DNA from: Dongia mobilis
GTDB taxonomy: Bacteria; Pseudomonadota; Alphaproteobacteria; Dongiales; Dongiaceae
Assembly: GCF_004363235.1 (NCBI RefSeq)
Contig: NZ_SNYW01000006.1
Span: forward strand, 310,001 to 374,000
Reading direction: 5' to 3'
DNA: 64,000 nt
This document shows positions 1 to 64,000 of this stretch, piece by piece; the first letter of the stretch is position 1, and each line of letters opens with the position of its first letter. The notes beneath the pieces were generated by a model. It was not told where the DNA came from. It saw only the letters and a list, made by a program, of their open reading frames with translations, and searched no databases. The position numbers were made by a program, and so were the translations under genes.

Positions 1-65
1 AACGTGACATTAATTCTGAAAAACACACAATGATCCGTTCTTCAACCAAAGAGGGTTTATCTAAA

Positions 66-227
66 ATGCAACATATCGCCATATTCAGTGTGGGTGCTGC
101 GGCAATCGCCGGGTCCCTGCTGCTCGGCTGGCTCTGGCAGATGGCATCAGCCGGTGCGGTGCCGGCCTGGCTCAAGCGCATCCATGAGAATGAAGGTCGT
201 GGCCCGGGTGCAGGGGACCATCTCTGA
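66..227 (+). CDS. Small single-pass membrane protein, hypothetical
   Basis: The 53-residue product has one hydrophobic stretch (about residues 4-27, rich in Ala, Ile, Leu and Gly) and a short charged tail, so it is probably a small inner-membrane protein. I chose the ATG at 66 because GAGGG lies about ten bases upstream; an in-frame ATG at 30 has no such site. A strong terminator follows at 285, which supports a real transcription unit. No family is recognised and no function is proposed. Confidence 0.5.
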   Translation: MQHIAIFSVGAAAIAGSLLLGWLWQMASAGAVPAWLKRIHENEGRGPGAGDHL

Positions 228-284
228 CGGCGCTGCTTGTCACTCCGCGGCCGCCAAACAGTGGATCGGGTGGCGGTGAAGACT

Positions 285-314
285 CGGGCCCTTCGGGGCC
301 CGTTTCTCTTTTTT
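285..314 (+). terminator. Rho-independent terminator with UUCG loop
   Basis: A perfect 7-bp stem, CGGGCCC (285-291) with GGGCCCG (296-302), closes a UUCG tetraloop and is followed by TTTCTCTTTTTT (303-314). The T-run is on the plus side only, so it terminates plus-strand transcription from the small gene upstream. It also separates that unit from the convergent oxidoreductase gene ending at 325. Confidence 0.9.
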
Positions 315-324
315 CAATGTGCTG

Positions 325-1401
325 TCAGGCGCCGAACCGCGCCGGGCCGTAAGGAGTGAGAAGGGGGTGGCGGTCCCCGCGCAGTATTTCGGAAGCTGCC
401 ATGGCGCCAATCGCCGGCGCCAGGGTGATGCCGGAATGGGTGACTGCGAGGTAGAGATTGTCATGTGCCTGGGAGAATCCGATGGCCGGAAATTCGTCCC
501 CCGGCAGCGGCCGATAGCCGACGGTGTAATGGTCGAAGGCGAGGCTATCGCCATCTTGCAGCAGGGTGCGCATCGCCGACAGGATCCTCTCTGCCACCGC
601 CTGCGGCTGCGTCCCCGGATCGGCGCCGCCGAAATCCGAACCGGCGATGAGACAGCCATCGACGCGCTGACGTATATGCAGTTCCGGCGCCATGACGAGG
701 CCGTTGAGGAGCGGCGGCGCCGGCTTGGTCACGACGAGGAGGCCGGGCGGCGCCGACATGGGCAGCGCGATCCCGGCGCTCATGGCGAGGCGATCCGTGG
801 CCGCCCCGGCCGCCAGTACGATGAGATCGGCGGCGACGCGGTCATCGCCGCACGATACGCCGGTGATGCGCGCGCCGACCAGGTCGAGGGCGGTTACCTC
901 GCGATGCGGCAGGAATTTGGCGCCTCGGGCGATGGCGGCGTGCAGCAGCGCCTCGGCCGCAGCCAGGGGTTCGACGGCACCTTCCTCGGCGACATGGATG
1001 GCGCGGGCCGGTGGATCGGCCAGTTGCGGCTCGATCCTCCGGGCCTCAACGCGATCGACCAGACGGATGCCATAGCCCCAGGAAGCATGTTCGCTGGCAT
1101 AGGACTCGAGCCTTTCCGGCGGCAGGTCCCAGAGCAGACCGCCGGACCAGTTCACGGAGATCTCGGGGACCTCCTGCGCCAGACGCCGCCATTCCTGCAT
1201 CGATTGCCGGCGCAGGCGGAAATAGGCTTCCGGATTGCCCCAACTGGCATTGATCCACGCCCAGGAATGGCGCGTGGCAAGCCCGCCGCCGGGACCGGCA
1301 TCCAGGATCGTGACATGGGCACCATCACGGACGAGGTGCCAGGCGATGCTGGCGCCGATGATTCCGGCGCCGATGACGAGGCAATGCGGTTGGTCAGGCA
1401 T
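325..1401 (-). CDS. FAD-dependent oxidoreductase, DAO (glycine oxidase/D-amino acid dehydrogenase-like) family
   Basis: The 358-residue protein starts with a Rossmann FAD motif (GAGIIG, residues 11-16). It ends with the block characteristic of the DAO family (about 325-348, including THSGITLAP), where the flavin tail binds. Proteins of this size oxidise primary or secondary amino acids, releasing the imino acid. No signal peptide is visible, so it should be cytoplasmic. I prefer the ATG at 1401, directly before the FAD fold; an in-frame start at 1422 adds seven unconserved residues. It is divergent from the hydrolase gene at 1473, with 71 bases between them. The substrate cannot be read from the sequence. 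Confidence 0.85.
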   Translation of the reverse strand: MPDQPHCLVIGAGIIGASIAWHLVRDGAHVTILDAGPGGGLATRHSWAWINASWGNPEAYFRLRRQSMQEWRRLAQEVPEISVNWSGGLLWDLPPERLESYASEHASWGYGIRLVDRVEARRIEPQLADPPARAIHVAEEGAVEPLAAAEALLHAAIARGAKFLPHREVTALDLVGARITGVSCGDDRVAADLIVLAAGAATDRLAMSAGIALPMSAPPGLLVVTKPAPPLLNGLVMAPELHIRQRVDGCLIAGSDFGGADPGTQPQAVAERILSAMRTLLQDGDSLAFDHYTVGYRPLPGDEFPAIGFSQAHDNLYLAVTHSGITLAPAIGAMAASEILRGDRHPLLTPYGPARFGA

Positions 1402-1472
1402 GATGGCCAAACGCTCGCACATTCCGCAGCCGCGCGCTAGGCTGCTGGCAAGAGATACGAACAGGAGCGATC

Positions 1473-2057
1473 ATGTCCTTGCCGCATGGCCTGCTGGAGC
1501 GCGACCAGAGTTGCCTTGTCGTCATCGACGTGCAGCAATATTTCCTGGCCAAGCTGCCGCTGCATGAGCGCGGGCCGCTGGTCGAACGAATCGCCTGGAT
1601 CATCCGCGTGGCGCGGCTGCTCGACATCCCGGTCATCGCGACCGCCGAGGACATCGCGCGGGATGGGCCGATGGTGCCGGAACTTGCCGGCGAATTGCCG
1701 GCAGGCACGGAAATCTATGACAAAATGGTCTTCGGCCTGATGGGCCAGGCAGATATCGCGGCGGCGATCGCCGCGACGGGGCGGTTGCAATGCGTGTTGG
1801 TCGGCATGGAGACCGATGTCTGCATCGCGCATTCCGCGATCGGCCTGATGGAGGCTGGCAATCGTGTCGCAGTCATCTCCGACGCGACCGCCACCCCACC
1901 GCCGCATCACGAGGCCGGCCTGCAGCGCATGGCACAGGCGGGGGTCACCATCACCAACACCAAGGGTCTTTATTACGAATGGGTGCGGGACCTGGCGACC
2001 GACGGCCGCGTCCGGCCGCAGATCAACCGGCCGCTGCCGGCGGGGCTGACATTGTAA
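1473..2057 (+). CDS. Isochorismatase-family cysteine hydrolase
   Basis: The 194-residue protein has the family's catalytic triad: Asp19 in VVIDVQQYF, Lys84 in YDKMVFG and Cys117 in GMETDVCIAHSA. It also has the cis-peptide region just before the Cys. The family includes nicotinamidases, isochorismatases, N-carbamoylsarcosine amidases and uncharacterised hydrolases; the specificity here is not evident. AGGAG upstream of the ATG at 1473 supports the start. The gene is divergent from the DAO oxidase, and amide hydrolases next to amine oxidases often belong to one catabolic route, but that link is inference. Confidence 0.88.
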   Translation: MSLPHGLLERDQSCLVVIDVQQYFLAKLPLHERGPLVERIAWIIRVARLLDIPVIATAEDIARDGPMVPELAGELPAGTEIYDKMVFGLMGQADIAAAIAATGRLQCVLVGMETDVCIAHSAIGLMEAGNRVAVISDATATPPPHHEAGLQRMAQAGVTITNTKGLYYEWVRDLATDGRVRPQINRPLPAGLTL

Positions 2058-2071
2058 TGAGAATTTGATCC

Positions 2072-2434
2072 ATGAGAGGATTCATCGGCGCTCTCACCGG
2101 CTGTGTGGTTTTGGCAACGGCCTCCTTGGCGCAGGACGTGATCACGAGTGAGAAACTCGATGCGCTCGTCGATCAGATCTTGCCGCATTGGTACTTTGAT
2201 CCCGGCGCCGCACACCTTTGTCCGCGGCCGTTCGAAGTTCGGGTACTGCTCGGGACAGACGGTGACGTAACAGGAGTGCAACATGCAGGCGACTTTGACG
2301 CCCCGCATTGCGAAACACTATTTCAGTCACTTCGACGTGCATTCATGATCAAGCAGCAGCTCGAGATGCCGTCGGGGGTGACTCTGACGGCAATCAAGCT
2401 GGTGGTGGATCCGAAGATGTTGGGCGGTATGTGA
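2072..2434 (+). CDS. Secreted hypothetical protein with TolA/TonB C-terminal-like pattern
   Basis: The 120-residue product begins with a Sec signal peptide (hydrophobic core about residues 4-17, cleavage likely after ...ASLA near residue 20). The mature part has two Cys (in LCPRPF and PHCETLF), which could form a disulfide. It also has an alternating strand-helix-strand pattern ending in VVDP that resembles the small TolA/TonB C-terminal fold. That resemblance is by eye only. It starts 14 bases after the hydrolase gene and is probably co-transcribed. A 12-bp hairpin follows. Confidence 0.6.
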   Translation: MRGFIGALTGCVVLATASLAQDVITSEKLDALVDQILPHWYFDPGAAHLCPRPFEVRVLLGTDGDVTGVQHAGDFDAPHCETLFQSLRRAFMIKQQLEMPSGVTLTAIKLVVDPKMLGGM

Positions 2435-2449
2435 ATGCTGGGACAAGAC

Positions 2450-2485
2450 AAACAGGGCGCGACGATGGTTCGCCGCGCCCTGTTT
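2450..2485. terminator. Hairpin between convergent genes, probable bidirectional terminator
   Basis: A perfect 12-bp stem pairs AAACAGGGCGCG (2450-2461) with CGCGCCCTGTTT (2474-2485). It lies between the plus-strand gene ending at 2434 and mlaC ending at 2509 on the minus strand. The A/T bases closing the stem supply a short U-run on either strand, so it could terminate both transcripts. Confidence 0.7.
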
Positions 2486-2508
2486 GCGAACCGGTATATA
2501 CGCCAGCC

Positions 2509-3123
2509 TTACAACGACGCGACCTTCTTCTTCAGGATGTCGATCAGCGCCTGCACCTTGCCGCCCTTGGAGGAGATCACCGAGGTGAATTCCTGGCGGT
2601 GGGTTTCGGCAAGGCTGAGTCCCTCGACGCGGACATCCGTTATCATCTGCTTGCCGTCCAACACGGCAACGTCCCAATCGACCCGGGGCTTGCCCTCGGC
2701 ACCTTCGACGATGGTGAAGATGGTGGCGCGCTCGCCATCCTCGCGGACACGCTGGACCGCCAGCGTCTGGCCGGAATATTCCGAGAAGCGCTTGCCGTAG
2801 ACGGCACTCATATACTGAGTAAAGACCTCGACATATTCCGCCTGCTCTTCCGGCGTGGCACGGCGCCAATAGGCGCCCAGCGTGTGCCGGGCAAGTGCCG
2901 GCATGTCGAAGAACTCCTGCAGGATCGGCAGCAGCCTGGCGGCGCGTTCCTTGTCGGTTGTGGCCGCCGACAAATCGGTGATGGCGCGGGTGGAAAGGCC
3001 CTTGATGAAGATCTCGAGCGCGGCGGCATCGGCGGCGGCAGGCCGGACCAGGGCGAACGGGGCGAAAACTGAAATGGCGACGGCCGAAGCCGCCGCCATT
3101 CCAAACGATCTGCGATTGAGCAT
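2509..3123 (-). CDS. mlaC: MlaC-type periplasmic phospholipid-binding protein (Ttg2D/MlaC family)
   Basis: The 204-residue protein has a signal sequence (NRRSFGMAAASA..., cleavage near AAA-DA, about residue 32). The mature part is the all-helix plus sheet MlaC fold, with typical segments such as a helix ending LARHTLGAYWRRA and the strand ATIFTIVEG. MlaC carries phospholipids through the periplasm between the outer-membrane MlaA complex and the inner-membrane MlaFEDB ABC transporter, keeping the outer leaflet asymmetric. It lies 20 bases downstream of mlaA, so the two form an operon. MlaFED are not in this window. The RR pair in the signal might suit Tat, but the motif is incomplete. Confidence 0.88.
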   Translation of the reverse strand: MLNRRSFGMAAASAVAISVFAPFALVRPAAADAAALEIFIKGLSTRAITDLSAATTDKERAARLLPILQEFFDMPALARHTLGAYWRRATPEEQAEYVEVFTQYMSAVYGKRFSEYSGQTLAVQRVREDGERATIFTIVEGAEGKPRVDWDVAVLDGKQMITDVRVEGLSLAETHRQEFTSVISSKGGKVQALIDILKKKVASL

Positions 3124-3143
3124 AGGAGCGAATGGCCTCCCGG

Positions 3144-4013
3144 TCAGTTGGCTTCCGACAGCTGATCGGCCTTTTCAGGCACCGGCTGTGCCACGATGAT
3201 CGGCATTTCGTCGCCATCGGCCGGGATCATGTCGTCATTGGTTAGCTGGCTCAGCACGGCCTCGGGATCCTCGCCATTCTTGATGGCGTCGTTGCGGTGC
3301 TGGCGGTAGAGGCTACGGATCGTCGCGTAGAAGTCGACCGAGCCCTTCTGCAGTTCGGCGATGGTCTCGAGGTTGCGAGCGCGCGTGTCGATACCCTCGA
3401 CCGCGAAGCGCGTCGTGTTGATCCAAGAGACGTTGTAGACGTAGCCGACCCAGGTGAGGGGATCGAGCACGTAATCGACCAGCTTGCCGGAGGCGTCGCG
3501 CGGGTTGCTGGGGCCAAGCAGCGGCAGATGCAGGTAGATGCCCTCGTCGGCACCCCAGACTGCCAGCGTCTGGCCGAAATCCTCATCGTGATAGGGCATG
3601 CCGAACCACCAATCGGCAACATCGAACAGGCCGCCGATGCCGAGCGTGGTGTTGATGGCAAAACGCGCCGCGGTGTCGCCGGCGCGACCGCCCTCGCCCT
3701 GGAACAGGTCGTTGAACAGGATCACCGGCGTCCGCAGGTTGCGCACGAAGCTGCGCACGCTGTCCTTGGCCGGATCCGGCAGGGCGATGTTGTAGTAACC
3801 GGCGAAAGGCTTGAACAGAAGTTCGTCGAGCCCGTGATTGACCTCGAAGAAGTAGCGGTTCATCGGCTCCAGCGGGTCGTTGGCCTCGTTGAAGGCCTGC
3901 ACGGCGACGTCGTCGCTGGGATCCGGCGGCGTCGCACAACCCGCGGCCAGCAGAACCGTCGCGATGGCACTCGCCTTCAGCGTCGACTTGGCAATCGTCA
4001 TCAACCTAGACAT
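3144..4013 (-). CDS. mlaA: MlaA/VacJ outer-membrane lipoprotein
   Basis: The 289-residue product has a lipoprotein signal with lipobox LAAGC (Cys about residue 26). It then carries the VacJ family signatures: NDPLEPMNRYFFEVNHGLD near the start and the NLRTPVILFNDLFQGE region. MlaA sits in the outer membrane and removes mislocalised phospholipids from the outer leaflet, handing them to MlaC. The ATG at 4013 is chosen because an AGGGG site lies upstream and the lipobox falls at the usual distance; in-frame codons up to 4205 would add 64 residues before the signal. A long upstream gap (4014-4585) must hold its promoter. Confidence 0.92.
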   Translation of the reverse strand: MSRLMTIAKSTLKASAIATVLLAAGCATPPDPSDDVAVQAFNEANDPLEPMNRYFFEVNHGLDELLFKPFAGYYNIALPDPAKDSVRSFVRNLRTPVILFNDLFQGEGGRAGDTAARFAINTTLGIGGLFDVADWWFGMPYHDEDFGQTLAVWGADEGIYLHLPLLGPSNPRDASGKLVDYVLDPLTWVGYVYNVSWINTTRFAVEGIDTRARNLETIAELQKGSVDFYATIRSLYRQHRNDAIKNGEDPEAVLSQLTNDDMIPADGDEMPIIVAQPVPEKADQLSEAN

Positions 4014-4523
4014 AGAACCCCTAACCCTTTCCGGTAGCCCGGTCTCGAACAGTTGAACCCACTCTTCGTCTCGAACCGCTGCACCGTCCCCCGAGCAGCA
4101 AATGCTATAAAATCTTACCACAGACTGTCGTGCCCATCCGCACGCCTCATTTCCGATCCGCCGTTCTTCGCCTCGCCTCGCGGCGCGGCATGGCGCTAAA
4201 GCCACAACGCTACGGTCGATTGTGACGTCGAATGATTAACCAAGCGTAAGCCAAAAGGCCAGCATGACTCGACGTGATCAGGCCGTGGCGTTTGATAACA
4301 CAGGGGTTTTGAGACTTCCAGACGAGTCCGGGCGACAATCCCACACTGGTTGTGAGAGTCTTGCGGCTATGTGACAAATATGCCGCAGAATTGTATCGGA
4401 ATGCCGGTCGCCGCTCACCGTTTCGAGATTGAGGTCCTAGCCTGGGTCGCGAGTCGGACGCGCCGTTCGGGCGGAACCCGGCCCGCCGATCCGTCCGCAT
4501 TTGGGGTCGGAGAGTTTTCGTTC
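4014..4523. other. Non-coding stretch between divergent mlaA and the TetR gene
   Basis: About 510 bases without a convincing gene. An antisense reading frame at 4210-4563 has no recognisable protein character. The stretch must contain the mlaA promoter on the minus strand. I see no strong -35/-10 pair, repeat or RNA structure that I would name. Confidence 0.5.
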
Positions 4524-4551
4524 TTGCTTTCACTTTGCTTTCAGATTTAAT
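4524..4551 (+). promoter_or_regulatory. Probable sigma-70 promoter of the TetR-MFS operon
   Basis: TTGCTT (4524-4529) and TTTAAT (4546-4551) are spaced by 16 bases, a reasonable housekeeping promoter. The -35 hexamer is part of a direct repeat TTGCTTTCA, with the second copy at 4535. A perfect dyad begins at the last base of the -10, so a bound repressor would block initiation. Confidence 0.5.
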
Positions 4552-4572
4552 GAAGGCGATCATTCGCCTTCA
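4551..4572. promoter_or_regulatory. Probable TetR autoregulatory operator (9-bp dyad)
   Basis: TGAAGGCGA (4551-4559) and TCGCCTTCA (4564-4572) form a perfect inverted repeat around a 4-base centre. It overlaps the predicted -10/start site and ends 13 bases before the regulator's ATG at 4586. TetR-family proteins commonly bind such dyads at their own promoter. Confidence 0.65.
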
Positions 4573-4585
4573 ATGTTGGTGTCCG

Positions 4586-5185
4586 ATGTCCCGCCATCAG
4601 GCTAACCGAGCTGTCCGGCGCCAGAACCTGATCGAGGCGGCCAATGCGGTGATGGCCGCCCGCGGTTTCCGGGGTGCCGGCATTGCCGAGATCGCCGCCG
4701 CGGCCGGCATCGCGCCCGCCAATCTCTATCGCTACTTCGCCACCAAGGAAGATCTGGTCCTGGCAATCGTCATGGCGCAGCGGGCCGAGATCGGCCGATG
4801 CCTTGCCGAGGCAAGGCAGGGTGCGCGCGGTGCCCGAGACGCCCTCAGGCGCTTCATGACGGCCATGACCCGCGCTGCAATCGAGCCTCGCATGCGCGCC
4901 ATGTGGCTGGAGATCCTGGCGGAGGCGGCGCGCAACCCGCGCATCGCCCAGATGCTCGCTGCCGACGACGCGGTGCTGGCCGCTGCGTTCCGTGAGCTGA
5001 TCGAGGCAGGGCGCGCAGCCGGCGAGATCGCCGCCGGTGCCGACTCGCCGGTACTGGCGCACCTGCTCATCGCGCTGATGGATGGCGCGATGGCGCGGGC
5101 GGGCTATGACGCTGCCTTCGACCTTGACGCGTTCCTGGCCGCCGGCGAGGCCCTGCTTTTCGCGCAAGCCCAAGCGGCGTCATGA
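4586..5185 (+). CDS. TetR/AcrR-family transcriptional regulator
   Basis: The 199-residue protein has the N-terminal TetR helix-turn-helix: AEIAAAAGIAPANLYRYFATKEDLV, about residues 32-57, shown here only as its ending YRYFATKEDLV. A helical ligand-binding C-terminal domain rich in Ala and Leu follows. The last codons overlap the next gene's ATG (ATGA at 5182-5185), so regulator and exporter are translationally coupled. The likely role is ligand-relieved repression of the exporter and of itself through the dyad at 4551-4572. The ATG at 4586 is preferred over ATG 4550 because the latter lies inside the operator and predicted -10. Confidence 0.88.
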   Translation: MSRHQANRAVRRQNLIEAANAVMAARGFRGAGIAEIAAAAGIAPANLYRYFATKEDLVLAIVMAQRAEIGRCLAEARQGARGARDALRRFMTAMTRAAIEPRMRAMWLEILAEAARNPRIAQMLAADDAVLAAAFRELIEAGRAAGEIAAGADSPVLAHLLIALMDGAMARAGYDAAFDLDAFLAAGEALLFAQAQAAS

Positions 5186-6669
5186 CGGCAACGGCGATGG
5201 CCGTCGGCCGTCGGCGCTGGCTGCTCCTCGGGCTGCTGTCGGCTGCCATGCTGCCGATTGCCATCGATTCCACCATCCTCTATATCGCGGCGCCGTCGCT
5301 CGCCGCCGGCCTGCAGCCGAGCGCCCGCGAATTGCTGTGGATACTGGATCTCTATTCGCTGCTGCTGGCGGGGCTGGTGATCGCGACGGGGCCGCTGGGC
5401 GATATTGTCGGCCACAGGCGGCTGTTGCTGGCGGGGCTGTTGCTCTTCGGCATGGCTTCGCTGGCGGCGGCCTCGGCGCCCAGCCCGGCATTGCTCATCG
5501 CCGCAAGGGGCCTGCTGGCCTGTGGCGGGGCGATGATCGTGCCGGCCACACTGTCGATCATCCGTCAGGTCTTCGTCTCGGACAAGGAGCGGGCAATTGC
5601 CATCGGCGTCTGGGGTGGCGTCGCCTCCGGCGGCACGGCGCTGGGACCACTGGTCGGTGGCGTGCTGCTGGAACATTTCTGGTGGGGCTCGGTGTTCCTG
5701 ATCAACCTGCCGGTGGTTGCCGTGCTGATGCCGCTGCTGGCGCGATATCTCGGCCGCCATGCGCCCCTGGGCCCGGCGCAACGACCACCCCTGTGGCCCG
5801 CGATCCTCGGTATCGCCGGCGTCATCGGCCTTGCCTATGCCCTGAAGGTACTGGCGACCGAGCCGGATGCACCGGCGGTCCTTGTCGGAATTGCCGGTCT
5901 GGCATTTCTCGGTGTCTTCGCGCGTTCGCAGTGGCGGGATCCGAATCCGCTCCTCGATCTTCGGCTGCTGGCGGCGCGGCCGGTGGTCGCGGGTGCGCTG
6001 GCTGCCTTTCTGCCGTTCCTGGTGTTGGCCGGTTTCGAGCTCGCCCTGGCGCAACAACTCCAAAGCGTGATGGGCCTGTCGCCGCTTGCGGCAGCCTGGT
6101 TCCTGTTGCCCATGCCGCTCAGCGCCCTCGTGATGGGCCCGCTGGGCGGTCGCCTGATCGGGCAATTCGGTGCGCGCGCCATCCTGGCAGCGGCACTGGT
6201 CACGGCGGGTGGCGGCTATCTTGCGCTGGGGGCCTATGACCTCGTCCAGGTGCTCTGGGCGGCGGTGCTGACACTGACCGCAATCGGCGGCGGCCATGGT
6301 GTCGCGATGATGGCGGCATCGCATGCCATCATGTCCGGCGCGCCGCCGGCCCGCGCCGGCAGTGCTGCCTCGATCGAATCCGTGGTGTTCGAACTGGGCA
6401 CCGGCTTCGGCATCGCCATCTTCGGCAGCCTGCTGGGGGCGATGTTCCTGCAGCGCATGGGCGGGGCCGGGGGCGCAACTCTGCCGCCCGGTACCATCGG
6501 CGAGGCCCTGGCGGCAGCCGCCTCGATGGAGGAGCCAGCGGCAACGATGCTGCGCGAGGGTGCAAGGCGCGCCTTCGCCGCGGCCTTCGATGTCAGCGCG
6601 ATGACAGCCGGTGCGACGATGCTGGCCGGTGCCGCGCTGCTGTTCCGGCTGACGCCGAAGCGTACCTAG
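5182..6669 (+). CDS. MFS exporter, DHA2 (14-TM, EmrB/QacA/SmvA-like) family
   Basis: The 495-residue protein has about 14 hydrophobic segments. It carries the DHA2 landmarks: motif D1-like LPIAIDSTILYIAAPSLA near residue 25, motif A-like GPLGDIVGHRR after TM2, and motif C-like GGTALGPLVGG in TM5. Such proteins export cationic drugs, dyes or biocides by proton antiport. It is translationally coupled to a TetR regulator, the usual local-control arrangement for multidrug pumps. The real substrate is unknown. It converges on the peptide transporter operon, overlapping the end of that operon's last gene by four bases. Confidence 0.9.
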   Translation: MTATAMAVGRRRWLLLGLLSAAMLPIAIDSTILYIAAPSLAAGLQPSARELLWILDLYSLLLAGLVIATGPLGDIVGHRRLLLAGLLLFGMASLAAASAPSPALLIAARGLLACGGAMIVPATLSIIRQVFVSDKERAIAIGVWGGVASGGTALGPLVGGVLLEHFWWGSVFLINLPVVAVLMPLLARYLGRHAPLGPAQRPPLWPAILGIAGVIGLAYALKVLATEPDAPAVLVGIAGLAFLGVFARSQWRDPNPLLDLRLLAARPVVAGALAAFLPFLVLAGFELALAQQLQSVMGLSPLAAAWFLLPMPLSALVMGPLGGRLIGQFGARAILAAALVTAGGGYLALGAYDLVQVLWAAVLTLTAIGGGHGVAMMAASHAIMSGAPPARAGSAASIESVVFELGTGFGIAIFGSLLGAMFLQRMGGAGGATLPPGTIGEALAAAASMEEPAATMLREGARRAFAAAFDVSAMTAGATMLAGAALLFRLTPKRT

Positions 6670-7493
6670 GCGGCTCGCCTGGCAAGGCGGGCCTTGATGC
6701 TGGCTACATCGGCACGCGGTGTCGCCGCGAACAGCGTTCGGGTGTATTCGTGCTGCGGGTTCGAGAACACCGCATCGCGGCTGCCGTATTCCACCGCCTC
6801 GCCGAAATACATCACCATCACCTCGTCGGCGATGTAGCGCACGACCGAAAGGTCGTGACTGATGAAGACATAGGTCAGGTTGAATTCGTCCTGCAGATCG
6901 GCCAGCAGGTTGAGCACCTGGGCCTGTACCGAGAGGTCGAGCGCCGAGACCGGTTCGTCCAATACCAGCAGCTTAGGCCGCAGCATGAGCGCCCGCGCGA
7001 TGGCGATGCGCTGGCGTTGCCCGCCCGAGAACATGTGCGGATAGCGGTTGAAATGCTCCGGCTGCAGGCCGACCTTCTTCAGCATCTCCATGGCACGGTC
7101 GTCGCGTTCCGATTTCGGGGTCTTGCTGTTGATCAGCAGCGGCTCGCCCAGCACGTCGCCGATCTTCTGCCGGGGGTTGAGCGAGCCATAGGGGTTCTGG
7201 AAAACGATCTGGACCTTGCGCCGCAGCTCCGGCGTCATGCCCTTCCTGACGATATCGATTTCCTCGCCGTCGATGGCCAACTCGCCGGCGGTTGGCGCCT
7301 CGATCATGGTGATCATGCGGGCAAGGGTCGACTTGCCGCAGCCGCTTTCGCCCACGACAGCCAGCGTCTTGCCGCGGGCGACGTCGAAGCTGACGCCCTT
7401 GACGGCGTGGATGGTGCGACCCTTCGCGAACAGGCCGCCGCCCAGGTGATAGTCGCGCTTCAGGTTGCGCGCGGAAAGGACGGTGTCGTTCAT
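6666..7493 (-). CDS. Peptide ABC transporter ATPase, DppF/OppF type
   Basis: The 275-residue protein has Walker A (GESGCGKST), ABC signature (SGGQRQRIAIARAL), Walker B (LLVLDEPVSALD), the switch His (ISHDLSVV) and the C-terminal oligopeptide-transporter extension ending in a YTRTLFAATP motif. It powers peptide import together with the DppD-type ATPase. The ATG at 7493 overlaps the stop of the upstream ATPase gene (ATGA), so the two are translationally coupled. It is the last gene of the five-gene minus-strand operon. Confidence 0.93.
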   Translation of the reverse strand: MNDTVLSARNLKRDYHLGGGLFAKGRTIHAVKGVSFDVARGKTLAVVGESGCGKSTLARMITMIEAPTAGELAIDGEEIDIVRKGMTPELRRKVQIVFQNPYGSLNPRQKIGDVLGEPLLINSKTPKSERDDRAMEMLKKVGLQPEHFNRYPHMFSGGQRQRIAIARALMLRPKLLVLDEPVSALDLSVQAQVLNLLADLQDEFNLTYVFISHDLSVVRYIADEVMVMYFGEAVEYGSRDAVFSNPQHEYTRTLFAATPRADVASIKARLARRAA

Positions 7494-8356
7494 GGCCGCG
7501 CCCCCTCTCCGGCGGACGGTGCCGGCGTGAAATCCTCCATCAGCCCGGCGATGGTCGGCAGACGGTCGCCGGTCGCATTCTCCGGCAGGGCCGAGAGCAG
7601 CGCCCGGGTATAGTTGCTCTGCGGGTTCTCGAACAGGGAGAGCACGTCGGCCTCCTCCATCTTGCGGCCCTTGTACTGGACGATGACGCGGTCGGCGGTT
7701 TCGGCCACGACGCCCATGTTGTGGGTGATCATGATGAGTGCCATGCCGTGCTCGGCCTGGAGCTGCATGAGGAGGTCGAGAATCTGCTTCTGGATAGTGA
7801 CGTCGAGCGCCGTGGTGGGTTCGTCGGCGATCAGCAGTTTCGGGTTGCAGGCCAGCGCCATGGCGATCATCACGCGCTGGCACTGGCCGCCCGACATCTG
7901 GTGCGGAAAGGCGTTGAGGCGCGCCGCCGGATCGGGGATGCCCACCTGGGTTAGGAGCTCGACGGCGCGGTCACGGCGCGATTTCTTGTCGAGGCCGAGA
8001 TGGAAGCGCAGCACTTCCTCGATCTGGAAGCCAACGGTGAAGCAGGGATTGAGGCTGGCGATCGGCTCCTGGAAGATCATGGCGATTTCCTTGCCGATGA
8101 TCCGGCGCCGTTCGCCGGCACTCATCGCCATCATGTCGCGCCCGTCGAAGACCATGCGCTCGGCACTGACCTTGGCAGTCCAGGGCAGCAGACCCATGAC
8201 CGCCAGCATGGAGACCGATTTGCCCGAGCCGCTCTCGCCGACGATCGCCAGCACCTCGCGGGGATCGACCTGAAGAGATACGCCGTCCACCGCCCGGAAG
8301 GGACCGGCCGCCGTATCGAATTCGACCACCAGATTGCGGATGTCGAGAAGTGCCAT
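7490..8356 (-). CDS. Peptide ABC transporter ATPase, DppD/OppD type
   Basis: The 288-residue protein has Walker A (GESGSGKS), a signature with an unusual Cys (SGGQCQRVMIAMALA), Walker B (LLIADEPTTALD) and the switch His (ITHNMGVV). It pairs with the DppF-type ATPase. The ATG at 8356 is two bases beyond the stop of the permease gene upstream and begins the usual MALLDIRNL core, so longer in-frame extensions were rejected. The Arg-to-Cys change after SGGQ is uncommon but does not remove any catalytic residue. Confidence 0.93.
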   Translation of the reverse strand: MALLDIRNLVVEFDTAAGPFRAVDGVSLQVDPREVLAIVGESGSGKSVSMLAVMGLLPWTAKVSAERMVFDGRDMMAMSAGERRRIIGKEIAMIFQEPIASLNPCFTVGFQIEEVLRFHLGLDKKSRRDRAVELLTQVGIPDPAARLNAFPHQMSGGQCQRVMIAMALACNPKLLIADEPTTALDVTIQKQILDLLMQLQAEHGMALIMITHNMGVVAETADRVIVQYKGRKMEEADVLSLFENPQSNYTRALLSALPENATGDRLPTIAGLMEDFTPAPSAGEGARP

Positions 8357-8358
8357 GG

Positions 8359-9273
8359 TCACGACCTCTTCAGTTTGGGGTCGAGGGCGTCGCGTAGGCC
8401 ATCGCCCATCAGGTTGATGGCGAGTACGGTAATGAGGATGGCGAGGCCCGGCATGGTGACCACCCACCAGGCACGGAGGATGAATTCGCGCGCTTCAGCC
8501 AGCATGGTGCCCCATTCCGGGGTCGGCGGCTGCGCGCCCATACCGAGGAAGCCCAAGGCCGCTGCGTCGAGGATGGCAGAGGAAAAGGAAAGCGCCGCCT
8601 GGACGATGAGTGGTGCCAGGCAGTTCGGCAGGATGGTGTTGAACATCAGGCGCGGTGCCCGGGCACCGGCGACCTTAGCGGCAATGACATAGTCGCGGTT
8701 GCGCTCCGAAAGCACGGCCGCGCGCGTCAACCGCACGTAATGCGGCTGCTGCACGATGGCAATCGCGATCATGGCATTGGTCAGGCTGGGATCGAGGATC
8801 GCCACCAGGACCAGGGCCAGCAGCAGGCTGGGGAAGGCCAGGATGATATCCATCACGCGCATGATGAGCGAATCCAGCCAGCCGCCGACGTAACCCGCGA
8901 TCAGGCCGAGGATGACGCCGACAACGAGGGCGCCCGACACGACGATGCAGCCGACGAACAGCGAATAGCGACTGCCGTGAATGAGGCGCGAGAGGATGTC
9001 GCGTCCGACCGCATCGGTGCCGAGCAGGAAGCGCGGATCGGCCCCCTCCATCCAGAAGGGCGGCTTCAGAAGGGCGTCGCGATACTGCTCGATCGGACCA
9101 TGGGGGGCAATGACATCGGCGAGGACAGCGACGGCGCAGACAAAGAGAAATATCCAGAGACCGATGACGGCGCCGCGGTTCTCCGAGAAATAGAACCAGA
9201 ATTCGCGCAGGAGTGCCGCACGGTCGCCTTCGAGGCGCGGTGCGCCGGATGCCGGTGAAGCAGATTGTGCCAT
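8359..9273 (-). CDS. Peptide ABC transporter permease, DppC/OppC type
   Basis: The 304-residue protein has the OppC N-terminal domain with one membrane segment (about residues 35-55), then the LLGTDAVGRDILSRLIHGSR signature of this permease class. A five-helix transport core follows, with an EAA-type loop (VAGARAPRLMFNTILPN). It heterodimerises with the DppB-type permease. A six-base gap to the dppB-type gene shows operon organisation. Confidence 0.93.
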   Translation of the reverse strand: MAQSASPASGAPRLEGDRAALLREFWFYFSENRGAVIGLWIFLFVCAVAVLADVIAPHGPIEQYRDALLKPPFWMEGADPRFLLGTDAVGRDILSRLIHGSRYSLFVGCIVVSGALVVGVILGLIAGYVGGWLDSLIMRVMDIILAFPSLLLALVLVAILDPSLTNAMIAIAIVQQPHYVRLTRAAVLSERNRDYVIAAKVAGARAPRLMFNTILPNCLAPLIVQAALSFSSAILDAAALGFLGMGAQPPTPEWGTMLAEAREFILRAWWVVTMPGLAILITVLAINLMGDGLRDALDPKLKRS

Positions 9274-9279
9274 GGTTCC

Positions 9280-10290
9280 TTACCTCACATGCCGGATCTT
9301 GGGGTTGATCAGGCCATAGAGCAGATCAACGACGAGATTGACGAACATCACCACCAGCGCGATCAGCAGCAGGCCACCCTGTACCGAGGGATAGTCGCGC
9401 CGGAAGATGGCATCTACCATCCATTTGCCGATACCGGGCCAGGAGAAGATCGTCTCGGTGAGGATGGCGCCGCCCAGCAGCACGCCAACCTGCAGGCCGA
9501 TCGTGGTGATGACCGGGATGAGGGCGTTCCTGAGCGCATGCAGGCCGATCACGCGGAAGGGTGTCAGGCCCTTGGCGCGCGCGGTGCGCACGTAATCCTC
9601 GCCCAGGACCTCGAGCATGGCGGAGCGCGTCTGCCGCGCGATCACGGCCAGGGGAATGGTGCCCAGCACGATGGTAGGCAGGATCAGATGCTGGACCGCC
9701 GAGGCGAAGGCGCCCTTCTGCCCGGAGAGCAGCGAATCCACCAGCATCAGACCGGTAACCGGGGGGAAAAAGAACATCAGCGAAATGCGGCCGGAGACCG
9801 GGGTCAACTGCAACATGCCGGAGAAGAAGATGATGAGCAGCAGCCCCCACCAGAAGATCGGCATGGAATAGCCGATGAGGGCGGTTCCCATGATCGACTG
9901 GTCGAGCCATGAGCCGCGCCTGGTGGCGGCAATGATGCCCGCGGGAATGCCGAGGATTGCCGCGAAGATGATGGCACAGAGCGAGAGTTCCAGCGTTGCC
10001 GGGAAGAGCGCCATGAACTCGACCAGCACGGGCTTCTTGGTGACGAGCGAGGTGCCGAGATCGCCGCTCATGACATTGCGCAGAAAATCGAGATATTGCA
10101 GCCATATCGGCTGGTCGAAACCGAACTGCTGCATCAGCTCCGCATGCCGCTCCTCTGATACGCCGCGCTCACCGGCCATCAGCACGACGGGGTCACCCGG
10201 CAGGACGCGAATGAAGCCAAAGGCGGCAATGGTGATCCCGATGAAGGTCGGCACCAGCAGGCCAAGTCGGATCAGGATGAAACGCAGCAT
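9280..10290 (-). CDS. Peptide ABC transporter permease, DppB/OppB type
   Basis: The 336-residue protein shows six membrane segments. It carries the DppB hallmark LPGDPV near residue 32 in the first periplasmic loop and an EAA-type loop (YVRTARAKGLTPFRVIGLHALRNA). It forms the translocation pore with the DppC-type permease. It is preceded by the binding-protein gene across an intergenic region holding a strong hairpin at 10314-10346. Confidence 0.93.
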   Translation of the reverse strand: MLRFILIRLGLLVPTFIGITIAAFGFIRVLPGDPVVLMAGERGVSEERHAELMQQFGFDQPIWLQYLDFLRNVMSGDLGTSLVTKKPVLVEFMALFPATLELSLCAIIFAAILGIPAGIIAATRRGSWLDQSIMGTALIGYSMPIFWWGLLLIIFFSGMLQLTPVSGRISLMFFFPPVTGLMLVDSLLSGQKGAFASAVQHLILPTIVLGTIPLAVIARQTRSAMLEVLGEDYVRTARAKGLTPFRVIGLHALRNALIPVITTIGLQVGVLLGGAILTETIFSWPGIGKWMVDAIFRRDYPSVQGGLLLIALVVMFVNLVVDLLYGLINPKIRHVR

Positions 10291-10313
10291 GAATCTCGAT
10301 TTCCATTAGACAG

Positions 10314-10346
10314 AACCCCCTTCCGCGGGTCGCGCGGAAGGGGGTT
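10314..10346 (-). terminator. Intercistronic hairpin after the peptide-binding protein gene
   Basis: A perfect 14-bp stem (10314-10327 with 10333-10346) closes a 5-base loop. No clear U-run follows on the minus strand, so partial termination or 3'-end protection of the binding-protein message is more likely than full termination. This would raise binding-protein output over the membrane and ATPase subunits. Similar hairpins follow the binding-protein genes at 43831 and 53040. Confidence 0.7.
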
Positions 10347-10371
10347 TGGGATCAATTCCTCTGATCGGGAA

Positions 10372-11970
10372 TTATTCCTCGATGTCAACGCCATCGAAGC
10401 GGTGGATGCCGAGCGGGCTCATCTTGTAGCCCTTCACCTTCTTCGACATCGGCATGAACACCACCGAATGCGCGATGGTGGCCCAGGGCGCTTCGCGCTT
10501 GAAGACGACCTGCGCCTCTTCATAGAGCTTGGTCCGCTCGGCGATGTCGTTGGTCACCTTCGCCTTCTGCACGAGGTTGTTGAATTCCTCGTTGCACCAT
10601 TGTGCCCGGTTGGCGCCGCCGACCGCATCGCAGCCCAGCAGGACGGCGAGGAAGTTGTCCGGATCGCCATTGTCGCCGGTCCAGCCCAGCAGCACGGCAC
10701 CGTCGCGGTCCTTGGCCTTGGAGAGGTCGAGATACTCGGCCCATTCATAGGACACGATCTCGGCCTCGACGCCGACCGCCTTGAAATCCGCCTGGATCAG
10801 TTCGGCCATGCGGCGGGCGTTCGGGTTATAGGGACGCGAGACCGGCATCGCCCAGATCTTCATGCTGAGATTCTTGACGCCTGCCTCGTCCAGCATGTTC
10901 TTGGCCGCGCCCGGATTATAGGGGTCGTCCATGATGCCGTTGTTGTAGGACCACATGGTCGGCGGGATCGGGTTCTTGGCCGGCTGGCCGGCGCCCTGGA
11001 ACACGGCGTCGAGGATCGCCTGCTTGTTGATCGCCATGTTGAGCGCCTTGCGCACCTTCGGGTTGTCGAATGGCGCCTGGGTCGTGTTGTAGGCGAGATA
11101 GCCGACGTTGAGGCCTTCCTGCTCCATCACGTTAAGGTTCGGATCGGCCTTCAGGCTGGCGAGGTCGGCCGGATTCGGATAGGGCATGATGTGGCATTCG
11201 CCGGCCGCCAGCTTCTGCTGGCGCACCGAGGCGTCGGTGGTGATGGCGAAGATCAGATCGTCGATCTTTTCCTTGCCCTTGTAGAAGCTGGGGTTCGCCT
11301 TGTAGCGGATGACAGCATCCTTCTGATAGGCGACGAACTGGAACGGGCCGGTACCGACCGGCTGCTGGTTGAGCATTTCCTTGGTGCCGGCGGCTTCCAA
11401 CTGGTCGGCATATTCCTTTGAGACGATCGAGGCGAAATCCATGGCAAGATTCGCGATCATCGGCGCTTCGGGGCGGTTGAGCACGAACTTCACGGTATAG
11501 TCGTCGACCTTGACGATGTCCTTGAGGAGATCCGGCATCGACATGCCGTTGAAGTATTCCCAGGAAATGCCCGGCGTGTATTCGTGCCAGGCATGATCCT
11601 TCTTCCACTGCCTCTCGAAGGAGAACAGCACGTCGTCGGCGTTGAAGTCGCGGGTCGGCGTGAAATATTCGGTGGTGTGGAACTTGACGCCCTTGCGCAG
11701 GTTGAAGGTGTATTCGAGGCCGTCATCCGACACATCCCAGCTCTCGGCCAGGCCGGGAATGGTCTTGGTAGTGCCGTTCTCGAACTCAACCAGCCGGCTG
11801 TAGATGGCCTGGCCGGCGGCGTCGAAGGTGGTTCCGGCGGTATAGGGTGCAGAATCGAACCCTTCCGGCGAACCTTCCGAACAGAAAACCAGGGTCTTGG
11901 CTTCGGCGGTGGCTGCGAAACCAAAGGCAATTGCCGCGGCCGCGACGGCCCCGAGCAGGCGATGTTTCAT
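10372..11970 (-). CDS. Periplasmic peptide-binding protein, DppA-like (SBP family 5)
   Basis: The 532-residue protein has a Sec signal peptide (cleavage after ATAEA, about residue 24). It starts [16 protein letters not shown] and follows the family 5 binding-protein layout closely related to DppA, including [20 protein letters not shown] in the middle. It delivers peptides, or sometimes haem or other solutes, to the downstream transporter. The ATG at 11970 is chosen for its GGGAGA site and signal peptide; a possible start at 11985 adds five residues. It is the first gene of the operon. Confidence 0.93.
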
Positions 11971-12360
11971 ATGGATGTCTCCCAATTGGACGTCATGTGA
12001 CGATCTTGAAGCCGACCGGCATCGCGCATGGGCGCGGGCGGCCGGTGCAGTTCTTGACCTGGATGCGGGCAGGCTCTTGTTATCAATGCGTGTGGCCCTG
12101 CCTTGAAAAAACCGTATTCCCCTTCAAAGGCTTGAGTCAACGCCGGCTTGACCGTTTGGTTACAAAACCGGCGCTCGGCCGGGCCGAGACTTCGATCCGC
12201 CGGGATGCTCAGCCGGAATGCCGGTCCGTTAACCATTTGCTTGACCGGCAATGGCGCCTTCGGCATCGTCCAGCGGCGCCAAGGCTGCCTTGAGTCTCCG
12301 TGACCCTCAGTCTCACCGGCGGCAATTCCAACGCTTACCGTTTCCAAAAGGATGCCCGGC
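11971..12360. other. Non-coding stretch between the divergent peptide transporter and thioesterase genes
   Basis: About 390 bases with no convincing coding sequence on either strand. It must hold the promoter of the peptide-transport operon (minus) and that of the thioesterase gene (plus). I found no strong inverted repeat or promoter pair that I would defend. Confidence 0.5.
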
Positions 12361-12858
12361 ATGTTCGACGGCCCCGTTCCAGCCCCCTTCGTCAATACCG
12401 GCCAGAAGGTGTTGCCGGAATGGATCGACGGCAACGACCACATGAACGTCGCCTGGTATCTGCGGGCCTTCGACGATGGTTTCGACAGCACCTATGAGGC
12501 GCTCGGCCTTGGCTATGCCGAAATCAAGAAGACCGGCTTCTCCACCATGTCGGTGGACGTCCACATCTCCTATCACCGCGAGTTGCTGCTGGGCGCACCC
12601 TTGCGCATTACCACGCAACTGGTCGATCACGACAGCAAGCGCGCCCATTGGATGCAGGCGATGTATCACGCCGATGAGGGCTATCTCGCCGCCACCTGCG
12701 AGTGGCTGATCCTGTCGATCGACATGAAAGAGCGCCGGGTGGCGCCGATGCCGGCGCAAATTCTTGATCGCCTGGCGGCGGTGAAAACGGCCCATGCCGG
12801 GCTTCCGCTGCCCGCGCCGCTTGGCCGGACCATCTCGATTCACAACCGGAAGAAGTAG
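12361..12858 (+). CDS. Hotdog-fold acyl-CoA thioesterase, possibly betainyl-CoA type
   Basis: The 165-residue protein has the 4-hydroxybenzoyl-CoA thioesterase-like core: LPEWIDGNDHMNVAWYLRAF near residue 20 contains the conserved Asp/His/Asn of the active-site helix entry. The pattern resembles thioesterases of carnitine/betaine catabolism, often fused to or next to carnitine dehydrogenase, but no such partner lies here, so the substrate is uncertain. The ATG at 12361 has AAGGA at good spacing; the ATG at 12352 overlaps that site and is rejected. Confidence 0.8.
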   Translation: MFDGPVPAPFVNTGQKVLPEWIDGNDHMNVAWYLRAFDDGFDSTYEALGLGYAEIKKTGFSTMSVDVHISYHRELLLGAPLRITTQLVDHDSKRAHWMQAMYHADEGYLAATCEWLILSIDMKERRVAPMPAQILDRLAAVKTAHAGLPLPAPLGRTISIHNRKK

Positions 12859-13052
12859 TTTTAAGGAATAGACCCAAGAAACACCGCGTGGCAGCCGACA
12901 AGCGGTATGAGCAGACGCATTTGTCATTATAAATCAAATGACTAGGCGGTGCCGCCCTGATGCACAAGGATGCCTTGCCCTTGTTGGCTTCATTCAATAT
13001 ATCTAGCGCCCGCCGAGCGGGCCGGTAACACACCGGCGCCCGCAACCCGGAT

Positions 13053-13127
13053 TGGGGCGTAGCCAAGCGGTAAGGCAGCGGTTTTTGGTACCGCCATTCC
13101 CAGGTTCGATCCCTGGCGCCCCAGCCA
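13053..13127 (+). tRNA. tRNA-Gln (anticodon UUG)
   Basis: A full cloverleaf is readable. The acceptor arms are TGGGGCG (13053-13059) and CGCCCCA (13117-13123). The anticodon stem GCGGT/ACCGC closes a loop TTTTGGT giving anticodon UUG. A T-arm with TTCGATC, discriminator G and an encoded CCA (13125-13127) complete it. A second Gln isoacceptor lies at 49520. Confidence 0.97.
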
Positions 13128-13497
13128 CACGCAGAAAACGCGCAGCCGATTGCCATCATGGCAACGGTCACAGCCCCAGCGCCCCGCGGCAACTGCCATT
13201 TGGCGCCTGCGAGGACGCCAGCACCGCAGCCCCCTTTCGCGGCGAAGAAGAGCGCGGCATAACCTTTGCACAAGAAGAGCCATTCGCGGAGGAATCTGCG
13301 TCTGTCGGGCTAGGATACCGGGTTGGCGATTTCCGTCGCCGCCGCCCTTGGGCAAACGAGGTGGCCCGCGTCCACCGAGCGGCCAGGTTGCGGGGGAAGC
13401 CTGAAATGTCGCGATCGACTTGTAACGAACTGCCGTTTGGTACGTAGCAATCCAACAGCCCGCTCGGCTGCGGCGGGCGAGCCAGTGCAGGATCGGC
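13128..13497. other. Non-coding stretch after tRNA-Gln, leader of the Ynj-type cluster
   Basis: About 370 bases without a supportable gene. A minus-strand reading frame running from 14532 down to 13168 is antisense to the oxidoreductase gene and looks spurious. The promoter for the eight-gene plus-strand cluster should be here. TTGTAA (13420) and TACGTA (13441) are a weak pair with 15-base spacing that I do not call. No duplicate of the tRNA 3' end was seen nearby. Confidence 0.45.
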
Positions 13498-15009
13498 ATG
13501 CATTTGAGACCTCGGAACAGCGATGACAAAGCAGCGCACTGGACGCGACCATCCAAATTCGACCGCAACCTGATCGTGATCGGCGCCGGCGCCGCCGGTC
13601 TGGTCTCGTCCTATATCGCAGCCGCGACGCGGGCAAAGGTCACGCTGGTCGAGGCAAACAGGATGGGGGGGGATTGCCTGAATTTCGGCTGTGTCCCGTC
13701 GAAGGCCCTGATCAGGAGCGCAAAACTCGCGCATCAGATGCGCCAGGCCAGTTCGTACGGATTGGCTCCGACCACGCCCGAAATCCGCTTTGCCGATGTC
13801 ATGGAACGAGTGCACCGGATCATCGAGGAGATTGCCCCCCATGACAGCATCGAGCGCTATACCGCGCTCGGTGTCGAGGTCGTCAGGGGTTTTGCCAAAC
13901 TGGTCGACCCCTGGACGGTCGAGATCGATCAAGGCGGCGATGGAATCAGGCGGCTGACGACCCGTGCCGTGATCATCGCCACCGGTGCCGAGCCCTTTAT
14001 ACCACCCCTGCCCGGGCTCGCCGATATCGGCTACCTCACCTCCGATACAATGTGGGATGTACTGCGCCAGCGTCCGGCGCCACCGCGTCGACTGGTGGTG
14101 TTGGGTGGCGGGCCAATCGGCTGCGAACTCGCCCAGAGCTTCGCGCGGCTTGGCTCCGCCGTCACCCAGATCGAAATGGCCCCCCGTCTCCTGCTGCGCG
14201 AGGACGCGGAGGTATCCGAAATCGTGCGCTCTGCATTGGCAAGGGATGGGATCGACGTGCTGACTGGCCACCGGGCGCTGGTTTGCGGTACCGGCACCGA
14301 TGGAAAGTGGATCGAGACGGAACATGCAGGCGAGCGGCGGCGCCTCGCTTTCGACGACCTGATTGTCGCGGTCGGGCGCAGCGCGCGCCTCACCGGGTTC
14401 GGCCTCGAGGACCTTGGCATTCCGGTTGACCGCGTGGTTGAAACGAATGCCTATCTGCAGACGCGCCATCCGAACATCCTCGCTGCCGGCGACGTGGCGG
14501 GCCCTTATCAATTCACCCACACCGCCGGCCATCAGGCCTGGTTTGCGACGGTCAACGGGCTGTTCGGAGACATAAAGCGCTTCAAGGTGGATTACAGCGC
14601 CATCCCCTGGGCCACCTTTACCGATCCCGAGGTTGCCAGGGTCGGCCTCTCCGAAGCCGAGGCCCGGGAGAAGAACATCCCGTATGAAGTGACGCGATTC
14701 GACCTCAACGACCTAGACCGGGCCATCGCGGACAGCGCGACCCATGGCTTCGTCAAGGTGCTGACGGTTCCAGGCAAGGATCGCATCCTGGGTGCCACCA
14801 TCGTCGGCGTCCATGCAGGCGATCTCGTCGCCGAATTCGTGCTGGCGATGAAGCACGGCCTCGGCCTCAACAAGATACTCGGGACGATCCATATCTATCC
14901 GACGTTCGTAGAAGCGAACAGGCAAGCCGCCGGAATCTGGCGACGGGCTCACGTCAATCCGCGCCTGCTGGCGATGCTGGAATGGTTCCACCGATGGAGG
15001 CGTGGATGA
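13498..15009 (+). CDS. MerA/dihydrolipoamide-dehydrogenase-like pyridine nucleotide-disulfide oxidoreductase
   Basis: The 503-residue flavoprotein has an FAD Rossmann motif (GAGAAG, residues 29-34), a redox-active pair Cys60/Cys65 in GGDCLNFGCVPSK, an NAD(P) fold (VVLGGGPIGCELA) and a second FAD contact (LAAGDV). The C-terminal dimer domain has HIYPTFVEAN instead of the HPT-E of true lipoamide dehydrogenases. The MerA N-terminal metal domain and C-terminal Cys pair are absent, so mercury reduction is doubtful. Relatives are fused or linked to TVP38 proteins, as here. AGGA precedes the ATG. The stop overlaps the next ATG. Confidence 0.88.
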   Translation: MHLRPRNSDDKAAHWTRPSKFDRNLIVIGAGAAGLVSSYIAAATRAKVTLVEANRMGGDCLNFGCVPSKALIRSAKLAHQMRQASSYGLAPTTPEIRFADVMERVHRIIEEIAPHDSIERYTALGVEVVRGFAKLVDPWTVEIDQGGDGIRRLTTRAVIIATGAEPFIPPLPGLADIGYLTSDTMWDVLRQRPAPPRRLVVLGGGPIGCELAQSFARLGSAVTQIEMAPRLLLREDAEVSEIVRSALARDGIDVLTGHRALVCGTGTDGKWIETEHAGERRRLAFDDLIVAVGRSARLTGFGLEDLGIPVDRVVETNAYLQTRHPNILAAGDVAGPYQFTHTAGHQAWFATVNGLFGDIKRFKVDYSAIPWATFTDPEVARVGLSEAEAREKNIPYEVTRFDLNDLDRAIADSATHGFVKVLTVPGKDRILGATIVGVHAGDLVAEFVLAMKHGLGLNKILGTIHIYPTFVEANRQAAGIWRRAHVNPRLLAMLEWFHRWRRG

Positions 15010-15629
15010 TCGATGCACGACTCCAGCCGCTGCAGCGCACCCTGCTGCGCCCGGCCGCCATGATCATGGCGCGCCTCGGCATCCATGCAGATGCGCTAAC
15101 CCTGTTCGGTTTTCTGGTCGGCCTGATTGCGTTCGCGGCGCTGGCCGCCGGGCAGTGGATGGCGGCTCTGATGCTGATCCTTGCCAACCGGATTCTGGAC
15201 GGACTGGACGGTGCAGTTGCCCGGATCAATGGTCCGACCGATCGCGGCGCCTTTCTCGACATAGCGCTCGATATCGTATTTTATGCCCTGGTTCCGCTCG
15301 GCTTCGCTGTTCACGACCCGTCGGCCAACGCGCTTCCCGCCGCCATCCTGATCGTGTCCTTTGTCGGTACCGGATCTTCATTTCTCGCCTTCTCGATCAT
15401 AGCGACGAAACAGGGGCGCCAGGCGGACGCCTTTCCCGCAAAGGGGATTTTTTACATTGGTGGCCTGGCGGAGGGTTTCGAAACGATCGTCGTTTTCGTC
15501 GCATTTTGCCTGGTGCCGGCATATTTCGCGGAGATAGCGTATGGCTTTGCAGCACTTTGCGCCGTCACGACGGTCGTTCGCTGGTATCAGGGCTGGGTGG
15601 TGTTCGCTGAACGCCGCGACCAGGAATGA
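15006..15629 (+). CDS. ynjF: YnjF-like CDP-alcohol phosphatidyltransferase
   Basis: The 207-residue membrane protein carries the CDP-alcohol phosphotransferase signature: DGLDGAVAR, then G-x3-D-x3-D (GAFLDIALD). It has about five to six hydrophobic helices. The enzyme class joins a CDP-activated lipid to an alcohol acceptor in the inner membrane; the acceptor is unknown. The gap between AR and the G is seven residues, one fewer than the classical eight. ATGA overlap with the oxidoreductase gene and a GGAGG site fix the start at 15006. E. coli places ynjF next to ynjBCD, and the same partners occur in this cluster. Confidence 0.82.
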   Translation: MIDARLQPLQRTLLRPAAMIMARLGIHADALTLFGFLVGLIAFAALAAGQWMAALMLILANRILDGLDGAVARINGPTDRGAFLDIALDIVFYALVPLGFAVHDPSANALPAAILIVSFVGTGSSFLAFSIIATKQGRQADAFPAKGIFYIGGLAEGFETIVVFVAFCLVPAYFAEIAYGFAALCAVTTVVRWYQGWVVFAERRDQE

Positions 15630-15644
15630 ACGCAGGCCCGACAG

Positions 15645-16481
15645 ATGCAAGTGCGACACCAGATAGAACACCAAATCATTTCCCGCCGAGGAATTCTCGG
15701 CGGTGTCTTGGCTGCAGCTGCAGCCGTGGTACAGCCCAGGGCAGTGCCCGCGTCGGAACTTGACGCGTTCCTTCCCAGGGGCCAAGGCAAGATCGACCAC
15801 CACGCATTTGACGTGCTTCTGCAGCGCTTCGTCAAACCGGATCACGCGCGCTACAACCGCGTGGACTACCGTGCCTTCGGGGAAAACGACCGCAAGGAGC
15901 TGAAGGGCTACATTGATGCGCTGGCGGCAATCGACCCAGCCGGCCTGTCGCGCAACGAGGCATATGCCTACTGGATCAATCTCTACAATGCCAAGACCCT
16001 GGACATTGTCCTCGAACACTATCCGGTTGCGTCGATCAGGGAGATTGATCTCGGCGGCGGCTTTTTTGCCGATGGTCCCTGGTCCAAGAACGTCCTCAGG
16101 ATAAACGGGATCGATCTCTCGCTGGATGATATCGAGCATCGCATCGTGCGGGCGCAATTCAAGGACCCGATGAGTCACTACGGCCTCAACTGCGCCTCCT
16201 ATTCCTGCCCCAATCTGGCGCAAGCGGCTTATACCGGCATTTCAATAGATACGGCGCTCGCCCGCACCGCAACCGACTATATCAACCACCGCCGGGCCAT
16301 CGACATTCGCGGCCGCGACATCGTCGCATCGAAGCTCTATTCCTGGTATGCGGAGGATTTCGGCGGCGAGGCGGAGCTCAAGACGCACTGGCAATCCTAC
16401 GCATCACCGTCACGCGCAGCGGCGCTCGAAGACGCCGACATCCGAAGTTACCGATATGACTGGGCACTCAATGATGTCTGA
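15645..16481 (+). CDS. Tat-exported DUF547 protein
   Basis: The 278-residue protein begins with a twin-arginine signal (ISRRGILGG, residues 11-19, then an Ala-rich core, cleavage near residue 36). The mature part matches the DUF547 layout: LSRNEAYAYWINLYNAKTL, a PW segment and HYGLNCASYSCPNLA with conserved Cys and His. This suggests a cofactor- or metal-containing periplasmic protein, since Tat exports folded proteins. The function of DUF547 is unknown. It lies 15 bases after the phosphatidyltransferase gene and overlaps the TVP38 gene. Confidence 0.82.
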   Translation: MQVRHQIEHQIISRRGILGGVLAAAAAVVQPRAVPASELDAFLPRGQGKIDHHAFDVLLQRFVKPDHARYNRVDYRAFGENDRKELKGYIDALAAIDPAGLSRNEAYAYWINLYNAKTLDIVLEHYPVASIREIDLGGGFFADGPWSKNVLRINGIDLSLDDIEHRIVRAQFKDPMSHYGLNCASYSCPNLAQAAYTGISIDTALARTATDYINHRRAIDIRGRDIVASKLYSWYAEDFGGEAELKTHWQSYASPSRAAALEDADIRSYRYDWALNDV

Positions 16482-17232
16482 TGACGGTGAAAAAGGTGCT
16501 CCAACCGCGAGTACCGGGAATTCCGGACGGAACCCGTGGCGCTTCCTGCCGGTGGCGTTTGTCGGACTCGGCCTTGGCCTCGGCTACGCGTTCGGATTCC
16601 AGGACTATCTCAGTCTTGGTTTTCTCGCCGAACAACGCGATGCCCTGAAGGCTTTTGTCGAGAGTAACCTCGTTCTGTCCGCCGTCTCGTTCCTGGTCAT
16701 CTACACGCTGGCGGTCGCCTTCTCCTTTCCCGCAGCATCGATCCTCACCATCTTCGGCGGGTTCCTGTTCGGGTGGGTGCTGGGAAGCGTCCTAGTGGCC
16801 ATCGCCGCCACAATCGGGGCAACCCTCGTATTCCTCGCGACCCGTTCGGCTTTCGGCGGCTTCCTGAGAGCGCGCGTGAGCGGCGTCGTCAAGCGGTTGG
16901 CGGACGGGTTCCGCGACAATGCCTTCGGCTATCTTTTCGTCATCAGGCTGGCGCCGATCTTCCCGTTCTTCGTCGTGAACATCGCTGCAGCACTTTTCGA
17001 CATTAGCCTGGCCCGTTTTTTTGCCGCGACGTTCCTGGGCATTCTGCCTGGCACCGTGGCCTATGCCTATCTCGGCCAGGGCGTCGACAGCGTGCTTGTG
17101 GCGGCCCGTGAAGCAGGGCGGGAGGCGGAAATTTCCGACCTCGTCACGCCGGAGATAACATTTGCCTTTCTACTGCTTGCCGGCGTTGCCGCAATTCCGA
17201 CAATTGTTTCGCAACTGCGGCGGCGAGGTTGA
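16456..17232 (+). CDS. TVP38/TMEM64 (VTT domain, DedA superfamily) membrane protein
   Basis: The 258-residue protein has an N-terminal helix, then the VTT core: FPAASILTIFGGFLFG followed by a long Gly-rich helix, and RLAPIFPFFVVNIAAALF with a re-entrant loop ending GTVAYAYLGQG. DedA-superfamily proteins move or scramble lipids or act as transporters in the inner membrane. The start is ambiguous: in-frame ATGs occur at 16456, 16471 and 16474, all overlapping the end of the DUF547 gene and none with a strong ribosome site. Its pairing with a MerA-like flavoprotein in one operon recalls natural fusions of the two. Confidence 0.85.
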   Translation: MTGHSMMSDDGEKGAPTASTGNSGRNPWRFLPVAFVGLGLGLGYAFGFQDYLSLGFLAEQRDALKAFVESNLVLSAVSFLVIYTLAVAFSFPAASILTIFGGFLFGWVLGSVLVAIAATIGATLVFLATRSAFGGFLRARVSGVVKRLADGFRDNAFGYLFVIRLAPIFPFFVVNIAAALFDISLARFFAATFLGILPGTVAYAYLGQGVDSVLVAAREAGREAEISDLVTPEITFAFLLLAGVAAIPTIVSQLRRRG

Positions 17233-17304
17233 CAGGCGCAAGGGCAGGTGCCGCAGGCGGAGTCGACAGCAGGCGCAAACCGGATCACAGATTGGGAGAC
17301 AAGC

Positions 17305-18537
17305 ATGAGATCGACCATCACCAGAATTCTTGCCGCGGCAACCCTCTCTGCCTGTGTCAGTTCCACGGCAACGGGTGCGGAATTCGACCTCGCCGATTGG
17401 CCGCAGATTGAGCAGGCTGCACGGGGCCAGACCGTCTATTTCAATGCCTGGGGCGGTTCGGAGAGCATCAACGCCTATATCGAATGGGTCGGTACGGAGT
17501 TGCGCCGGCGATATGGCGTCGACGTCGTGCATGTCAAGCTCGATGACACGGCCCATGCCGTCAGCAAGGTCGTTGCCGAGAAGGCGACCGGCAAGGATCA
17601 GGGAGGCGCTGTCGATCTGATCTGGATCAACGGCGAGAATTTCGTCTCGATGAAGCGGCAGGACCTGCTTTTGACGCCGGGTTGGGCGACGCAGCTTCCC
17701 AACTGGACCTATGTCGACGTCGAGAACCAGTCGAGCATTCTTGCGGATTTCACGGAACCGACGGAAGGTCTGGAAAGTCCCTGGGGTGGCGCCAAGCTGG
17801 TATTTTTCTACGATAGTGCGCGAACCGACAAGGAAGGCCTGCCCGACAGCGCCCGTGAACTTCTCGACTGGGCGAAGAAGAATCCCGGGCGGTTCTCGTA
17901 TCCGGCGCCGCCGGACTTCATCGGTTCCTCCTTCCTCAAGCAGGTGCTGAGCGAATTGATCGACGAGCCTGGCAAGCTGGCCAAGCGAGTTGATGACGAA
18001 ACCTTTGCCAGAGACGTTGCGCCGCTCTTTGCCTATCTGGACGAACTGCATCCGGTGGCGTGGCGATCCGGCCGGACGTTCCCCAAGAACTATCCGGACA
18101 TGAAACAGAAGCTGGCGGACAGCGAACTGGATATCATCTTTGCCTTCAACCCCGCCGAGGCGTCCGCCGCCATTGCCGCCGGTGAGCTGCCGGATACCGT
18201 TCGCAGCTTCACCTTCTCCGGGGGTACCCTGGGCAACACCCATTTTGTTGCCATCCCCTATAACGCCAATGCGAAGGAAGGGGCGCTTCTGACGGCGAAT
18301 TTCCTGATCTCGGCCGAGGCGCAATTGCGCAAGCAGGACCCGCAATACTGGGGCGATCCAACGGTGCTGTCATTGACCAAACTGCCGGAATCGGCGCGCG
18401 ACGCCTTCATGGCCCTTGATCTCGGGGTCGCCACATTACGACCGAACGAACTCGGGCCAGTCATCTCCGAACCGCATGCGAGCTGGATGGATCGCATCGA
18501 GGGCGAGTGGCAACGGCGGTATGTTGAAAGCAACTGA
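17305..18537 (+). CDS. ynjB: YnjB-like ABC transporter substrate-binding protein
   Basis: The 410-residue protein has a signal peptide (cleavage near STATGA, about residue 24). It then has a family-typical start, GQTVYFNAWGGSESINAYI, a two-lobe binding-protein fold with LIWINGENFVSMK, and a C-terminal block ending in MDRIEGEWQRRY. It should capture a solute in the periplasm for the YnjC/YnjD-type transporter encoded next. The substrate of YnjB proteins is not established. GGGAGA precedes the ATG at 17305; an earlier in-frame start is less likely because it would bury the signal peptide. Confidence 0.85.
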   Translation: MRSTITRILAAATLSACVSSTATGAEFDLADWPQIEQAARGQTVYFNAWGGSESINAYIEWVGTELRRRYGVDVVHVKLDDTAHAVSKVVAEKATGKDQGGAVDLIWINGENFVSMKRQDLLLTPGWATQLPNWTYVDVENQSSILADFTEPTEGLESPWGGAKLVFFYDSARTDKEGLPDSARELLDWAKKNPGRFSYPAPPDFIGSSFLKQVLSELIDEPGKLAKRVDDETFARDVAPLFAYLDELHPVAWRSGRTFPKNYPDMKQKLADSELDIIFAFNPAEASAAIAAGELPDTVRSFTFSGGTLGNTHFVAIPYNANAKEGALLTANFLISAEAQLRKQDPQYWGDPTVLSLTKLPESARDAFMALDLGVATLRPNELGPVISEPHASWMDRIEGEWQRRYVESN

Positions 18538-20263
18538 ACCGGCATCGACGGGGCGTGCGGCTGCAACGAGGTTGCTGACCGACACGCTACCGCCACGGCT
18601 CGCCCTTATGGCGATGATAGCGGTCCTCACTCTGCCGCTGCTGTTCGGCATGCTGGGAGTGATCCTGCCTGCCTTCGGTTATTTTCCGGCACTGGGCGGC
18701 CATGAAGTCGGCCTGGCGCATTTCTCCGATCTGGCGGCCGTGCCGGGCCTGGCGAGATCGGCGCTGCTCAGTCTCTTCAGTGGCCTTGGCGCCACATCGC
18801 TGTCGGTCCTGACCGTGGTGCTTTTCCTGGCCGCCTTCGCCGGCACACCGGTCTTGCGCCGGGTGCAGCATTTCCTGTCTCCGCTCCTTGCCATTCCGCA
18901 TGCAGCTGCCGCGTTCGGAATAGCGTTCCTCTTCGCGCCGTCGGGTTTTCTCATTCGGCTAGTGGCGCCTGTCCTCGGCATTGACCGGCCTCCGGACCTC
19001 TTGATTCCACATGACCCGCTGGGCCTAGCCCTGGTCGCCGGGCTGGTGATCAAGGAGATACCGTTCCTGTTTCTGGTCGCGCTGGCGGCTCTTCCTCAAG
19101 TCAACTTGTCTGCCACCAGGCAGTTGGCGGCGTCGCTCGGGTATGGCCGCATAGCCGGCTTCCTTTTCCTGCTTTGGCCCGGCATCTATCGGCAGATCCG
19201 CTTTGCCGTCTATGCGGTCGTCGCCTATTCCAGTTCGGTGGTCGACGTGGCTGTGATCCTTGGCCCGACGATGCCGGGAACTTTGGCAACCCGACTGCTG
19301 GAATGGATGAGCGATCCTGACCTTGCCGCGAGATTTCGCGCCTCTGCCGGGGCTCTGCTGCAGTTTGGCGTTACCATTGTCGCGCTGTTGCTGTGGCATG
19401 CCACCGAACGGGTTGGCAGGGTCGCGCTGATTGCCGCCCGTGATCGGGGTGCCCGATGCCGGCGGGACCGGGGGCTACGCTGGTTCGCGGCCGGGACGGT
19501 TCTGTGCGCGTCGGCCATCGTGTTCGGGGGAATCGCCGTCCTGGCACTCTGGTCCGTTGCCGGGCTGTGGCAGTATCCGGAAGTGACGCCGTCCAGCTAC
19601 ACTCTGAAGACATGGATCGACGTTCTGCCACGCACCGTAGGGCCGTTGTGGACCACGGTGACGGTGGGTTTGGCGGCAGCCCTGATTGCCCTGCTGCTGA
19701 CTGTCGGCTGCCTCGAACGCGAAACGCAAGGCGGCAAGAAAGCCGGGGGCTGGGCTCCGTTCTTGTTGTATCTGCCCTTGATCGTGCCGCAGATCACCTT
19801 TGTCTTTGGACTGCAGTTGCTGTTTCTGGCGTCCGGCACCACATACCGCCTGTCGGCCCTGGTTCTGGTGCATCTGGTATTTGCCCTTCCCTATGTTTTC
19901 CTGTCGCTCTCGGATCCGTGGCGGGCGCTCGATACCAGATATGACTCGATTGCGACTGCGCTCGGCCGTTCGCGTTTGGCAAGCCTGCTGGTCGTTCGGT
20001 TGCCGATGTTGACACGAGCCATATTGACGGCCGCCGCCGTAGGGTTTGCCGTATCGGTCGGCCAATATCTGCCGACCGTTCTGATCGGCGAGGGACGCCT
20101 CGCTACAATCACGACGGAGGCCGTGGCCCTGGCTTCGGGCGGCAACCGGCGCCTCATCGGAATCTATGCCCTGCTGCAGGCGACGTTGCCGTTCGTTGCC
20201 TTTCTGCTGGCTTCGCTGGTCCCGGCGCTGCTCTTCCGCAACCGACGCGCCATGAGGGTGTGA
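18521..20263 (+). CDS. ynjC: YnjC-like ABC transporter permease with two fused transmembrane domains
   Basis: The 580-residue protein is a tandem permease. Each half has about six membrane helices and an EAA loop (first half ATRQLAASLGYGRIAGFLFLLWP; second half DSIATALGRSRLASLLVVRLPML). It thus forms the whole channel by itself, as YnjC does. The ATG at 18521 overlaps the last 17 bases of the binding-protein gene, indicating translational coupling. No separate second permease is present in the cluster, which fits the fused architecture. Confidence 0.87.
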   Translation: MLKATEPASTGRAAATRLLTDTLPPRLALMAMIAVLTLPLLFGMLGVILPAFGYFPALGGHEVGLAHFSDLAAVPGLARSALLSLFSGLGATSLSVLTVVLFLAAFAGTPVLRRVQHFLSPLLAIPHAAAAFGIAFLFAPSGFLIRLVAPVLGIDRPPDLLIPHDPLGLALVAGLVIKEIPFLFLVALAALPQVNLSATRQLAASLGYGRIAGFLFLLWPGIYRQIRFAVYAVVAYSSSVVDVAVILGPTMPGTLATRLLEWMSDPDLAARFRASAGALLQFGVTIVALLLWHATERVGRVALIAARDRGARCRRDRGLRWFAAGTVLCASAIVFGGIAVLALWSVAGLWQYPEVTPSSYTLKTWIDVLPRTVGPLWTTVTVGLAAALIALLLTVGCLERETQGGKKAGGWAPFLLYLPLIVPQITFVFGLQLLFLASGTTYRLSALVLVHLVFALPYVFLSLSDPWRALDTRYDSIATALGRSRLASLLVVRLPMLTRAILTAAAVGFAVSVGQYLPTVLIGEGRLATITTEAVALASGGNRRLIGIYALLQATLPFVAFLLASLVPALLFRNRRAMRV

Positions 20264-20974
20264 ATGCCAATGGCTGGTGAAGAAGGCAGCAATCTGATGC
20301 TGGTCGGGATTGATATCCGGCTCAAGGGTCGATGCTTGATCACGCTTTCTGCCGAGATAGCGGCCGGCGAGGTGCTGACGGTCATGGGACCATCGGGCTC
20401 CGGCAAGTCAACCCTGCTTGCTTATATTGGCGGGTTCATCGATCCCGTTTTCACGGCAATGGGAGAGGTCCGTATTGCCGGGCGCAACCTCGCCGAACTG
20501 CCGCCCGAGGATCGGCATGCCGGAATCCTGTTCCAGGACCCGCTTCTCTTTCCGCATATGTCCGTCGGCGCCAATGTCGCCTTCGCCGTACCCGCTGCGA
20601 TCTCGCGGCGGGCGGAGCGGCGCCGCATCGCGACGCAGGCACTGGGTGACGTCGGTCTTGCCGACTTCTTCGACCGCGACCCTGACACGCTCTCGGGAGG
20701 GCAGAAGGCGCGAGTCGCCCTGGCGCGGGTGCTTGTCTCGCAGCCGCGATTGCTGCTGCTTGACGAGCCCTTTTCGAAACTTGACGCTCCTCTTCGCAGT
20801 CAGATGCGCCAGCTGGTCTTTGCCCGGGCGAGAGAGGCGGCGCTGCCCGTAATTCTCGTCACGCATGACGAGGCAGACGCCGCGGCTGCCGGCGGAATCC
20901 TGCACCGGCTGGGTGACGGTGGCGACAACGATCCGGCAGCAACCGGCTATCGAATTTGGCAGTCGGCCGTATGA
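20264..20974 (+). CDS. ynjD: YnjD-like ABC transporter ATPase
   Basis: The 236-residue ATPase has Walker A (GPSGSGKST), Q-loop (LFQDPLLFPHMSV), signature (LSGGQKARVALARVL), Walker B (LLLLDEPFSKLD) and the switch His (VTHDEADA). It has no regulatory C-terminal domain. The ATG at 20264 follows the permease stop with no gap; an internal ATG at 20297 would also leave the fold complete. It energises import through the fused permease. Confidence 0.88.
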   Translation: MPMAGEEGSNLMLVGIDIRLKGRCLITLSAEIAAGEVLTVMGPSGSGKSTLLAYIGGFIDPVFTAMGEVRIAGRNLAELPPEDRHAGILFQDPLLFPHMSVGANVAFAVPAAISRRAERRRIATQALGDVGLADFFDRDPDTLSGGQKARVALARVLVSQPRLLLLDEPFSKLDAPLRSQMRQLVFARAREAALPVILVTHDEADAAAAGGILHRLGDGGDNDPAATGYRIWQSAV

Positions 20975-22098
20975 TGCCGCGCGCCGGCAAGCACGTCCTG
21001 CTCCTGGGGGGTGGACACGCCCATGTCGAGGTCGTCCGTCAGGCCAGGTCACTCGGGCCCGCAGCGACCGTCACCCTGGTTTCGCCGTCCCGCTGGGCGC
21101 CTTATTCGGGCATGCTGCCCGGCCATATTGCAGGCCGCTATCGCTTCGAAGATTTTCATATCGATCTCGAGTCTCTCTGCCGGCGAGCGGGCGTCGAGTT
21201 CCGTCCGGGAAGGGCTGTCGCAATCGACGCCGACACCCGGCGCGTGACACTGTCGAACGGATCGGCACTGGAATACGATCTGCTGTCCCTCGACATCGGC
21301 TCGACGCCCAACCTGGCGCAAGGGGTCAATGGCGGCATTGCGGTCAAGCCGATCGCCAGTTTTACAGCGCGGTTGGGCGCTCTCGACACGCTGCTGCGTG
21401 AGAAGGGCGGACCATTGCACCTGGCCGTCATCGGACAGGGCGTGGCCGGTGTTGAAATTTCTCTGGCCCTGCACAGCCGCCTTGCGCGGCTGGCGTGCGC
21501 GACCGGCGGACTCAAGATCACGCTTGTCGGTCGTGGCAAGGATGTGATTCCTGAGCGCAGCGCCATGTGCCGCTGGCTGACCCGAAAGGCACTCGCAAGA
21601 TCGGGCGTTCGCATTCTGTCGGACTTTGACGTGATTGCCTTGAAGGAGGGGCAACTCTTCTCGCGCGACGGCCGGCACCTGGCCGTTGACGAAGTGGTTT
21701 GGACGACGTCCAGTGGGGCCGCCCCGTGGCTTCGGCTTTCCGGCCTCGCGCTCGATCGGCATGGCTTCGTGCGCGTCGACCGGTACCTGCGCTCGATCTC
21801 GCATCCCACCATCTTCGCCGCCGGGGATATTGCCGCGCTTGATGATCCGCGTCCAAAGGCGGGCGTGTTTGCGGTACGGGCCGGCCCTGTCCTCGCAGAG
21901 AACCTTGGCCGCATGCTGGCCGGCTTGGAACTGCGACCCTTCGTGCCGCAAAGATCCTGGCTGGTTCTGCTGTCCCTCGGCAATGATCGAGCGATCGCCG
22001 ACAAATGGGGCCTGGCCGTCTCTGGCCGGTGGGTTGCCGCCTGGAAGCATTGGATCGATGCCAGATTCGTCCGGCGCTACATCGATCGCGAGGGATGA
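20971..22098 (+). CDS. FAD/NAD(P) oxidoreductase of the type otherwise fused to the N-terminus of SelD
   Basis: The 375-residue flavoprotein begins HVLLLGGGHAHVEVV (GGGHAH at residues 13-18). It contains SRWAPYSGMLPGHIAG, the hallmark of the NDH-2-like family found alone or fused ahead of selenide, water dikinase. A second nucleotide fold (VIGQGVAGVE) and an FAD-closing AAGDIA follow. No SelD domain is attached and none is in the window. The start ATG at 20971 overlaps the ATPase stop (ATGA), so it belongs to the transporter operon. The likely role is quinone- or NAD(P)H-linked redox chemistry at the membrane; the substrate is unknown. Confidence 0.83.
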   Translation: MMPRAGKHVLLLGGGHAHVEVVRQARSLGPAATVTLVSPSRWAPYSGMLPGHIAGRYRFEDFHIDLESLCRRAGVEFRPGRAVAIDADTRRVTLSNGSALEYDLLSLDIGSTPNLAQGVNGGIAVKPIASFTARLGALDTLLREKGGPLHLAVIGQGVAGVEISLALHSRLARLACATGGLKITLVGRGKDVIPERSAMCRWLTRKALARSGVRILSDFDVIALKEGQLFSRDGRHLAVDEVVWTTSSGAAPWLRLSGLALDRHGFVRVDRYLRSISHPTIFAAGDIAALDDPRPKAGVFAVRAGPVLAENLGRMLAGLELRPFVPQRSWLVLLSLGNDRAIADKWGLAVSGRWVAAWKHWIDARFVRRYIDREG

Positions 22099-22293
22099 CG
22101 GAGCAGATTTTTGCTCTGATCCCGGCTGCAGGCTTTCCCTGGTCTTACGGAGCGTAACAATGGTCGAAAGCATGCGTATTCGATGAGCAGCGGGGGATGA
22201 TCCGGCCGTTGGGTTGATCCCAATGGGAAGGAAATCAACCCCGAACGCCACTCCTGAACCGCACTTCCACAGCCACAATCCCGAACCCATGTC

Positions 22294-23652
22294 ATGGTAT
22301 CCATTTGGCAGATAGCCGCGAAGTCGATCGGTGTCTCCGACCAGCCGATTGCATTGCCGGCACGCGTACGCACGGCGCTCGAGACCGAACGGCAAAAGGC
22401 CGAACTGCTGATCTCATGGGTCCAGGCGATCATTCTCGCCATATGGACGGGTCTCTATCTTGCGGCCCCAAGGGCGTTCCCCGAGGATGTCATGTTCGAG
22501 CCCGTACCCTGGACGCTCGGACTCTATGCGGTCATTCTGGGTGTGCGCCTGTGGCTTTCCCTGATGAACCGGCTTTCGGACCTGTTGGTGGGCCTGTTTA
22601 TCCTGTTCGACGTTTCTGCGTTGATGGTGCTGATCTGGTCGTTTCATCTCCAGTATCAGCAACCGGCTGCCTTCTATCTGAAAGCGCCGACCATCCTTTA
22701 CATCTTCATTTTCATTACGGTGCGGGCGCTGCGCTTCGAACCCAGGTGGATTATCTTCACGGGTGCCGCCGGCGCCGCAGGCTGGTCGGTCTTGCTTGTC
22801 CTGGCAATTCTCGCCGATGACAGCGGAAGTGGCATAACACGCGACTACATCACCTACATGACGTCAGCCACGATTCTGCTTGGCGCAGAGTTCGACAAAA
22901 TCATCACGATCGCGATCGTTTCCTTGATCCTGGCGATTGCACTCATGCGCGCCCGCCGAACAATGGAGCGCGCCGTCCATGATCACCTGACAGTGACCGA
23001 ACTCTCTCGCTTCGTGTCGTCGGATGTGGCAACCACAATCAGTTCCGCGCACAACGAGATCAGGCCGGGTCAGGCGGAAACAAGGCTGGCCGCGGCTCTG
23101 TTTGTCGACCTGCGTGGGTTCACGGATCTCGCCCGCCAGTTGAGTCCAGCCGATCTGATGGCCATGCTGGGCGATTATCAGAAGCGCGTCATTTCGATCG
23201 TCGCCCGACACAACGGGCAGATCGACAAATTCCTGGGCGACGGCATCTTTGCAAGTTTCGGCGCAGCGCGGGATTCCGGGACCTGTGCCGCCGATGCCCT
23301 GGTATCACTCGAGGAAATTCTGCTTGAATTGGAGGACTGGCGGCGCGGTCGCCTGGAGATGGGCCTCGCAGCGCCGTCGATCAGCGCAGCGGCAGCAAGC
23401 GGCGAGGTACTTTTCGGGGCGGTCGGCGACAACTCGCGGCTGGAATACACCGTTCTCGGCGACCCGGTGAATATTGCGTCAAAACTGGAGAAGCATACGC
23501 GCATCGAGCATGCAAACGGGCTTACCGATGCAGGAACCCTGGAACTTGCCGAGCAACAGGGCTTCAAACCGAGATTGAAATTCGAGACGCGATCCGGCCG
23601 GATGGTGAATGGGGTAAACCACCCGATGGATATCGTCGCGATCGTCCTTTGA
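22294..23652 (+). CDS. Membrane-anchored class III adenylate/guanylate cyclase
   Basis: The 452-residue protein has about six hydrophobic helices in residues 38-225. A class III cyclase domain (about 260-440) follows, with FVDLRGFTDLA (metal-binding Asp), GDGIFASFG (second metal-binding Asp), and YTVLGDPVNIASKLE (transition-state region). It should make cAMP or cGMP in the cytoplasm in response to a membrane signal. The gap of 195 bases from the Ynj-type cluster suggests its own promoter. The ATG at 22294 lacks an obvious ribosome site, so the exact start is uncertain. Confidence 0.88.
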   Translation: MVSIWQIAAKSIGVSDQPIALPARVRTALETERQKAELLISWVQAIILAIWTGLYLAAPRAFPEDVMFEPVPWTLGLYAVILGVRLWLSLMNRLSDLLVGLFILFDVSALMVLIWSFHLQYQQPAAFYLKAPTILYIFIFITVRALRFEPRWIIFTGAAGAAGWSVLLVLAILADDSGSGITRDYITYMTSATILLGAEFDKIITIAIVSLILAIALMRARRTMERAVHDHLTVTELSRFVSSDVATTISSAHNEIRPGQAETRLAAALFVDLRGFTDLARQLSPADLMAMLGDYQKRVISIVARHNGQIDKFLGDGIFASFGAARDSGTCAADALVSLEEILLELEDWRRGRLEMGLAAPSISAAAASGEVLFGAVGDNSRLEYTVLGDPVNIASKLEKHTRIEHANGLTDAGTLELAEQQGFKPRLKFETRSGRMVNGVNHPMDIVAIVL

Positions 23653-23776
23653 AAGGACGGCGGAACATGCGCATCGTTCTTCCAATGGCCAATGGATGGC
23701 CTGATGCTGTCTGTCTCCCGCGCGACCCGGCCGAAAACGTTAAAGCACCCTATTTGTTTTTGCGACGGCAGACCAC

Positions 23777-24865
23777 TCAGTGCGATCGCGCGGGGAACCA
23801 ATGCTGCGTGCGGTTGGCGAAAGCGACCAGGGAGAGCATTACGGGTACCTCGACCAGCACCCCGACCACGGTGGCGAGTGCCGCACCCGAATGCAGGCCA
23901 AAGAGGCTGATGGCGACAGCGACGGCAAGCTCGAAAAAGTTCGACGTGCCGATGAGGGCGCAAGGTGCCGCAATGTCGAAGGGAATTCGCCAGGCCCGCG
24001 CCGCGAGATAGGCGAGGGCGAAGATGCCGTAGGACTGGATGATGAGCGGTACGGCAATGAGGCCGATCACGATCGGCTGGGCAAGCACGACTTGCCCCTG
24101 GAAGCCGAACAGCAGGACGACGGTCGCCAGCAGCCCCAGCACCGAGAACGGCTTGATGCGCGCGGTCACGCGGGCAACGGCGGCTTCCGCGTCGCCGCCG
24201 CTTCCGGCACGTTGCACGATCAGTCGGCGGGTCCAGGCGCCGGCAGCCAGCGGGATCACGACATAGAGAAGGACCGAGAGCAGCAATGTCTCCCACGGCA
24301 CGGAAATGTCGGTGACGCCCAGCAGGAAAGCGACGATCGGCGCGAAGGCAAAGATCATGATGATGTCGTTGACCGAGACCTGGACCAGGGTATAGGCCGG
24401 GTTGCCGCGGGTGAGCTGGCTCCACACGAAGACCATGGCGGTACAGGGGGCGGCGCCCAGCAGGATGAGACCGGCGATATATTGCTGGGCATCGGCAGGC
24501 GCGATCCAGTCGGCAAACACGATCTCGAAGAACAGGACGCCGAGTCCGGCCATGGTGAAGGGCTTGATCACCCAGTTGACCACGATGGTCACGACCAACC
24601 CCTTAGGCCGGTCGGCGATGTGGCCGAGGCTGGCGAAATCGACATTCACCATCATCGGATAAACCATGGCCCAGATCAGCGCGGCCACGACCAGATTGAC
24701 CGAGGCGTATTCCAGGGCCGCCAGCATGGCGAAGAGTCCGGGCAGGAAATGGCCGAGGGCAAGTCCCGCCGCGATGCAGAGCGCAACCCAAAGGGACAGC
24801 CATTTCTCGAAGAAGCCGATGCCGCCGGGGGTGGCGTCGTTCCGGGCCAAGTCTCTATCGGTCAT
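23777..24865 (-). CDS. acr3: ACR3-family arsenite efflux permease
   Basis: The 362-residue protein has ten predicted membrane helices and the ACR3 motif [20 protein letters not shown] with its essential Cys in TM4. The conserved [19 protein letters not shown] block appears near the end. It extrudes arsenite, and sometimes antimonite, using the membrane potential. The ATG at 24865 is preferred over 24961 because family similarity begins about 15 residues after it. It diverges from the arsR gene across a shared operator region. Confidence 0.95.
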
Positions 24866-24987
24866 TTGGTCGGTTTCCAGGAAATCGGGGACGATGCGAG
24901 CAGGAGCGCTGTAACGAAGCCCGGACAGTGGCGCCGGCAGCCAGCGCTTGCAAGCCCTCACGCGCCGGCAGGGCGACGCCGCACCAG

Positions 24988-25009
24988 TATTTCGAAATAA
25001 TCCGAAATA
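24988..25009. promoter_or_regulatory. ArsR operator between acr3 and arsR
   Basis: TATTTCG (24988-24994) and CGAAATA (25003-25009) form a perfect inverted repeat 22 bases long overall. It lies between divergent acr3 and arsR, just upstream of the arsR -35. A close copy with the same overall length lies before the monooxygenase gene at 25390-25411, which supports binding by the same repressor. Confidence 0.75.
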
Positions 25010-25013
25010 TCGC

Positions 25014-25043
25014 TTGACGCGAAGGGCAGATCAAGCCAAATTA
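25014..25043 (+). promoter_or_regulatory. Probable arsR promoter, leaderless transcript
   Basis: TTGACG (25014-25019) and AAATTA (25038-25043) are spaced by 18 bases. The ATG at 25049 is only five bases after the -10, so transcription should begin at or next to the start codon. No Shine-Dalgarno sequence is present, which fits a leaderless message. Confidence 0.5.
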
Positions 25044-25048
25044 TTTCC

Positions 25049-25366
25049 ATGAAACTCGAAACAGCAGCACAGCAACTGGCCTCTCTCGGCAATCCTATCC
25101 GCCTCAAGCTATATCGGGCTTTGGTGCGGGCGGGGCATGTGGGGTGCGCCTGCGGCGTCCTGCAGGACAAGCTTGGCATCCCGGCCTCGACGCTCTCTCA
25201 TCATATCAAGCAATTGATGGAGACGGGGCTGGTCTATCAGGAACGGCAGGGCACCACGCTGGTTTGCCATGCGCACTACCCGGCCATGGAAAAGCTGGTG
25301 GGCTATCTGGCCGACGAATGCTGCGCGGAATCTGGCTGCGAAGTATCGAAGGAAAAAGCGGCCTAG
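25049..25366 (+). CDS. arsR: ArsR/SmtB-family arsenite-responsive repressor
   Basis: The 105-residue protein has the winged-helix core (LQDKLGIPASTLSHHIKQLMETGLV). Six cysteines are present: Cys33, Cys35, Cys73, and Cys91-Cys92 with Cys97 at the C-terminus. A C-terminal CC-x4-C cluster resembles the Cys95/96/102 site of the Acidithiobacillus ferrooxidans ArsR class, so As(III) binding there is likely. It should repress acr3, itself and the genes after 25425 via the matching operators. A T-rich stretch after GGCC repeats at its end may be a terminator. Confidence 0.93.
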   Translation: MKLETAAQQLASLGNPIRLKLYRALVRAGHVGCACGVLQDKLGIPASTLSHHIKQLMETGLVYQERQGTTLVCHAHYPAMEKLVGYLADECCAESGCEVSKEKAA

Positions 25367-25382
25367 GTGGGCCCCTTTTTTT
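25361..25382 (+). terminator. Possible weak terminator after arsR
   Basis: GGCC-TAGGTG-GGCC gives a short 4-bp GC stem directly followed by CC and eight T. The stem is short, so only partial termination is expected. Its position between arsR and the next operator makes sense as insulation. Confidence 0.4.
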
Positions 25383-25389
25383 GGCTAAC

Positions 25390-25411
25390 TATTTCGATAA
25401 AAATGGAAATA
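25390..25411. promoter_or_regulatory. Second ArsR operator, before the monooxygenase gene
   Basis: TATTTC (25390-25395) and GAAATA (25406-25411) are inverted. The 22-base site matches the operator at 24988-25009 at 17 of 22 positions, including TATTTCGA on the left and GAAATA on the right. It directly precedes the AAGGAG ribosome site of the gene at 25425. Confidence 0.65.
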
Positions 25412-25424
25412 AAGGAGTGCCTGG

Positions 25425-26807
25425 ATGACAACCCTGAATGACCTGCCGGTCGCCGTCATTGGCGCCGGACCGATCGGCCTTGCCGCCGCGGCGCATCTTG
25501 CCGAGCGCAATGTTCCCGTAAAGGTGTTTGAAGCGGGAGCGAGTGTCGGCGCCAACATCCGCGACTGGGCGCATGTGCGGGTCTTCACCACCTGGGAGCA
25601 GAATGTCGACACGGCCTCGCGCCGCCTTCTGGAACGTAATGGCTGGTCGCTGCCTGCGGCTGACGCGCTGCCGACTGGCGGCGAGCTTTATCGCGACTAC
25701 CTCGCGCCGCTGGCGGAGGTGCCCGAACTGACAGGGTCCATCGAAACCGGTGCCCGGGTGGTCGCCATTGCCCGTCAGGGCCTCGACAAGGTCACCAGTC
25801 GTGGTCGGGACGGACGACCCTTCGAGTTGCGCATCGTCGACAGCATGGGTGACGAGCGCACCTTCCTGGCACGGGCCGTCGTGGATGCGTCGGGGACATG
25901 GCAGAACCCGAATCCGCTGGGCGCCTCCGGCCTGCCGGCTGCTGGCGAGCATGCCCATGCTGCTCGCATCGCCTACGGTATGCCGGACGTGCTGGGTGCT
26001 GCGCGCGCCGACTATGCCGGCAAGCGCATTGCCGTGGTCGGCGGCGGCTATTCGGCGATCAACGTGCTCCTCGATCTGGTTCGCCTGATGGAGGTCGCCC
26101 CGGCGACAGAGGCGGTCTGGGTCGTACGCGGCACCGATATGAACCGGGTCTATGGCGGTGGCTCGGCTGACCAGTTGGAGGCGCGCGGTGCGCTGGGCAC
26201 GAAACTGCGGCAACTGGTCGATAGCGGCCACATCAGCCTGGTGACGGGTTTTGCCACCCGTGGGGTGCGCGCCAACGGCAAGGGTGTTGAACTCCTCGGC
26301 ACGCTCCGCGGTGCCGACGCGGTACTTCAACCGGTCGATCGAATTGTGGTGGCGACCGGCCAGCGGCCGGATCTCCTGATGACGCGGGAGTTACGGTTGG
26401 AGCTCGATCCCTGGCTGGAGGGTGTCAAGGCACTGGGGCCATTGATCGATCCCAATCTGCATTCCTGTGGCTCGGTTCCGCCCCATGGTCACCGCGAGGT
26501 CTCGCATCCAGAGCCCGGCTTTTACACGATCGGGGTCAAGAGCTATGGCCGGGCGCCCACCTTCCTGCTGCTCACCGGCTATGAGCAGGCGCGCTCGGTG
26601 GCGGCGGCGATCGCCGGCGACTGGCAAGCGGCGGACAATGTGCATCTGGTGCTGCCCGAGACCGGCATCTGTTCGACCGATACTGCGGTCGGCGCCGCGG
26701 GCTGCTGCGGTGGCCCGGCACCCGCCGAAGTCGACGCTTGCTGCGTCGCCGATGCCGTGGCCAAGGATGCCGGCAAGAAGGGTTGCGGCTGCGGGGTCGC
26801 CGCTTGA
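25425..26807 (+). CDS. ArsO/ArsV-like flavin monooxygenase with cysteine-rich tail
   Basis: The 460-residue protein has an FAD fold (VIGAGPIGLAAAAHL, from residue 10) and an NAD(P) fold (VVGGGYSAINVL). The layout is that of flavoprotein monooxygenases encoded in ars operons (ArsO, ArsV), thought to oxidise trivalent arsenicals. The last 45 residues hold seven cysteines: Cys416, 427, 428, 439, 440, 454 and 456. This tail could bind As(III) or a metal. AAGGAG precedes the ATG. Its stop overlaps the TTG start of the MFS gene. Whether it acts on arsenite or methylarsenite cannot be read here. Confidence 0.8.
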   Translation: MTTLNDLPVAVIGAGPIGLAAAAHLAERNVPVKVFEAGASVGANIRDWAHVRVFTTWEQNVDTASRRLLERNGWSLPAADALPTGGELYRDYLAPLAEVPELTGSIETGARVVAIARQGLDKVTSRGRDGRPFELRIVDSMGDERTFLARAVVDASGTWQNPNPLGASGLPAAGEHAHAARIAYGMPDVLGAARADYAGKRIAVVGGGYSAINVLLDLVRLMEVAPATEAVWVVRGTDMNRVYGGGSADQLEARGALGTKLRQLVDSGHISLVTGFATRGVRANGKGVELLGTLRGADAVLQPVDRIVVATGQRPDLLMTRELRLELDPWLEGVKALGPLIDPNLHSCGSVPPHGHREVSHPEPGFYTIGVKSYGRAPTFLLLTGYEQARSVAAAIAGDWQAADNVHLVLPETGICSTDTAVGAAGCCGGPAPAEVDACCVADAVAKDAGKKGCGCGVAA

Positions 26808-28012
26808 CGTCAACCGGCGCCAGGGCGTGGCATCCGACTTCGCCCTGGCGTGTCGTACCTGCCCTGGGAATCGCCCAGATTCTGGCCTGGGGCTCGTCCT
26901 ACTACCTGCCGGCCGTACTGGCACAGCCGATTGCGCTGGATACCGGTTGGGCGCTGAGCTGGGTCGTCGGTGGCCTCTCGCTCGGCCTGCTGGTGGCGGG
27001 GCTTGCATCGCCACTGGTCGGTCGCCGCATCCGCCGCCATGGCGGCCGCCCGATTCTGGCGATGAGTTCCCTCCTGCTGTCGGGCGGTCTTGCGGGTCTC
27101 GCTCTCGCGCCAAATCTCCCGGCCTTCATTGCGGCATGGGTGGTCATGGGTCTCGGCATGGGGGCCGGGCTCTATGATCCGGCGTTCTCGACTCTGGGCC
27201 ATCTCTATGGCCATGGCGCGCGCCAGCACATCACCACGCTGACCCTGTTCGGTGGCTTCGCCAGCACCGCGTGCTGGCCGCTCTCGGCCTTGCTGGTCTC
27301 CGAACTGGGCTGGCGCGGCGCTTGCTTCAGCTATGCCGTCCTGCATCTTTTGGTCTGTCTGCCGCTCTATTGGAAGGGGCTGCCGACCGCGCCGGCGGAG
27401 CCGGTACCGGACCCGGTCGCGCCCGAATCGCGCCCGGGCATCACGCCGGCAACAGGCCGGCTCTTCATTCTGCTCGCGGCCACGCTGATGATCGGAGCGG
27501 TCCTTTCCACCCTCATGTCGGTGCATCTGCTGACAATCCTGCAGGCGCGCGACATATCACTTGCGGCGGCGGTGGCCCTGGGGGCACTGGTGGGCCCATC
27601 GCAGGTCAGCGCCCGCTTCATCGAGATGCTGGTCGGCCGCTACCATCATCCGATCTGGACCAAGATCGCCTCGGTGAGCTTCGTGGCTCTGGGTCTTGGC
27701 CTGCTCTGGTTCGAGATACCGCTGATCGCCTGCGCCATGATCTTCTATGGCGCCGGGATCGGGCTCGAATCCATCGCCCGTGCCACGCTGCCGCTCACCT
27801 TGTTTGGTCCCGATGATTACGCACCGATCATGGGACGCCTCGCTCGCCCGAGCCTCATTGCGCAGGCTGCGGCGCCGGCTCTGGGCGCCCTGCTGATTCA
27901 GTTTATGGGGCCAGTTGGCGGGCTTGGTATCGTGGTTCTCCTGGCCTGCGGGAACGTGGTTCTGGTCGGATTCCTTTACGCCGCCTGCCAGAAGGCGCGA
28001 TCGGCCGGCTGA
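26804..28012 (+). CDS. MFS transporter in the arsenic island
   Basis: The 402-residue protein has twelve predicted helices and an MFS motif A-like SPLVGRRIRRHGGRP. No ATG or GTG lies between the monooxygenase stop and the first helix. TTG at 26804 overlaps that stop (TTGA) and has a G-rich stretch upstream, so I take it as the start. An ATG at 26738 would give a long overlapping, Arg-rich and implausible N-terminus. Position suggests export of the monooxygenase product or of trivalent arsenicals (ArsK-like), but family placement is by eye. Confidence 0.78.
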   Translation: MTSTGARAWHPTSPWRVVPALGIAQILAWGSSYYLPAVLAQPIALDTGWALSWVVGGLSLGLLVAGLASPLVGRRIRRHGGRPILAMSSLLLSGGLAGLALAPNLPAFIAAWVVMGLGMGAGLYDPAFSTLGHLYGHGARQHITTLTLFGGFASTACWPLSALLVSELGWRGACFSYAVLHLLVCLPLYWKGLPTAPAEPVPDPVAPESRPGITPATGRLFILLAATLMIGAVLSTLMSVHLLTILQARDISLAAAVALGALVGPSQVSARFIEMLVGRYHHPIWTKIASVSFVALGLGLLWFEIPLIACAMIFYGAGIGLESIARATLPLTLFGPDDYAPIMGRLARPSLIAQAAAPALGALLIQFMGPVGGLGIVVLLACGNVVLVGFLYAACQKARSAG

Positions 28013-28060
28013 ATGCCGATCCAACAGGAATTGTCACAATAGTTTCATGCCATTGGGTCT

Positions 28061-28092
28061 TTGTTTCTATTATCGTTGAACAATGGAAACAA
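28061..28092. promoter_or_regulatory. Candidate operator/promoter of the arsR-arsC fusion gene
   Basis: TTGTTTC (28061-28067) and GAAACAA (28086-28092) form a perfect 7-bp inverted repeat that encloses the start codon (28083). A TATTAT (28068-28073) inside it could be a -10 placing transcription start a few bases before the ATG. A second dyad, CCATTG (28050) with CAATGG (28081), overlaps. The sequence differs from the TATTTC sites of the first ArsR. Confidence 0.5.
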
Positions 28093-28940
28093 TTGACGCG
28101 GCAGAACTGTTCACGGCCCTTGGCCAGACGACCAGGCTGGATCTGATCCGGGCGCTGCTGGCGGCCGGGCCGACCGGTCTGCCTGCGGGCGACATTGCCG
28201 CGCAGCTGGGCGTGGCGGCCTCGACCCTCTCCTTTCACCTGCGCGCGCTGGAGCAGGCGGAACTCATTGTCGTCACGCGTTACGGCCGATCGCTGGTCTA
28301 TGCCGCCAATCTCGAGCGGTTGCGCGACCTGCTCGCCTATCTCGCCGGTGCCTGCTGTGGTTTCTCGCCCGTCCACCAGGCGGCACTCGGCACCTTCCTC
28401 GACACCCTCACCGCGGAGTCCCGGCCGATGGCGACCGATCCCTTCAACGTCCTCTTTCTCTGCACCCGCAATTCCGCCCGCTCGATCATGGCCGAAGCGA
28501 TCCTCAACAAGATCGGCGGCCAGCGTTTCCGAGCTATCTCGGCAGGATCGGCGCCCGCCGAGGATGGGCCACTGCCGGAAGTGCTCGCGCAATTGAAGGC
28601 GATGGGGCATGACGTTTCGACGCTGCGCTCCAAGTCGTGGGACGAATTCATCCAGCCGGGCGCACCGCAGATCGATTTCGTGATCGCGCTTTGCGACACG
28701 CTCTCGGGCCAGGTCTGCCCGGATTTCGGGACCAGCGTGGTGACGGCTTCCTGGCCCTTGCCGGATCCGGCCAAATTCGCTGGAAGTGCCGCCGAGCGTG
28801 CAACCTTGCTCAACGAACTCTATGCAAGTCTGCGGCGGCGGCTCGAGATCTTCATCAACCTGCCGATCGTCTCGCTCAACAAGCTGTCGCTGCAGGCGAA
28901 GCTGGACGAACTCGCAGATCCGCATGCACTGGCACGATAG
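28083..28940 (+). CDS. ArsR-ArsC fusion: arsenic repressor joined to thioredoxin-type arsenate reductase
   Basis: The 285-residue protein has an ArsR winged helix (residues 1-95; Cys91-Cys92 near its end) joined to a low-molecular-weight phosphatase-fold arsenate reductase (about 121-275). The reductase has the P-loop CTRNSARS (Cys127-Arg133) and two further cysteines, Cys204 (ALCD) and Cys212 (VCPDF). Their spacing matches the Cys10/82/89 triad of the thioredoxin-coupled S. aureus ArsC type. It should reduce arsenate and also sense arsenite. The start lacks a Shine-Dalgarno sequence and may be leaderless. Confidence 0.9.
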
Positions 28941-28950
28941 GAGCAGGGCT

Positions 28951-29997
28951 ATGAGAATTGGCATCAGCGGCATGGGCCGCGTCGGGCGGCTTGCACTGCG
29001 CGCCGGGCTCGGTGCTGCCTTGCGCCCGAAGGACGATCCCCGGCGGGGAAACCGGCTCGACATCATCCATGTGAACGAGATCAAGGGCGGAGCCGCAGCG
29101 ACCGCGCATCTCATCGAATTCGACAGCGTTCAGGGGCGCTGGCGCGATGCCGACATCGCGGCGGAGGGCGACGAAGCGATCCGCATCGGCGATCGCCGCA
29201 TCGGCTTCTCATCTCATTCCGCGCCGGGCGATATTCCCTGGGGCGATCTCGGCGTCGACATCTTGCTGGAATGCACGGGAAAGTTCCTGACGCCGGAGGC
29301 CCTGCAGGGACATCTCGACCGGGGGGCAAAGCGTGTGATCGTCGCCGCCCCGGTCAAGTTCGACAGCGTGCTCAATGTCGTCGTCGGCGTGAACCATCAC
29401 CTCTACGACCCAGCCAGGCACCCGATCCTGACCGCGGCCTCCTGCACCACCAATTGCCTGGCGCCGGTGATCAAGGTCGTGCACGAGGCAATCGGTATCC
29501 GCCACGGCCAGATCACCACCATCCATGATCCAACCAACACCAATGTCGTGACCGACGCACCGCACAAGGATCTGCGGCGCGCGCGCAGCGCGCTACTCTC
29601 GCTGCAACCGACGACGACGGGCAGCGCCACGGCGATTGCCCTCATTTATCCCGAACTCAAGGGCAAGCTGAATGGCCACGCCGTCCGCGCGCCTATCCTC
29701 AACGCCAGCCTGACGGATTGCGTTCTTGAACTGGCACGATCGACCAGTTCCGAAGAAGTGAACGACCTGTTCCGGATTGCCGCCGGGGGTGAGCTTGCCG
29801 GAATCCTGGGTGTCGAGGAGAAACCGCTGGTTTCGGCGGATTTCGTCGGAGACACCAGGAGCAGCATCGTCGATGCGCTCTCGACCATGGTGACCGATGG
29901 CACGTTGCTCAAAATCTATGCGTGGTACGACAACGAAATGGGTTATGCCTGTCGCATGGTCGATCTGGCCAATCACGTCGCGGCGACCGGAATCTGA
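28951..29997 (+). CDS. ArsJ-associated glyceraldehyde-3-phosphate dehydrogenase
   Basis: The 348-residue enzyme has the NAD fold ([15 protein letters not shown]), the catalytic Cys165 in SCTTNCLAP, His192 in the TIHDPT motif and a C-terminal [12 protein letters not shown]. GAPDHs next to arsJ join arsenate to glyceraldehyde-3-phosphate to make 1-arseno-3-phosphoglycerate, which ArsJ exports. It starts ten bases after the arsR-arsC fusion and ends six bases before arsJ, so it is part of that operon and not a glycolytic copy. AGGAG lies upstream of the ATG. Confidence 0.93.
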
Positions 29998-30003
29998 GCC
30001 ATC

Positions 30004-31266
30004 GTGACCGCCGCCTTGCGCAATTATGCCATCGTCACCGCCGCCTATTGGGGCTTCACCCTCACCGACGGCGCCTTGCGCATGCTGGTCCTGCTGCATT
30101 TCTTCCGCCTCGGCTATTCGCCGCTGACGCTGAGCCTGCTTTTCCTGCTCTACGAAGCCGCCGGCATCATCGCCAATCTAATCGGCGGCTGGCTCGCCGT
30201 GCGCTTCGGCATCGCGCGCATGCTTGCCAGCGGCCTTGCAACGCAGATCATCGGCTTTCTCTTCATGTCGGCGCTGCAGCCGGAATGGAGCGCCCTTCTG
30301 TCAGTGGCCTGGGTGATGGTGGCCCAGGGTATCTGCGGCATCGCCAAGGATGTCACCAAGACCGCCAGCAAATCGGCAATCAAGCTGACCTCGGACCAGG
30401 CGCCGTCCGCCGGAGCCGAACGCCGCTTGTTCCGCTGGGTCGCCTGGTTCACCGGCAGCAAGAATGCGATGAAAGGGTTAGGCTTTTTCCTGGGCGGTGT
30501 TCTGCTTGAACTGCTTGGTTTCCGTTTGGCGCTCTGGGTGATGGCAGCGGCGCTCGCCCTCATTCTAGCCGGCGTCATGCTTTCTTTGCCGCCCCTGATG
30601 GGCAAGGCGCAGGCATCGCGGAACGCGCGCGAATTTCTGGCGAAGAGCCGGGGCGTCAATTTGCTGGCGGCCGCCCGCGTGCTGCTGTTCGGTGCGCGCG
30701 ATGTCTGGTTCGTCGTCGGCCTGCCCGTCTTTCTCTATGCCTCGGGCTGGACCTTTGCCATGGTCGGAGGATTCCTGGCCGCCTGGACCATCGGCTATGG
30801 CATTGTCCAGGCGGCTGCTCCGGCGCTGGTTCGCCGCGAAAATGGCGATGGCCGGGCCGGCATCGCGGCGGCACGCCTGTGGTCGCTGCTGCTGACCCTT
30901 GTACCGGCCGCCATGGCTGTCTGGCTTGTCGCCGGGGAGATGGGCACTGGCGAGCCAAATGGCGAAACGATCGTGATCGGTGGCTTGCTTCTCTTCGGCG
31001 TCGCTTTCGCCATCAATTCCTCGGTCCATTCCTATCTGATCCTGGCCTATGCCGGATCGGAGAAGGCGGCCGAGGATGTCGGCTTCTATTACGCCGCCAA
31101 TGCAGCCGGCCGCCTTGCCGGCACGCTGCTATCCGGCGTGCTCTTCGGGGTTGGCGGAATCGTCGCCTGCCTTGTTGGATCGGCCGCCATGGTCGCGGGC
31201 TGCTGGTTGCTGACCCTGGCGCTGCCGGTTCCTGTGGGATCACCGAAGGCCCGGCCGGACGTTTGA
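30004..31266 (+). CDS. arsJ: ArsJ organoarsenical efflux permease
   Basis: The 420-residue MFS protein begins LRNYAIVTAAYWGFTLTDGALRMLVLLHF, of which YWGFTLTDGALRMLVLLHF is typical of ArsJ. It contains the loop GIAKDVTKTASKSAIK and TGSKNAMKG between halves. ArsJ exports 1-arseno-3-phosphoglycerate, which falls apart outside the cell into arsenate and 3-phosphoglycerate. Together with the adjacent GAPDH it gives resistance to arsenate without reduction. It is the last gene of the island. Confidence 0.95.
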   Translation: MTAALRNYAIVTAAYWGFTLTDGALRMLVLLHFFRLGYSPLTLSLLFLLYEAAGIIANLIGGWLAVRFGIARMLASGLATQIIGFLFMSALQPEWSALLSVAWVMVAQGICGIAKDVTKTASKSAIKLTSDQAPSAGAERRLFRWVAWFTGSKNAMKGLGFFLGGVLLELLGFRLALWVMAAALALILAGVMLSLPPLMGKAQASRNAREFLAKSRGVNLLAAARVLLFGARDVWFVVGLPVFLYASGWTFAMVGGFLAAWTIGYGIVQAAAPALVRRENGDGRAGIAAARLWSLLLTLVPAAMAVWLVAGEMGTGEPNGETIVIGGLLLFGVAFAINSSVHSYLILAYAGSEKAAEDVGFYYAANAAGRLAGTLLSGVLFGVGGIVACLVGSAAMVAGCWLLTLALPVPVGSPKARPDV

Positions 31267-31373
31267 ACCCGGGATTTTGGGACGGACTAGCGCGACGGAT
31301 CGTTCTTTCGATCGGATCCACGCGCGATCGAGGAACGGCACATCAGCCTGCCGGGCCGAGCGGGTCGGCTGGC

Positions 31374-31877
31374 TCAGTCCGCCTGCTGCCTCTCGGTCGG
31401 CAGGTGTCCGCCCGGAAAGACCGGCGATGATTTGACGGTGCCATAAACCAGGCTGGTATTGATGGAATTGATGCCCATGATCGCGTGCAAGCGATTGCGG
31501 ACAAAGGCCTCGTAGGCCTCCAGATCCGGCACCATCACGCGCAAAAGATAGTCGGCCTCGCCCGTCATCAAGTGACAGTCCAGCACCTCATCCATCTTCC
31601 GCACGCTTTCCTCGAAACGGTCGACAGCATCGCGATCGTGCCGCTGCAGCGTGATGCGGATGAAGGCGGTGACGCGCAACCCGACACCCTTGGGATCGAC
31701 GTCGGCCGAATAGCCGCGGATGATCCCTGCCTCTTCCAGCAATCTGACACGTCGCAGGCAGGGCGAGGGGGACAGGTTCACCTGCGTCGCCAAGTCAACA
31801 TTCGACAACCGGCCATCGCGCTGGAGGGCGCGGACAATCTGCAAATCCTTGGCATCAATTTGTCGATTAATGGTCAA
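31374..31877 (-). CDS. Lrp/AsnC-family regulator of the methionine gamma-lyase locus (MdeR-like)
   Basis: The 167-residue protein has an N-terminal helix-turn-helix (LSNVDLATQVNLSPSPCLRRVRLLEEAGII, about residues 24-53) and a RAM ligand domain with CHLMTGEADYLLRV. I start it at TTG 31877, where GGAG lies six bases upstream and the family N-terminus (IDAKDLQIVRALQRDGRLS) follows. Longer in-frame extensions run antisense to mdeA. It is divergent from methionine gamma-lyase, as MdeR is in Pseudomonas putida, and two dyads lie between them. Confidence 0.87.
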   Translation of the reverse strand: MTINRQIDAKDLQIVRALQRDGRLSNVDLATQVNLSPSPCLRRVRLLEEAGIIRGYSADVDPKGVGLRVTAFIRITLQRHDRDAVDRFEESVRKMDEVLDCHLMTGEADYLLRVMVPDLEAYEAFVRNRLHAIMGINSINTSLVYGTVKSSPVFPGGHLPTERQQAD

Positions 31878-31890
31878 TTTAAACTCCAAA

Positions 31891-31918
31891 ATGCCAAAAT
31901 CAGGGTAATTATTGGCAT
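31891..31918. promoter_or_regulatory. Candidate Lrp-type operator 1
   Basis: ATGCCAA (31891-31897) and TTGGCAT (31912-31918) form a perfect 7-bp inverted repeat. It lies between the divergent Lrp-family gene and mdeA, just upstream of the regulator's ribosome site, so it could serve autoregulation and mdeA activation. Confidence 0.55.
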
Positions 31919-31921
31919 AAA

Positions 31922-31938
31922 ATGGCAGCACTTGCCAT
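31922..31938. promoter_or_regulatory. Candidate Lrp-type operator 2
   Basis: ATGGCA (31922-31927) and TGCCAT (31933-31938) are a perfect inverted repeat with a 5-base centre, three bases after operator 1. Both sites share the TGGCA core, suggesting cooperative binding by a multimeric Lrp protein. Confidence 0.5.
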
Positions 31939-31982
31939 GGGCTTCGTGAAATCATGACGCCACAATCCTCAGGGAGACGGTC

Positions 31983-33191
31983 ATGAACCAGCACCGCCCG
32001 AACGGCTTCGCCACCCGCGCCATCCATCTTGGTTATGATCCGACGGAACATGCCGGCGCGCTGACGCCGCCCCTGCACCTGACCTCCACCTTTGCCTTTG
32101 ATAGCGTCGAACAGGGTGCCGCGCTGTTTGCAGGCGAGAGGGCGGGGCACATCTATTCGCGCATCTCCAACCCGACTCTCGATCTTCTGGAACGCCGCGT
32201 GGCCGATCTCGAGGGCGCCGAGGCGGGGCTGGCACTGGCCTCGGGGATGGGGGCTATCACCTCGGTCATGTGGAGTTTCCTGTCGCCCGGTGACGAACTC
32301 GTCACCGACCGGACACTCTACGGCTGCACTTTCGCGTTCATGCGGCACGGCCTTGCGAAATGGGGGGTGAAAATCACGCATGCCGACCTGACGGATCTCG
32401 ACGCCGTGCGGGCTGCGATGGGGCCGAGGACCCGCATGGTCTATTTCGAAACGCCCGCCAACCCGAACATGCGGCTGGTAGACATTGCCGCCGTCTCCGC
32501 GGTGGCGCATCGCGCGGGCGCCATGGTCGTAGTCGACAACACATATGCGACGCCGGTGCTGACGCGCCCGATCGGGCTCGGCGCGGACATCGTGGTGCAT
32601 TCCGCCACCAAATACATGGGTGGCCATGGCGATCTCGTCGGCGGGATCGCGGTGGGCCGGGCCGAGGACATGATGCAGGTGCGCGTTGTCGGCATGAAGG
32701 ACATGACAGGTGCGGTGATGTCTCCCTTCAATGCGATGCTGGTCCTGCGCGGATTGAAGACGCTGAAGCTGCGGATGGAACGGCACTGCCAGAGCGCCGC
32801 AATTGTCGCCGAAATGCTGGCGACGCACCCAGGCATTGCGGCGGTCTACTATCCGGGACTGGCGGCTTTTGCCCAGCATGCGCTGGCAAAGCGACAGATG
32901 CCCGGATTTGGTGCCATGATTGCGTTCGAACTCAAGGGCGGGCTCGAAGCCGGGATGGCGATGATGAACCGGCTCAAATTGATTCGTCGCGCGGTAAGCC
33001 TCGGTGATGCCGAGAGCCTGATCCAGCATCCCGCCAGCATGACCCATTCCACCTACACGGCCGAAGAGCGGCAGGCGCACGGCATCTCCGAGGGATTGGT
33101 CCGGCTGTCGGTAGGCCTGGAGGAAATCGAGGATATCCTCGATGATCTCTTGCAGGCGCTGAATGCCTCCCAGGTCCGGCTTTCGGCCTGA
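31983..33191 (+). CDS. mdeA: L-methionine gamma-lyase
   Basis: The 402-residue PLP enzyme of the Cys/Met metabolism family cleaves methionine to methanethiol, ammonia and 2-oxobutyrate. The PLP lysine is Lys210 in HSATKYMGGHGD. Tyr113 and the gamma-lyase-specific Cys115 occur in LYGCTFAF. These match P. putida MdeA Lys211, Tyr114 and Cys116 with a uniform one-residue offset, separating it from cystathionine enzymes that lack this Cys. GGAG precedes the ATG. It is followed by a DmdA-like gene and a ketoacid dehydrogenase E1 gene. Confidence 0.93.
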   Translation: MNQHRPNGFATRAIHLGYDPTEHAGALTPPLHLTSTFAFDSVEQGAALFAGERAGHIYSRISNPTLDLLERRVADLEGAEAGLALASGMGAITSVMWSFLSPGDELVTDRTLYGCTFAFMRHGLAKWGVKITHADLTDLDAVRAAMGPRTRMVYFETPANPNMRLVDIAAVSAVAHRAGAMVVVDNTYATPVLTRPIGLGADIVVHSATKYMGGHGDLVGGIAVGRAEDMMQVRVVGMKDMTGAVMSPFNAMLVLRGLKTLKLRMERHCQSAAIVAEMLATHPGIAAVYYPGLAAFAQHALAKRQMPGFGAMIAFELKGGLEAGMAMMNRLKLIRRAVSLGDAESLIQHPASMTHSTYTAEERQAHGISEGLVRLSVGLEEIEDILDDLLQALNASQVRLSA

Positions 33192-33240
33192 CGAGATCAG
33201 CGCTGCAACAAGCACCACCCCCATCATTGGAATTGCCTGC

Positions 33241-34356
33241 ATGAGCATCGAGATCGCCATCGGTTCGAACATCCGCAAATCGCCCTATTTCGCGGCAACG
33301 CTGCGTGCCGGGGTCAAGTGCTTCTCGGTCTACAACCACACCTATATCCCGGCTCATTTCGGCGACCCGGAGGCGGAGTACCGACGCTTGACCACGGGTG
33401 TTGCGATCTGGGACGTGGCGGCGCAGCGCCAGGTCGAACTGGTCGGCCCCGATGCGGCGCGCCTCGCTCAATATCTGACCCCGCGCAATCTGGACGGTAC
33501 CCGGGTCGGGCAGGGGCGCTATGTTCCGCTGTGCGATCACGACGGCTATCTGATCAACGATCCGGTTCTGCTGAAACTGTCTGAGGATCGCTTCTGGCTG
33601 TCGGTCGCCGACAGCGACATCCATCTCTGGGCAGAGGCTGTGGCGCGGGAGAGGGGCTGGCAGGTCCGGGTATTCGAGCCCGACGTCTCGCCATTGGCGT
33701 TGCAGGGGCCGAAGGCGGTCGAGGTCACGACAGCCCTGTTCGGCGACTGGGTGCGGGATCTGCGGTATTTCTGGTTCCGCGAGACGTCACTGGACGGCAT
33801 TCCGCTGGTCCTCGCACGCTCCGGCTGGTCGAAGCAAGGTGGATACGAGCTTTACCTGACTGATGGGTCGCGCGGGAACGAATTGTGGGAAAAGGTCATG
33901 GCGGCCGGACGGGTGCACGGCATCGGTCCCGGGGCGCCGAATGACCTCGAGCGGCTGGAAAGCGGGCTGATCTCCTACGGGTCGGACATGCGTCGGCAGG
34001 TGGTTCCGGCGGATCCCTTCGAAATGGGCCTGGGCGGTCTGGTCGATCTCGCGGGCAGCCACGATTTCATCGGCCGCGAGGCGCTGGCAAGGGTCGCCGC
34101 GCGAGGTCCGGCGCGGCGGCGCGTAGGATTTCTGCTGGAGGGCGCGCCAGCCGCCGCCGGCCATCCGGTAGCCGTAACGCGTGATGGTGCCGAATTAGGC
34201 GTGCTCAGCGACATGGCCTACTCGCGGCGCTTCGAGCGGACGATCGGCGTCGGGCTCGTCCGGTCCGAACTGGCTGATGATGCTCTTGGTCTCACTGCCG
34301 AACTGCCGTCCGGGCCGCATCCCGTGCGCGTGACCGCGCTGCCGTTCCGACTCTGA
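33241..34356 (+). CDS. DmdA-like aminomethyltransferase-fold (GcvT family) protein
   Basis: The 371-residue protein has the GcvT folate-binding fold and closely follows the dimethylsulfoniopropionate demethylase pattern: FSVYNHTYIPAHFGDPEAEY, WDVAAQRQVEL, YVPLCDHDGYLINDPVLLKL and LSVADSDIHLWA. GcvT-family enzymes move methyl or methylene groups to tetrahydrofolate. Many DmdA-like proteins do not act on DMSP, so the substrate is open; a methylated sulfur or nitrogen compound fits its position between mdeA and an E1 gene. It starts 49 bases after mdeA. The ribosome site is weak. Confidence 0.82.
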   Translation: MSIEIAIGSNIRKSPYFAATLRAGVKCFSVYNHTYIPAHFGDPEAEYRRLTTGVAIWDVAAQRQVELVGPDAARLAQYLTPRNLDGTRVGQGRYVPLCDHDGYLINDPVLLKLSEDRFWLSVADSDIHLWAEAVARERGWQVRVFEPDVSPLALQGPKAVEVTTALFGDWVRDLRYFWFRETSLDGIPLVLARSGWSKQGGYELYLTDGSRGNELWEKVMAAGRVHGIGPGAPNDLERLESGLISYGSDMRRQVVPADPFEMGLGGLVDLAGSHDFIGREALARVAARGPARRRVGFLLEGAPAAAGHPVAVTRDGAELGVLSDMAYSRRFERTIGVGLVRSELADDALGLTAELPSGPHPVRVTALPFRL

Positions 34357-34384
34357 CCGCTATCGGTTTGCGAAAGGAAAGATC

Positions 34385-36757
34385 ATGGCTGCCGATCTCG
34401 TGCATCTGGAAACCCTGCACCGCCGATTGCTGTGGCTGGCATGCTGGACGATCCACAACGCCAACCACCTGCGCGAAAAGGATGACGGCGACGTGAAGGT
34501 CGGCGGCCACCAGGCGTCTTCCGCCTCGATGGCCGCCATCATGACGGCACTCTACTTTCACGCCCTGCGCCCGGAAGACAGGGTTGCGGTGAAGCCCCAT
34601 GCCGGACCCGTCTTCCATGCTATCCAGTATCTGATGGGAAACCTGCCGCTGGAGAAGCTGCAGAACTTCCGCGGTTATGGCGGTGTCCAAAGCTACCCCT
34701 CGCGCACGAAGGATGTCGACGACGTCGATTTCTCGACCGGCTCGGTCGGGCTTGGCGCGGCAATGCCGATTTTCGCGAGCCTGGTTCAGGATTACCTCCA
34801 GGGGCATGGCTATTCGGCGGCGCTGGGCCGCATGGTGGCGCTGATCGGCGATGCGGAACTGGACGAGGGCAATATCTACGAAGCGCTGCAGGAAGGCTGG
34901 AAGCATGACCTGCGCAATGTCTGGTGGGTGATCGACTACAATCGCCAGAGCCTGGACGGTGTCGTGCGCGAAGGCTTGTTTCATCGGATCGAGGCGATCT
35001 TTGCCGGCTTCGGCTGGCGCGTGGTCCGTCTGAAATACGGGGTCCGGCAGCGCGCCGCCTTTGCCGAACCGGGGGGTGATGCCCTTCGGGACTGGATCGA
35101 CGCCTGCCCGAATTCGCTTTATTCGGCGCTCACCTTCCAGGGCGGGGCGGCCTGGCGGAAGCGGCTGCAGGTGGATATCGGCGAAGCGGGCGCGGTCGCG
35201 GATCTCCTCGCGCGACGGTCGGATGCCGAACTGGCGAGCCTCATGGAAAACCTCGGCGGCCATTGCCTGCAGACCCTGTGCGACACGTTTGACGGCATCG
35301 CCGACGACCGCCCCACCGTCTTCCTGGCCTATACCGTCAAGGGCTGGGGAACGCCGCTCGCCGGGCACAAGGACAATCATGCGGGCCTGATGACGCCGGC
35401 GCAGATGACCGCCTTCCAGACCGCCATGGCGGTACCTGTCGGTGAGGAATGGAACCCGATGGCGTCGGTGCCGGATGTGGCTGCGCTGCAAGGTTTCCTC
35501 GCCCGGGTGCCGTTCTTTGCCAGGGGTCGCCGTCGTCTTGCGGCACCGGCCCTGCCGTGCCCGACGCCGGTAACCCTTACGGAGCGTGTGCTGTCGACCC
35601 AGGCGGCCTTCGGCAGGATCATGGATGAAATCGCCCGCAATGGCGGCCCTCTCGCCGACCGCGTGGTGACGATGTCGCCCGATGTGACCGTCTCGACCAA
35701 TCTCGGCGGCTGGGTCAATCGGCGCGCCCTGTTCGCGCGCGCCGAGCTGGGCGACACCTTTCGGGACGAGCGCATTCCTTCGACGCAGAAATGGGCCTTT
35801 TCCCCGCAAGGCCAGCACATCGAACTGGGCATTGCCGAGATGAATCTGATGCTGCTCCTAGGCGCGGCGGGGCTGGCGCATGCTTTGTTCGGTCAAAGAC
35901 TGATACCGGTGGGGACGGTCTATGATCCCTTCGTGGTTCGCGGCCTGGATGCCCTCAACTACGCCTGCTATCAGGATGCCAGGTTCCTCCTGGTCGGTAC
36001 GCCGTCCGGTGTTAGCCTGGCGCCCGAGGGCGGCGCACATCAATCCATCGGCACGCCCCTAATCGGCATGGCACAGGATGGCCTCGCCGCCTTCGAACCG
36101 GCATTCCACGACGAGTTGTCGATCATCCTGGACTGGTGCTTCGACTACCTGCAGCGGGACGGCGAGGGAAAACTAGACGAACGCACCTGGCTGCGTGACG
36201 AAACGGGTGGCTCGGTCTATTTGCGCCTCTCCACCCGGCCACTCGAACAGCCGCTGCGCCGGGCCGATCCGGAATTCGCACGCGGGGTCATCGACGGCGC
36301 CTATTGGCTGCGCGAGCCCGGACCGAATGCGGACGTGGTGATCGCCTATCAGGGGGCGATTGCGCCCGAGGCGATTGCCGCCGCCGGCCGGATCGCCGAA
36401 GGCCGGCGCGATGTGGGTGTTCTGGCCGTCACCTCGGCCGACCGCCTCAATGCCGGCTGGAGCGCGGCACGACGCGCAAGGGCACGCGGCCTGGCGACGG
36501 CGGCAAGCCAGGTGGAACGACTGATGGATCGATTGCCGCGGCATTGCACCCTGATCACGGTGATCGACGGACACCCGGCCACGTTGTCCTGGCTGGGCGC
36601 CGTGGCCGGCCATCGCACCGTGCCGCTTGGTGTGGAGCATTTCGGGCAGACCGGGACGATTGCCGACCTCTATGCCCATTTCGGGATCGATACCGCAGCC
36701 ATCGTCGCCGCTGCCAGCCGCATCAGTCCCGGCCGGCCCTTGCGACTGTCGGCCTGA
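34385..36757 (+). CDS. mdeB: 2-oxoacid dehydrogenase E1, single-chain (MdeB/AceE-like), thiamine diphosphate-dependent
   Basis: The 790-residue protein has the transketolase-type layout: TPP-binding GDAELDEGN...IDYN motif (about residues 154-185), a central pyrimidine domain with GIAEMNLMLLLGAAG, and a C-terminal domain. It is shorter than AceE (about 890 residues). In P. putida mdeB lies next to mdeA and encodes an alpha-ketobutyrate dehydrogenase E1, which would consume the 2-oxobutyrate made by MdeA. The E2 and E3 partners are not in the window. AAAGGAAAG precedes the ATG. Confidence 0.83.
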   Translation: MAADLVHLETLHRRLLWLACWTIHNANHLREKDDGDVKVGGHQASSASMAAIMTALYFHALRPEDRVAVKPHAGPVFHAIQYLMGNLPLEKLQNFRGYGGVQSYPSRTKDVDDVDFSTGSVGLGAAMPIFASLVQDYLQGHGYSAALGRMVALIGDAELDEGNIYEALQEGWKHDLRNVWWVIDYNRQSLDGVVREGLFHRIEAIFAGFGWRVVRLKYGVRQRAAFAEPGGDALRDWIDACPNSLYSALTFQGGAAWRKRLQVDIGEAGAVADLLARRSDAELASLMENLGGHCLQTLCDTFDGIADDRPTVFLAYTVKGWGTPLAGHKDNHAGLMTPAQMTAFQTAMAVPVGEEWNPMASVPDVAALQGFLARVPFFARGRRRLAAPALPCPTPVTLTERVLSTQAAFGRIMDEIARNGGPLADRVVTMSPDVTVSTNLGGWVNRRALFARAELGDTFRDERIPSTQKWAFSPQGQHIELGIAEMNLMLLLGAAGLAHALFGQRLIPVGTVYDPFVVRGLDALNYACYQDARFLLVGTPSGVSLAPEGGAHQSIGTPLIGMAQDGLAAFEPAFHDELSIILDWCFDYLQRDGEGKLDERTWLRDETGGSVYLRLSTRPLEQPLRRADPEFARGVIDGAYWLREPGPNADVVIAYQGAIAPEAIAAAGRIAEGRRDVGVLAVTSADRLNAGWSAARRARARGLATAASQVERLMDRLPRHCTLITVIDGHPATLSWLGAVAGHRTVPLGVEHFGQTGTIADLYAHFGIDTAAIVAAASRISPGRPLRLSA

Positions 36758-36777
36758 GCCAGTTTGCATCACCAGGC

Positions 36778-36793
36778 GCTGCAGGAATGCAGC
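36778..36793. promoter_or_regulatory. Candidate enhancer (UAS) for the sigma-54 activator, P450 operon
   Basis: GCTGCA-GGAA-TGCAGC is a perfect dyad centred about 131 bases before the predicted start of the P450 operon. An identical-arm dyad, GCTGCA-AAAT-TGCAGC, lies at 39564-39579 ahead of the second sigma-54 promoter. Such spacing is typical for bacterial enhancer-binding proteins. Confidence 0.65.
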
Positions 36794-36890
36794 GGCCCCT
36801 TGGCCGCCGCAACTCCCCGCTTGCTTCGGGCAGGGTCCAACTCTCCGAAATAAAACAGAAAATGCTGCTGTCCTCCGGCTTGTTTCCGGC

Positions 36891-36906
36891 TGGCACGTCG
36901 CTTGCT
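36891..36906 (+). promoter_or_regulatory. Sigma-54 promoter of the P450 operon
   Basis: TGGCACG-TCGC-TTGCT fits the -24/-12 consensus TGGCAYR-N4-TTGCW at every defined position. Transcription should start near 36917, about 26 bases before the P450 ATG, leaving room for its GGGAGGGGG ribosome site. A sigma-54 activator gene is in the same region (47985). Confidence 0.88.
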
Positions 36907-36942
36907 GTACCTCCCGGAAAATTCGGCCGAGGGAGGGGGTGC

Positions 36943-38142
36943 ATGAGCGCTGCAGAGACGATCGATGTTCCATACCTGAAATTGTCGGATCCGAGTTTTT
37001 CGATCCGCTCGCAGGAGGTGCGCGAGGCGCGGGCCAGGAACTGGTATGCGCGCACGCCTTATGGCATTGCCGTGCTGCGCTATGAGGATGTCGGCAAGCT
37101 GCTGCGCGATCCCCGGTTTCGCCAGGGCAGCCATGCCTGGCCGGCCCACAACCAGGCCACCGGCAAGTTCGCCGACTGGTGGCTCAGGATGCTGCTCAAT
37201 CGCGTCGGCGAGGATCATGCGCGGCTCCGGCGCCTCGCCAACCCAGCCTTCTCGCCCAAGCTGATCGCCTCGCTGCAGCCGGTCTTCGCCGAGCTTGCCA
37301 ACGACATCATCGACAAGTTCGCCAGGCGCGGCACCTGCGAGTTCATGGCGGAATTCTCCGAGCCTTATGCCACCCGCGTGATCTGCGCATTGCTGGGCCT
37401 CGATCAGAGCGAATGGCGGAATTTGGCCGATATCGCCGCCGATATGGGCTTGGCACTTGGTGTCACCTTCAAGCGCGACCTCGAGAAGATCAACGCGGCG
37501 ACGGAACGCCTCTTCGACTACGCCCATCGTGTGATCGAGGAGCGGCGAACCCGTCCGCCGGGCGAGGACTTCATCTCGCTGCTGCTGCAGGCCAACGAGA
37601 ACAAGGACAAGCTCTCCGACCAGGAACTCTACGACATGGTCGTGCTGGCGGTGTTTGGCGGCATCGACACCACCCGCAACCAGCTGGGCCTTGCCATGAG
37701 CATGTTCGTCGAGGCGCCCGACCAATGGAAGCTGCTGGCAGAGCGGCCGGATCTTGCCAAGAACGCCGTCGAAGAAGTCATGCGCCTGCGCCCGACCACG
37801 ACTTGGGTCACGCGCGAGGCGCTCGAGGACATGACTTACAAGGATCTTCTCATCAAACAGGGAACGACGCTGCATCTCTTCGCGGAATCGGCCGGCACCG
37901 ATCCCGAGGTGTTCGCGCCGGGCCTCGACATCACGGCGCAGCGCAAGCCGCATTTCGGCTTCGGCGGCGGCGCGCATCACTGCCTCGGCCACTTCATCGC
38001 CCGCGGCGACATGACCGAGGCCCTGAAGCTTCTGGCGCAGCGTCTGCGCAATCCGCGCTATGAGGGCGAACCGCTGTTCCTGCCGGACAGCGGCAATACC
38101 GGCCCGATCACCCTCAACATCCGCTTTGATCCCGAAGCCTGA
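36943..38142 (+). CDS. Cytochrome P450 (bacterial class I)
   Basis: The 399-residue protein has the I-helix oxygen-activation motif FGGIDTTRN, an ExxR (EEVMR) and the haem loop FGGGAHHCLG with the haem-ligating Cys at residue 347. It has no membrane anchor. Class I P450s take electrons from a ferredoxin and a ferredoxin reductase, and both genes follow at once. The context of glutamine-synthetase-like ligases and an amine ABC transporter recalls the P450/GS clusters of mycobacterial morpholine and piperidine degradation, so hydroxylation of a secondary amine is my preferred guess. Confidence 0.93.
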   Translation: MSAAETIDVPYLKLSDPSFSIRSQEVREARARNWYARTPYGIAVLRYEDVGKLLRDPRFRQGSHAWPAHNQATGKFADWWLRMLLNRVGEDHARLRRLANPAFSPKLIASLQPVFAELANDIIDKFARRGTCEFMAEFSEPYATRVICALLGLDQSEWRNLADIAADMGLALGVTFKRDLEKINAATERLFDYAHRVIEERRTRPPGEDFISLLLQANENKDKLSDQELYDMVVLAVFGGIDTTRNQLGLAMSMFVEAPDQWKLLAERPDLAKNAVEEVMRLRPTTTWVTREALEDMTYKDLLIKQGTTLHLFAESAGTDPEVFAPGLDITAQRKPHFGFGGGAHHCLGHFIARGDMTEALKLLAQRLRNPRYEGEPLFLPDSGNTGPITLNIRFDPEA

Positions 38143-38159
38143 TTTTCGCAGCGAGCCGG

Positions 38160-38351
38160 ATGATGAAAATCTGTGTCGACCTCGAGAAATGCCAGTCGCA
38201 CGGCCAGTGCGCCATCGCCGCGCCGGAACTCTTCAGCTTTGATGCCGAGGGCAAGCTGCGCTGGGTGAAGGAACCGCCGGTCGAGCAACAGGCCACGGCG
38301 GAGGCCGCCGCCGATGCCTGCCCGGAACAGGCGATCACGATCGGGACCTGA
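38160..38351 (+). CDS. Small [3Fe-4S]-type ferredoxin for the P450
   Basis: The 63-residue protein has CQSHGQC and a later CP (ACPEQAI). One cluster Cys is replaced by His, the usual pattern of P450-linked [3Fe-4S] or His-ligated ferredoxins. It begins 17 bases after the P450 gene and ends seven bases before the reductase gene. A second in-frame ATG at 38163 makes the start ambiguous by one codon. Confidence 0.92.
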   Translation: MMKICVDLEKCQSHGQCAIAAPELFSFDAEGKLRWVKEPPVEQQATAEAAADACPEQAITIGT

Positions 38352-38358
38352 CAGCCGG

Positions 38359-39585
38359 ATGCCACGGGTCCTCATCGTCGGCGCCTCGCTGGGCGGCCTG
38401 CGCGCGGCCGAAGCGCTGCGTGATGCGGGCTTTCACGGGGCCATATCCAGCGTCGGCGCCGAGGCGCACCCGCCCTACAACCGGCCACCCCTCTCCAAGG
38501 ATGTCCTGCTGGGAAATGCGACCAGCGATGGCGTGCTGGCGGAACTCGCGTTTCCAAGGAAGGCAAGACTGGGCGAGATCGACTGGCGCCTCGGCATGTC
38601 GGTGGCAGCGGTGGATCTCGCGCAAGGTGAAGCACGACTTGCCGACGGCAGTCGCATTCACTTCGACGCGCTGATTGTCGCCACCGGCCTGCGACCGCGC
38701 CGGCTGCAATTGACGGGGGCGACGGCTGACCGTTTCGTCCTCCGGACGCTGCCGGATGCGCTGGCATTGCGGGCCCGCCTCGTTCCGGGCGCGCGTATCG
38801 CCATCATCGGCGGCGGCTTCATCGGCTGTGAGGTGGCGGCATCTGCGCGGAGGCGGGGGTGTGCCACGACCGTGATCGAGCCTTTGATCGTGCCGATGCA
38901 GCGCGCCCTGGGGCAGGAATTCGGCGCGGCCATGCAGGCGCTGCATGAGGCGGCGGGCATCCGGTTCCGGACCGGCCGCCAGGTGACAGGTTTTGAAGTG
39001 GACGTGAGCGACCGGCTGCACGCCGTCCGACTCGACGACGACTCGCTGGTCGAGGCCGACCTCGCCGTCGAGGCGGTGGGATCGCAGCCCAATACCGAAT
39101 GGCTGGCCGGCAACGGCTTTGATCTTGATGACGGGATCCTATGCGACCATCGTATGGCCGCCATTGGCCACGATCGCGTGGCGGCAGTGGGCGACGTGGC
39201 GCGGTTTCCCTGCCTGCTGTTCGACGACGTGCCGCGCCGGGTCGAGCATTGGTCGATCCCCGGTCTTACCGCGCGCCGGGCGGCCGGGCATGTCGCGCGC
39301 CAGCTCGGCGTCGCCGTGCCGGACGCCCCGTTCGCGCCGCTGCCGACTTTCTGGAGCGATCAGCTCGGCCTGCGGATCCAATGCGCTGGCCTGCCGGGCC
39401 TTGCCGATCGGGTGGGCCTCCTGTCCGGCTCGCTTGGGCCGGACAGCATGCGCCGGGACGGCGCCGTCATGGGCTATTGGCGCAAGGACCGGCAGGTCGG
39501 TGTTGCGGCCATCGGGGTTGCGCCCCAGCGCTTCATCAACTTCCAGGCGGACCTTGTCAGGGCGCTGCAAAATTGCAGCCTATGA
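38359..39585 (+). CDS. FAD-dependent ferredoxin reductase for the P450
   Basis: The 408-residue protein is of the putidaredoxin/rubredoxin reductase type: FAD fold (LIVGASLGGLRAAEALR), PPYNRPPLSKDVLLG, NAD fold (IIGGGFIGCEVAASARRRG) and FAD-closing AAVGDVARF. A reductase C-terminal domain follows. It moves electrons from NAD(P)H to the adjacent ferredoxin. With the two genes upstream it makes a complete electron-transfer chain. The dyad at 39564-39579 lies in its last codons. Confidence 0.93.
   Translation: MPRVLIVGASLGGLRAAEALRDAGFHGAISSVGAEAHPPYNRPPLSKDVLLGNATSDGVLAELAFPRKARLGEIDWRLGMSVAAVDLAQGEARLADGSRIHFDALIVATGLRPRRLQLTGATADRFVLRTLPDALALRARLVPGARIAIIGGGFIGCEVAASARRRGCATTVIEPLIVPMQRALGQEFGAAMQALHEAAGIRFRTGRQVTGFEVDVSDRLHAVRLDDDSLVEADLAVEAVGSQPNTEWLAGNGFDLDDGILCDHRMAAIGHDRVAAVGDVARFPCLLFDDVPRRVEHWSIPGLTARRAAGHVARQLGVAVPDAPFAPLPTFWSDQLGLRIQCAGLPGLADRVGLLSGSLGPDSMRRDGAVMGYWRKDRQVGVAAIGVAPQRFINFQADLVRALQNCSL
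39564..39579. promoter_or_regulatory. Candidate enhancer (UAS) for the sigma-54 activator, ligase operon
   Basis: GCTGCA-AAAT-TGCAGC has the same arms and spacing as the dyad at 36778-36793 and is centred about 151 bases before the predicted start of the ligase operon. It sits within the last codons of the ferredoxin reductase gene. A further AT-rich dyad, TGATG (39583) with CATCA (39596), follows. Confidence 0.65.
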
Positions 39586-39696
39586 TGAAAAATTGCATCA
39601 CTCGAACACCGGCAGCGCGGGGCACAGCCCGGCAACCGGGATGAATTTCCACTGATAAACAGATGGATAGCGCCTAGCCGGCCACGTCGAAAAATT

Positions 39697-39712
39697 TGGC
39701 ATGGTGTTTGCT
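39697..39712 (+). promoter_or_regulatory. Sigma-54 promoter of the ligase/ABC operon
   Basis: TGGCATG-GTGT-TTGCT fits the -24/-12 consensus at every defined position. Transcription should start near 39723. This rules out translation from a TTG at 39696 and points to GTG 39771, which lies about 48 bases downstream. Confidence 0.83.
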
Positions 39713-39770
39713 GGAACTGAGGCAAAGCGCCGCAGATGCGCTGCAAAATGCCACTGAACAGGGGTTTGTC

Positions 39771-41117
39771 GTGACGGGAGAAAAAGGGACGGCGGCTGCG
39801 ATTGCGCAGGCGCTGGATAGATTGAAGGCCGAGATCGTGCATGTCGGCCTGTTTGACTTTGCCACCATGTTCCGCGAGCGGCGGCTGCGCCGGGCCGAGC
39901 TGCTGGCCGGTGCCGAGCACGCGGTCTTTGCCAATGTGCTGCCGAAATGGGACAGCGCCGAAAGCATCCTGGCGCCCGGGCCGTATCGCAGCGAGACCGT
40001 GGCCTATGACCCGGCCTCGATCCGGCCCTATCCGTTCGAAGCAAGCGCTGCGGTGATGGTAGCGGACTACACCGGGCCGCAGGCCGAGATCATGCCGCGC
40101 CGCGTGCTGCAGCGGCAGATCGAGCGCGCCGCTACTGCCGGCTATGCCATCGAGGCGGCCTTCGAATTCGAGTTCATCGTTCTCAACGAGACGGCGGAGA
40201 GCCTGCGCGATAAGAAGTTCCGCGATCTCGCGGAATTCGCGCCGGACAACCGGTGCTGGTCCGGCCAGACGGCTGCCACTTATGCGCCGTTCGTGAGCGA
40301 TCTCGATGCCCTGCTGAAGAGCGCCGATATCGACCTGTTCTCGTTGAGCGTCGAGCTTGGGCCGGGCTGCTTCGAGGCGACTTTGAGGCACCGGCCGGCG
40401 ATGCGCGCGGCCGACGACGCCGCCTTCTTCCGCATGTTCACCAAGGCCTTCTGCCGCCAGCGCAACCTGACGGCCAGTTTCATGCCGCTGCTGGGCGCCG
40501 GATTTCCCGGGATCGGTGGCCATATCTGTCTCTCGCTGCGCGATGCCAAGACCGGCCGCAACCTGTTTGCCGACAAGGCGGACGAGAACGGGCTTTCGCC
40601 GCTTGCCAAATCCTTCCTGGCCGGGATCATCGACCTTGTGCCGGACGGCTTCCCGATGGTCGGCCACACGGTCAACGCCTATCGCCGGTTGGGCCCGGGC
40701 AGCTGGGCGCCGAAGACGGTCAGCTGGGCGCCTTACAACTATGCTGCTGCCGTCCGCACCGCCGCCGAGACCGAGGAGATGACGCGCCTGGAGCTGCGCC
40801 TGCCGGGCAGCGACGTGAACGTCTATCTGGGTCTTGCGCTCATGCTGGGCGCCGGTCTCGACGGCATCGAGCGCAAGCTCTCCCTGAAGGACGAGCCCAT
40901 CGCCAGTGGCGGACCGAACGAAGTCCCACCCAACGCGCCGCGCCTGCCGGCCGACCTTCTCGAGGCGACGCGCCGCTTTCGTGGCAGTGCCGCCGTGAAA
41001 CGCATCTTCGGCCAGGCCTTCGTCGACCATTTCGCCATGATCTGCGAAGCCGAGGACACGGCCCTGCGCCGGGTGGTGAGTCCCACCGAGGTGCAACGCT
41101 ATCTCGAAGCCGGCTGA
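39771..41117 (+). CDS. Glutamine synthetase-like gamma-glutamyl ligase (first copy)
   Basis: The 448-residue protein has the GS catalytic core: EFEFIV (metal Glu), VELGPGCFEATL (Glu/Gly glutamate site), GGHICLSL (His of the catalytic loop) and NYAAAVRTA (phosphate-binding Arg). The Asn-Arg of canonical GS NRxAxxR is changed to Asn-Tyr, and the N-terminal grip is short. These suggest a non-ammonia nucleophile, as in gamma-glutamylamide synthetases. GTG 39771 has AGGGG eight bases upstream and lies after the sigma-54 promoter. It is the first gene of the ligase/ABC operon. Confidence 0.82.
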   Translation: MTGEKGTAAAIAQALDRLKAEIVHVGLFDFATMFRERRLRRAELLAGAEHAVFANVLPKWDSAESILAPGPYRSETVAYDPASIRPYPFEASAAVMVADYTGPQAEIMPRRVLQRQIERAATAGYAIEAAFEFEFIVLNETAESLRDKKFRDLAEFAPDNRCWSGQTAATYAPFVSDLDALLKSADIDLFSLSVELGPGCFEATLRHRPAMRAADDAAFFRMFTKAFCRQRNLTASFMPLLGAGFPGIGGHICLSLRDAKTGRNLFADKADENGLSPLAKSFLAGIIDLVPDGFPMVGHTVNAYRRLGPGSWAPKTVSWAPYNYAAAVRTAAETEEMTRLELRLPGSDVNVYLGLALMLGAGLDGIERKLSLKDEPIASGGPNEVPPNAPRLPADLLEATRRFRGSAAVKRIFGQAFVDHFAMICEAEDTALRRVVSPTEVQRYLEAG

Positions 41118-41170
41118 TCGCGCTGTCCCGGAAAGCCCGGTTCTTCCGTCATCCATTCAAGGCAACGATC

Positions 41171-42688
41171 ATGAACCAGACCACGACCCTGCAGAAGCCG
41201 CATATCGCCCAAGGCCCCGATTCCGATTTCCGTCGCATCCGGGCCGATCCAGCGCGGGCCGAGCTGGTCCGCCAGGTGCGGGCCAAGATCGATCTGCTCA
41301 AGGTCGATTACATCTATTTCCAGTATGTCTCGATCACCGGCCGCGTCATGGGCAAGGCCTGTCCGGCGAGGCATTGGGAGCAGATCGCGCAGAAGGGGGT
41401 ACAGACCTTCATGGGCGGCGTCACCAATGTCTTCCCCGACCGCCAGGGCAGGCTAATCGGCTTTCCCGCCAACGCTCACGAGGTCATCGCCCTGCCCGAC
41501 CCGGAGACCTTCTGCCAGCTGCCCTGGAACAAGCGGATGGCGCGCGTCTTCTGTACGCTGTTCTACATGGAGGAGGACCCGGTCAATCCAGGCGCCTTCT
41601 TCGATGTCGACTGTCGCGGCAACCTGAAGCGCATCGACGCCCAGTTCCGCGCCGATCACGACGGCCTGCATATGCGCGTGGGCTGCGAGCCGGAGATGCT
41701 GTGGCTGAAGAAGGGGACGACGCCGGATACGCCCTATGAAGGCACCACCAAGCCCTATGCCTATCATATCGAGCAATTCGAGCAACTGGCCGAGGTCTGG
41801 CTGCGCGTCTACGAATATGCGATCGCCATGGGCCTCGACATCATCCAGGGTGATCACGAGGATGCGCCGGGTCAGGTTGAGCTCAATTTCACCTTCGACG
41901 ATGCATTGCGCACGTCCGACCGCCTTACAACCTATCGCCAGATCTGCGCCCAGGTCGCGCGCGAGTTCGGGCTCATCGCCTGCTTCATGACCAAGCCCTA
42001 TATGGGCATGTCGGCCAATGGCTGTCACCACAACCTCTCGCTCTGGCGTGGCGGCAAGGGCGAGGTCGCCGATCTGGTGCCTAGTCCGCTGCCGGGCATG
42101 GACCAGGTATTTACCTATTCCCGCGGCGGCAAGAACGAGTTCCGCGACGAGCGCGAGGTCTGGAAGCCGGCCGAGATCGGCCGCCATGCCCTCGGCGGCA
42201 TGCTCGAGCACCTCTCCGGCATGACGGCGATCGCCTGTTCGACGGTCAACTCCTATCGTCGCCTCAACGATACTGGCCTCTGGGCGCCATTGGCCATCAA
42301 TTGGGGCCTGCAGAACCGCTCCTGCGCCGTGCGCGTCTCCAGCCCGGACCGTTTCGAATACCGGCCCTGTGATTCCATGGTGAACCCCTATCTGATGCAG
42401 GCGGCACTCTACAAGGCCATGGATGACGGCCTGAAGAATCGTATCGATCCCGGCGAGCCGGAGGAGCGCAACCTCGTCGAGGTAATGCGTTCCGGTGAGG
42501 CGGTACGGCGCATCCCGATGAATCTTGCCGATGCGCTCGACGCCCTGGCAGCCGACCAAGTGGTACGCTCGGCCATGCCAGGGCGCATGTATGAGGTCTA
42601 CGAGTGGTACAAGCGCGACGAGTGGGACCGCTTCATCTGGGAAGCATCGGATTGGGATGTGAAGACCTATCTCGATTGCCTGCCCTGA
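41171..42688 (+). CDS. Glutamine synthetase-like gamma-glutamyl ligase (second copy)
   Basis: The 505-residue protein has GCEPEMLW (metal Glu), EDAPGQVELNF (glutamate site), MSANGCHHNLSLW (catalytic loop His) and NRSCAVRVSS (phosphate Arg). It differs clearly from the ligase upstream, which is 448 residues, so the two are paralogues or subunits and not a recent duplication. GS-like ligases of this kind add glutamate to amines such as putrescine, methylamine, isopropylamine or anilines. It begins 53 bases after the first ligase and precedes an amine-type binding protein. Confidence 0.87.
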   Translation: MNQTTTLQKPHIAQGPDSDFRRIRADPARAELVRQVRAKIDLLKVDYIYFQYVSITGRVMGKACPARHWEQIAQKGVQTFMGGVTNVFPDRQGRLIGFPANAHEVIALPDPETFCQLPWNKRMARVFCTLFYMEEDPVNPGAFFDVDCRGNLKRIDAQFRADHDGLHMRVGCEPEMLWLKKGTTPDTPYEGTTKPYAYHIEQFEQLAEVWLRVYEYAIAMGLDIIQGDHEDAPGQVELNFTFDDALRTSDRLTTYRQICAQVAREFGLIACFMTKPYMGMSANGCHHNLSLWRGGKGEVADLVPSPLPGMDQVFTYSRGGKNEFRDEREVWKPAEIGRHALGGMLEHLSGMTAIACSTVNSYRRLNDTGLWAPLAINWGLQNRSCAVRVSSPDRFEYRPCDSMVNPYLMQAALYKAMDDGLKNRIDPGEPEERNLVEVMRSGEAVRRIPMNLADALDALAADQVVRSAMPGRMYEVYEWYKRDEWDRFIWEASDWDVKTYLDCLP

Positions 42689-42750
42689 CCCCGGGGTCAA
42701 GCCCAGCTAGCACAAGAAACCGACCAAGCATGAAAAACAGGAGAGGCAAA

Positions 42751-43809
42751 ATGAAACGGAAGACGATATTCAGCGGCGGTACGGCCATCACCCTGGCCTT
42801 GAGCGTTGTGGCGACGCCGGCGCTGGCCGAAGGCGAGGTCAACATCCTCACCTGGGAAGGCTATGCGGACCAGAGCTTCGTCGCGCAGTTCGAGCAGGAA
42901 TCGGGCTGCAAGGTGACAGCGACCTATGTCGGGTCGAATGACGACTTCGCGCCGAAGCTGGCGGCAGGTGGTGGCGTCTACGACCTCATCACACCCTCGA
43001 TTGACACCACCAAGACCATGATCGAGGCGGGCTTTGTCGAACCCCTCGACACCTCGAAGATCTCGGAGTGGAACAACATCTACGAAAAGTTCCGCAACGC
43101 CGAGGGCATCAATCACGATGGCGCCGTCTATGGCATGCCCTATTCCTGGGGCGCCATCGCCTTCATGTACCGAGTCGACAAGTTCCCGACACCACCCACC
43201 TCGATCGCCGATTTGTGGTCGGAGGCGGTGAAGGGCAGGGTTTCGCTGTGGGACGACAAGAGCGCCATCTATGTGGCCGCGCGCCTCAACGGCGACAACG
43301 ACATCTACAACCTCACCGACGAGCAGATCGAAAAGGCCAAGGCGAAACTGATCGAGCAGAAGCCGCTGGTCCGCAAGTACTGGGCGACGGCCGGCGAACT
43401 GGTTGATCTCTATGCCGCCGGCGAAGTCTGGATCTCCAACACCTGGGCCGGCTACCAGTCGAGTCTCATCAAGGAGAAGGGAATTGAGGTCGCAGAGTTC
43501 ATCCCCAAGGAGAATGCCGAGGGCTGGATGGATTCCTGGATGGTCGTGAAGGACACGCCCAACCTCGACTGCGCCTACAAGTTTCTCAACATGCAGAGCT
43601 CGGAGCTTGGCCAGTGCGGCGTCGCCAATGTCAACGGCTATTCGGCCGCAAACCCGGTTGCTGCCAAGAAATGCATGTCGCCGGAGCAGTATGAGGCGCT
43701 GCACCAGGACGATCCGGACTACCTCAACAGCCTGTTGCTGTGGGAAAATCTGGGCGAGCGGATCGAGGCTTACACCAATGCCTGGAACGCGGTAAAGTCG
43801 GCCAACTGA
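42751..43809 (+). CDS. Polyamine-type (PotD/PotF-like) periplasmic binding protein
   Basis: The 352-residue protein has a Sec signal (cleavage after TPALA, about residue 26). It shows the spermidine/putrescine-binding-protein start VNILTWEGYADQSFVAQFEQESG, of which ILTWEGYADQSFV is characteristic. It should capture an amine for the transporter encoded next. AGGAG lies eight bases before the ATG at 42751; an ATG at 42730 has no such site. The hairpin at 43831 follows. Confidence 0.9.
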   Translation: MKRKTIFSGGTAITLALSVVATPALAEGEVNILTWEGYADQSFVAQFEQESGCKVTATYVGSNDDFAPKLAAGGGVYDLITPSIDTTKTMIEAGFVEPLDTSKISEWNNIYEKFRNAEGINHDGAVYGMPYSWGAIAFMYRVDKFPTPPTSIADLWSEAVKGRVSLWDDKSAIYVAARLNGDNDIYNLTDEQIEKAKAKLIEQKPLVRKYWATAGELVDLYAAGEVWISNTWAGYQSSLIKEKGIEVAEFIPKENAEGWMDSWMVVKDTPNLDCAYKFLNMQSSELGQCGVANVNGYSAANPVAAKKCMSPEQYEALHQDDPDYLNSLLLWENLGERIEAYTNAWNAVKSAN

Positions 43810-43830
43810 GCATGCTGCCGCTGCGCGAAG

Positions 43831-43856
43831 GGAGAGAGCCGGCAACGGCTCTCTCC
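43831..43856 (+). terminator. Intercistronic GNRA hairpin after the amine-binding protein gene
   Basis: An 11-bp perfect stem, GGAGAGAGCCG (43831-43841) with CGGCTCTCTCC (43846-43856), closes a GCAA tetraloop and is followed by a T-rich stretch (AACTCTTCTTTGCTTT). It should cause partial termination or protect the upstream message, raising binding-protein levels over the ATPase and permeases. Confidence 0.75.
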
Positions 43857-43901
43857 AACTCTTCTTTGCTTTCGTCCTATCAGGCGCCGGGCCATACCGA
43901 T

Positions 43902-44990
43902 ATGAGCAAGATCGTCGAGATCGACGGCGTTTCCAAGATCTATGGCGGCTCGGTCGTCGCCGTGGACGACCTCACGCTTGCCATCAAGGAGGGCGAATTC
44001 GTCACCCTGTTGGGGCCGTCGGGCTGTGGCAAGACCACGCTCCTGCGCATGCTGGCCGGGTTCGAATCACCGGACCGGGGTATCATTCGCCTGGCAGGAG
44101 AGGACGTTACCAGTCGGCCACCCTACCGGCGCGACGTCAACATGGTGTTCCAGGATTACGCGCTGTTTCCGCATCTGAGCGTCGCAAAAAACGTCGCCTT
44201 CGGTCTCGAGCGGCAACGTCTGGATCGCACCGAAATCGGCAGGCGGGTCGCCGACGCACTGTCTCTGGTCGGGCTGGCCGACAAGGCCGAGCGGCGCCCG
44301 CACGAGCTTTCCGGTGGCCAAAGGCAGCGCGTGGCGCTGGCGCGCGCCATCGTAAGGCGGCCCAAGGTCCTGCTGCTGGATGAACCCCTGTCCGCCCTCG
44401 ATGCCAACCTGCGCGAGGCCATGCAGGTCGAACTCAAGCACCTTCACGAGAAGCTCGGCCTGACCTTCGTGATGGTGACCCATGACCAAACCGAAGCACT
44501 GGTGATGAGCGACCGCATCGTGCTGATGAAGGATGGCCGCATCGCCCAAATGGGTGAGCCGGCGGAGCTCTACAACCGGCCGGCAAGTCCCTATGTGGCG
44601 AGTTTCATCGGGACCACCAACCTGCTTCCGGTAGAGGTAAGATCGGTTGCGGATGGTCGCGCTGTGGTGGCACTGGGCGGACGCAATCTTGAGCTGCCGG
44701 CGCCGGCAGGTCTCGTTGCCGGCCATGCCGCTCTGCTCGGAATTCGTCCCGAAAAGCTGCGCCTTGAGACCGATGGAACCGTCGGCGCGTGCCAGATCTC
44801 GGTCGCCGTCGAGGAAGGCCTGTTCCATGGCAACGCCGTGCGCCTGCGCTGCCTCGGTGAAGACGGCAGCGTCCTGCTCGTCGATCTGCAACTCAGCCAA
44901 TCCAGTATCGCGGTTCCGGCGCGCGGGTCGCGCCTGCAGCTCAGCTGCGACCCGACGGATCTCTACCTCTTTGCCGGAGACGACCGGTAA
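43902..44990 (+). CDS. Polyamine-type ABC transporter ATPase (PotA-like)
   Basis: The 362-residue protein has Walker A (GPSGCGKTT), signature (LSGGQRQRVALARAI), Walker B (VLLLDEPLSALD), switch His (VTHDQTEAL) and a C-terminal TOBE regulatory domain (about 245-360). It powers import by the two permeases encoded next. The stop TAA shares its last base with the next ATG (TAATG). No good ribosome site precedes ATG 43902, but it begins the conserved fold. Confidence 0.92.
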   Translation: MSKIVEIDGVSKIYGGSVVAVDDLTLAIKEGEFVTLLGPSGCGKTTLLRMLAGFESPDRGIIRLAGEDVTSRPPYRRDVNMVFQDYALFPHLSVAKNVAFGLERQRLDRTEIGRRVADALSLVGLADKAERRPHELSGGQRQRVALARAIVRRPKVLLLDEPLSALDANLREAMQVELKHLHEKLGLTFVMVTHDQTEALVMSDRIVLMKDGRIAQMGEPAELYNRPASPYVASFIGTTNLLPVEVRSVADGRAVVALGGRNLELPAPAGLVAGHAALLGIRPEKLRLETDGTVGACQISVAVEEGLFHGNAVRLRCLGEDGSVLLVDLQLSQSSIAVPARGSRLQLSCDPTDLYLFAGDDR

Positions 44991-45895
44991 TGTTCGCGGG
45001 GCAGGCAAGCCCGGTTCTTCCGGTTGGACGCCGGTGGTCGCGCGACCGGCTGCTTCGCAACCTGGTGCTGGGGACGCCGCTGGTCTGGGCGGTCGTCTTC
45101 ATGTTCATTCCCTATCTCATCATCTTTACCTACAGTTTCTGGCTCAAGAAGTATCCGACTTTCGTGCCGGCCTTCCAGTTCGGCAATTATGCGCAGCTCT
45201 TCGCCGATCCGCAGTACTACCAGGTCCTGCTGCGGACCGCGAAGATCGCCCTGGCCGTTTCGTTGAGCTCGCTGCTGCTCGCCTACCCCTTCGCGTATTA
45301 CCTGGTATTCATCCTCAAATCGCCGCGGCTGCGCCTGATGCTCTATATGGCGGTGATCGCGCCGCTCTGGGTTTCCTATCTGCTTCGCGCCTATATCTGG
45401 AAGACGATCCTCGGCAACGAAGGCGTCATCAATTCGTTCCTGGTCTATGTCGGTATCCTCGACCGGCCGACCGACATTTTCCTCTATAACCAGTTCTCCA
45501 TGGTGCTGACGCTCACCTATATCTTCATTCCGTTTATGGTGATGCCGATCTACACGGCGCTTGAGAAGATTCCCCGCAACCTGATCGAGGCATCGAAGGA
45601 TCTCGGCGTGGGACCACTGGGCACGCTCTTCAAGGTAATCGTGCCGCTGTCGTTGCCAGGAATATTCGCCGGCATGACCTTCGCCTTCTGCCTCACTTTC
45701 GGCGATTTCGTCGCGCCCTTCCTGGTGGGCGGTCCGGACGGCGTCATGGTGGCGAACGTGATCACCTCGCAATACGGTGCGGCCCTCAACTGGCCGCTGG
45801 GATCGGCTCTTGCCATCGTCATGCTGATCATCGTGCTCGGCATCATCGAATTGTCGGACCGCGTCGAGCGCGCCGGCCGCATCAACCTGGCGTGA
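44990..45895 (+). CDS. Polyamine-type ABC permease (PotB-like)
   Basis: The 301-residue protein has six membrane helices. Its EAA loop reads LIEASKDLGVGPLGTLFKVIVPLSLPG, of which EASKDLGVGPLGTLFKVIV is the core. It forms half of the channel. The start overlaps the ATPase stop and the end is ten bases before the second permease gene. Confidence 0.92.
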   Translation: MFAGQASPVLPVGRRWSRDRLLRNLVLGTPLVWAVVFMFIPYLIIFTYSFWLKKYPTFVPAFQFGNYAQLFADPQYYQVLLRTAKIALAVSLSSLLLAYPFAYYLVFILKSPRLRLMLYMAVIAPLWVSYLLRAYIWKTILGNEGVINSFLVYVGILDRPTDIFLYNQFSMVLTLTYIFIPFMVMPIYTALEKIPRNLIEASKDLGVGPLGTLFKVIVPLSLPGIFAGMTFAFCLTFGDFVAPFLVGGPDGVMVANVITSQYGAALNWPLGSALAIVMLIIVLGIIELSDRVERAGRINLA

Positions 45896-45905
45896 GGTGA
45901 AGACC

Positions 45906-46712
45906 ATGTCCTTCGCCCGCACCAGCGCCCTGGACCGCATCGGCACCGGCACCTTTACGCTGGTGATCCTCTGCGTCCTGTCCTTCCTCTACGTGCCGAT
46001 TGTCATCCTTGTGGTGTTCAGCTTCAACGATTCCAGTTCGCTCACCTGGCCGCTCGGCGGCTTTACCTGGGGCTGGTACGAAAAACTGTTCTCCAACCGG
46101 GATCTTTTACGGGCAATCGGCAACAGCTTCTATGTCGCGACCTTCGCCACAATTCTGACCCTGCTGGTCGGTGTACCGGCGGCCTTCGCGCTGGATCGGC
46201 TGGATTTCGTCGGCAAGCGCGTGTTCCGTCGCCTAGTCCTGCTGCCGCTGGTGCTGCCGGGGATCATCACCGGCATCTCGATGCTGAACCTCTTCAAGCT
46301 GATGGGGATCGGTCTCAGCCTGGAGACGGTCGTACTGGGTCACGCGACTGCTCTCATTTCGATCGTCGTTACCCAGGTCTATGCCCGCCTGCAGCGGCTC
46401 AACCGGCGCCTGGAAGAGGCGGCGGCGGATCTTGGCGCGAAGCCCTGGGAAACCATGTTCCTGGTGGTCCTGCCCAATATCAAGTCGGCGCTCATCGGCA
46501 GCGCACTGCTCTCGTTTACCCTATCCTTCGATGAAATCCCGGTAACCTTCTTTCTGACTGGCCGCGACAACACGCTACCCATGTACATCTGGTCCACCAT
46601 GCGGCGCGGCATAACGCCGGAGATCAACGCCGTGGGTACGCTGATCGTGCTGGCGTCGTTGCTGCTGATCGTGGTGTCCGTTATCCTGCTGCGGGACGAG
46701 CAGGAAAGGTAG
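45906..46712 (+). CDS. Polyamine-type ABC permease (PotC-like)
   Basis: The 268-residue protein has six membrane helices. It carries the PotC hallmark VVFSFNDSS near residue 40 and the EAA loop EEAAADLGAKPWETMFLVVLP. I take ATG 45906, with AGGTG upstream, over GTG 45897. It completes the amine transporter. Confidence 0.92.
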   Translation: MSFARTSALDRIGTGTFTLVILCVLSFLYVPIVILVVFSFNDSSSLTWPLGGFTWGWYEKLFSNRDLLRAIGNSFYVATFATILTLLVGVPAAFALDRLDFVGKRVFRRLVLLPLVLPGIITGISMLNLFKLMGIGLSLETVVLGHATALISIVVTQVYARLQRLNRRLEEAAADLGAKPWETMFLVVLPNIKSALIGSALLSFTLSFDEIPVTFFLTGRDNTLPMYIWSTMRRGITPEINAVGTLIVLASLLLIVVSVILLRDEQER

Positions 46713-46770
46713 GATTGCAGATGCGGTGCGCGTCACCAGCACGTCGGAACTTGCTGCAGGAGAGCGCTCG

Positions 46771-47988
46771 ATGAACCGCGCCCGATCCCTGGCTCAGGCT
46801 GCCGGCGCCGATCTTCTTGATACGGCACCGGTCATGTTCGACCTTGTTTCCGTCGATGGTATCCTCGTCTATGCCAATGCCTGGGAGGAGCGGTCGCTCG
46901 GCTTTCCGGTCGGGGCGCTGGCCGGAAAGAGGTTTGATCTCATCTACCCGCGGGAGGCCCGCGACGTCCTGCTGCGGCTCTTTGACGACGGAGCGGGTGC
47001 TGTGGCCGAGAACCGGCGGCTGGTCGTGCGCCGCCAGGACCGCCGCGTTCTCGACGTCAATGCCAGCATCAACGGCTATACGGATCCGGCCCATGGACCG
47101 TGCCTGCGCGTCGTCAAGTTTCCCCTCGATGAGACATTGCAGAAGCTGCGACGGCTGGAGCAGGAAAACGAGGTGCTGGGCAGCATCGTTACCACGGCAC
47201 GCGACGCCACCTATTGCATCGAATTCCTCGAGCCGGTCGACCTGACGGCGCCTGAACACGAGGTCGTGCGGCAGGTCTTTGCCAACAAATGCGTCTGGCG
47301 TTACTGCAATGAGGCGATGTCGCGGCTCTACCGGCTGCCGCTGGGCGATGATCTCAACCAGCATGATGTGCGCGAAGTCTTTATGCGCAATCCGGAAAAC
47401 GAGGCATTCGTGCGCCAGTTGCTGGCGAACGGATTCCAGGTCGATGGCGCCCTGTCGCGCGACCACCGCTATGACGGTGTCGACGTGATGATCGAGAACG
47501 ATGTCCGCGCCAGAATCGAGGATGGCTATCTGATCCAGTTCTGGGGTGTGGTGCGCGATCTTGCCGAGCGGCAGAAGCGCGAGCGCGAGCTGGAGATGCG
47601 GGCCAGCGCGGCACTTGACCTGCTGGGTGCCATCCCCAACCCTCTCCTGGTGGTGGACGTCAACGGCCGTATCGAAGGTGGCAATGCGGCGATCGAAGGC
47701 GCATTCGGCCGGTCCCTGGATGAAGTTCTCGGCGCCGACGTCGAGCGCATCGTGCACTTTGCGACCCCCGTCGCAGAGCTGTTGCGGTCGCTGCACGAAG
47801 GCCACGGTACCCGCACGCTGGAGGGCAGCGTCAGGCAGCCCGGCGGGCAAAGACAGCTCTGCCAGGTGACAATGGCGACGGTGGACGACGACGCGACGAC
47901 ATCGCGGACCGTCTTCACCTTTCACCTGCCGCGTCGGTCCGAACCGCGCCCCGCCGAGCAGCGCAACCGGCCGGAGGCCGATGCATGA
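46771..47988 (+). CDS. Multi-PAS sensory protein without a kinase domain
   Basis: The 405-residue cytoplasmic protein has PAS-like folds at about residues 18-135, 140-275 and 290-395. A charged, probably coiled-coil linker (LQKLRRLEQENEVLG; RQKRERELEMR) lies between them. No histidine kinase, GGDEF or HTH follows, so it may sense a ligand and act by contact with the next protein, a PAS-containing sigma-54 activator whose ATG overlaps its stop. AGGAG eight bases before ATG 46771 fixes the start; GTG 46726 is less likely. Confidence 0.75.
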   Translation: MNRARSLAQAAGADLLDTAPVMFDLVSVDGILVYANAWEERSLGFPVGALAGKRFDLIYPREARDVLLRLFDDGAGAVAENRRLVVRRQDRRVLDVNASINGYTDPAHGPCLRVVKFPLDETLQKLRRLEQENEVLGSIVTTARDATYCIEFLEPVDLTAPEHEVVRQVFANKCVWRYCNEAMSRLYRLPLGDDLNQHDVREVFMRNPENEAFVRQLLANGFQVDGALSRDHRYDGVDVMIENDVRARIEDGYLIQFWGVVRDLAERQKRERELEMRASAALDLLGAIPNPLLVVDVNGRIEGGNAAIEGAFGRSLDEVLGADVERIVHFATPVAELLRSLHEGHGTRTLEGSVRQPGGQRQLCQVTMATVDDDATTSRTVFTFHLPRRSEPRPAEQRNRPEADA

Positions 47989-49358
47989 GCCGGACGCCGC
48001 TGCATGGCGCAAGTGATGTGGCGGTGTTCGATGCGCTGGCCGATGGCATCATCCTGCTGGATGCGGAATTGAACCTGCGCTTCCTCAACGCATCGGCGGC
48101 CGAGATGCTGGGTGTGGTGCGCGAGGCGGCGCTCGGTCTTTCCTTTGTCCAGTTGACGGCACGGAGCACGGCGGATCTCGCCGAACTGCTGGAACTGGTG
48201 GAGGGTGGCCGCAAGGCAGAGGCCATCGTGCGCGCCGGCGACGGCCGCGTGTTGATGACTTCGCTGCGCCAGGTGGAAGCCATTGGCAAGGCGACGGCCG
48301 GCATGCTGCTGCAGATGCGGGACATTGCCGTGCTCGACCACGAGCGCGACCGGGCCGGAGCCAAGGAATCGCGCCGCGCCTTCCGCTTCCTGTCGCAGCA
48401 GAAGCTGCGACCCGACCTTTCGCATCAGCGCCGCCTGTCGTCGCAGCTCGACCGGCTGCTGACGCTGGGCGAGCGCAGCATGGCGCAAAATGCCCGCGTT
48501 CTGCTGACCGGTGAATCGGGCGTCGGCAAGACCGAGATCGCGCGGCATCTTCACGTCTCGGCGAGCGGGGCCAACGCGCCCTTTATTCACGTCAATTGCG
48601 GCTCGATTCCGGATTCGCTGTTCGAATCGGAGATGTTCGGCTACGAGCGCGGCTCCTTTACCGGGGCGTTGCAGACCGGGCGCAAGGGTCTCATTGAATC
48701 GGCTGATGGCGGGACCCTGTTCCTGGACGAGGTCGGCGAAATTCCGTTGCCAATGCAGGCGAAGCTATTGAAGTTCCTTGAATCCTCGACCATCCAGCGG
48801 ATCGGCGGCAGTGCCGAGCACGCGGTCAAGGTGCGCGTCATCTCGGCCACCAACCGCGATCTCGAGACCATGGTGAAGAAGGGCGAGTTCCGGCGCGATC
48901 TGTTCTATCGGCTTGCTGTCGTGCCGCTTACCGTGCGACCGCTGCGGCAGACGCCGGAATTGTTCGACGATCTGGTCGACTATCTGGTCGCCGTCGTGAA
49001 CCAGCGACGCCTGGCGCCGATGACCCTCACCAGGGAATGCCGCGACCGGCTGCGTGGCTATCACTTCCCGGGCAATATCCGCGAGTTGCACAATATCATC
49101 CAGCAATTGTCGGTACTGGCCGACAAGGTGGCGGAGGTCAAGCACCTGCCCGAGACGGTGATGGCGGCCGGCATGGCGGTGAATGCCGGGCCGATCGCGA
49201 CCGATGCGCCACGTGCCGACCTCAAGGAGATCGTGCGCGCCTATGAGCGCCAGGTGATCGCCCGCGCCATCGCCCAGCATGGCAGCAAGCGGAAGGCCGC
49301 CGAGGCGCTCGGCGTCGACATCGGCACCATTGTCCGCAAGACGCAGATGGAACAATGA
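47985..49358 (+). CDS. Sigma-54-dependent activator with N-terminal PAS domain
   Basis: The 457-residue protein has a PAS domain (about residues 10-118) and an AAA+ domain with Walker A GESGVGKT (176-183), sigma-54 contact loop GSFTGA (223-228; a Ser variant of GAFTGA) and Walker B LFLDEVGE (245-252). An arginine finger (FRRDLFYRL) and a C-terminal Fis-type HTH (about 425-455, KRKAAEALGVDIGTIVRK) follow. There is no phosphorylated receiver, so control is by the PAS domain or the upstream PAS partner. It is the obvious activator of the two sigma-54 promoters at 36891 and 39697. Confidence 0.92.
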   Translation: MSRTPLHGASDVAVFDALADGIILLDAELNLRFLNASAAEMLGVVREAALGLSFVQLTARSTADLAELLELVEGGRKAEAIVRAGDGRVLMTSLRQVEAIGKATAGMLLQMRDIAVLDHERDRAGAKESRRAFRFLSQQKLRPDLSHQRRLSSQLDRLLTLGERSMAQNARVLLTGESGVGKTEIARHLHVSASGANAPFIHVNCGSIPDSLFESEMFGYERGSFTGALQTGRKGLIESADGGTLFLDEVGEIPLPMQAKLLKFLESSTIQRIGGSAEHAVKVRVISATNRDLETMVKKGEFRRDLFYRLAVVPLTVRPLRQTPELFDDLVDYLVAVVNQRRLAPMTLTRECRDRLRGYHFPGNIRELHNIIQQLSVLADKVAEVKHLPETVMAAGMAVNAGPIATDAPRADLKEIVRAYERQVIARAIAQHGSKRKAAEALGVDIGTIVRKTQMEQ

Positions 49359-49519
49359 AATGGGCGGTCGGACTCGTAGGGCTGTAGTATTCCGGGCGCA
49401 TTGACGGATGCGGCAGGATCGATTAAAAGCACGCCGAAACGCCGTCGAAAACGGATCGGGAACGCAATCCTCGATAACCCGCTTCGGCCGACAACAAAGC
49501 GATTTCAAGCGCTTGCGCT

Positions 49520-49593
49520 TGGGGGATCGTCTAACGGTAGGACAGCGGACTCTGACTCCGCCAGTCTAGGTTCGAATCCTAGTCCCCCAGCCA
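49520..49593 (+). tRNA. tRNA-Gln (anticodon CUG)
   Basis: The cloverleaf is complete. The acceptor arms are TGGGGGA (49520-49526) and TCCCCCA (49583-49589). The anticodon stem GCGGA/TCCGC closes a loop CTCTGAC giving anticodon CUG. The T-loop TTCGAAT, discriminator G and encoded CCA (49591-49593) follow. Confidence 0.97.
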
Positions 49594-49594
49594 T

Positions 49595-49616
49595 CTGATT
49601 TATAAGCGAAAATCAG
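49595..49616 (+). terminator. Probable terminator of tRNA-Gln(CUG)
   Basis: CTGATTT (49595-49601) pairs with AAATCAG (49610-49616) over an 8-base loop and is followed by AATTTCTTGTCT. The stem is AT-rich, so it is moderate in strength, but it sits immediately after the tRNA CCA. Confidence 0.5.
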
Positions 49617-49714
49617 AATTTCTTGTCTGACGCGGCCGGGCCGTTTTGCAGGCCGTTCTGCGATTTCGTTCGCGTTTCGAGCTTGGTGATTGCGGCTCCG
49701 GACAAGCGGCGGAT

Positions 49715-50695
49715 CTAGCCAGGATACCAGACCTTGCGGGGATCGTCGGATGCCCGGCGATAGGCGTAGGCCGTATCGATCAATTTGACGGTGTCGTAGA
49801 CCGGGCGCCAGCCGAGTTCGAATTTCGCCCGCGTGTTGTCGAGCCAGTTGGAATGGTAGTCGCTCGCAATGTCGATCGAGGGGAGGCCGCGCGATATCCG
49901 GAGATGTTCGGCAACTAGGCCGTAATCGACCGGCTCGTCCATGGAAATATTGTAGAGTCGCCCCCGTGCGACCGGGTTGTCGAGTGCCAGCAGTATGGCG
50001 CGGGTCAAGTCCTCGACATGGACAAAATTGCGTTTCAGTGGCCGGCCATGGGCGTCGCGCAGCAATGGCACGGTCCCTTCGGCCCGGCATCTCGCCGCGG
50101 TCTCCGGCGAGACCAGCGTTTTCCAATCCGGACCACCGAAGACATCGTCGCCGAAGGAGAGCGTGAAGCGGAAGTCGTCCTTCTCCATGATCCAGGGCGC
50201 GCGCAGGCAACAGGCGTTGATGCCGTACTGGATGCCAAATTGCGTCAGCATGACCTCTTCCAGCACCTTCGAGAGCGCATAGCAGCCTGGATAGGCCATG
50301 TGCGGCTGCGATTCAGTGACGGGACCGTCATGTTCGTAGAAGAAGTGACCGATACCGGCATCGCCTCCGATCAGGATGAACTGCCGCGCGACGGGTGACT
50401 GGCGAAAGGCTTCCAGCAGCCAGAACAGGCCCTTCACCGTCACATCCATGACCGTCTCTGGCACTTCCTTGCAGGTCGCCAGGTGCACGACATGGGTGAC
50501 GCCGGCCATGGCGTTCTCGACCGCGGCGCGATCGGCAATGTCGCCTCGGGAGATTTCGACCCGATCGTGCTTCGGTGGGACGCGGTTGTGACAGAGCGCG
50601 CGGATACGGGCCTTATTCCATTGCGAATCCTGCAACATGTTGGCGATCAGATTGGCCCCGACCTTGCCGGTTGCGCCGGTTACCAGAATCAGCAT
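49715..50695 (-). CDS. NAD-dependent epimerase/dehydratase (extended SDR)
   Basis: The 326-residue protein has the extended-SDR NAD motif VTGATGKVGANL (from residue 5), the active-site Tyr-x3-Lys in CYALSK and a central THVVHLA strand. It probably acts on a nucleotide sugar or sugar acid. Placement next to a LacI regulator and a ribose-type ABC transporter suggests a role in catabolism of the imported sugar, for example as a uronate or lactone dehydrogenase. ATG 50695 is directly before the NAD motif; it starts 23 bases after the end of the LacI gene. Confidence 0.87.
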   Translation of the reverse strand: MLILVTGATGKVGANLIANMLQDSQWNKARIRALCHNRVPPKHDRVEISRGDIADRAAVENAMAGVTHVVHLATCKEVPETVMDVTVKGLFWLLEAFRQSPVARQFILIGGDAGIGHFFYEHDGPVTESQPHMAYPGCYALSKVLEEVMLTQFGIQYGINACCLRAPWIMEKDDFRFTLSFGDDVFGGPDWKTLVSPETAARCRAEGTVPLLRDAHGRPLKRNFVHVEDLTRAILLALDNPVARGRLYNISMDEPVDYGLVAEHLRISRGLPSIDIASDYHSNWLDNTRAKFELGWRPVYDTVKLIDTAYAYRRASDDPRKVWYPG

Positions 50696-50718
50696 GGCAT
50701 CTCCTCCCTGACAGCGAG

Positions 50719-51822
50719 CTAGCTCCGGTCGACGCCGGAGAGGACATGGCGGCCGACCGATGCCCGGTCGACGAGCGGACAATCGACCTTGCTCTGCCGT
50801 GGCCGCCTTTGCGGCCGCCGCGCATGCTCGATGAGCTGCTCCGCGGCCAGTACACCCATGTCGAAATGCGGCAGCAGGATGGTGGTCAGCGCCGGGCGCA
50901 GGAACTGGGCGATTTCGCGGTCGTCATAGCCGATCACGGCAATGTCTTCCGGAATCCGCTTGCCCATCTCCTTGAGGGCATCGAAGCAGCCCAGCGCCAT
51001 CAGGTCATTGGCGCAGAAAATCGCAGTCGGCGGGTCGGCAAGCTGCATCAGGGCGAGGCATTGCGCATAGCCGGCCGAAGGTTCCCAGTTTCCCGGCCGC
51101 ACCAGTGCCGCATCAAAGGGAATGTTGTGGCTGGCCAGCGCCTGGCGATAGCCCTTGAGGCGGTCGACCATGGCATCCATCCATGTTTCGCCGGTGATGA
51201 GGCCGATCCGCCTGTGGCCGGCACGGATCAAATGGTCTGTCGCGGTCCGCCCGCCAGCCACTTCTCGCGGCGTAACCGATGGCAGGTTCCGATCCGCGGC
51301 ATAGCAGTTGAGCAGAACCATGGGAACCTGCCGCAGCGTGGACGGCGGGCGCACCTGGCGCGTCTGGATCGTGCCGTAGATCAGTCCGAGCAACGGCATG
51401 CTGCGAAAATGCGCAAGCACGGCCTGCTCGAACTCGGCGTCGCCCTGGGTGACGGCGACACTGACAATCAATCCGTTTTCGCCGGCCTTCTCGCGAATGC
51501 CGTCAAGGGCAATGGCGCACCAGGGATCGGTCGACAATTCATCGACCATAACGCCGATTACCCTGGCGTCGCTTCCGGCGGTGCGGGTTGCGCTCCGCCG
51601 CGTCTGGCGGCGATATCCAAGTTCGCGCGCCGCCTCAAGGACGAGCAGTCGGGTCTGGTCCGTGAGCCTTGCGCCGAGAACGTCATTGAGGACCAGGGAG
51701 ACGGTCGTCTGCGACACGCCAGCCCGCGCGGCGATGTCGGTCATCGTCACGCCACGGCGTTTGGTGCGTTGCGAAGAGCGCGCCGTCGAGCGGGTGCGCG
51801 CGGACAATTTTTGGGCAGCCAT
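50719..51822 (-). CDS. LacI-family transcriptional regulator
   Basis: The 367-residue protein has an N-terminal HTH with hinge (VTMTDIAARAGVSQTTVSLVLN, about residues 25-46, of which DIAARAGVSQTTVSLVLN is the core) and a periplasmic-binding-protein-like ligand domain with FCANDLMALGCFDAL. A basic N-terminal extension of about 24 residues precedes the HTH. It is divergent from a ribose-type ABC operon, which it likely represses until the sugar is present. AGGGA precedes ATG 51822. The epimerase gene follows in the same operon. Confidence 0.92.
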   Translation of the reverse strand: MAAQKLSARTRSTARSSQRTKRRGVTMTDIAARAGVSQTTVSLVLNDVLGARLTDQTRLLVLEAARELGYRRQTRRSATRTAGSDARVIGVMVDELSTDPWCAIALDGIREKAGENGLIVSVAVTQGDAEFEQAVLAHFRSMPLLGLIYGTIQTRQVRPPSTLRQVPMVLLNCYAADRNLPSVTPREVAGGRTATDHLIRAGHRRIGLITGETWMDAMVDRLKGYRQALASHNIPFDAALVRPGNWEPSAGYAQCLALMQLADPPTAIFCANDLMALGCFDALKEMGKRIPEDIAVIGYDDREIAQFLRPALTTILLPHFDMGVLAAEQLIEHARRPQRRPRQSKVDCPLVDRASVGRHVLSGVDRS

Positions 51823-51867
51823 GCTTTCCCTGCCAGTCAATATCTGGCGCCGTAACTCGGTTCAGCC

Positions 51868-51885
51868 ACTAGCTATGTAACTAGT
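51868..51885. promoter_or_regulatory. Candidate LacI-family operator
   Basis: ACTAG (51868-51872) and CTAGT (51881-51885) form an inverted repeat of 18 bases in all, 46 bases before the LacI-family start. LacI-family operators are usually 16-20 bp dyads with a central CG, which this lacks, so the call is tentative. Confidence 0.4.
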
Positions 51886-51926
51886 CAATTATGCGCATAT
51901 TAGCAAGTGCAACACATTGTTTTTCA

Positions 51927-51941
51927 ATATTTATTAAATAT
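51927..51941. promoter_or_regulatory. AT-rich palindrome in the sugar-transporter promoter region
   Basis: ATATTTA-T-TAAATAT is a perfect 15-base palindrome in the most AT-rich part of the window (about 51905-51955), between the LacI gene and the ribose-type ABC operon. It may mark the promoter or a binding site for a global regulator. Confidence 0.45.
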
Positions 51942-52065
51942 GATAAATTAATGTTGACGCAATCGGCAGTGGGATGGAAACTCGATCCCAGCAGCGCGAA
52001 CAAGAACGCTCGCCCCGGCCCGGGAACGGGTCAGTAAAATCAACATTTGAAGTGGGAGGACCGAC

Positions 52066-53013
52066 GTGAAGATTGCAATCTCCATCGCTGTTTCCACCGC
52101 CATCGCCCTTGCGACAATGCAGGCCATGGCACAGGAGAAGCAACAACTCGCCTTCGTTGTGAACGCCGCCTCGGATTTCTGGAAGCTGGCGGAAGCGGGT
52201 GTAAAGAAGGCACAGGCCGAATTGCCGAACTATGAATTGCAGTTCAAGTATCCGGCACAGGGCACCGCTGCCCTGCAGAACGCCTTGATGGATGACCTGG
52301 TTGCCGCCGGTACAGACGCCATCATGATTTCGTCGGTGGATCCGAAAACCTCGATCGAGGCCTTCAATCGGATCGCCGCTCAGGTGCCGCTTTTCACCAC
52401 CGACAGTGATGCGCCCGACAGCAACCGAATCGCCTATCTGGGCTCTTCCAATACTGCGGCCGGTGTGCAGGCGGGCGAGATTGCCGTCAAGGCCCTGCCC
52501 GATGGCGCCAAGTGTATGGGTTTTGTGGGTTTCCTGGGTGCCGACAATGCCAAGGAGCGCATCGCCGGATTCAGGCAGGCGGTCGAAGGCAAGGGCATCG
52601 AACTGGTCGACGTCCGCGGCGACGATGTCGATTTCGCCCGCGCGCGCAGCAATGTCGACGATGTTCTAGCTGCAAATCCGGAGATCAACTGCATGGTCGG
52701 GTTCTACTCCTATAACCCGCCGAAGATCTACGAGGCGTTGCAGGCGGCCGGCAAGCTCGGCCAGATCACCGTGATCGCCTTTGACGAGGACCCGATCACC
52801 CTGGGTGCAGTGCGAGATGGCAGCTTTGCCGGCACGGTCGTGCAGCAGCCGTTCGAATGGGGTTATCAGGGCATGAAGCTGATGGCGGCATATCTTGAAG
52901 GCGACAAATCGCAGATTCCGGCCGACAAGCTGATCATCGTGCCGACCAAGGTGATCGACAAGGGCAATGTCGATGAGTTCGAGGCCAATCTCAAGGCGAC
53001 CCTCGGCAAATAG
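52066..53013 (+). CDS. Ribose-type (RbsB-like) sugar-binding protein
   Basis: The 315-residue protein has a Sec signal (cleavage after AMA, about residue 22). It shows the family 2/RbsB pattern: LAFVVNAASDFWKLAEAGVKKA, ISSVDPKTS, TTDSDAPDS and IAFDEDPITLGAV. It captures a monosaccharide or related sugar for the ATPase and permease downstream. GGGAGG lies upstream of the ATG at 52066. Confidence 0.93.
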   Translation: MKIAISIAVSTAIALATMQAMAQEKQQLAFVVNAASDFWKLAEAGVKKAQAELPNYELQFKYPAQGTAALQNALMDDLVAAGTDAIMISSVDPKTSIEAFNRIAAQVPLFTTDSDAPDSNRIAYLGSSNTAAGVQAGEIAVKALPDGAKCMGFVGFLGADNAKERIAGFRQAVEGKGIELVDVRGDDVDFARARSNVDDVLAANPEINCMVGFYSYNPPKIYEALQAAGKLGQITVIAFDEDPITLGAVRDGSFAGTVVQQPFEWGYQGMKLMAAYLEGDKSQIPADKLIIVPTKVIDKGNVDEFEANLKATLGK

Positions 53014-53039
53014 CCTGCAGAGACTTCCCTGGCGAACTT

Positions 53040-53074
53040 GATGCTGGCGCGGCGGCACCTGCCACGCCAGCATC
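53040..53074 (+). terminator. Intercistronic hairpin after the sugar-binding protein gene
   Basis: GATGCTGGCG (53040-53049) pairs with CGCCAGCATC (53065-53074), and further GC pairs inside extend it. It is followed by GTCTTG, a weak U-run. It is the third case in this window of a stable hairpin directly after a binding-protein gene. Confidence 0.65.
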
Positions 53075-53140
53075 GTCTTGCCGCCACTGCCAGGGTCCGC
53101 CACACTGAACTCACGAAATAGCCGGGGAGGCGAAGGCGCG

Positions 53141-54682
53141 ATGGGCGACGCGTTTCTGCAGCTGACACAGATATCGAAATCCTATCCCGGAGTCCGGGCG
53201 CTCGAGGATGTTTCGCTGGACGTTCGGCCGGGCGAGGTGATTGGTCTCGTGGGAGAAAACGGCGCCGGAAAGTCGACCCTGATGAAGATCCTGGGGGGCG
53301 TGGTGGCGCCGAGCGGCGGCACGATCCGTGTCGATGGCGAAAGGTTGCCGGCGCTTAGCGTGCAACAGGCCACAGATGCCGGGATTGCCTTCGTGCATCA
53401 AGAACTGAACCTGTTCGACAACCTCGATGCAGCCGCCAATGTCTTCATCGGCCGCGAACCGCGCTCCGCCGGGCCGCTGCAGCTGGTCGATCGCAAGGCA
53501 CTCTACGCGCAGGCGCGCCGCCATCTCGACCAGCTCGGGGTCGATTTTGCCCCGAACACGCCGGTTGCCGACCTCTCCATCGGGCAACGGCAATTGTTGG
53601 AGATCGCGAAGGCGCTGTCTCTCAACGCGCGCCTCATCATCATGGACGAACCGACATCCAGCCTCACGCTGGCGGAAACCGAGCGCCTGCTGGCGATCAT
53701 TGCTGCACTCCGCGAGCAGGGCGTTGCAGTCATCTTCATCACCCACCGCTTGACCGAGCTCACTGCCTCCGCCGACCGCGTCGTGGTGCTTCGCGACGGA
53801 CGCCTTGTCGGCCATCTCCCGAAGGAGCGGATTTCGCACAACGAGATGATCCGACTGATGATCGGCCGCGATCTTGCATCGCTTTATCAGCCACCCGCAA
53901 CGGCACCCGGAGAGACGGTATTGGAGATGCGCGAAGTGCGCACGGGCGCCTATCCCGATCGGCCGGTGTCGCTTGCAATCCGCCGTGGCGAGATTCTGGG
54001 AATGGCCGGCCTGATCGGCGCCGGCCGGACCGAACTGGCGCGAGTCATCTTCGGCATCGACCCCATGATCGGCGGCTTCATCCTGCTGGACGGGAAGCCG
54101 ATCACATTGGCCACACCCAGGGCGGCCATCGATGCCGGCATATATCTGGTGCCGGAGGATCGCAAGAAGTCGGGACTGCTGCTGGATTTGTCCATTGCCG
54201 AGAATATCGGCCTGCCGACGTTGCAGGCGAAATCGCGGCACGGCATCGTTCAGGCGGCGCGCTTGTTCGAGGATGCCAGGCGGCAGATGCAACGCCTCGA
54301 TATCCGGGCGCCGGGTTGCGAGCTCCCAGCCGCAGCGCTTTCCGGCGGCAATCAGCAAAAGGTCGTGCTGGCGAAATGGCTCGCCATGCGGCCGCGCCTC
54401 CTGATCTGCGACGAACCGACCCGCGGGATCGATGTCGGGGCCAAGAGCGATATTTATCGCATGCTGCGCGATCTGGCGGATGCCGGCGTTGCCATCCTGA
54501 TGATTTCAAGTGACATGGAAGAGGTGATCGGCGTCAGCGATCGCATTGCCGTGATGCATGAAGGACATGTCACCGGTATCCTTGATCGCGCGTCGTTCAG
54601 CGAAAGCAACGTCCTTCACCTCGCCGTCGGCGCCGGTATGGCCGGGTGCAAGGCGGATTTCCCGGAGGCTCGCAGCGCATGA
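53141..54682 (+). CDS. Ribose-type (RbsA-like) tandem sugar ABC ATPase
   Basis: The 513-residue protein contains two nucleotide-binding domains. The first has Walker A GENGAGKST, signature LSIGQRQLLEIAKAL and Walker B LIIMDEPTSSLT. The second has a degenerate P-loop (GAGRTE), signature LSGGNQQKVVLAKWL and Walker B LLICDEPTRGIDVGAK. This is the RbsA/MglA arrangement. GGGAGG precedes the ATG. The stop overlaps the permease start (ATGA). Confidence 0.94.
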   Translation: MGDAFLQLTQISKSYPGVRALEDVSLDVRPGEVIGLVGENGAGKSTLMKILGGVVAPSGGTIRVDGERLPALSVQQATDAGIAFVHQELNLFDNLDAAANVFIGREPRSAGPLQLVDRKALYAQARRHLDQLGVDFAPNTPVADLSIGQRQLLEIAKALSLNARLIIMDEPTSSLTLAETERLLAIIAALREQGVAVIFITHRLTELTASADRVVVLRDGRLVGHLPKERISHNEMIRLMIGRDLASLYQPPATAPGETVLEMREVRTGAYPDRPVSLAIRRGEILGMAGLIGAGRTELARVIFGIDPMIGGFILLDGKPITLATPRAAIDAGIYLVPEDRKKSGLLLDLSIAENIGLPTLQAKSRHGIVQAARLFEDARRQMQRLDIRAPGCELPAAALSGGNQQKVVLAKWLAMRPRLLICDEPTRGIDVGAKSDIYRMLRDLADAGVAILMISSDMEEVIGVSDRIAVMHEGHVTGILDRASFSESNVLHLAVGAGMAGCKADFPEARSA

Positions 54683-55641
54683 TGAAGAAGGATATCGGCC
54701 TGTTTGTGCTGATACTGCTTGTCGGCACGGTGGTTGCCGTCATCAATCCCCTGTTCCTCTCGCCGATCAATCTGGGCAACACGGCAAATCTGGTCGGTCT
54801 GTTCGGGCTTTTTGCCATTGGCCAGGCCTTCGTGATCATTACCGGCGGCATCGAACTGTCGGTCGGTTCGATCATAGCCCTGCTCGGTGTTCTCTTCGTC
54901 GACTTGATCGTAAACGTCGGCTTGGCATGGCCGCTCGCTCTGCTGTTGATGCTGGCGCTCGGCATGATCATGGGATTGATGCACGGGCTACTAATCACGC
55001 GCCTGCACCTCCAGGCGTTCATCGTGACCCTGTGCGGTTTGCTGATCTACCGAGGCATTGCGCGCTTTTATACCGCCGATGCAACCGCGGGATTTGCCTT
55101 CGGCGATAGTTTTCCGGTTCTGGAATGGCTGACGACGGGGCGCTTTTATGGCGTACCCCATTCCTTCATTGCGATGCTCGTCATCGCTGCGATCATGTGG
55201 GTCGTGCTGCATCGGTCGGTGTTCGGGCGGCATCTCTATGCGGTTGGCAAGAATGAAGAAGCCGCCCGCTATTCCGGCATAAATACCGGCAGGGTGATCG
55301 TCGCCGCCTATGTCATCTGCGGCTTGCTGACCGGAATCGCCGCCATCTTCCTTGCAATGTACACCCGCTCCATCTCGCCATCCTCGCACGGCAATTTCTA
55401 CGAACTCTATGCCATTGCTGCCGCGGTGCTGGGCGGTTTCTCCCTGAGGGGCGGCGAAGGATCGATCATTGGAGTTGTCCTCGGCGTCGTCCTGCTGCAG
55501 ATTCTGCAGAACCTCGTCAACCTGCTAGGAATTCCCAGTTCGTTGAACTTCGCGGTCATGGGATCGGTCATTCTGGTTGGCGTACTCGCTGACAGCCAGT
55601 TTTCCGAATTCCGGAAGAGGCGCCTTGCGCTCCGCCGGTGA
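54679..55641 (+). CDS. Ribose-type (RbsC-like) sugar ABC permease
   Basis: The 320-residue protein has eight to ten membrane helices. It contains the family landmarks GIELSVGSIIAL and NEEAARYSGIN, followed by GLLTGIAAIF and AAVLGGFSLRGGEGS. It is coupled to the ATPase gene by ATGA overlap and ends the operon, four bases before the convergent DeoR gene. Confidence 0.93.
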   Translation: MMKKDIGLFVLILLVGTVVAVINPLFLSPINLGNTANLVGLFGLFAIGQAFVIITGGIELSVGSIIALLGVLFVDLIVNVGLAWPLALLLMLALGMIMGLMHGLLITRLHLQAFIVTLCGLLIYRGIARFYTADATAGFAFGDSFPVLEWLTTGRFYGVPHSFIAMLVIAAIMWVVLHRSVFGRHLYAVGKNEEAARYSGINTGRVIVAAYVICGLLTGIAAIFLAMYTRSISPSSHGNFYELYAIAAAVLGGFSLRGGEGSIIGVVLGVVLLQILQNLVNLLGIPSSLNFAVMGSVILVGVLADSQFSEFRKRRLALRR

Positions 55642-55645
55642 CCGA

Positions 55646-56467
55646 TCAGCGGTCGCCGGCGACGATGAGGGAAACGCTGGCGCGCGCCAGCGCCTCGCGC
55701 AGGCCTTCGGGTGGCGCGGTGTCGGTGACCAGCGTGTCAATCTCCTCCAACGTGCCGACGCGGGCCATCGAAAGGCGGCCGAACTTCGATGAATCGCACA
55801 GAGCTACTATCTGCGCGGCGCGCTCGATATAGACCCGCTTGATTTCGGTGTCCTCCAGCGAATAGTCGAACATTCCCTGGTCGGTGAGACCGGAGAAGCC
55901 GATGAAGGCGAGATCGAACCAATAGTGGCGCAGTTGAGCGACAGCTATGGAGCCATAGACGGATAGCTCGGTCGCGCGCAACTGCCCGCCCGGCAGATAG
56001 ACCGGGGCAGGGCCATCGGCCAGCAGCGTCGCCGCACGGACGCTGTTGGTGAATATCTTGATGTCGCCCCGGGTCGCCATCTGGCGCGCGAGTTCCAGGG
56101 CGGTCGATCCCACGTCGATGGCAATGGTGGCGCCGGGACGCACCAGGGCCGCCGCTGCCTCGCCGATCCGCGCCTTTGCCTCGGCGTGGCGCCGCCGCCT
56201 GGCTTCGAACGCGGGCTCGTCGCTGTCGAACGTCTCCGGAGTTCCGGTCTTGCCGGCCAGCGCCCCGCCATGGGTGCGCATCAGGACGCCCTGGCTTTCG
56301 AGGCGGGTGAGGTCGCGCCGGACGGTGATTTCCGAGACCCCCAGTTCCGCCGCGATCTCGCTTACCGCGGCAAAGCCGCGCCGCTCCACGAAATCGCGCA
56401 GCAAGCCGTCCCGGACGGTCAGGGGGATTCGGGCGGCCGGCGAAATTGCAGGGGGACGGTCGGTCAT
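55646..56467 (-). CDS. DeoR-family transcriptional regulator
   Basis: The 273-residue protein has a DeoR HTH (AAVSEIAAELGVSEITVRRDLTRLESQG, with VSEITVRRDLTRLES as recognition helix) and a DeoR sensor domain with DVGSTALELA and TNSVRAATLL. These bind a sugar phosphate. It is divergent from the sugar operon starting at 56619, and three matching dyads lie between them. ATG 56467 is preferred over TTG 56479, which would add four residues. Confidence 0.92.
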   Translation of the reverse strand: MTDRPPAISPAARIPLTVRDGLLRDFVERRGFAAVSEIAAELGVSEITVRRDLTRLESQGVLMRTHGGALAGKTGTPETFDSDEPAFEARRRRHAEAKARIGEAAAALVRPGATIAIDVGSTALELARQMATRGDIKIFTNSVRAATLLADGPAPVYLPGGQLRATELSVYGSIAVAQLRHYWFDLAFIGFSGLTDQGMFDYSLEDTEIKRVYIERAAQIVALCDSSKFGRLSMARVGTLEEIDTLVTDTAPPEGLREALARASVSLIVAGDR

Positions 56468-56482
56468 CGCGCTGTGCAACAG

Positions 56483-56498
56483 TGATCGAATTCGATCA
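56483..56498. promoter_or_regulatory. DeoR operator 1 (perfect palindrome)
   Basis: TGATCGAATTCGATCA is a perfect 16-base palindrome, 15 bases before the DeoR-family start. Two near copies follow at 56565 and 56584, which makes this the best-supported operator set in the window. Confidence 0.8.
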
Positions 56499-56564
56499 TT
56501 TTACCGCGGACGGGGCGAAAATCCAGCGATTGATGCTTGCGTTTGTCGAAAAAATCCGCCTAGA

Positions 56565-56580
56565 TGATCGAAATCGATCT
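56565..56580. promoter_or_regulatory. DeoR operator 2
   Basis: TGATCGAAATCGATCT matches operator 1 at 14 of 16 positions. It lies 82 bases from operator 1 and 38 bases before the SDR start, a distance that would allow a DNA loop between sites. Confidence 0.78.
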
Positions 56581-56583
56581 TGA

Positions 56584-56599
56584 GCGATCGAAATCGAAA
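56584..56599. promoter_or_regulatory. DeoR operator 3
   Basis: GCGATCGAAATCGAAA keeps the GATCGAAATCGA core of operator 2 and lies three bases after it, on nearly the same face of the helix two turns away. The right end is degenerate. Confidence 0.6.
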
Positions 56600-56618
56600 G
56601 AATGCAGGGCAGGCTTGG

Positions 56619-57395
56619 ATGCTGGAGGAATTGCGCGGCAGGCGCGCCATTGTGACCGGTGGTGCGGCGGGGATCGGCCTCGCCATCGCACGCCAGTTTC
56701 ACGCGGCAGGGATGCGCGTGGCCATCGCCGACCTCGACGCGGCGGCGGCCGGGAAGGCGGCGGCGGAACTCGGCCCCGAGCATATGGGAATTGCCATCGA
56801 CGTGCGCGAGCGTGCCAGCGTGGTCCAGGCTTTCGAATCCGTCGTGCAGCGCTTCGGCGGCTATGATGTCCTCGCCGCCAATGCCGGCGTTTCCTCGATG
56901 AAGCTGGTGGTCGATCTCGCGGACGCCGATTGGGACTTCAACATGGATGTCAATGCCAAGGGCATCTTTCTGACCAACCAGGCGGCGGTGCGGCATTTTC
57001 TGGCCGAGAATCGCAAGGGCGTCATCGTCAACACGGCGTCGCTCGCCGGGAAATGGGGCGCCCCGTGGCTCGCCCACTATTCCGCCAGCAAGTTCGCGGT
57101 CGTCGGATTCACCCAGGCGCTCGCCCGTGAAGTCGCCGAGCATGGCATCCGCGTAAATTGCGTTTGCCCCGGCTTCGTCCGCACCGGCATGCAATCGCGC
57201 GAAGTGGAATGGGAGGCGAGCCTGCGTCAAATGACGCCGGAGGCGGTCGTGCAGGACTATATCAACCAGACGCCGATGGGGCGCCTGGAAGAGCCGGAGG
57301 ACGTTGCCAAGACCGTGCTCTTTCTGGCCAGCGACCTTGCCGGTTTTGTCACCGGCGAGGCGCTCAACGTCACCGGCGGCGTCAGGATGGATTGA
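56619..57395 (+). CDS. Short-chain dehydrogenase/reductase in the sugar operon
   Basis: The 258-residue classical SDR has the cofactor motif TGGAAGIG (from residue 12), the NAG motif (AANAGVSSM) and the catalytic Tyr-x3-Lys in HYSASKFAVVG. The Asp after the second strand (IADLDAAAAG) suggests NAD over NADP. It probably oxidises or reduces the imported polyol or sugar. ATG 56619 is chosen since an earlier TTG at 56580 lies within the operators. AGGGCAGG precedes it. It begins the operon. Confidence 0.88.
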   Translation: MLEELRGRRAIVTGGAAGIGLAIARQFHAAGMRVAIADLDAAAAGKAAAELGPEHMGIAIDVRERASVVQAFESVVQRFGGYDVLAANAGVSSMKLVVDLADADWDFNMDVNAKGIFLTNQAAVRHFLAENRKGVIVNTASLAGKWGAPWLAHYSASKFAVVGFTQALAREVAEHGIRVNCVCPGFVRTGMQSREVEWEASLRQMTPEAVVQDYINQTPMGRLEEPEDVAKTVLFLASDLAGFVTGEALNVTGGVRMD

Positions 57396-57400
57396 CGGTC

Positions 57401-58213
57401 ATGCGGGTGCGTTGGGGCAGTTTCATACCGCACCTCATTCTCTCGGCCTTTTCGCTCGCCATCTTGCTGCCGCTGGTCTGGATCGTCCGCGTCAGCCTCA
57501 CCGACAAGCTCACTGCCTACAAGATTCCGCCGGAAATCGGCCATGTCGGGATCGAGAACTATATCGAGATATTCTCGGCCTATCCGTTCGAGCGCTGGTT
57601 CCTCAACAGCCTGTTCGTGGCGCTCGCCTCGACCGCGATCTCGCTGCCGCTGGCGACCGCCATGGCCTATGCCTTTGCCCGCTTCAATACCGGCGGCATC
57701 TTCCTGCGCCTCGGCGTGCTGGCCAGCCAGATGCTGCCGCCGATCATCCTGGTGCTGCCGCTCTTCACGCTGTTCTTCACCACCGGGTTGATGCAGACCC
57801 ATCTGGGTCTCATCCTGGCGCATCTCACCATCAGCCTGCCGTTCCTTGCCTGGATGCTGGTCTCGTTTTTCGAGGGCGATTCGGCCAGCCTCGAAGAGGC
57901 GGCCCGCATCGATGGCGCGACACGATGGCAGGCTTTCATCCTGATCGCCGTGCCGGTGGCGGCGCCTGGCATTCTTGCCGCCGGCCTTCTTGGTTTCATC
58001 CTCAGCTGGAACGAATTTCTCTTTGCACTGGTTCTCTCCGGCGCCGATACGCAAACGCTGCCTGTCGGCCTCGCCAGCATGGAGACCCATGCCGGCGTCG
58101 AGATCGCACCGCTGGCCGCGGCCACGGTGTTGTCATTGCTGCCGGTTTTCGTGCTGCTGCCGTTCCTGCGCAAATACCTGATCAAGGGCCTGTCGCTTGG
58201 CGCCCTCAAGTGA
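57401..58213 (+). CDS. Sugar ABC permease, MalG type
   Basis: The 270-residue protein has six membrane helices and the EAA loop EEAARIDGATRWQAFILIAVP. It is the carboxylic half of a CUT1-type channel. Its partner permease is encoded after the binding protein instead of next to it, an uncommon order. It starts five bases after the SDR stop. Confidence 0.92.
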   Translation: MRVRWGSFIPHLILSAFSLAILLPLVWIVRVSLTDKLTAYKIPPEIGHVGIENYIEIFSAYPFERWFLNSLFVALASTAISLPLATAMAYAFARFNTGGIFLRLGVLASQMLPPIILVLPLFTLFFTTGLMQTHLGLILAHLTISLPFLAWMLVSFFEGDSASLEEAARIDGATRWQAFILIAVPVAAPGILAAGLLGFILSWNEFLFALVLSGADTQTLPVGLASMETHAGVEIAPLAAATVLSLLPVFVLLPFLRKYLIKGLSLGALK

Positions 58214-58257
58214 CCGGTAAAGAACATTGTCGAGGGCCGATTGGAGGGAGGTTTCAC

Positions 58258-59535
58258 ATGTTCAAGAAATTGCTGCTGGGCTCGGTCTTAGCCCTCGGTT
58301 TCGCCGGAAATGCCTCCGCCGAAACCATCAACATCCTCATGGAGGGTGTTCCCGACACCGAATTCGTCAAGCAGCTGGTCCCCGAATTCACCAAGGAGAC
58401 CGGTATCGAGGTCAATCTCGAAGTCGTCAACTATGCCGAGATGCATACCAAGCTGGTACCGCAGCTGGTGGCACCCAAGGGCAGCTATTCGGCCATCGTG
58501 GTTGATTTCTACTGGGTCGGCGAGTTCGTAAAGGCCGGCTGGATGCAGCCCCTGGACGACCGCATCAAGGCCGATAACATCGACACGTCGGTCTATATCC
58601 CGGCGCTGATGGATCTGGTCGGGCAAGTCGACGGCACCACCTATATGCTGCCGTTCTACAACTATGCGATGGGCCTCACCTATCGCACAGATCTCCTGGC
58701 GGATCCGCAGAACCAGGCCGATTTCAAGGCGAAATACGGCATGGACCTCAAGGTGCCGGCGACCTGGGACGAATATCTGAAGCAGGTCGAATTCTTCACC
58801 AGGGACGGCATGCACGGCGTCGTCAATCAGGGCCTCCGCCCCGATCCCATCGCCATGGAATGGTCCAACTATCTCTTCGCCAATGGCGGCGAGTATCATG
58901 ACGCCAACTGGAACCCGACGCTCAACAACGAGGCGGGCGTGAAGGCGGTCGAGCAGTACAAGACCATGATCGACAAATACGGTCCGGTCGGCTCGGCCAG
59001 CTTCAGCTTCGACGAGGCATTCAACGTGATGGCGCAGGGCAAGGCCTACAGCTACATCACCTACAACTTCTTCCGCACCGCCTATGACGATCCCAGCAAA
59101 TCGGCCGTGGTCGGCAAGGTCGAGATCATGCCGGTGCCCGGGCCGACCCCGGAGCAGGGCGGCAGCCTCAACGGTGCATGGGGCTGGGCGATTCCGAAAT
59201 CGAGCCCGAATCCGGATGCGGCCTGGACCTTCCTGAAGTGGGTGGAATCGAAGGAGATCGCCAAGAAGCGCGCCCTGGCCGGCGGTTCGCCGACCCGCAC
59301 CGACGTCTTCGACGACCCGGATCTCAATGCCAAATATGCCTACTATCCGGCGTTGAAGCAGATGCTGCTCACCAGCCACAACTTCCCAGTCTTCACCTAT
59401 ACGCCGCAACTGGTCGAGGTGCTGGGACGTGAGTTGAGTCTGGCGGTGGCGGGCGAAAAGACTGCGTCCGACGCGCTGGCGGCGATCGAGGCCGAGATGG
59501 CCGAACTCGCCCGCAAGGACGGCAAGCTGAAATAA
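58258..59535 (+). CDS. Sugar-binding protein, CUT1 (extracellular family 1)
   Basis: The 425-residue protein has a short Sec signal (cleavage after NASA, about residue 21). It starts ETINILMEGVPDTEFVKQLVPEF and has the GGSLNGAWGWAIPKSSPNPDAA segment typical of family 1 binding proteins, of which GGSLNGAWGWAIPKSS is most conserved. It binds an unknown sugar or polyol. GGAGGGAGG precedes ATG 58258. Confidence 0.92.
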   Translation: MFKKLLLGSVLALGFAGNASAETINILMEGVPDTEFVKQLVPEFTKETGIEVNLEVVNYAEMHTKLVPQLVAPKGSYSAIVVDFYWVGEFVKAGWMQPLDDRIKADNIDTSVYIPALMDLVGQVDGTTYMLPFYNYAMGLTYRTDLLADPQNQADFKAKYGMDLKVPATWDEYLKQVEFFTRDGMHGVVNQGLRPDPIAMEWSNYLFANGGEYHDANWNPTLNNEAGVKAVEQYKTMIDKYGPVGSASFSFDEAFNVMAQGKAYSYITYNFFRTAYDDPSKSAVVGKVEIMPVPGPTPEQGGSLNGAWGWAIPKSSPNPDAAWTFLKWVESKEIAKKRALAGGSPTRTDVFDDPDLNAKYAYYPALKQMLLTSHNFPVFTYTPQLVEVLGRELSLAVAGEKTASDALAAIEAEMAELARKDGKLK

Positions 59536-59561
59536 GCCGTGAGAAAGACGGGGTAGGGATC

Positions 59562-60464
59562 ATGATCGGGATCGGTGGCATCGGCAATGCCAATGCGGCG
59601 GACCGGCGCGACGCGCGCTTCGGCTACGCCCTGTCGGCGCCTGCCCTCACCATGCTGTTCCTGGTCATTCTCTTCCCCGTCGTCTCGGCGCTCTATACGT
59701 CGCTGCACGAATACACGCTGATCGCGCCCAATTACGACACGTTCAGCGGCTTCGAAAATTTCATGCTGGCACTCGGGGACCAGGAGTTCCGGCACTCCGC
59801 CTGGCTTACGGCAAAATTCGTCGTGGGCGTGGTCCTGCTCGAATTCGTCATCGGCTTTGCCGTGGCGCTGATGCTGAACAAGGTCGAGCGCTTCAAGCCG
59901 GTCTATTACGCGATCCTGCTCTGCCCGCTGCTGATGAACCCGGTCATCGTGGGACTCATCTGGCGCATGTTCCTGCATCCCAACCTCGGCATCGTCAACT
60001 ACCTGCTCTCGACCGTAGGCTTCGGCCCGGTCAACTGGCTGGGTGACACCAAGATCGCCATCTGGACCATCATCCTGGTCGACATCTGGCACCAGGTCTC
60101 GTTCATGATCGTGCTGCTGCTGGCGGGACTCGCCTCGCTGCCGAAGGAACCCTATGAGGCGGCGCGGGTCGACGGCGCCAATTCCTTCCAATGCTTCATC
60201 CACATCACACTCCCCATGATGCGGACCGTGATCGTGGTGACGCTGCTGATCCGGCTCATCTTCGCCGTCAAGACCTATGACCTCATCTACATCATGACCC
60301 GGGGTGGGCCCGGCATCTCGACCGATTTGCTGTCCTACTTCATCTACCGGACCGCTTTCGTCAGCCTTAATATCGGCGAGGCATCGGCAATGTCGATCAT
60401 CCTGCTGGCGGCCATCCTGGCCTTAACCGTCTACCTTTATCGTTATATGCGCGCTATTCGCTGA
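59562..60464 (+). CDS. Sugar ABC permease, MalF type
   Basis: The 300-residue protein has six membrane helices and the EAA loop YEAARVDGANSFQCFIHITLP. It pairs with the MalG-type permease at 57401. The next gene, the ATPase, starts ten bases after its stop. Confidence 0.92.
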   Translation: MIGIGGIGNANAADRRDARFGYALSAPALTMLFLVILFPVVSALYTSLHEYTLIAPNYDTFSGFENFMLALGDQEFRHSAWLTAKFVVGVVLLEFVIGFAVALMLNKVERFKPVYYAILLCPLLMNPVIVGLIWRMFLHPNLGIVNYLLSTVGFGPVNWLGDTKIAIWTIILVDIWHQVSFMIVLLLAGLASLPKEPYEAARVDGANSFQCFIHITLPMMRTVIVVTLLIRLIFAVKTYDLIYIMTRGGPGISTDLLSYFIYRTAFVSLNIGEASAMSIILLAAILALTVYLYRYMRAIR

Positions 60465-60473
60465 GGAACATTC

Positions 60474-61589
60474 ATGGCCGGCATTGATCTCAAGAACGTC
60501 ACCAAGATCTATGGCAATGCAGTGGTTGCCGTGGACGATGTCAGCCTCGAGATCAAGGATGGCGAGTTCATGATCTTCCTTGGCCCATCGGGCTGCGGGA
60601 AGTCGACAACGCTCCGCATGATCGGTGGGCTGGAATCAATCTCGAAGGGCGACCTGCTGATCGACGGACGCCGGATGAACGATGTCGACCCGGCGCAGCG
60701 CGACATCGCCATCGTCTTCCAGAACTACGCGCTCTATCCGCACATGACGGTGGCGGGCAATCTCGGCTTCGGGTTGAAGCTGCGAGGCGTCGACCGGGGC
60801 GAGATCGACCGGCGCATCCGGGCTATTTCCGAGATGCTCGACATCGGGCCGCTGCTGGAACGCAAGCCGGCCCAGCTTTCCGGCGGCCAGCGCCAGCGCG
60901 TGGCGCTGGGCCGCGCGCTGGTGCGCGAACCGAAGGCCTTCCTGCTGGACGAGCCGCTCTCCAATCTCGATGCCAAGCTGCGCGCCGCCATGCGCACCGA
61001 ACTCATCAAACTGCACCAGAAGGTCGGTACCACCATCATCCATGTGACCCATGACCAGATCGAGGCCATGACCATGGGCCAGCGGATCTGCATCATGAAG
61101 GACGGTCGCATCGTCCAGGTCGGCGCACCGCTCGATGTCTACCGCAACCCGGTCAACACCTTCGTCGCGGGCTTCCTGGCCAGCCCGCCGATGAATCTGG
61201 TGCCCGGACGATTGGACGGCCAGATCGGGCTCGATGCCGTGACCGGCCTTGCCGCCCTGCCGATTCCGGAGGCGCTGCGGCCCGGCTATGCCAGCCATGC
61301 GGAAAAGTCGGTAACTGTGGGGTTGCGGCCGGAGGATTTCCATCTGCTGCCGCTCGCCGGTCGCTCGGCCCCGGTTTCAGTCACCGCCGTCGCAATTGAA
61401 CTGCTGGGGCCGGAAGTAATTCTGGTCGCGGAACTGGGCGGCACTGGCGGACCGGAGATTCAGGCGCGGATGCCGCGCGATTTCCTGGCACGGCCGGGCG
61501 AAACGCTCACGCTCCATTACGACCTTACCCAGATCCATCTCTTTGATCCGGCCACCGGCAACGTCCTGGTCCGTCCCCGGATCGCCTGA
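60474..61589 (+). CDS. Sugar ABC ATPase, MalK/UgpC type
   Basis: The 371-residue protein has Walker A (GPSGCGKST), signature (LSGGQRQRVALGRAL), Walker B (FLLDEPLSNLD), switch His (VTHDQIEAM) and a C-terminal OB-type regulatory domain (about 240-371). It energises the MalF/MalG-type channel. GAGGAAC lies just upstream of the ATG. Confidence 0.94.
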   Translation: MAGIDLKNVTKIYGNAVVAVDDVSLEIKDGEFMIFLGPSGCGKSTTLRMIGGLESISKGDLLIDGRRMNDVDPAQRDIAIVFQNYALYPHMTVAGNLGFGLKLRGVDRGEIDRRIRAISEMLDIGPLLERKPAQLSGGQRQRVALGRALVREPKAFLLDEPLSNLDAKLRAAMRTELIKLHQKVGTTIIHVTHDQIEAMTMGQRICIMKDGRIVQVGAPLDVYRNPVNTFVAGFLASPPMNLVPGRLDGQIGLDAVTGLAALPIPEALRPGYASHAEKSVTVGLRPEDFHLLPLAGRSAPVSVTAVAIELLGPEVILVAELGGTGGPEIQARMPRDFLARPGETLTLHYDLTQIHLFDPATGNVLVRPRIA

Positions 61590-61619
61590 TTTTCCCTAGG
61601 AAGAAGCAGAGACTCAATC

Positions 61620-62417
61620 ATGATCGAGACAACATTCGGCAGCCGCAAGCCCATTATTGCCATGATCCATCTGGCGCCTTTGCCGGGTTCGCCGCTCTAT
61701 GACAAGGACGGCGGCATGCAGAAGATCGTCGATCTCGCCGCCGCCGACATCGAGGCGTTGCAGGCGGGTGGTGTCGATGCCGTCATGTTCGGCAATGAGG
61801 GTGATCGTCCGTATCTGCTCAAGGCCTCGCCGCAGTCGCTCGCCGCCATGTCCTTTGCCGTGGGCGAGTTGAAGCGGCTCATCAAAATTCCGTTCGGCGT
61901 CAATTATCTTTGGGACCCGGTTGCCAGCGTCAGCCTCGGCATCGCCAGCGGTGCGCGTTTCGTGCGCGAAATCTTTACCGGCGTCTATGATTCCGACATG
62001 GGCATCTGGGCGCCCGACGCGGCGACGGCCCTCCGCCTCCGCGCCGATTGCAACCGCACCGACATGAAGCTGATGTTCAACATCAATGCCGAGTTCGCCT
62101 CGCCCATGGGCGACCGGTCGATAGCCGCGCGCGCCAAGAGTGCCGTGTTCTCGTCGCTCGCCGACGTCGTTCTGGTCTCCGGTCCCATGACGGGCCAGGC
62201 GGTCGAGACCGCCAATCTTAAGCTCGCCAAGGATGCGCTGCCCGATACCCCGGTCTTTGCCAATACCGGCGTCAACATCGACAACGTCGCGGATATTCTC
62301 AAAATTGGCGACGGCGCGGTCGTGGGCACCCATTTCAAGATCGGCGGCGATACCTGGAAACCGGTCGATGGCGAGCGCGTCAAGCGCTTCATGGACAAGG
62401 TCGGCAAGATCCGCTGA
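61620..62417 (+). CDS. BtpA/SgcQ-family protein
   Basis: The 265-residue protein has the BtpA-family start (IAMIHLAPLPGSPLYD), then DAVMFGNEGDRPY, PFGVNYLWDP and a C-terminal NTGVN...GAVVGTHFK. This pattern is of a phosphate-binding TIM barrel. BtpA was linked to photosystem I in cyanobacteria, but SgcQ-like members are found in sugar operons of other bacteria, as here with an FGGY kinase. A role as an aldolase or epimerase on the phosphorylated sugar is a guess. AGGAAGAAG precedes the ATG. Confidence 0.87.
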   Translation: MIETTFGSRKPIIAMIHLAPLPGSPLYDKDGGMQKIVDLAAADIEALQAGGVDAVMFGNEGDRPYLLKASPQSLAAMSFAVGELKRLIKIPFGVNYLWDPVASVSLGIASGARFVREIFTGVYDSDMGIWAPDAATALRLRADCNRTDMKLMFNINAEFASPMGDRSIAARAKSAVFSSLADVVLVSGPMTGQAVETANLKLAKDALPDTPVFANTGVNIDNVADILKIGDGAVVGTHFKIGGDTWKPVDGERVKRFMDKVGKIR

Positions 62418-62430
62418 TATTGCCGTCATC

Positions 62431-63948
62431 ATGGCGTATTTCCTCGGCCTCGATATCGGCACCACATCGACCATCGGCATCGTTATCGATGATGCCGGCC
62501 ATTCGCTCGGGGTCGAAAGCCGTCCGGTGACGCTTTACTCGGATCATGCCAACTGGTCCGAGGAGGAGCCGGACGAATGGTGGGGAAATTGTGGCGATAT
62601 CTGTCGTGCCCTGCTGGCGAAGACCGGCATCGGGCCGGGCGACATCGCGGCTGTCGGCGTCACCGGCATGTTGCCCGCCGTCATCCTGCTCGACGAGATG
62701 GGGCGGCACATCCGCCGCTCGATCCAGCAGAACGACGCCCGCGCCACGGCGCAGCTGGAACGCTTCCGCGCGGGCATGAGCCAGGCGCATTTCCTCGCCC
62801 GCGCCGGTACCGGCTACAGCCAGCAACTGGTCGGTCCGAAGCTGATGTGGCTGCGCGAGCATGAGCCGGATAACTTCGCCCGCGCGCGCCATGTCGTCGG
62901 CGCCTCCGACTATATCACCGGCCGACTTACCGGCAGCATCCATGTCGAGCACAACTGGGCGCTGGAATCGGGCTTCGTCAATCTGGCAACCGGCACCTAT
63001 GACGATCACCTCATGGCGCTTGCCGACATCAGTCCTTCATTGCTGGCGCCCATTCGCAAGAGTCACGACGTCGTTGGTGCCATTACGGCCGCGGCGGCGA
63101 CGCATACCGGGCTGAAGTCGGGAACGCCGGTGGTCGCGGGCTGCGCCGACCATGTCGCTTCGGCCTTTCTCTGCGGCGCCTCGCGGAATGGCGACCTGGT
63201 GCTGAAATTCGGCGGTGCCGGCGATATACTGCTGTCCTCCGACAAGCCGGTGACGGACACGCGCCTCTTCCTCGACTATCACATCGTGCCGGGCCTCTAT
63301 TTCCCGAATGGCTGTATGGCCTCGAGCGGCAGCTTCCTCAATTGGGTCGTGGCGAATTGGGGCGGCCATGCCAGGGCGCAGGCCGAGGCGGCGGGGCTCT
63401 CCGTGCATCGCTGGCTGGATCGCGAAACCGCCGGTATTGGCGCCGACAGCCAGGTGCTGTTCCTGCCCTATTTCCTGGGCGAGAAGACGCCGCTCAACGA
63501 TCCCAACGCACGCGGCACGCTGGTCGGCCTAGGTCTCAATCACGACATGCGCCATGTCTGGCGCGCAGCCCTTGAAGGCGTCGTTTTCGGCTTTCGCCAT
63601 CATGTCGAAACCTTCCATGAATTGGGGCTGGAGACGAAGCGCGTCTTCGCGGCGGATGGCGGGGCGGCGAGCGACCTCTGGCTGCAGATCGCAGCCGACA
63701 GTCTCGGCAAGCCGGTGACACGGATCGACCGGCATCCCGGCTCCTGTCTCGGTGCCGCCTTCGTTGCCGGCATCGGCGTGGGTGCCATCAAGGATTGGTC
63801 CGCCATCGCGGACTATGTCGCGGCGGGGCGCACCTTCACGCCCGATTCCGGGGCGCAGGCAATCCTCGACCACAAATACCGGTTGTGGCGCGATCTCTAC
63901 CGGCGCCTCCGGGACTTCTATCCCGAGTTGGTCGGGCTCGGCGGCTGA
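62431..63948 (+). CDS. FGGY-family carbohydrate kinase
   Basis: The 505-residue protein has the sugar-kinase phosphate-1 motif LDIGTTSTIG, the catalytic-Asp region (GCADHVASAF) and the adenosine motif FAADGGAASDLWLQIAAD, of which ADGGAASDLW is characteristic. The N- and C-terminal actin-like domains are complete. It phosphorylates the sugar or polyol brought in by the adjacent transporter. The exact substrate within FGGY kinases (xylulose, glycerol, ribulose and others) cannot be told. It starts 13 bases after the BtpA-like gene and closes the operon. Confidence 0.92.
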   Translation: MAYFLGLDIGTTSTIGIVIDDAGHSLGVESRPVTLYSDHANWSEEEPDEWWGNCGDICRALLAKTGIGPGDIAAVGVTGMLPAVILLDEMGRHIRRSIQQNDARATAQLERFRAGMSQAHFLARAGTGYSQQLVGPKLMWLREHEPDNFARARHVVGASDYITGRLTGSIHVEHNWALESGFVNLATGTYDDHLMALADISPSLLAPIRKSHDVVGAITAAAATHTGLKSGTPVVAGCADHVASAFLCGASRNGDLVLKFGGAGDILLSSDKPVTDTRLFLDYHIVPGLYFPNGCMASSGSFLNWVVANWGGHARAQAEAAGLSVHRWLDRETAGIGADSQVLFLPYFLGEKTPLNDPNARGTLVGLGLNHDMRHVWRAALEGVVFGFRHHVETFHELGLETKRVFAADGGAASDLWLQIAADSLGKPVTRIDRHPGSCLGAAFVAGIGVGAIKDWSAIADYVAAGRTFTPDSGAQAILDHKYRLWRDLYRRLRDFYPELVGLGG

Positions 63949-64000
63949 TCAGTCGACCGGCGCCAGCACGATGGCGCCCTCGACCACCGGCTGGTTGCGG
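63949..64000 (-). CDS. C-terminal end of an unidentified minus-strand gene (partial)
   Basis: Reading the minus strand into the window gives RNQPVVEGAIVLAPVD and a stop (TGA at 63951-63949), directly abutting the kinase stop. Only 16 codons are visible, so the product cannot be named. The convergent arrangement, codon use and lack of stops are consistent with a real gene. Confidence 0.5.
   Translation of the reverse strand, partial: RNQPVVEGAIVLAPVD

Follow-up and report, generated by a model that had tools for sequence, protein, structure and literature searches.

Palindromic dyads as predicted upstream activator sites of two sigma-54 promoters at a cytochrome P450 and glutamine-synthetase-like locus of Dongia mobilis

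Introduction

The window analysed here, a stretch of 64,000 nucleotides from Dongia mobilis, contains two palindromes with identical arms, one ahead of a predicted sigma-54 promoter for cytochrome P450 genes and the other ahead of a predicted sigma-54 promoter for glutamine-synthetase-like and transporter genes. The question raised by this locus is what these dyads bind. A search of the open-access literature, with subscription papers outside its scope, found no description of the motif, of the activator encoded nearby, or of the cluster. Based on the comparative sequence analysis presented here, we consider it highly probable that the dyads serve as enhancers, that is, as upstream activator sites at which the sigma-54 activator of 47985-49358 acts.

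Results

The dyads and their promoters

The features of the locus are as follows.

36764 to 36772, + strand: lone right arm (half-site) TTGCATCAC, about 23 bp upstream of the centre of dyad A
36778 to 36793, unstranded: dyad A, predicted upstream activator site of P1, GCTGCA-GGAA-TGCAGC, centre 104 bp from -26
36890 to 36906, + strand: P1 -24/-12 element CTGGCACGTCGCTTGCT, 13/13 match
36943 to 38142, + strand: cytochrome P450, best solved-structure match 3p3l/3p3o
38160 to 38351, + strand: ferredoxin-like small ORF, named by its position and the look of its sequence
38359 to 39585, + strand: ferredoxin reductase (Pyr_redox_2, Reductase_C)
39564 to 39579, unstranded: dyad B, predicted distal site of P2, GCTGCA-AAAT-TGCAGC, centre 124 bp from -26
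39584 to 39599, unstranded: dyad C, predicted proximal site of P2, GATGAAAAATTGCATC, centre 104 bp from -26
39696 to 39712, + strand: P2 -24/-12 element TTGGCATGGTGTTTGCT, 12/13 match
39771 to 41117, + strand: GS1, glutamine-synthetase-like protein, GTG start
41174 to 42688, + strand: GS2, glutamine-synthetase-like protein
42745 to 46712, + strand: genes of a polyamine-type ABC transporter, with the binding protein identified by family search and an ATPase and two permeases named from sequence
46726 to 47988, + strand: PAS-domain protein, no output domain found, directly 5' of the activator gene
47985 to 49358, + strand: sigma-54 activator, the proposed dyad binder (PAS, Sigma54_activat with GSFTGA, TyrR-type HTH_50)

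The first-pass annotation had reported two GCTGCA-N4-TGCAGC dyads with the same arms and the same 4-base centre, and both were recovered (dyads A and B), although the centres agree in length and not in letters (GGAA versus AAAT). GGC lies directly 5' of each, as had been stated, and the placement given relative to the neighbouring genes is correct: dyad A starts 21 bp beyond the final base of the mdeB ORF, and dyad B is followed by the final 6 bp of the ferredoxin reductase ORF. The sequence TTGCATCAC does occur beside each dyad, and on both strands of the window it is found only at 36764 and 39593, but it is one arm of the palindrome rather than a separate element. The copy at 39593 is the right arm of dyad C, a site absent from the first-pass list. 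P1 has one full site (dyad A) and a half-site, and P2 has two full sites, dyads B and C, 20 bp apart. The palindromic matrix described below scores dyad A at 19.0 bits (18.7 in leave-one-out) and, held out of the matrix, dyads B and C at 19.4 and 20.9 bits; the P1 half-site, with its degenerate left arm, is not called at 6.5 bits.

Six -24/-12 matches in the window score at least 11 and, besides P1 and P2, one other (at 27310) scores 12, with no dyad of at least 9 bits upstream of it. The distances from dyad to promoter, noted earlier as similar, are 104 bp for dyad A and 124 bp for dyad B (centre to -26). Both fall within the approximately 80-200 bp before a -24/-12 element that characterize sigma-54 upstream activator sites, and the palindromes and their tandem repetition also have the form of such sites. 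When P1 of the window is aligned with that of genome G002, the main islands of identity are the dyad and the -24/-12 element.

The alternative that two GC-rich palindromes merely resemble each other by chance draws on the window itself, where the count is not striking, given that 8 of 100 shuffles also reach two dyads at no more than one mismatch (two found, 0.43 expected, and no third in the window), and on 60 relatives, where copies of the exact dyad (14, spread over 9 genomes) do not outnumber those of its reversed control (17). Given this chance level, however, two copies within 2.8 kb, each before a -24/-12 element, stand out. Over the whole genome (4,187,288 bases) the exact dyad occurs at these two places only (reversed control 0), each with its -24/-12 element at the distance given above, so it is not a common sequence unlinked to sigma-54 promoters, the finding named at the outset as evidence against the idea. 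The looser motif, with one mismatch, is frequent in the same genome (97 places versus 17 for the reversed control). Chance resemblance is contradicted by these results and by the cross-species comparisons below, including their reversed-sequence controls, and we give it almost no credence.

The motif in related promoter regions

In 29 P450-operon promoter regions from alphaproteobacteria, 15,360 gapped palindromes were compared in an unbiased scan, and GCTGC-N6-GCAGC and GATGC-N6-GCATC ranked first, each in 18 of the 29 regions with approximately 0.5 expected; the two overlap, because a mixed GCTGC/GCATC site scores for both. A palindromic matrix evaluated by leave-one-out found a site in 29/29 regions and at least two sites in 19/29 (6.5-bit cut), and reversed sequences scored in 2/29. 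The seed of this matrix was chosen with the sequences already in view, and the unbiased scan agrees with it; each leave-one-out fit began from the full matrix, and hard assignment replaced soft EM, which in these regions had been drawn towards GC-rich background. The resulting consensus is an 18-bp palindrome, YGMTGCR-N4-YGCAKCR, often in tandem 19-20 bp apart (11 of 21 neighbouring pairs). Site centres lie 112-116 bp from -26 in 20/50 cases and 131-135 bp in 10/50, with a 10.5-bp period (R 0.63, in regions that are related to each other). In 994,624 bases of loci, which include the training regions, 32 of 80 dyads of at least 14 bits sit 60-220 bp from a -24/-12 element, compared with 1.1% of positions.

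The Acidocella promoters (L062, L065, L068 and L069) have -24/-12 elements of 12-13, with matrix scores of 15.6 bits in L065, 10.1 in L062 and below 6 in L068 and L069; by eye, L068 shows a related TTGCAAATTTGC. Separately, IHF-like sites were seen between dyad and promoter in 5/30 regions (mean 0.4 and maximum 3 in single-base shuffles), a weak signal on which our argument does not draw.

These regions also bear on another reading, in which the dyads act as hairpins or terminators where mdeB and the reductase gene end. Dyad A lies just past, and dyad B just inside, the end of the upstream gene, and, judged from sequence, either might fold into a hairpin with a stem of 6 bp and a loop of 4 bases. 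Neither dyad is followed by a run of T, however, and the dyads keep a fixed position with respect to -24/-12. Nor does a terminator account for copies arranged in tandem at about two turns, or for the sites located between divergent -24/-12 elements in four loci (L049, L051, L058 and L060), and we regard this explanation as very improbable.

Linkage to the activator gene

A dyad together with a -24/-12 element was found in 24/35 loci of activator-holding genomes and in 0/11 loci of activator-less genomes (reversed-sequence control 0/46), in a comparison of related, non-independent loci that is confounded with ancestry, because the activator-less loci are taxonomically distant (4/11 are mycobacterial). 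To our knowledge, mycobacteria have no sigma-54 at all. Among the 11 activator-bearing loci that failed this strict test, seven have dyads with a -24/-12 match below 11, one lies at a contig end, and three are Acidocella loci with weak or absent matrix matches. In activator loci lacking the P450 (n = 6), a dyad and -24/-12 element precede GS1 in four. The motif thus appears to track the activator gene, not the P450, and this comparative linkage supports the proposal that the dyads shared by the two sigma-54 promoters are activator sites.

Alternatively, the dyads could belong to a different regulator, be it a repressor, a general nitrogen activator of the NtrC kind or some other sigma-54 activator of this genome, and lie near the activator gene without being bound by its product. 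The genome has 32 loose first-look activator candidates, and nitrogen-scavenging genes, which are typical NtrC targets, would suit NtrC. This is nevertheless unlikely in our estimation, as the motif persists in the activator loci without P450 and the combination of motif and promoter is missing from all 11 activator-less P450 loci, despite 14-28 loose first-look candidates per genome. In addition, among the nine window proteins scanned (a set outside which fall the ferredoxin, the ATPase and the permeases), a DNA-binding domain was found only in the 47985 protein.

That protein matches Sigma54_activat (Pfam) at 209 bits and carries GESGVGKTE, GSFTGA and GGTLFLDEVGE, that is, the AAA+ core, Walker A and B motifs and GAFTGA loop of a bEBP. 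It also matches HTH_50, which we take to be a TyrR-type helix-turn-helix, at 46.6 bits (cut-off 27), and this HTH is well conserved. No ACT domain was called in it. Two named models were rejected as identities: the TyrR equivalog of NCBIfam (211 bits, below the cut-off of 576) and PrdR (NCBIfam NF041552; 288 bits, far below 795).

Wider searches and an orthologue without GAFTGA

A minimal dyad and -24/-12 pattern occurs at nine places in the D. mobilis genome, including P1 and P2 (reversed control 0). Across 33 activator-bearing genomes, a stricter pattern matched at 10 places, distributed over 9 of the genomes. Three of these places are known promoters (P1, the L033 P450 promoter and the L039 transporter promoter); the pattern missed most known promoters because of its gap and letters, and we claim no new target from it.

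In genome G010 the activator orthologue has lost GAFTGA, while its HTH and two dyads are kept. On the + strand, from the dyads to the start codon, -24/-12 matches reach only 7/13, and a 9 lies beyond the start codon; the opposite strand has 8s, one 9 (8090) and one 10 (7881). A sigma-70-like site of 8/12 was not found near the dyads. Dyads that lack a good sigma-54 promoter, as here, count against the activator-site reading.

Discussion

The sequences, the motif and its conservation and linkage are what the analysis shows; activator binding, looping, operon extent and the signal we infer. In the mechanism that we propose, dimers of the PAS-AAA+-HTH protein would bind the 18-bp site through the TyrR-type HTH. 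The P2 pair, two helical turns apart, and the P1 site with its half-site would nucleate an AAA+ ring, which would loop to the sigma-54 RNA polymerase at -24/-12 and open it with ATP. P1 would drive P450-ferredoxin-reductase, and P2 would drive GS1-GS2-transporter-PAS-activator; with its gene inside the P2 operon, the activator would contribute to its own production. Probably one of the PAS domains senses an amine as the signal.

More tentatively, and with slightly less than even confidence, we suspect that this activator family works as a portable sigma-54 switch, with the GS-like/transporter operon as its core target, and that the P450 operon was captured by gaining the same dyads. The G010 protein, with the sigma-54 loop and ATPase residues lost and the HTH and dyads kept, would then be a natural conversion to a sigma-54-independent regulator, and the PAS-only protein before the activator would be its sensor partner. 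With GAFTGA gone and the sites retained, this orthologue is a natural experiment in how sigma-54 activators may become ordinary regulators.

An activator for which we found no described target thus gains a concrete, testable putative site and regulon, which provide a handle on the purpose of the P450/GS-like/transporter cluster and allow regulons to be predicted in several dozen alphaproteobacteria.

Among known systems, the mycobacterial cyclic-amine P450 operons pipA and morA resemble this locus in pairing a P450 with a ferredoxin and a reductase (cited in PMC9477822). The mycobacterial loci found here, which we do not equate with pipA or morA, have GS-like genes and a P450 55-60% identical. 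In four of them (L064, L073, L074 and L075) no -24/-12 match of at least 10 lies within 700 bp upstream of the P450, and a search of their genomes for the activator gave no match with an E-value of 1e-75 or lower; L064 has one 9/12 dyad-like match, without a promoter.

On the activator side, PrdR is the best-scoring named activator model, and its AAA+ and HTH regions align with the 47985 protein, although the match is limited to residues 154-452. TyrR of Azospirillum brasilense shares the AAA+ and HTH domains, and its box, TGTAACG-N4-CTTTACA (PMC6375630), matches our site in its 18-bp layout and outer TG/CA and differs in the inner arm bases; it also differs in that no ACT domain was called in our protein. 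The closest parallel may be GcsR of Pseudomonas aeruginosa, a TyrR-like activator with the consensus TGTAACG-N4-CGTTCCG. As described in PMC4894688, a sigma-54 promoter is preceded by tandem 18-bp palindromic sites of the same 7-4-7 layout, and the activator gene adjoins its target operon in both systems. The arms differ (TGTAACG there, YGMTGCR here), as do the number of sites (three there; two, or one and a half-site, here) and the targets (glycine cleavage there; P450, GS-like and transport genes here). In our best reading, the 47985 protein is an uncharacterised TyrR-like sigma-54 activator, nearest to GcsR in the geometry of its sites.

Results

A dyad with identical arms, GCTGCA-N4-TGCAGC, had been proposed by the first-pass annotation as shared by two sigma-54 promoters, P1 of the P450-ferredoxin-reductase operon and P2 of the predicted operon running from two glutamine-synthetase-like genes (GS1, GS2) through a transporter to a PAS-domain protein and an activator. 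Both copies are there. Allowing one mismatch reveals no third in the window, and searching the complete genome (4,187,288 bases, 14 contigs) turned up these two places alone (reversed control, 0). The relevant features are:

31983-36757, upstream of the P450: genes resembling methionine gamma-lyase (sequence only), DMSP demethylase and mdeB
36778-36793: dyad A, at P1
36890: -24/-12 element of P1, 13 of 13 letters matched
39564-39579: dyad B, at P2
39584-39599: dyad C, at P2, GATGAAAAATTGCATC
39696: -24/-12 element of P2, 12 of 13 letters
46726-47988: PAS-domain protein directly before the activator, no output domain found
47985-49358, plus strand: sigma-54 activator with PAS domain, intact AAA+ core and HTH_50

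The window holds six -24/-12 matches of at least 11 letters, and besides those of P1 and P2 the one at 27310 also scores 12. Dyad C, 20 bp from dyad B, had been overlooked. The sequence TTGCATCAC, said to accompany each dyad, is indeed present at both and occurs nowhere else on either strand of the window, but it is not a separate element: at P2 it is the right arm of dyad C, whereas at P1 it stands by itself, its left arm being degenerate, some 23 bp upstream of the dyad centre. Among 60 relatives the exact dyad has 14 copies in 9 genomes (17 copies in the reversed control). Allowing at most one mismatch, the looser GMTGCANNNNTGCAKC falls at 97 places in the genome (4 exact) and its reversed control at 17, so the loose form by itself lacks specificity; the notable features are the strict form of the dyad, the fact that it comes as a pair, and the promoter setting.

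A P450 query returned 46 loci from named genomes. Most alphaproteobacterial ones have the order P450-reductase-GS1-GS2-PAS-activator, often with the transporter too, and the activator lies within the stretch in 32 of the 46. All 32 of these have a match to the PAS protein, which is a possible sensor partner of the activator. None of the genes at 31983-36757 is among the matches listed for the 46 loci, or in the stretch beside the P450 of G002, a relative's genome; the demethylase scores 362 bits against a model cut-off of 410, and mdeB is PDH-E1-like.

The motif search used 29 regions, each reaching 220 bp upstream from its -24/-12 element: those of window P1, of G002 and of 27 among the 46 loci. 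They were chosen on the -24/-12 element without use of dyads, and window P2 was held out. Excluded before counting were L034 (near L033), L050 (near L048), L059 (contig end), L061 and L065 (without a credible -24/-12 there), and 14 loci in which no -24/-12 of at least 9 lies 120 bp or less from the P450 start (L054, L062-L064, L066-L071, L073-L076). In a gapped-palindrome scan (1024 arms, 15 gaps, at most one mismatch), GCTGC-N6-GCAGC and GATGC-N6-GCATC ranked top, each in 18 of 29 regions (0.50 and 0.60 expected), these two overlapping in that a mixed site scores for both; in none of 40 shuffles did any motif reach more than 6 regions. Hard assignment yielded a palindromic matrix, YGMTGCR-N4-YGCAKCR. 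In leave-one-out fits, each begun from the full matrix, it found a site in 29/29 regions (best site 12.3-20.5 bits) and at least two sites at 6.5 bits in 19/29, and the full matrix found a site in 2/29 reversed sequences. Measured from -26, 20 of 50 dyad centres lie at 112-116 bp and 10 at 131-135 bp, and the 21 neighbour spacings are 19-20 bp (11), 23-25 bp (7) or larger (3). Dyad positions are 10.5-bp periodic (R 0.63 for 51 centres, 0.56 for 25 distinct), kinship being ignored and five centres carrying a +1-base offset.

The dyad also follows the activator. A dyad of at least 13 bits, 60-220 bp from a -24/-12 of at least 11 and anywhere in the locus, was present in 22/32 loci whose stretch includes the activator and 2/14 whose stretch lacks it (reversed sequences, 0/46). 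Three of those 14 have the activator in their genomes (L036, L044 and L068; E 1e-75 or better), that of L036 on the same contig just outside the fetched stretch. Counted by genome, with the dyad test covering the loci only, the figures are 24/35 against 0/11, the 11 being taxonomically distant and including four mycobacteria, which are not known to have sigma-54. Among the 11 misses with an activator, seven have dyads with a -24/-12 below 11 (L035, L040, L045, L052, L054, L055, L077), one is cut by a contig end (L059), and the three from Acidocella match the matrix weakly or not at all (L062, L068, L069).

Searches with the activator protein reached six loci outside the P450 route, besides the window and G002. 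Four of the six (L123, L127, L128, L129) carry a dyad ahead of GS1 together with a -24/-12 scoring 11-12, and their stretches gave no P450 match at score cut-offs of 80 and 100 bits; three of these four share one family with L122, making the loci of that family mutually dependent. Centre distances are 91 bp (L123), 111 bp (L127), 104 bp (L129) and, in L128, 124 and 104 bp, a pair spaced by 20 bp in the same layout as window P2. L122 starts within GS2, its promoter outside the stretch, and the sixth locus is L084 of G010, described below.

Across the window, L084 (the G010 locus) and the 46 loci (994,624 bases), 32 of 80 dyads of at least 14 bits have a -24/-12 of at least 11 at a distance of 60-220 bp, against a position background of 1.1%; some of the other 48 precede weaker -24/-12 elements. 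A whole-locus scan for dyads paired with a -24/-12, blind to gene positions, placed such pairs at further promoters, among them that of the gene for the transporter's binding protein in L039 (2055) and L049 (823). In L049, L051, L058 and L060, divergent -24/-12 elements (about 9630-9670, minus strand) have dyads in common with the P450 promoter. Acidocella has a pair in L065 and a weak one in L062, and a few weak pairs (9-11.5 bits) occur at other places, including two window pairs at 5428 and 28929. A 19.9-bit dyad also lies just 3' of the activator gene in L131 (1392-1449; G412, the Xanthobacter agilis genome of L036), and a -24/-12 scoring 12 is located about 57 bp away on the activator's strand.

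G010 (L084, 8228-11204) encodes an ortholog without GAFTGA, the Walker A Thr and the Walker B Glu, and with an HTH nearly unchanged (one residue different from the window's among 22 shown). In the alignment (43 rows, 41 after dropping L131, which had been taken from the wrong strand, and the empty L132), 40 of 41 rows retain G[AS]FTGA together with DE at Walker B; the sole exception, the G010 protein, reads GGLPAA, with GKA at Walker A, DA at Walker B and AAH at the sensor. Upstream of its operon, dyads of 20.9 and 17.4 bits lie 217 and 195 bp before the PAS-gene start, and no good -24/-12 was found near them.

Discussion

We consider it very probable, from sequence comparison, that the dyads are upstream activator sites for the activator at 47985-49358; our confidence is set slightly lower because the activator-less loci are taxonomically distant. 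Though a single case, G010 is suggestive: loss of the sigma-54 loop goes with a sigma-54 promoter that was looked for and not found, and the HTH and the dyads have both been kept. Given that the genes at 39771-49358 lie on one strand with gaps below 100 bp (with the chosen starts), transcription from P2 probably extends to the activator gene itself.

The ligand is likely an amine, given the kinship of the P450 to mycobacterial loci bearing GS-like genes, the cyclic-amine P450s pipA and morA cited in PMC9477822, and the GS-like genes themselves. GS1 and GS2 score under the cut-offs of every GS model matched.

Keyword searches of the open-access literature found no paper on this regulator, and it falls below the cut-offs of both the TyrR and PrdR models. 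Site geometry together with the HTH puts it with the TyrR-like activators. The nearest systems found are GcsR (PMC4894688) and the TyrR box of A. brasilense (PMC6375630), whose arm letters differ from those of the window dyads; the GcsR sites are tandem, 18 bp long, and read TGTAACG-N4-CGTTCCG.
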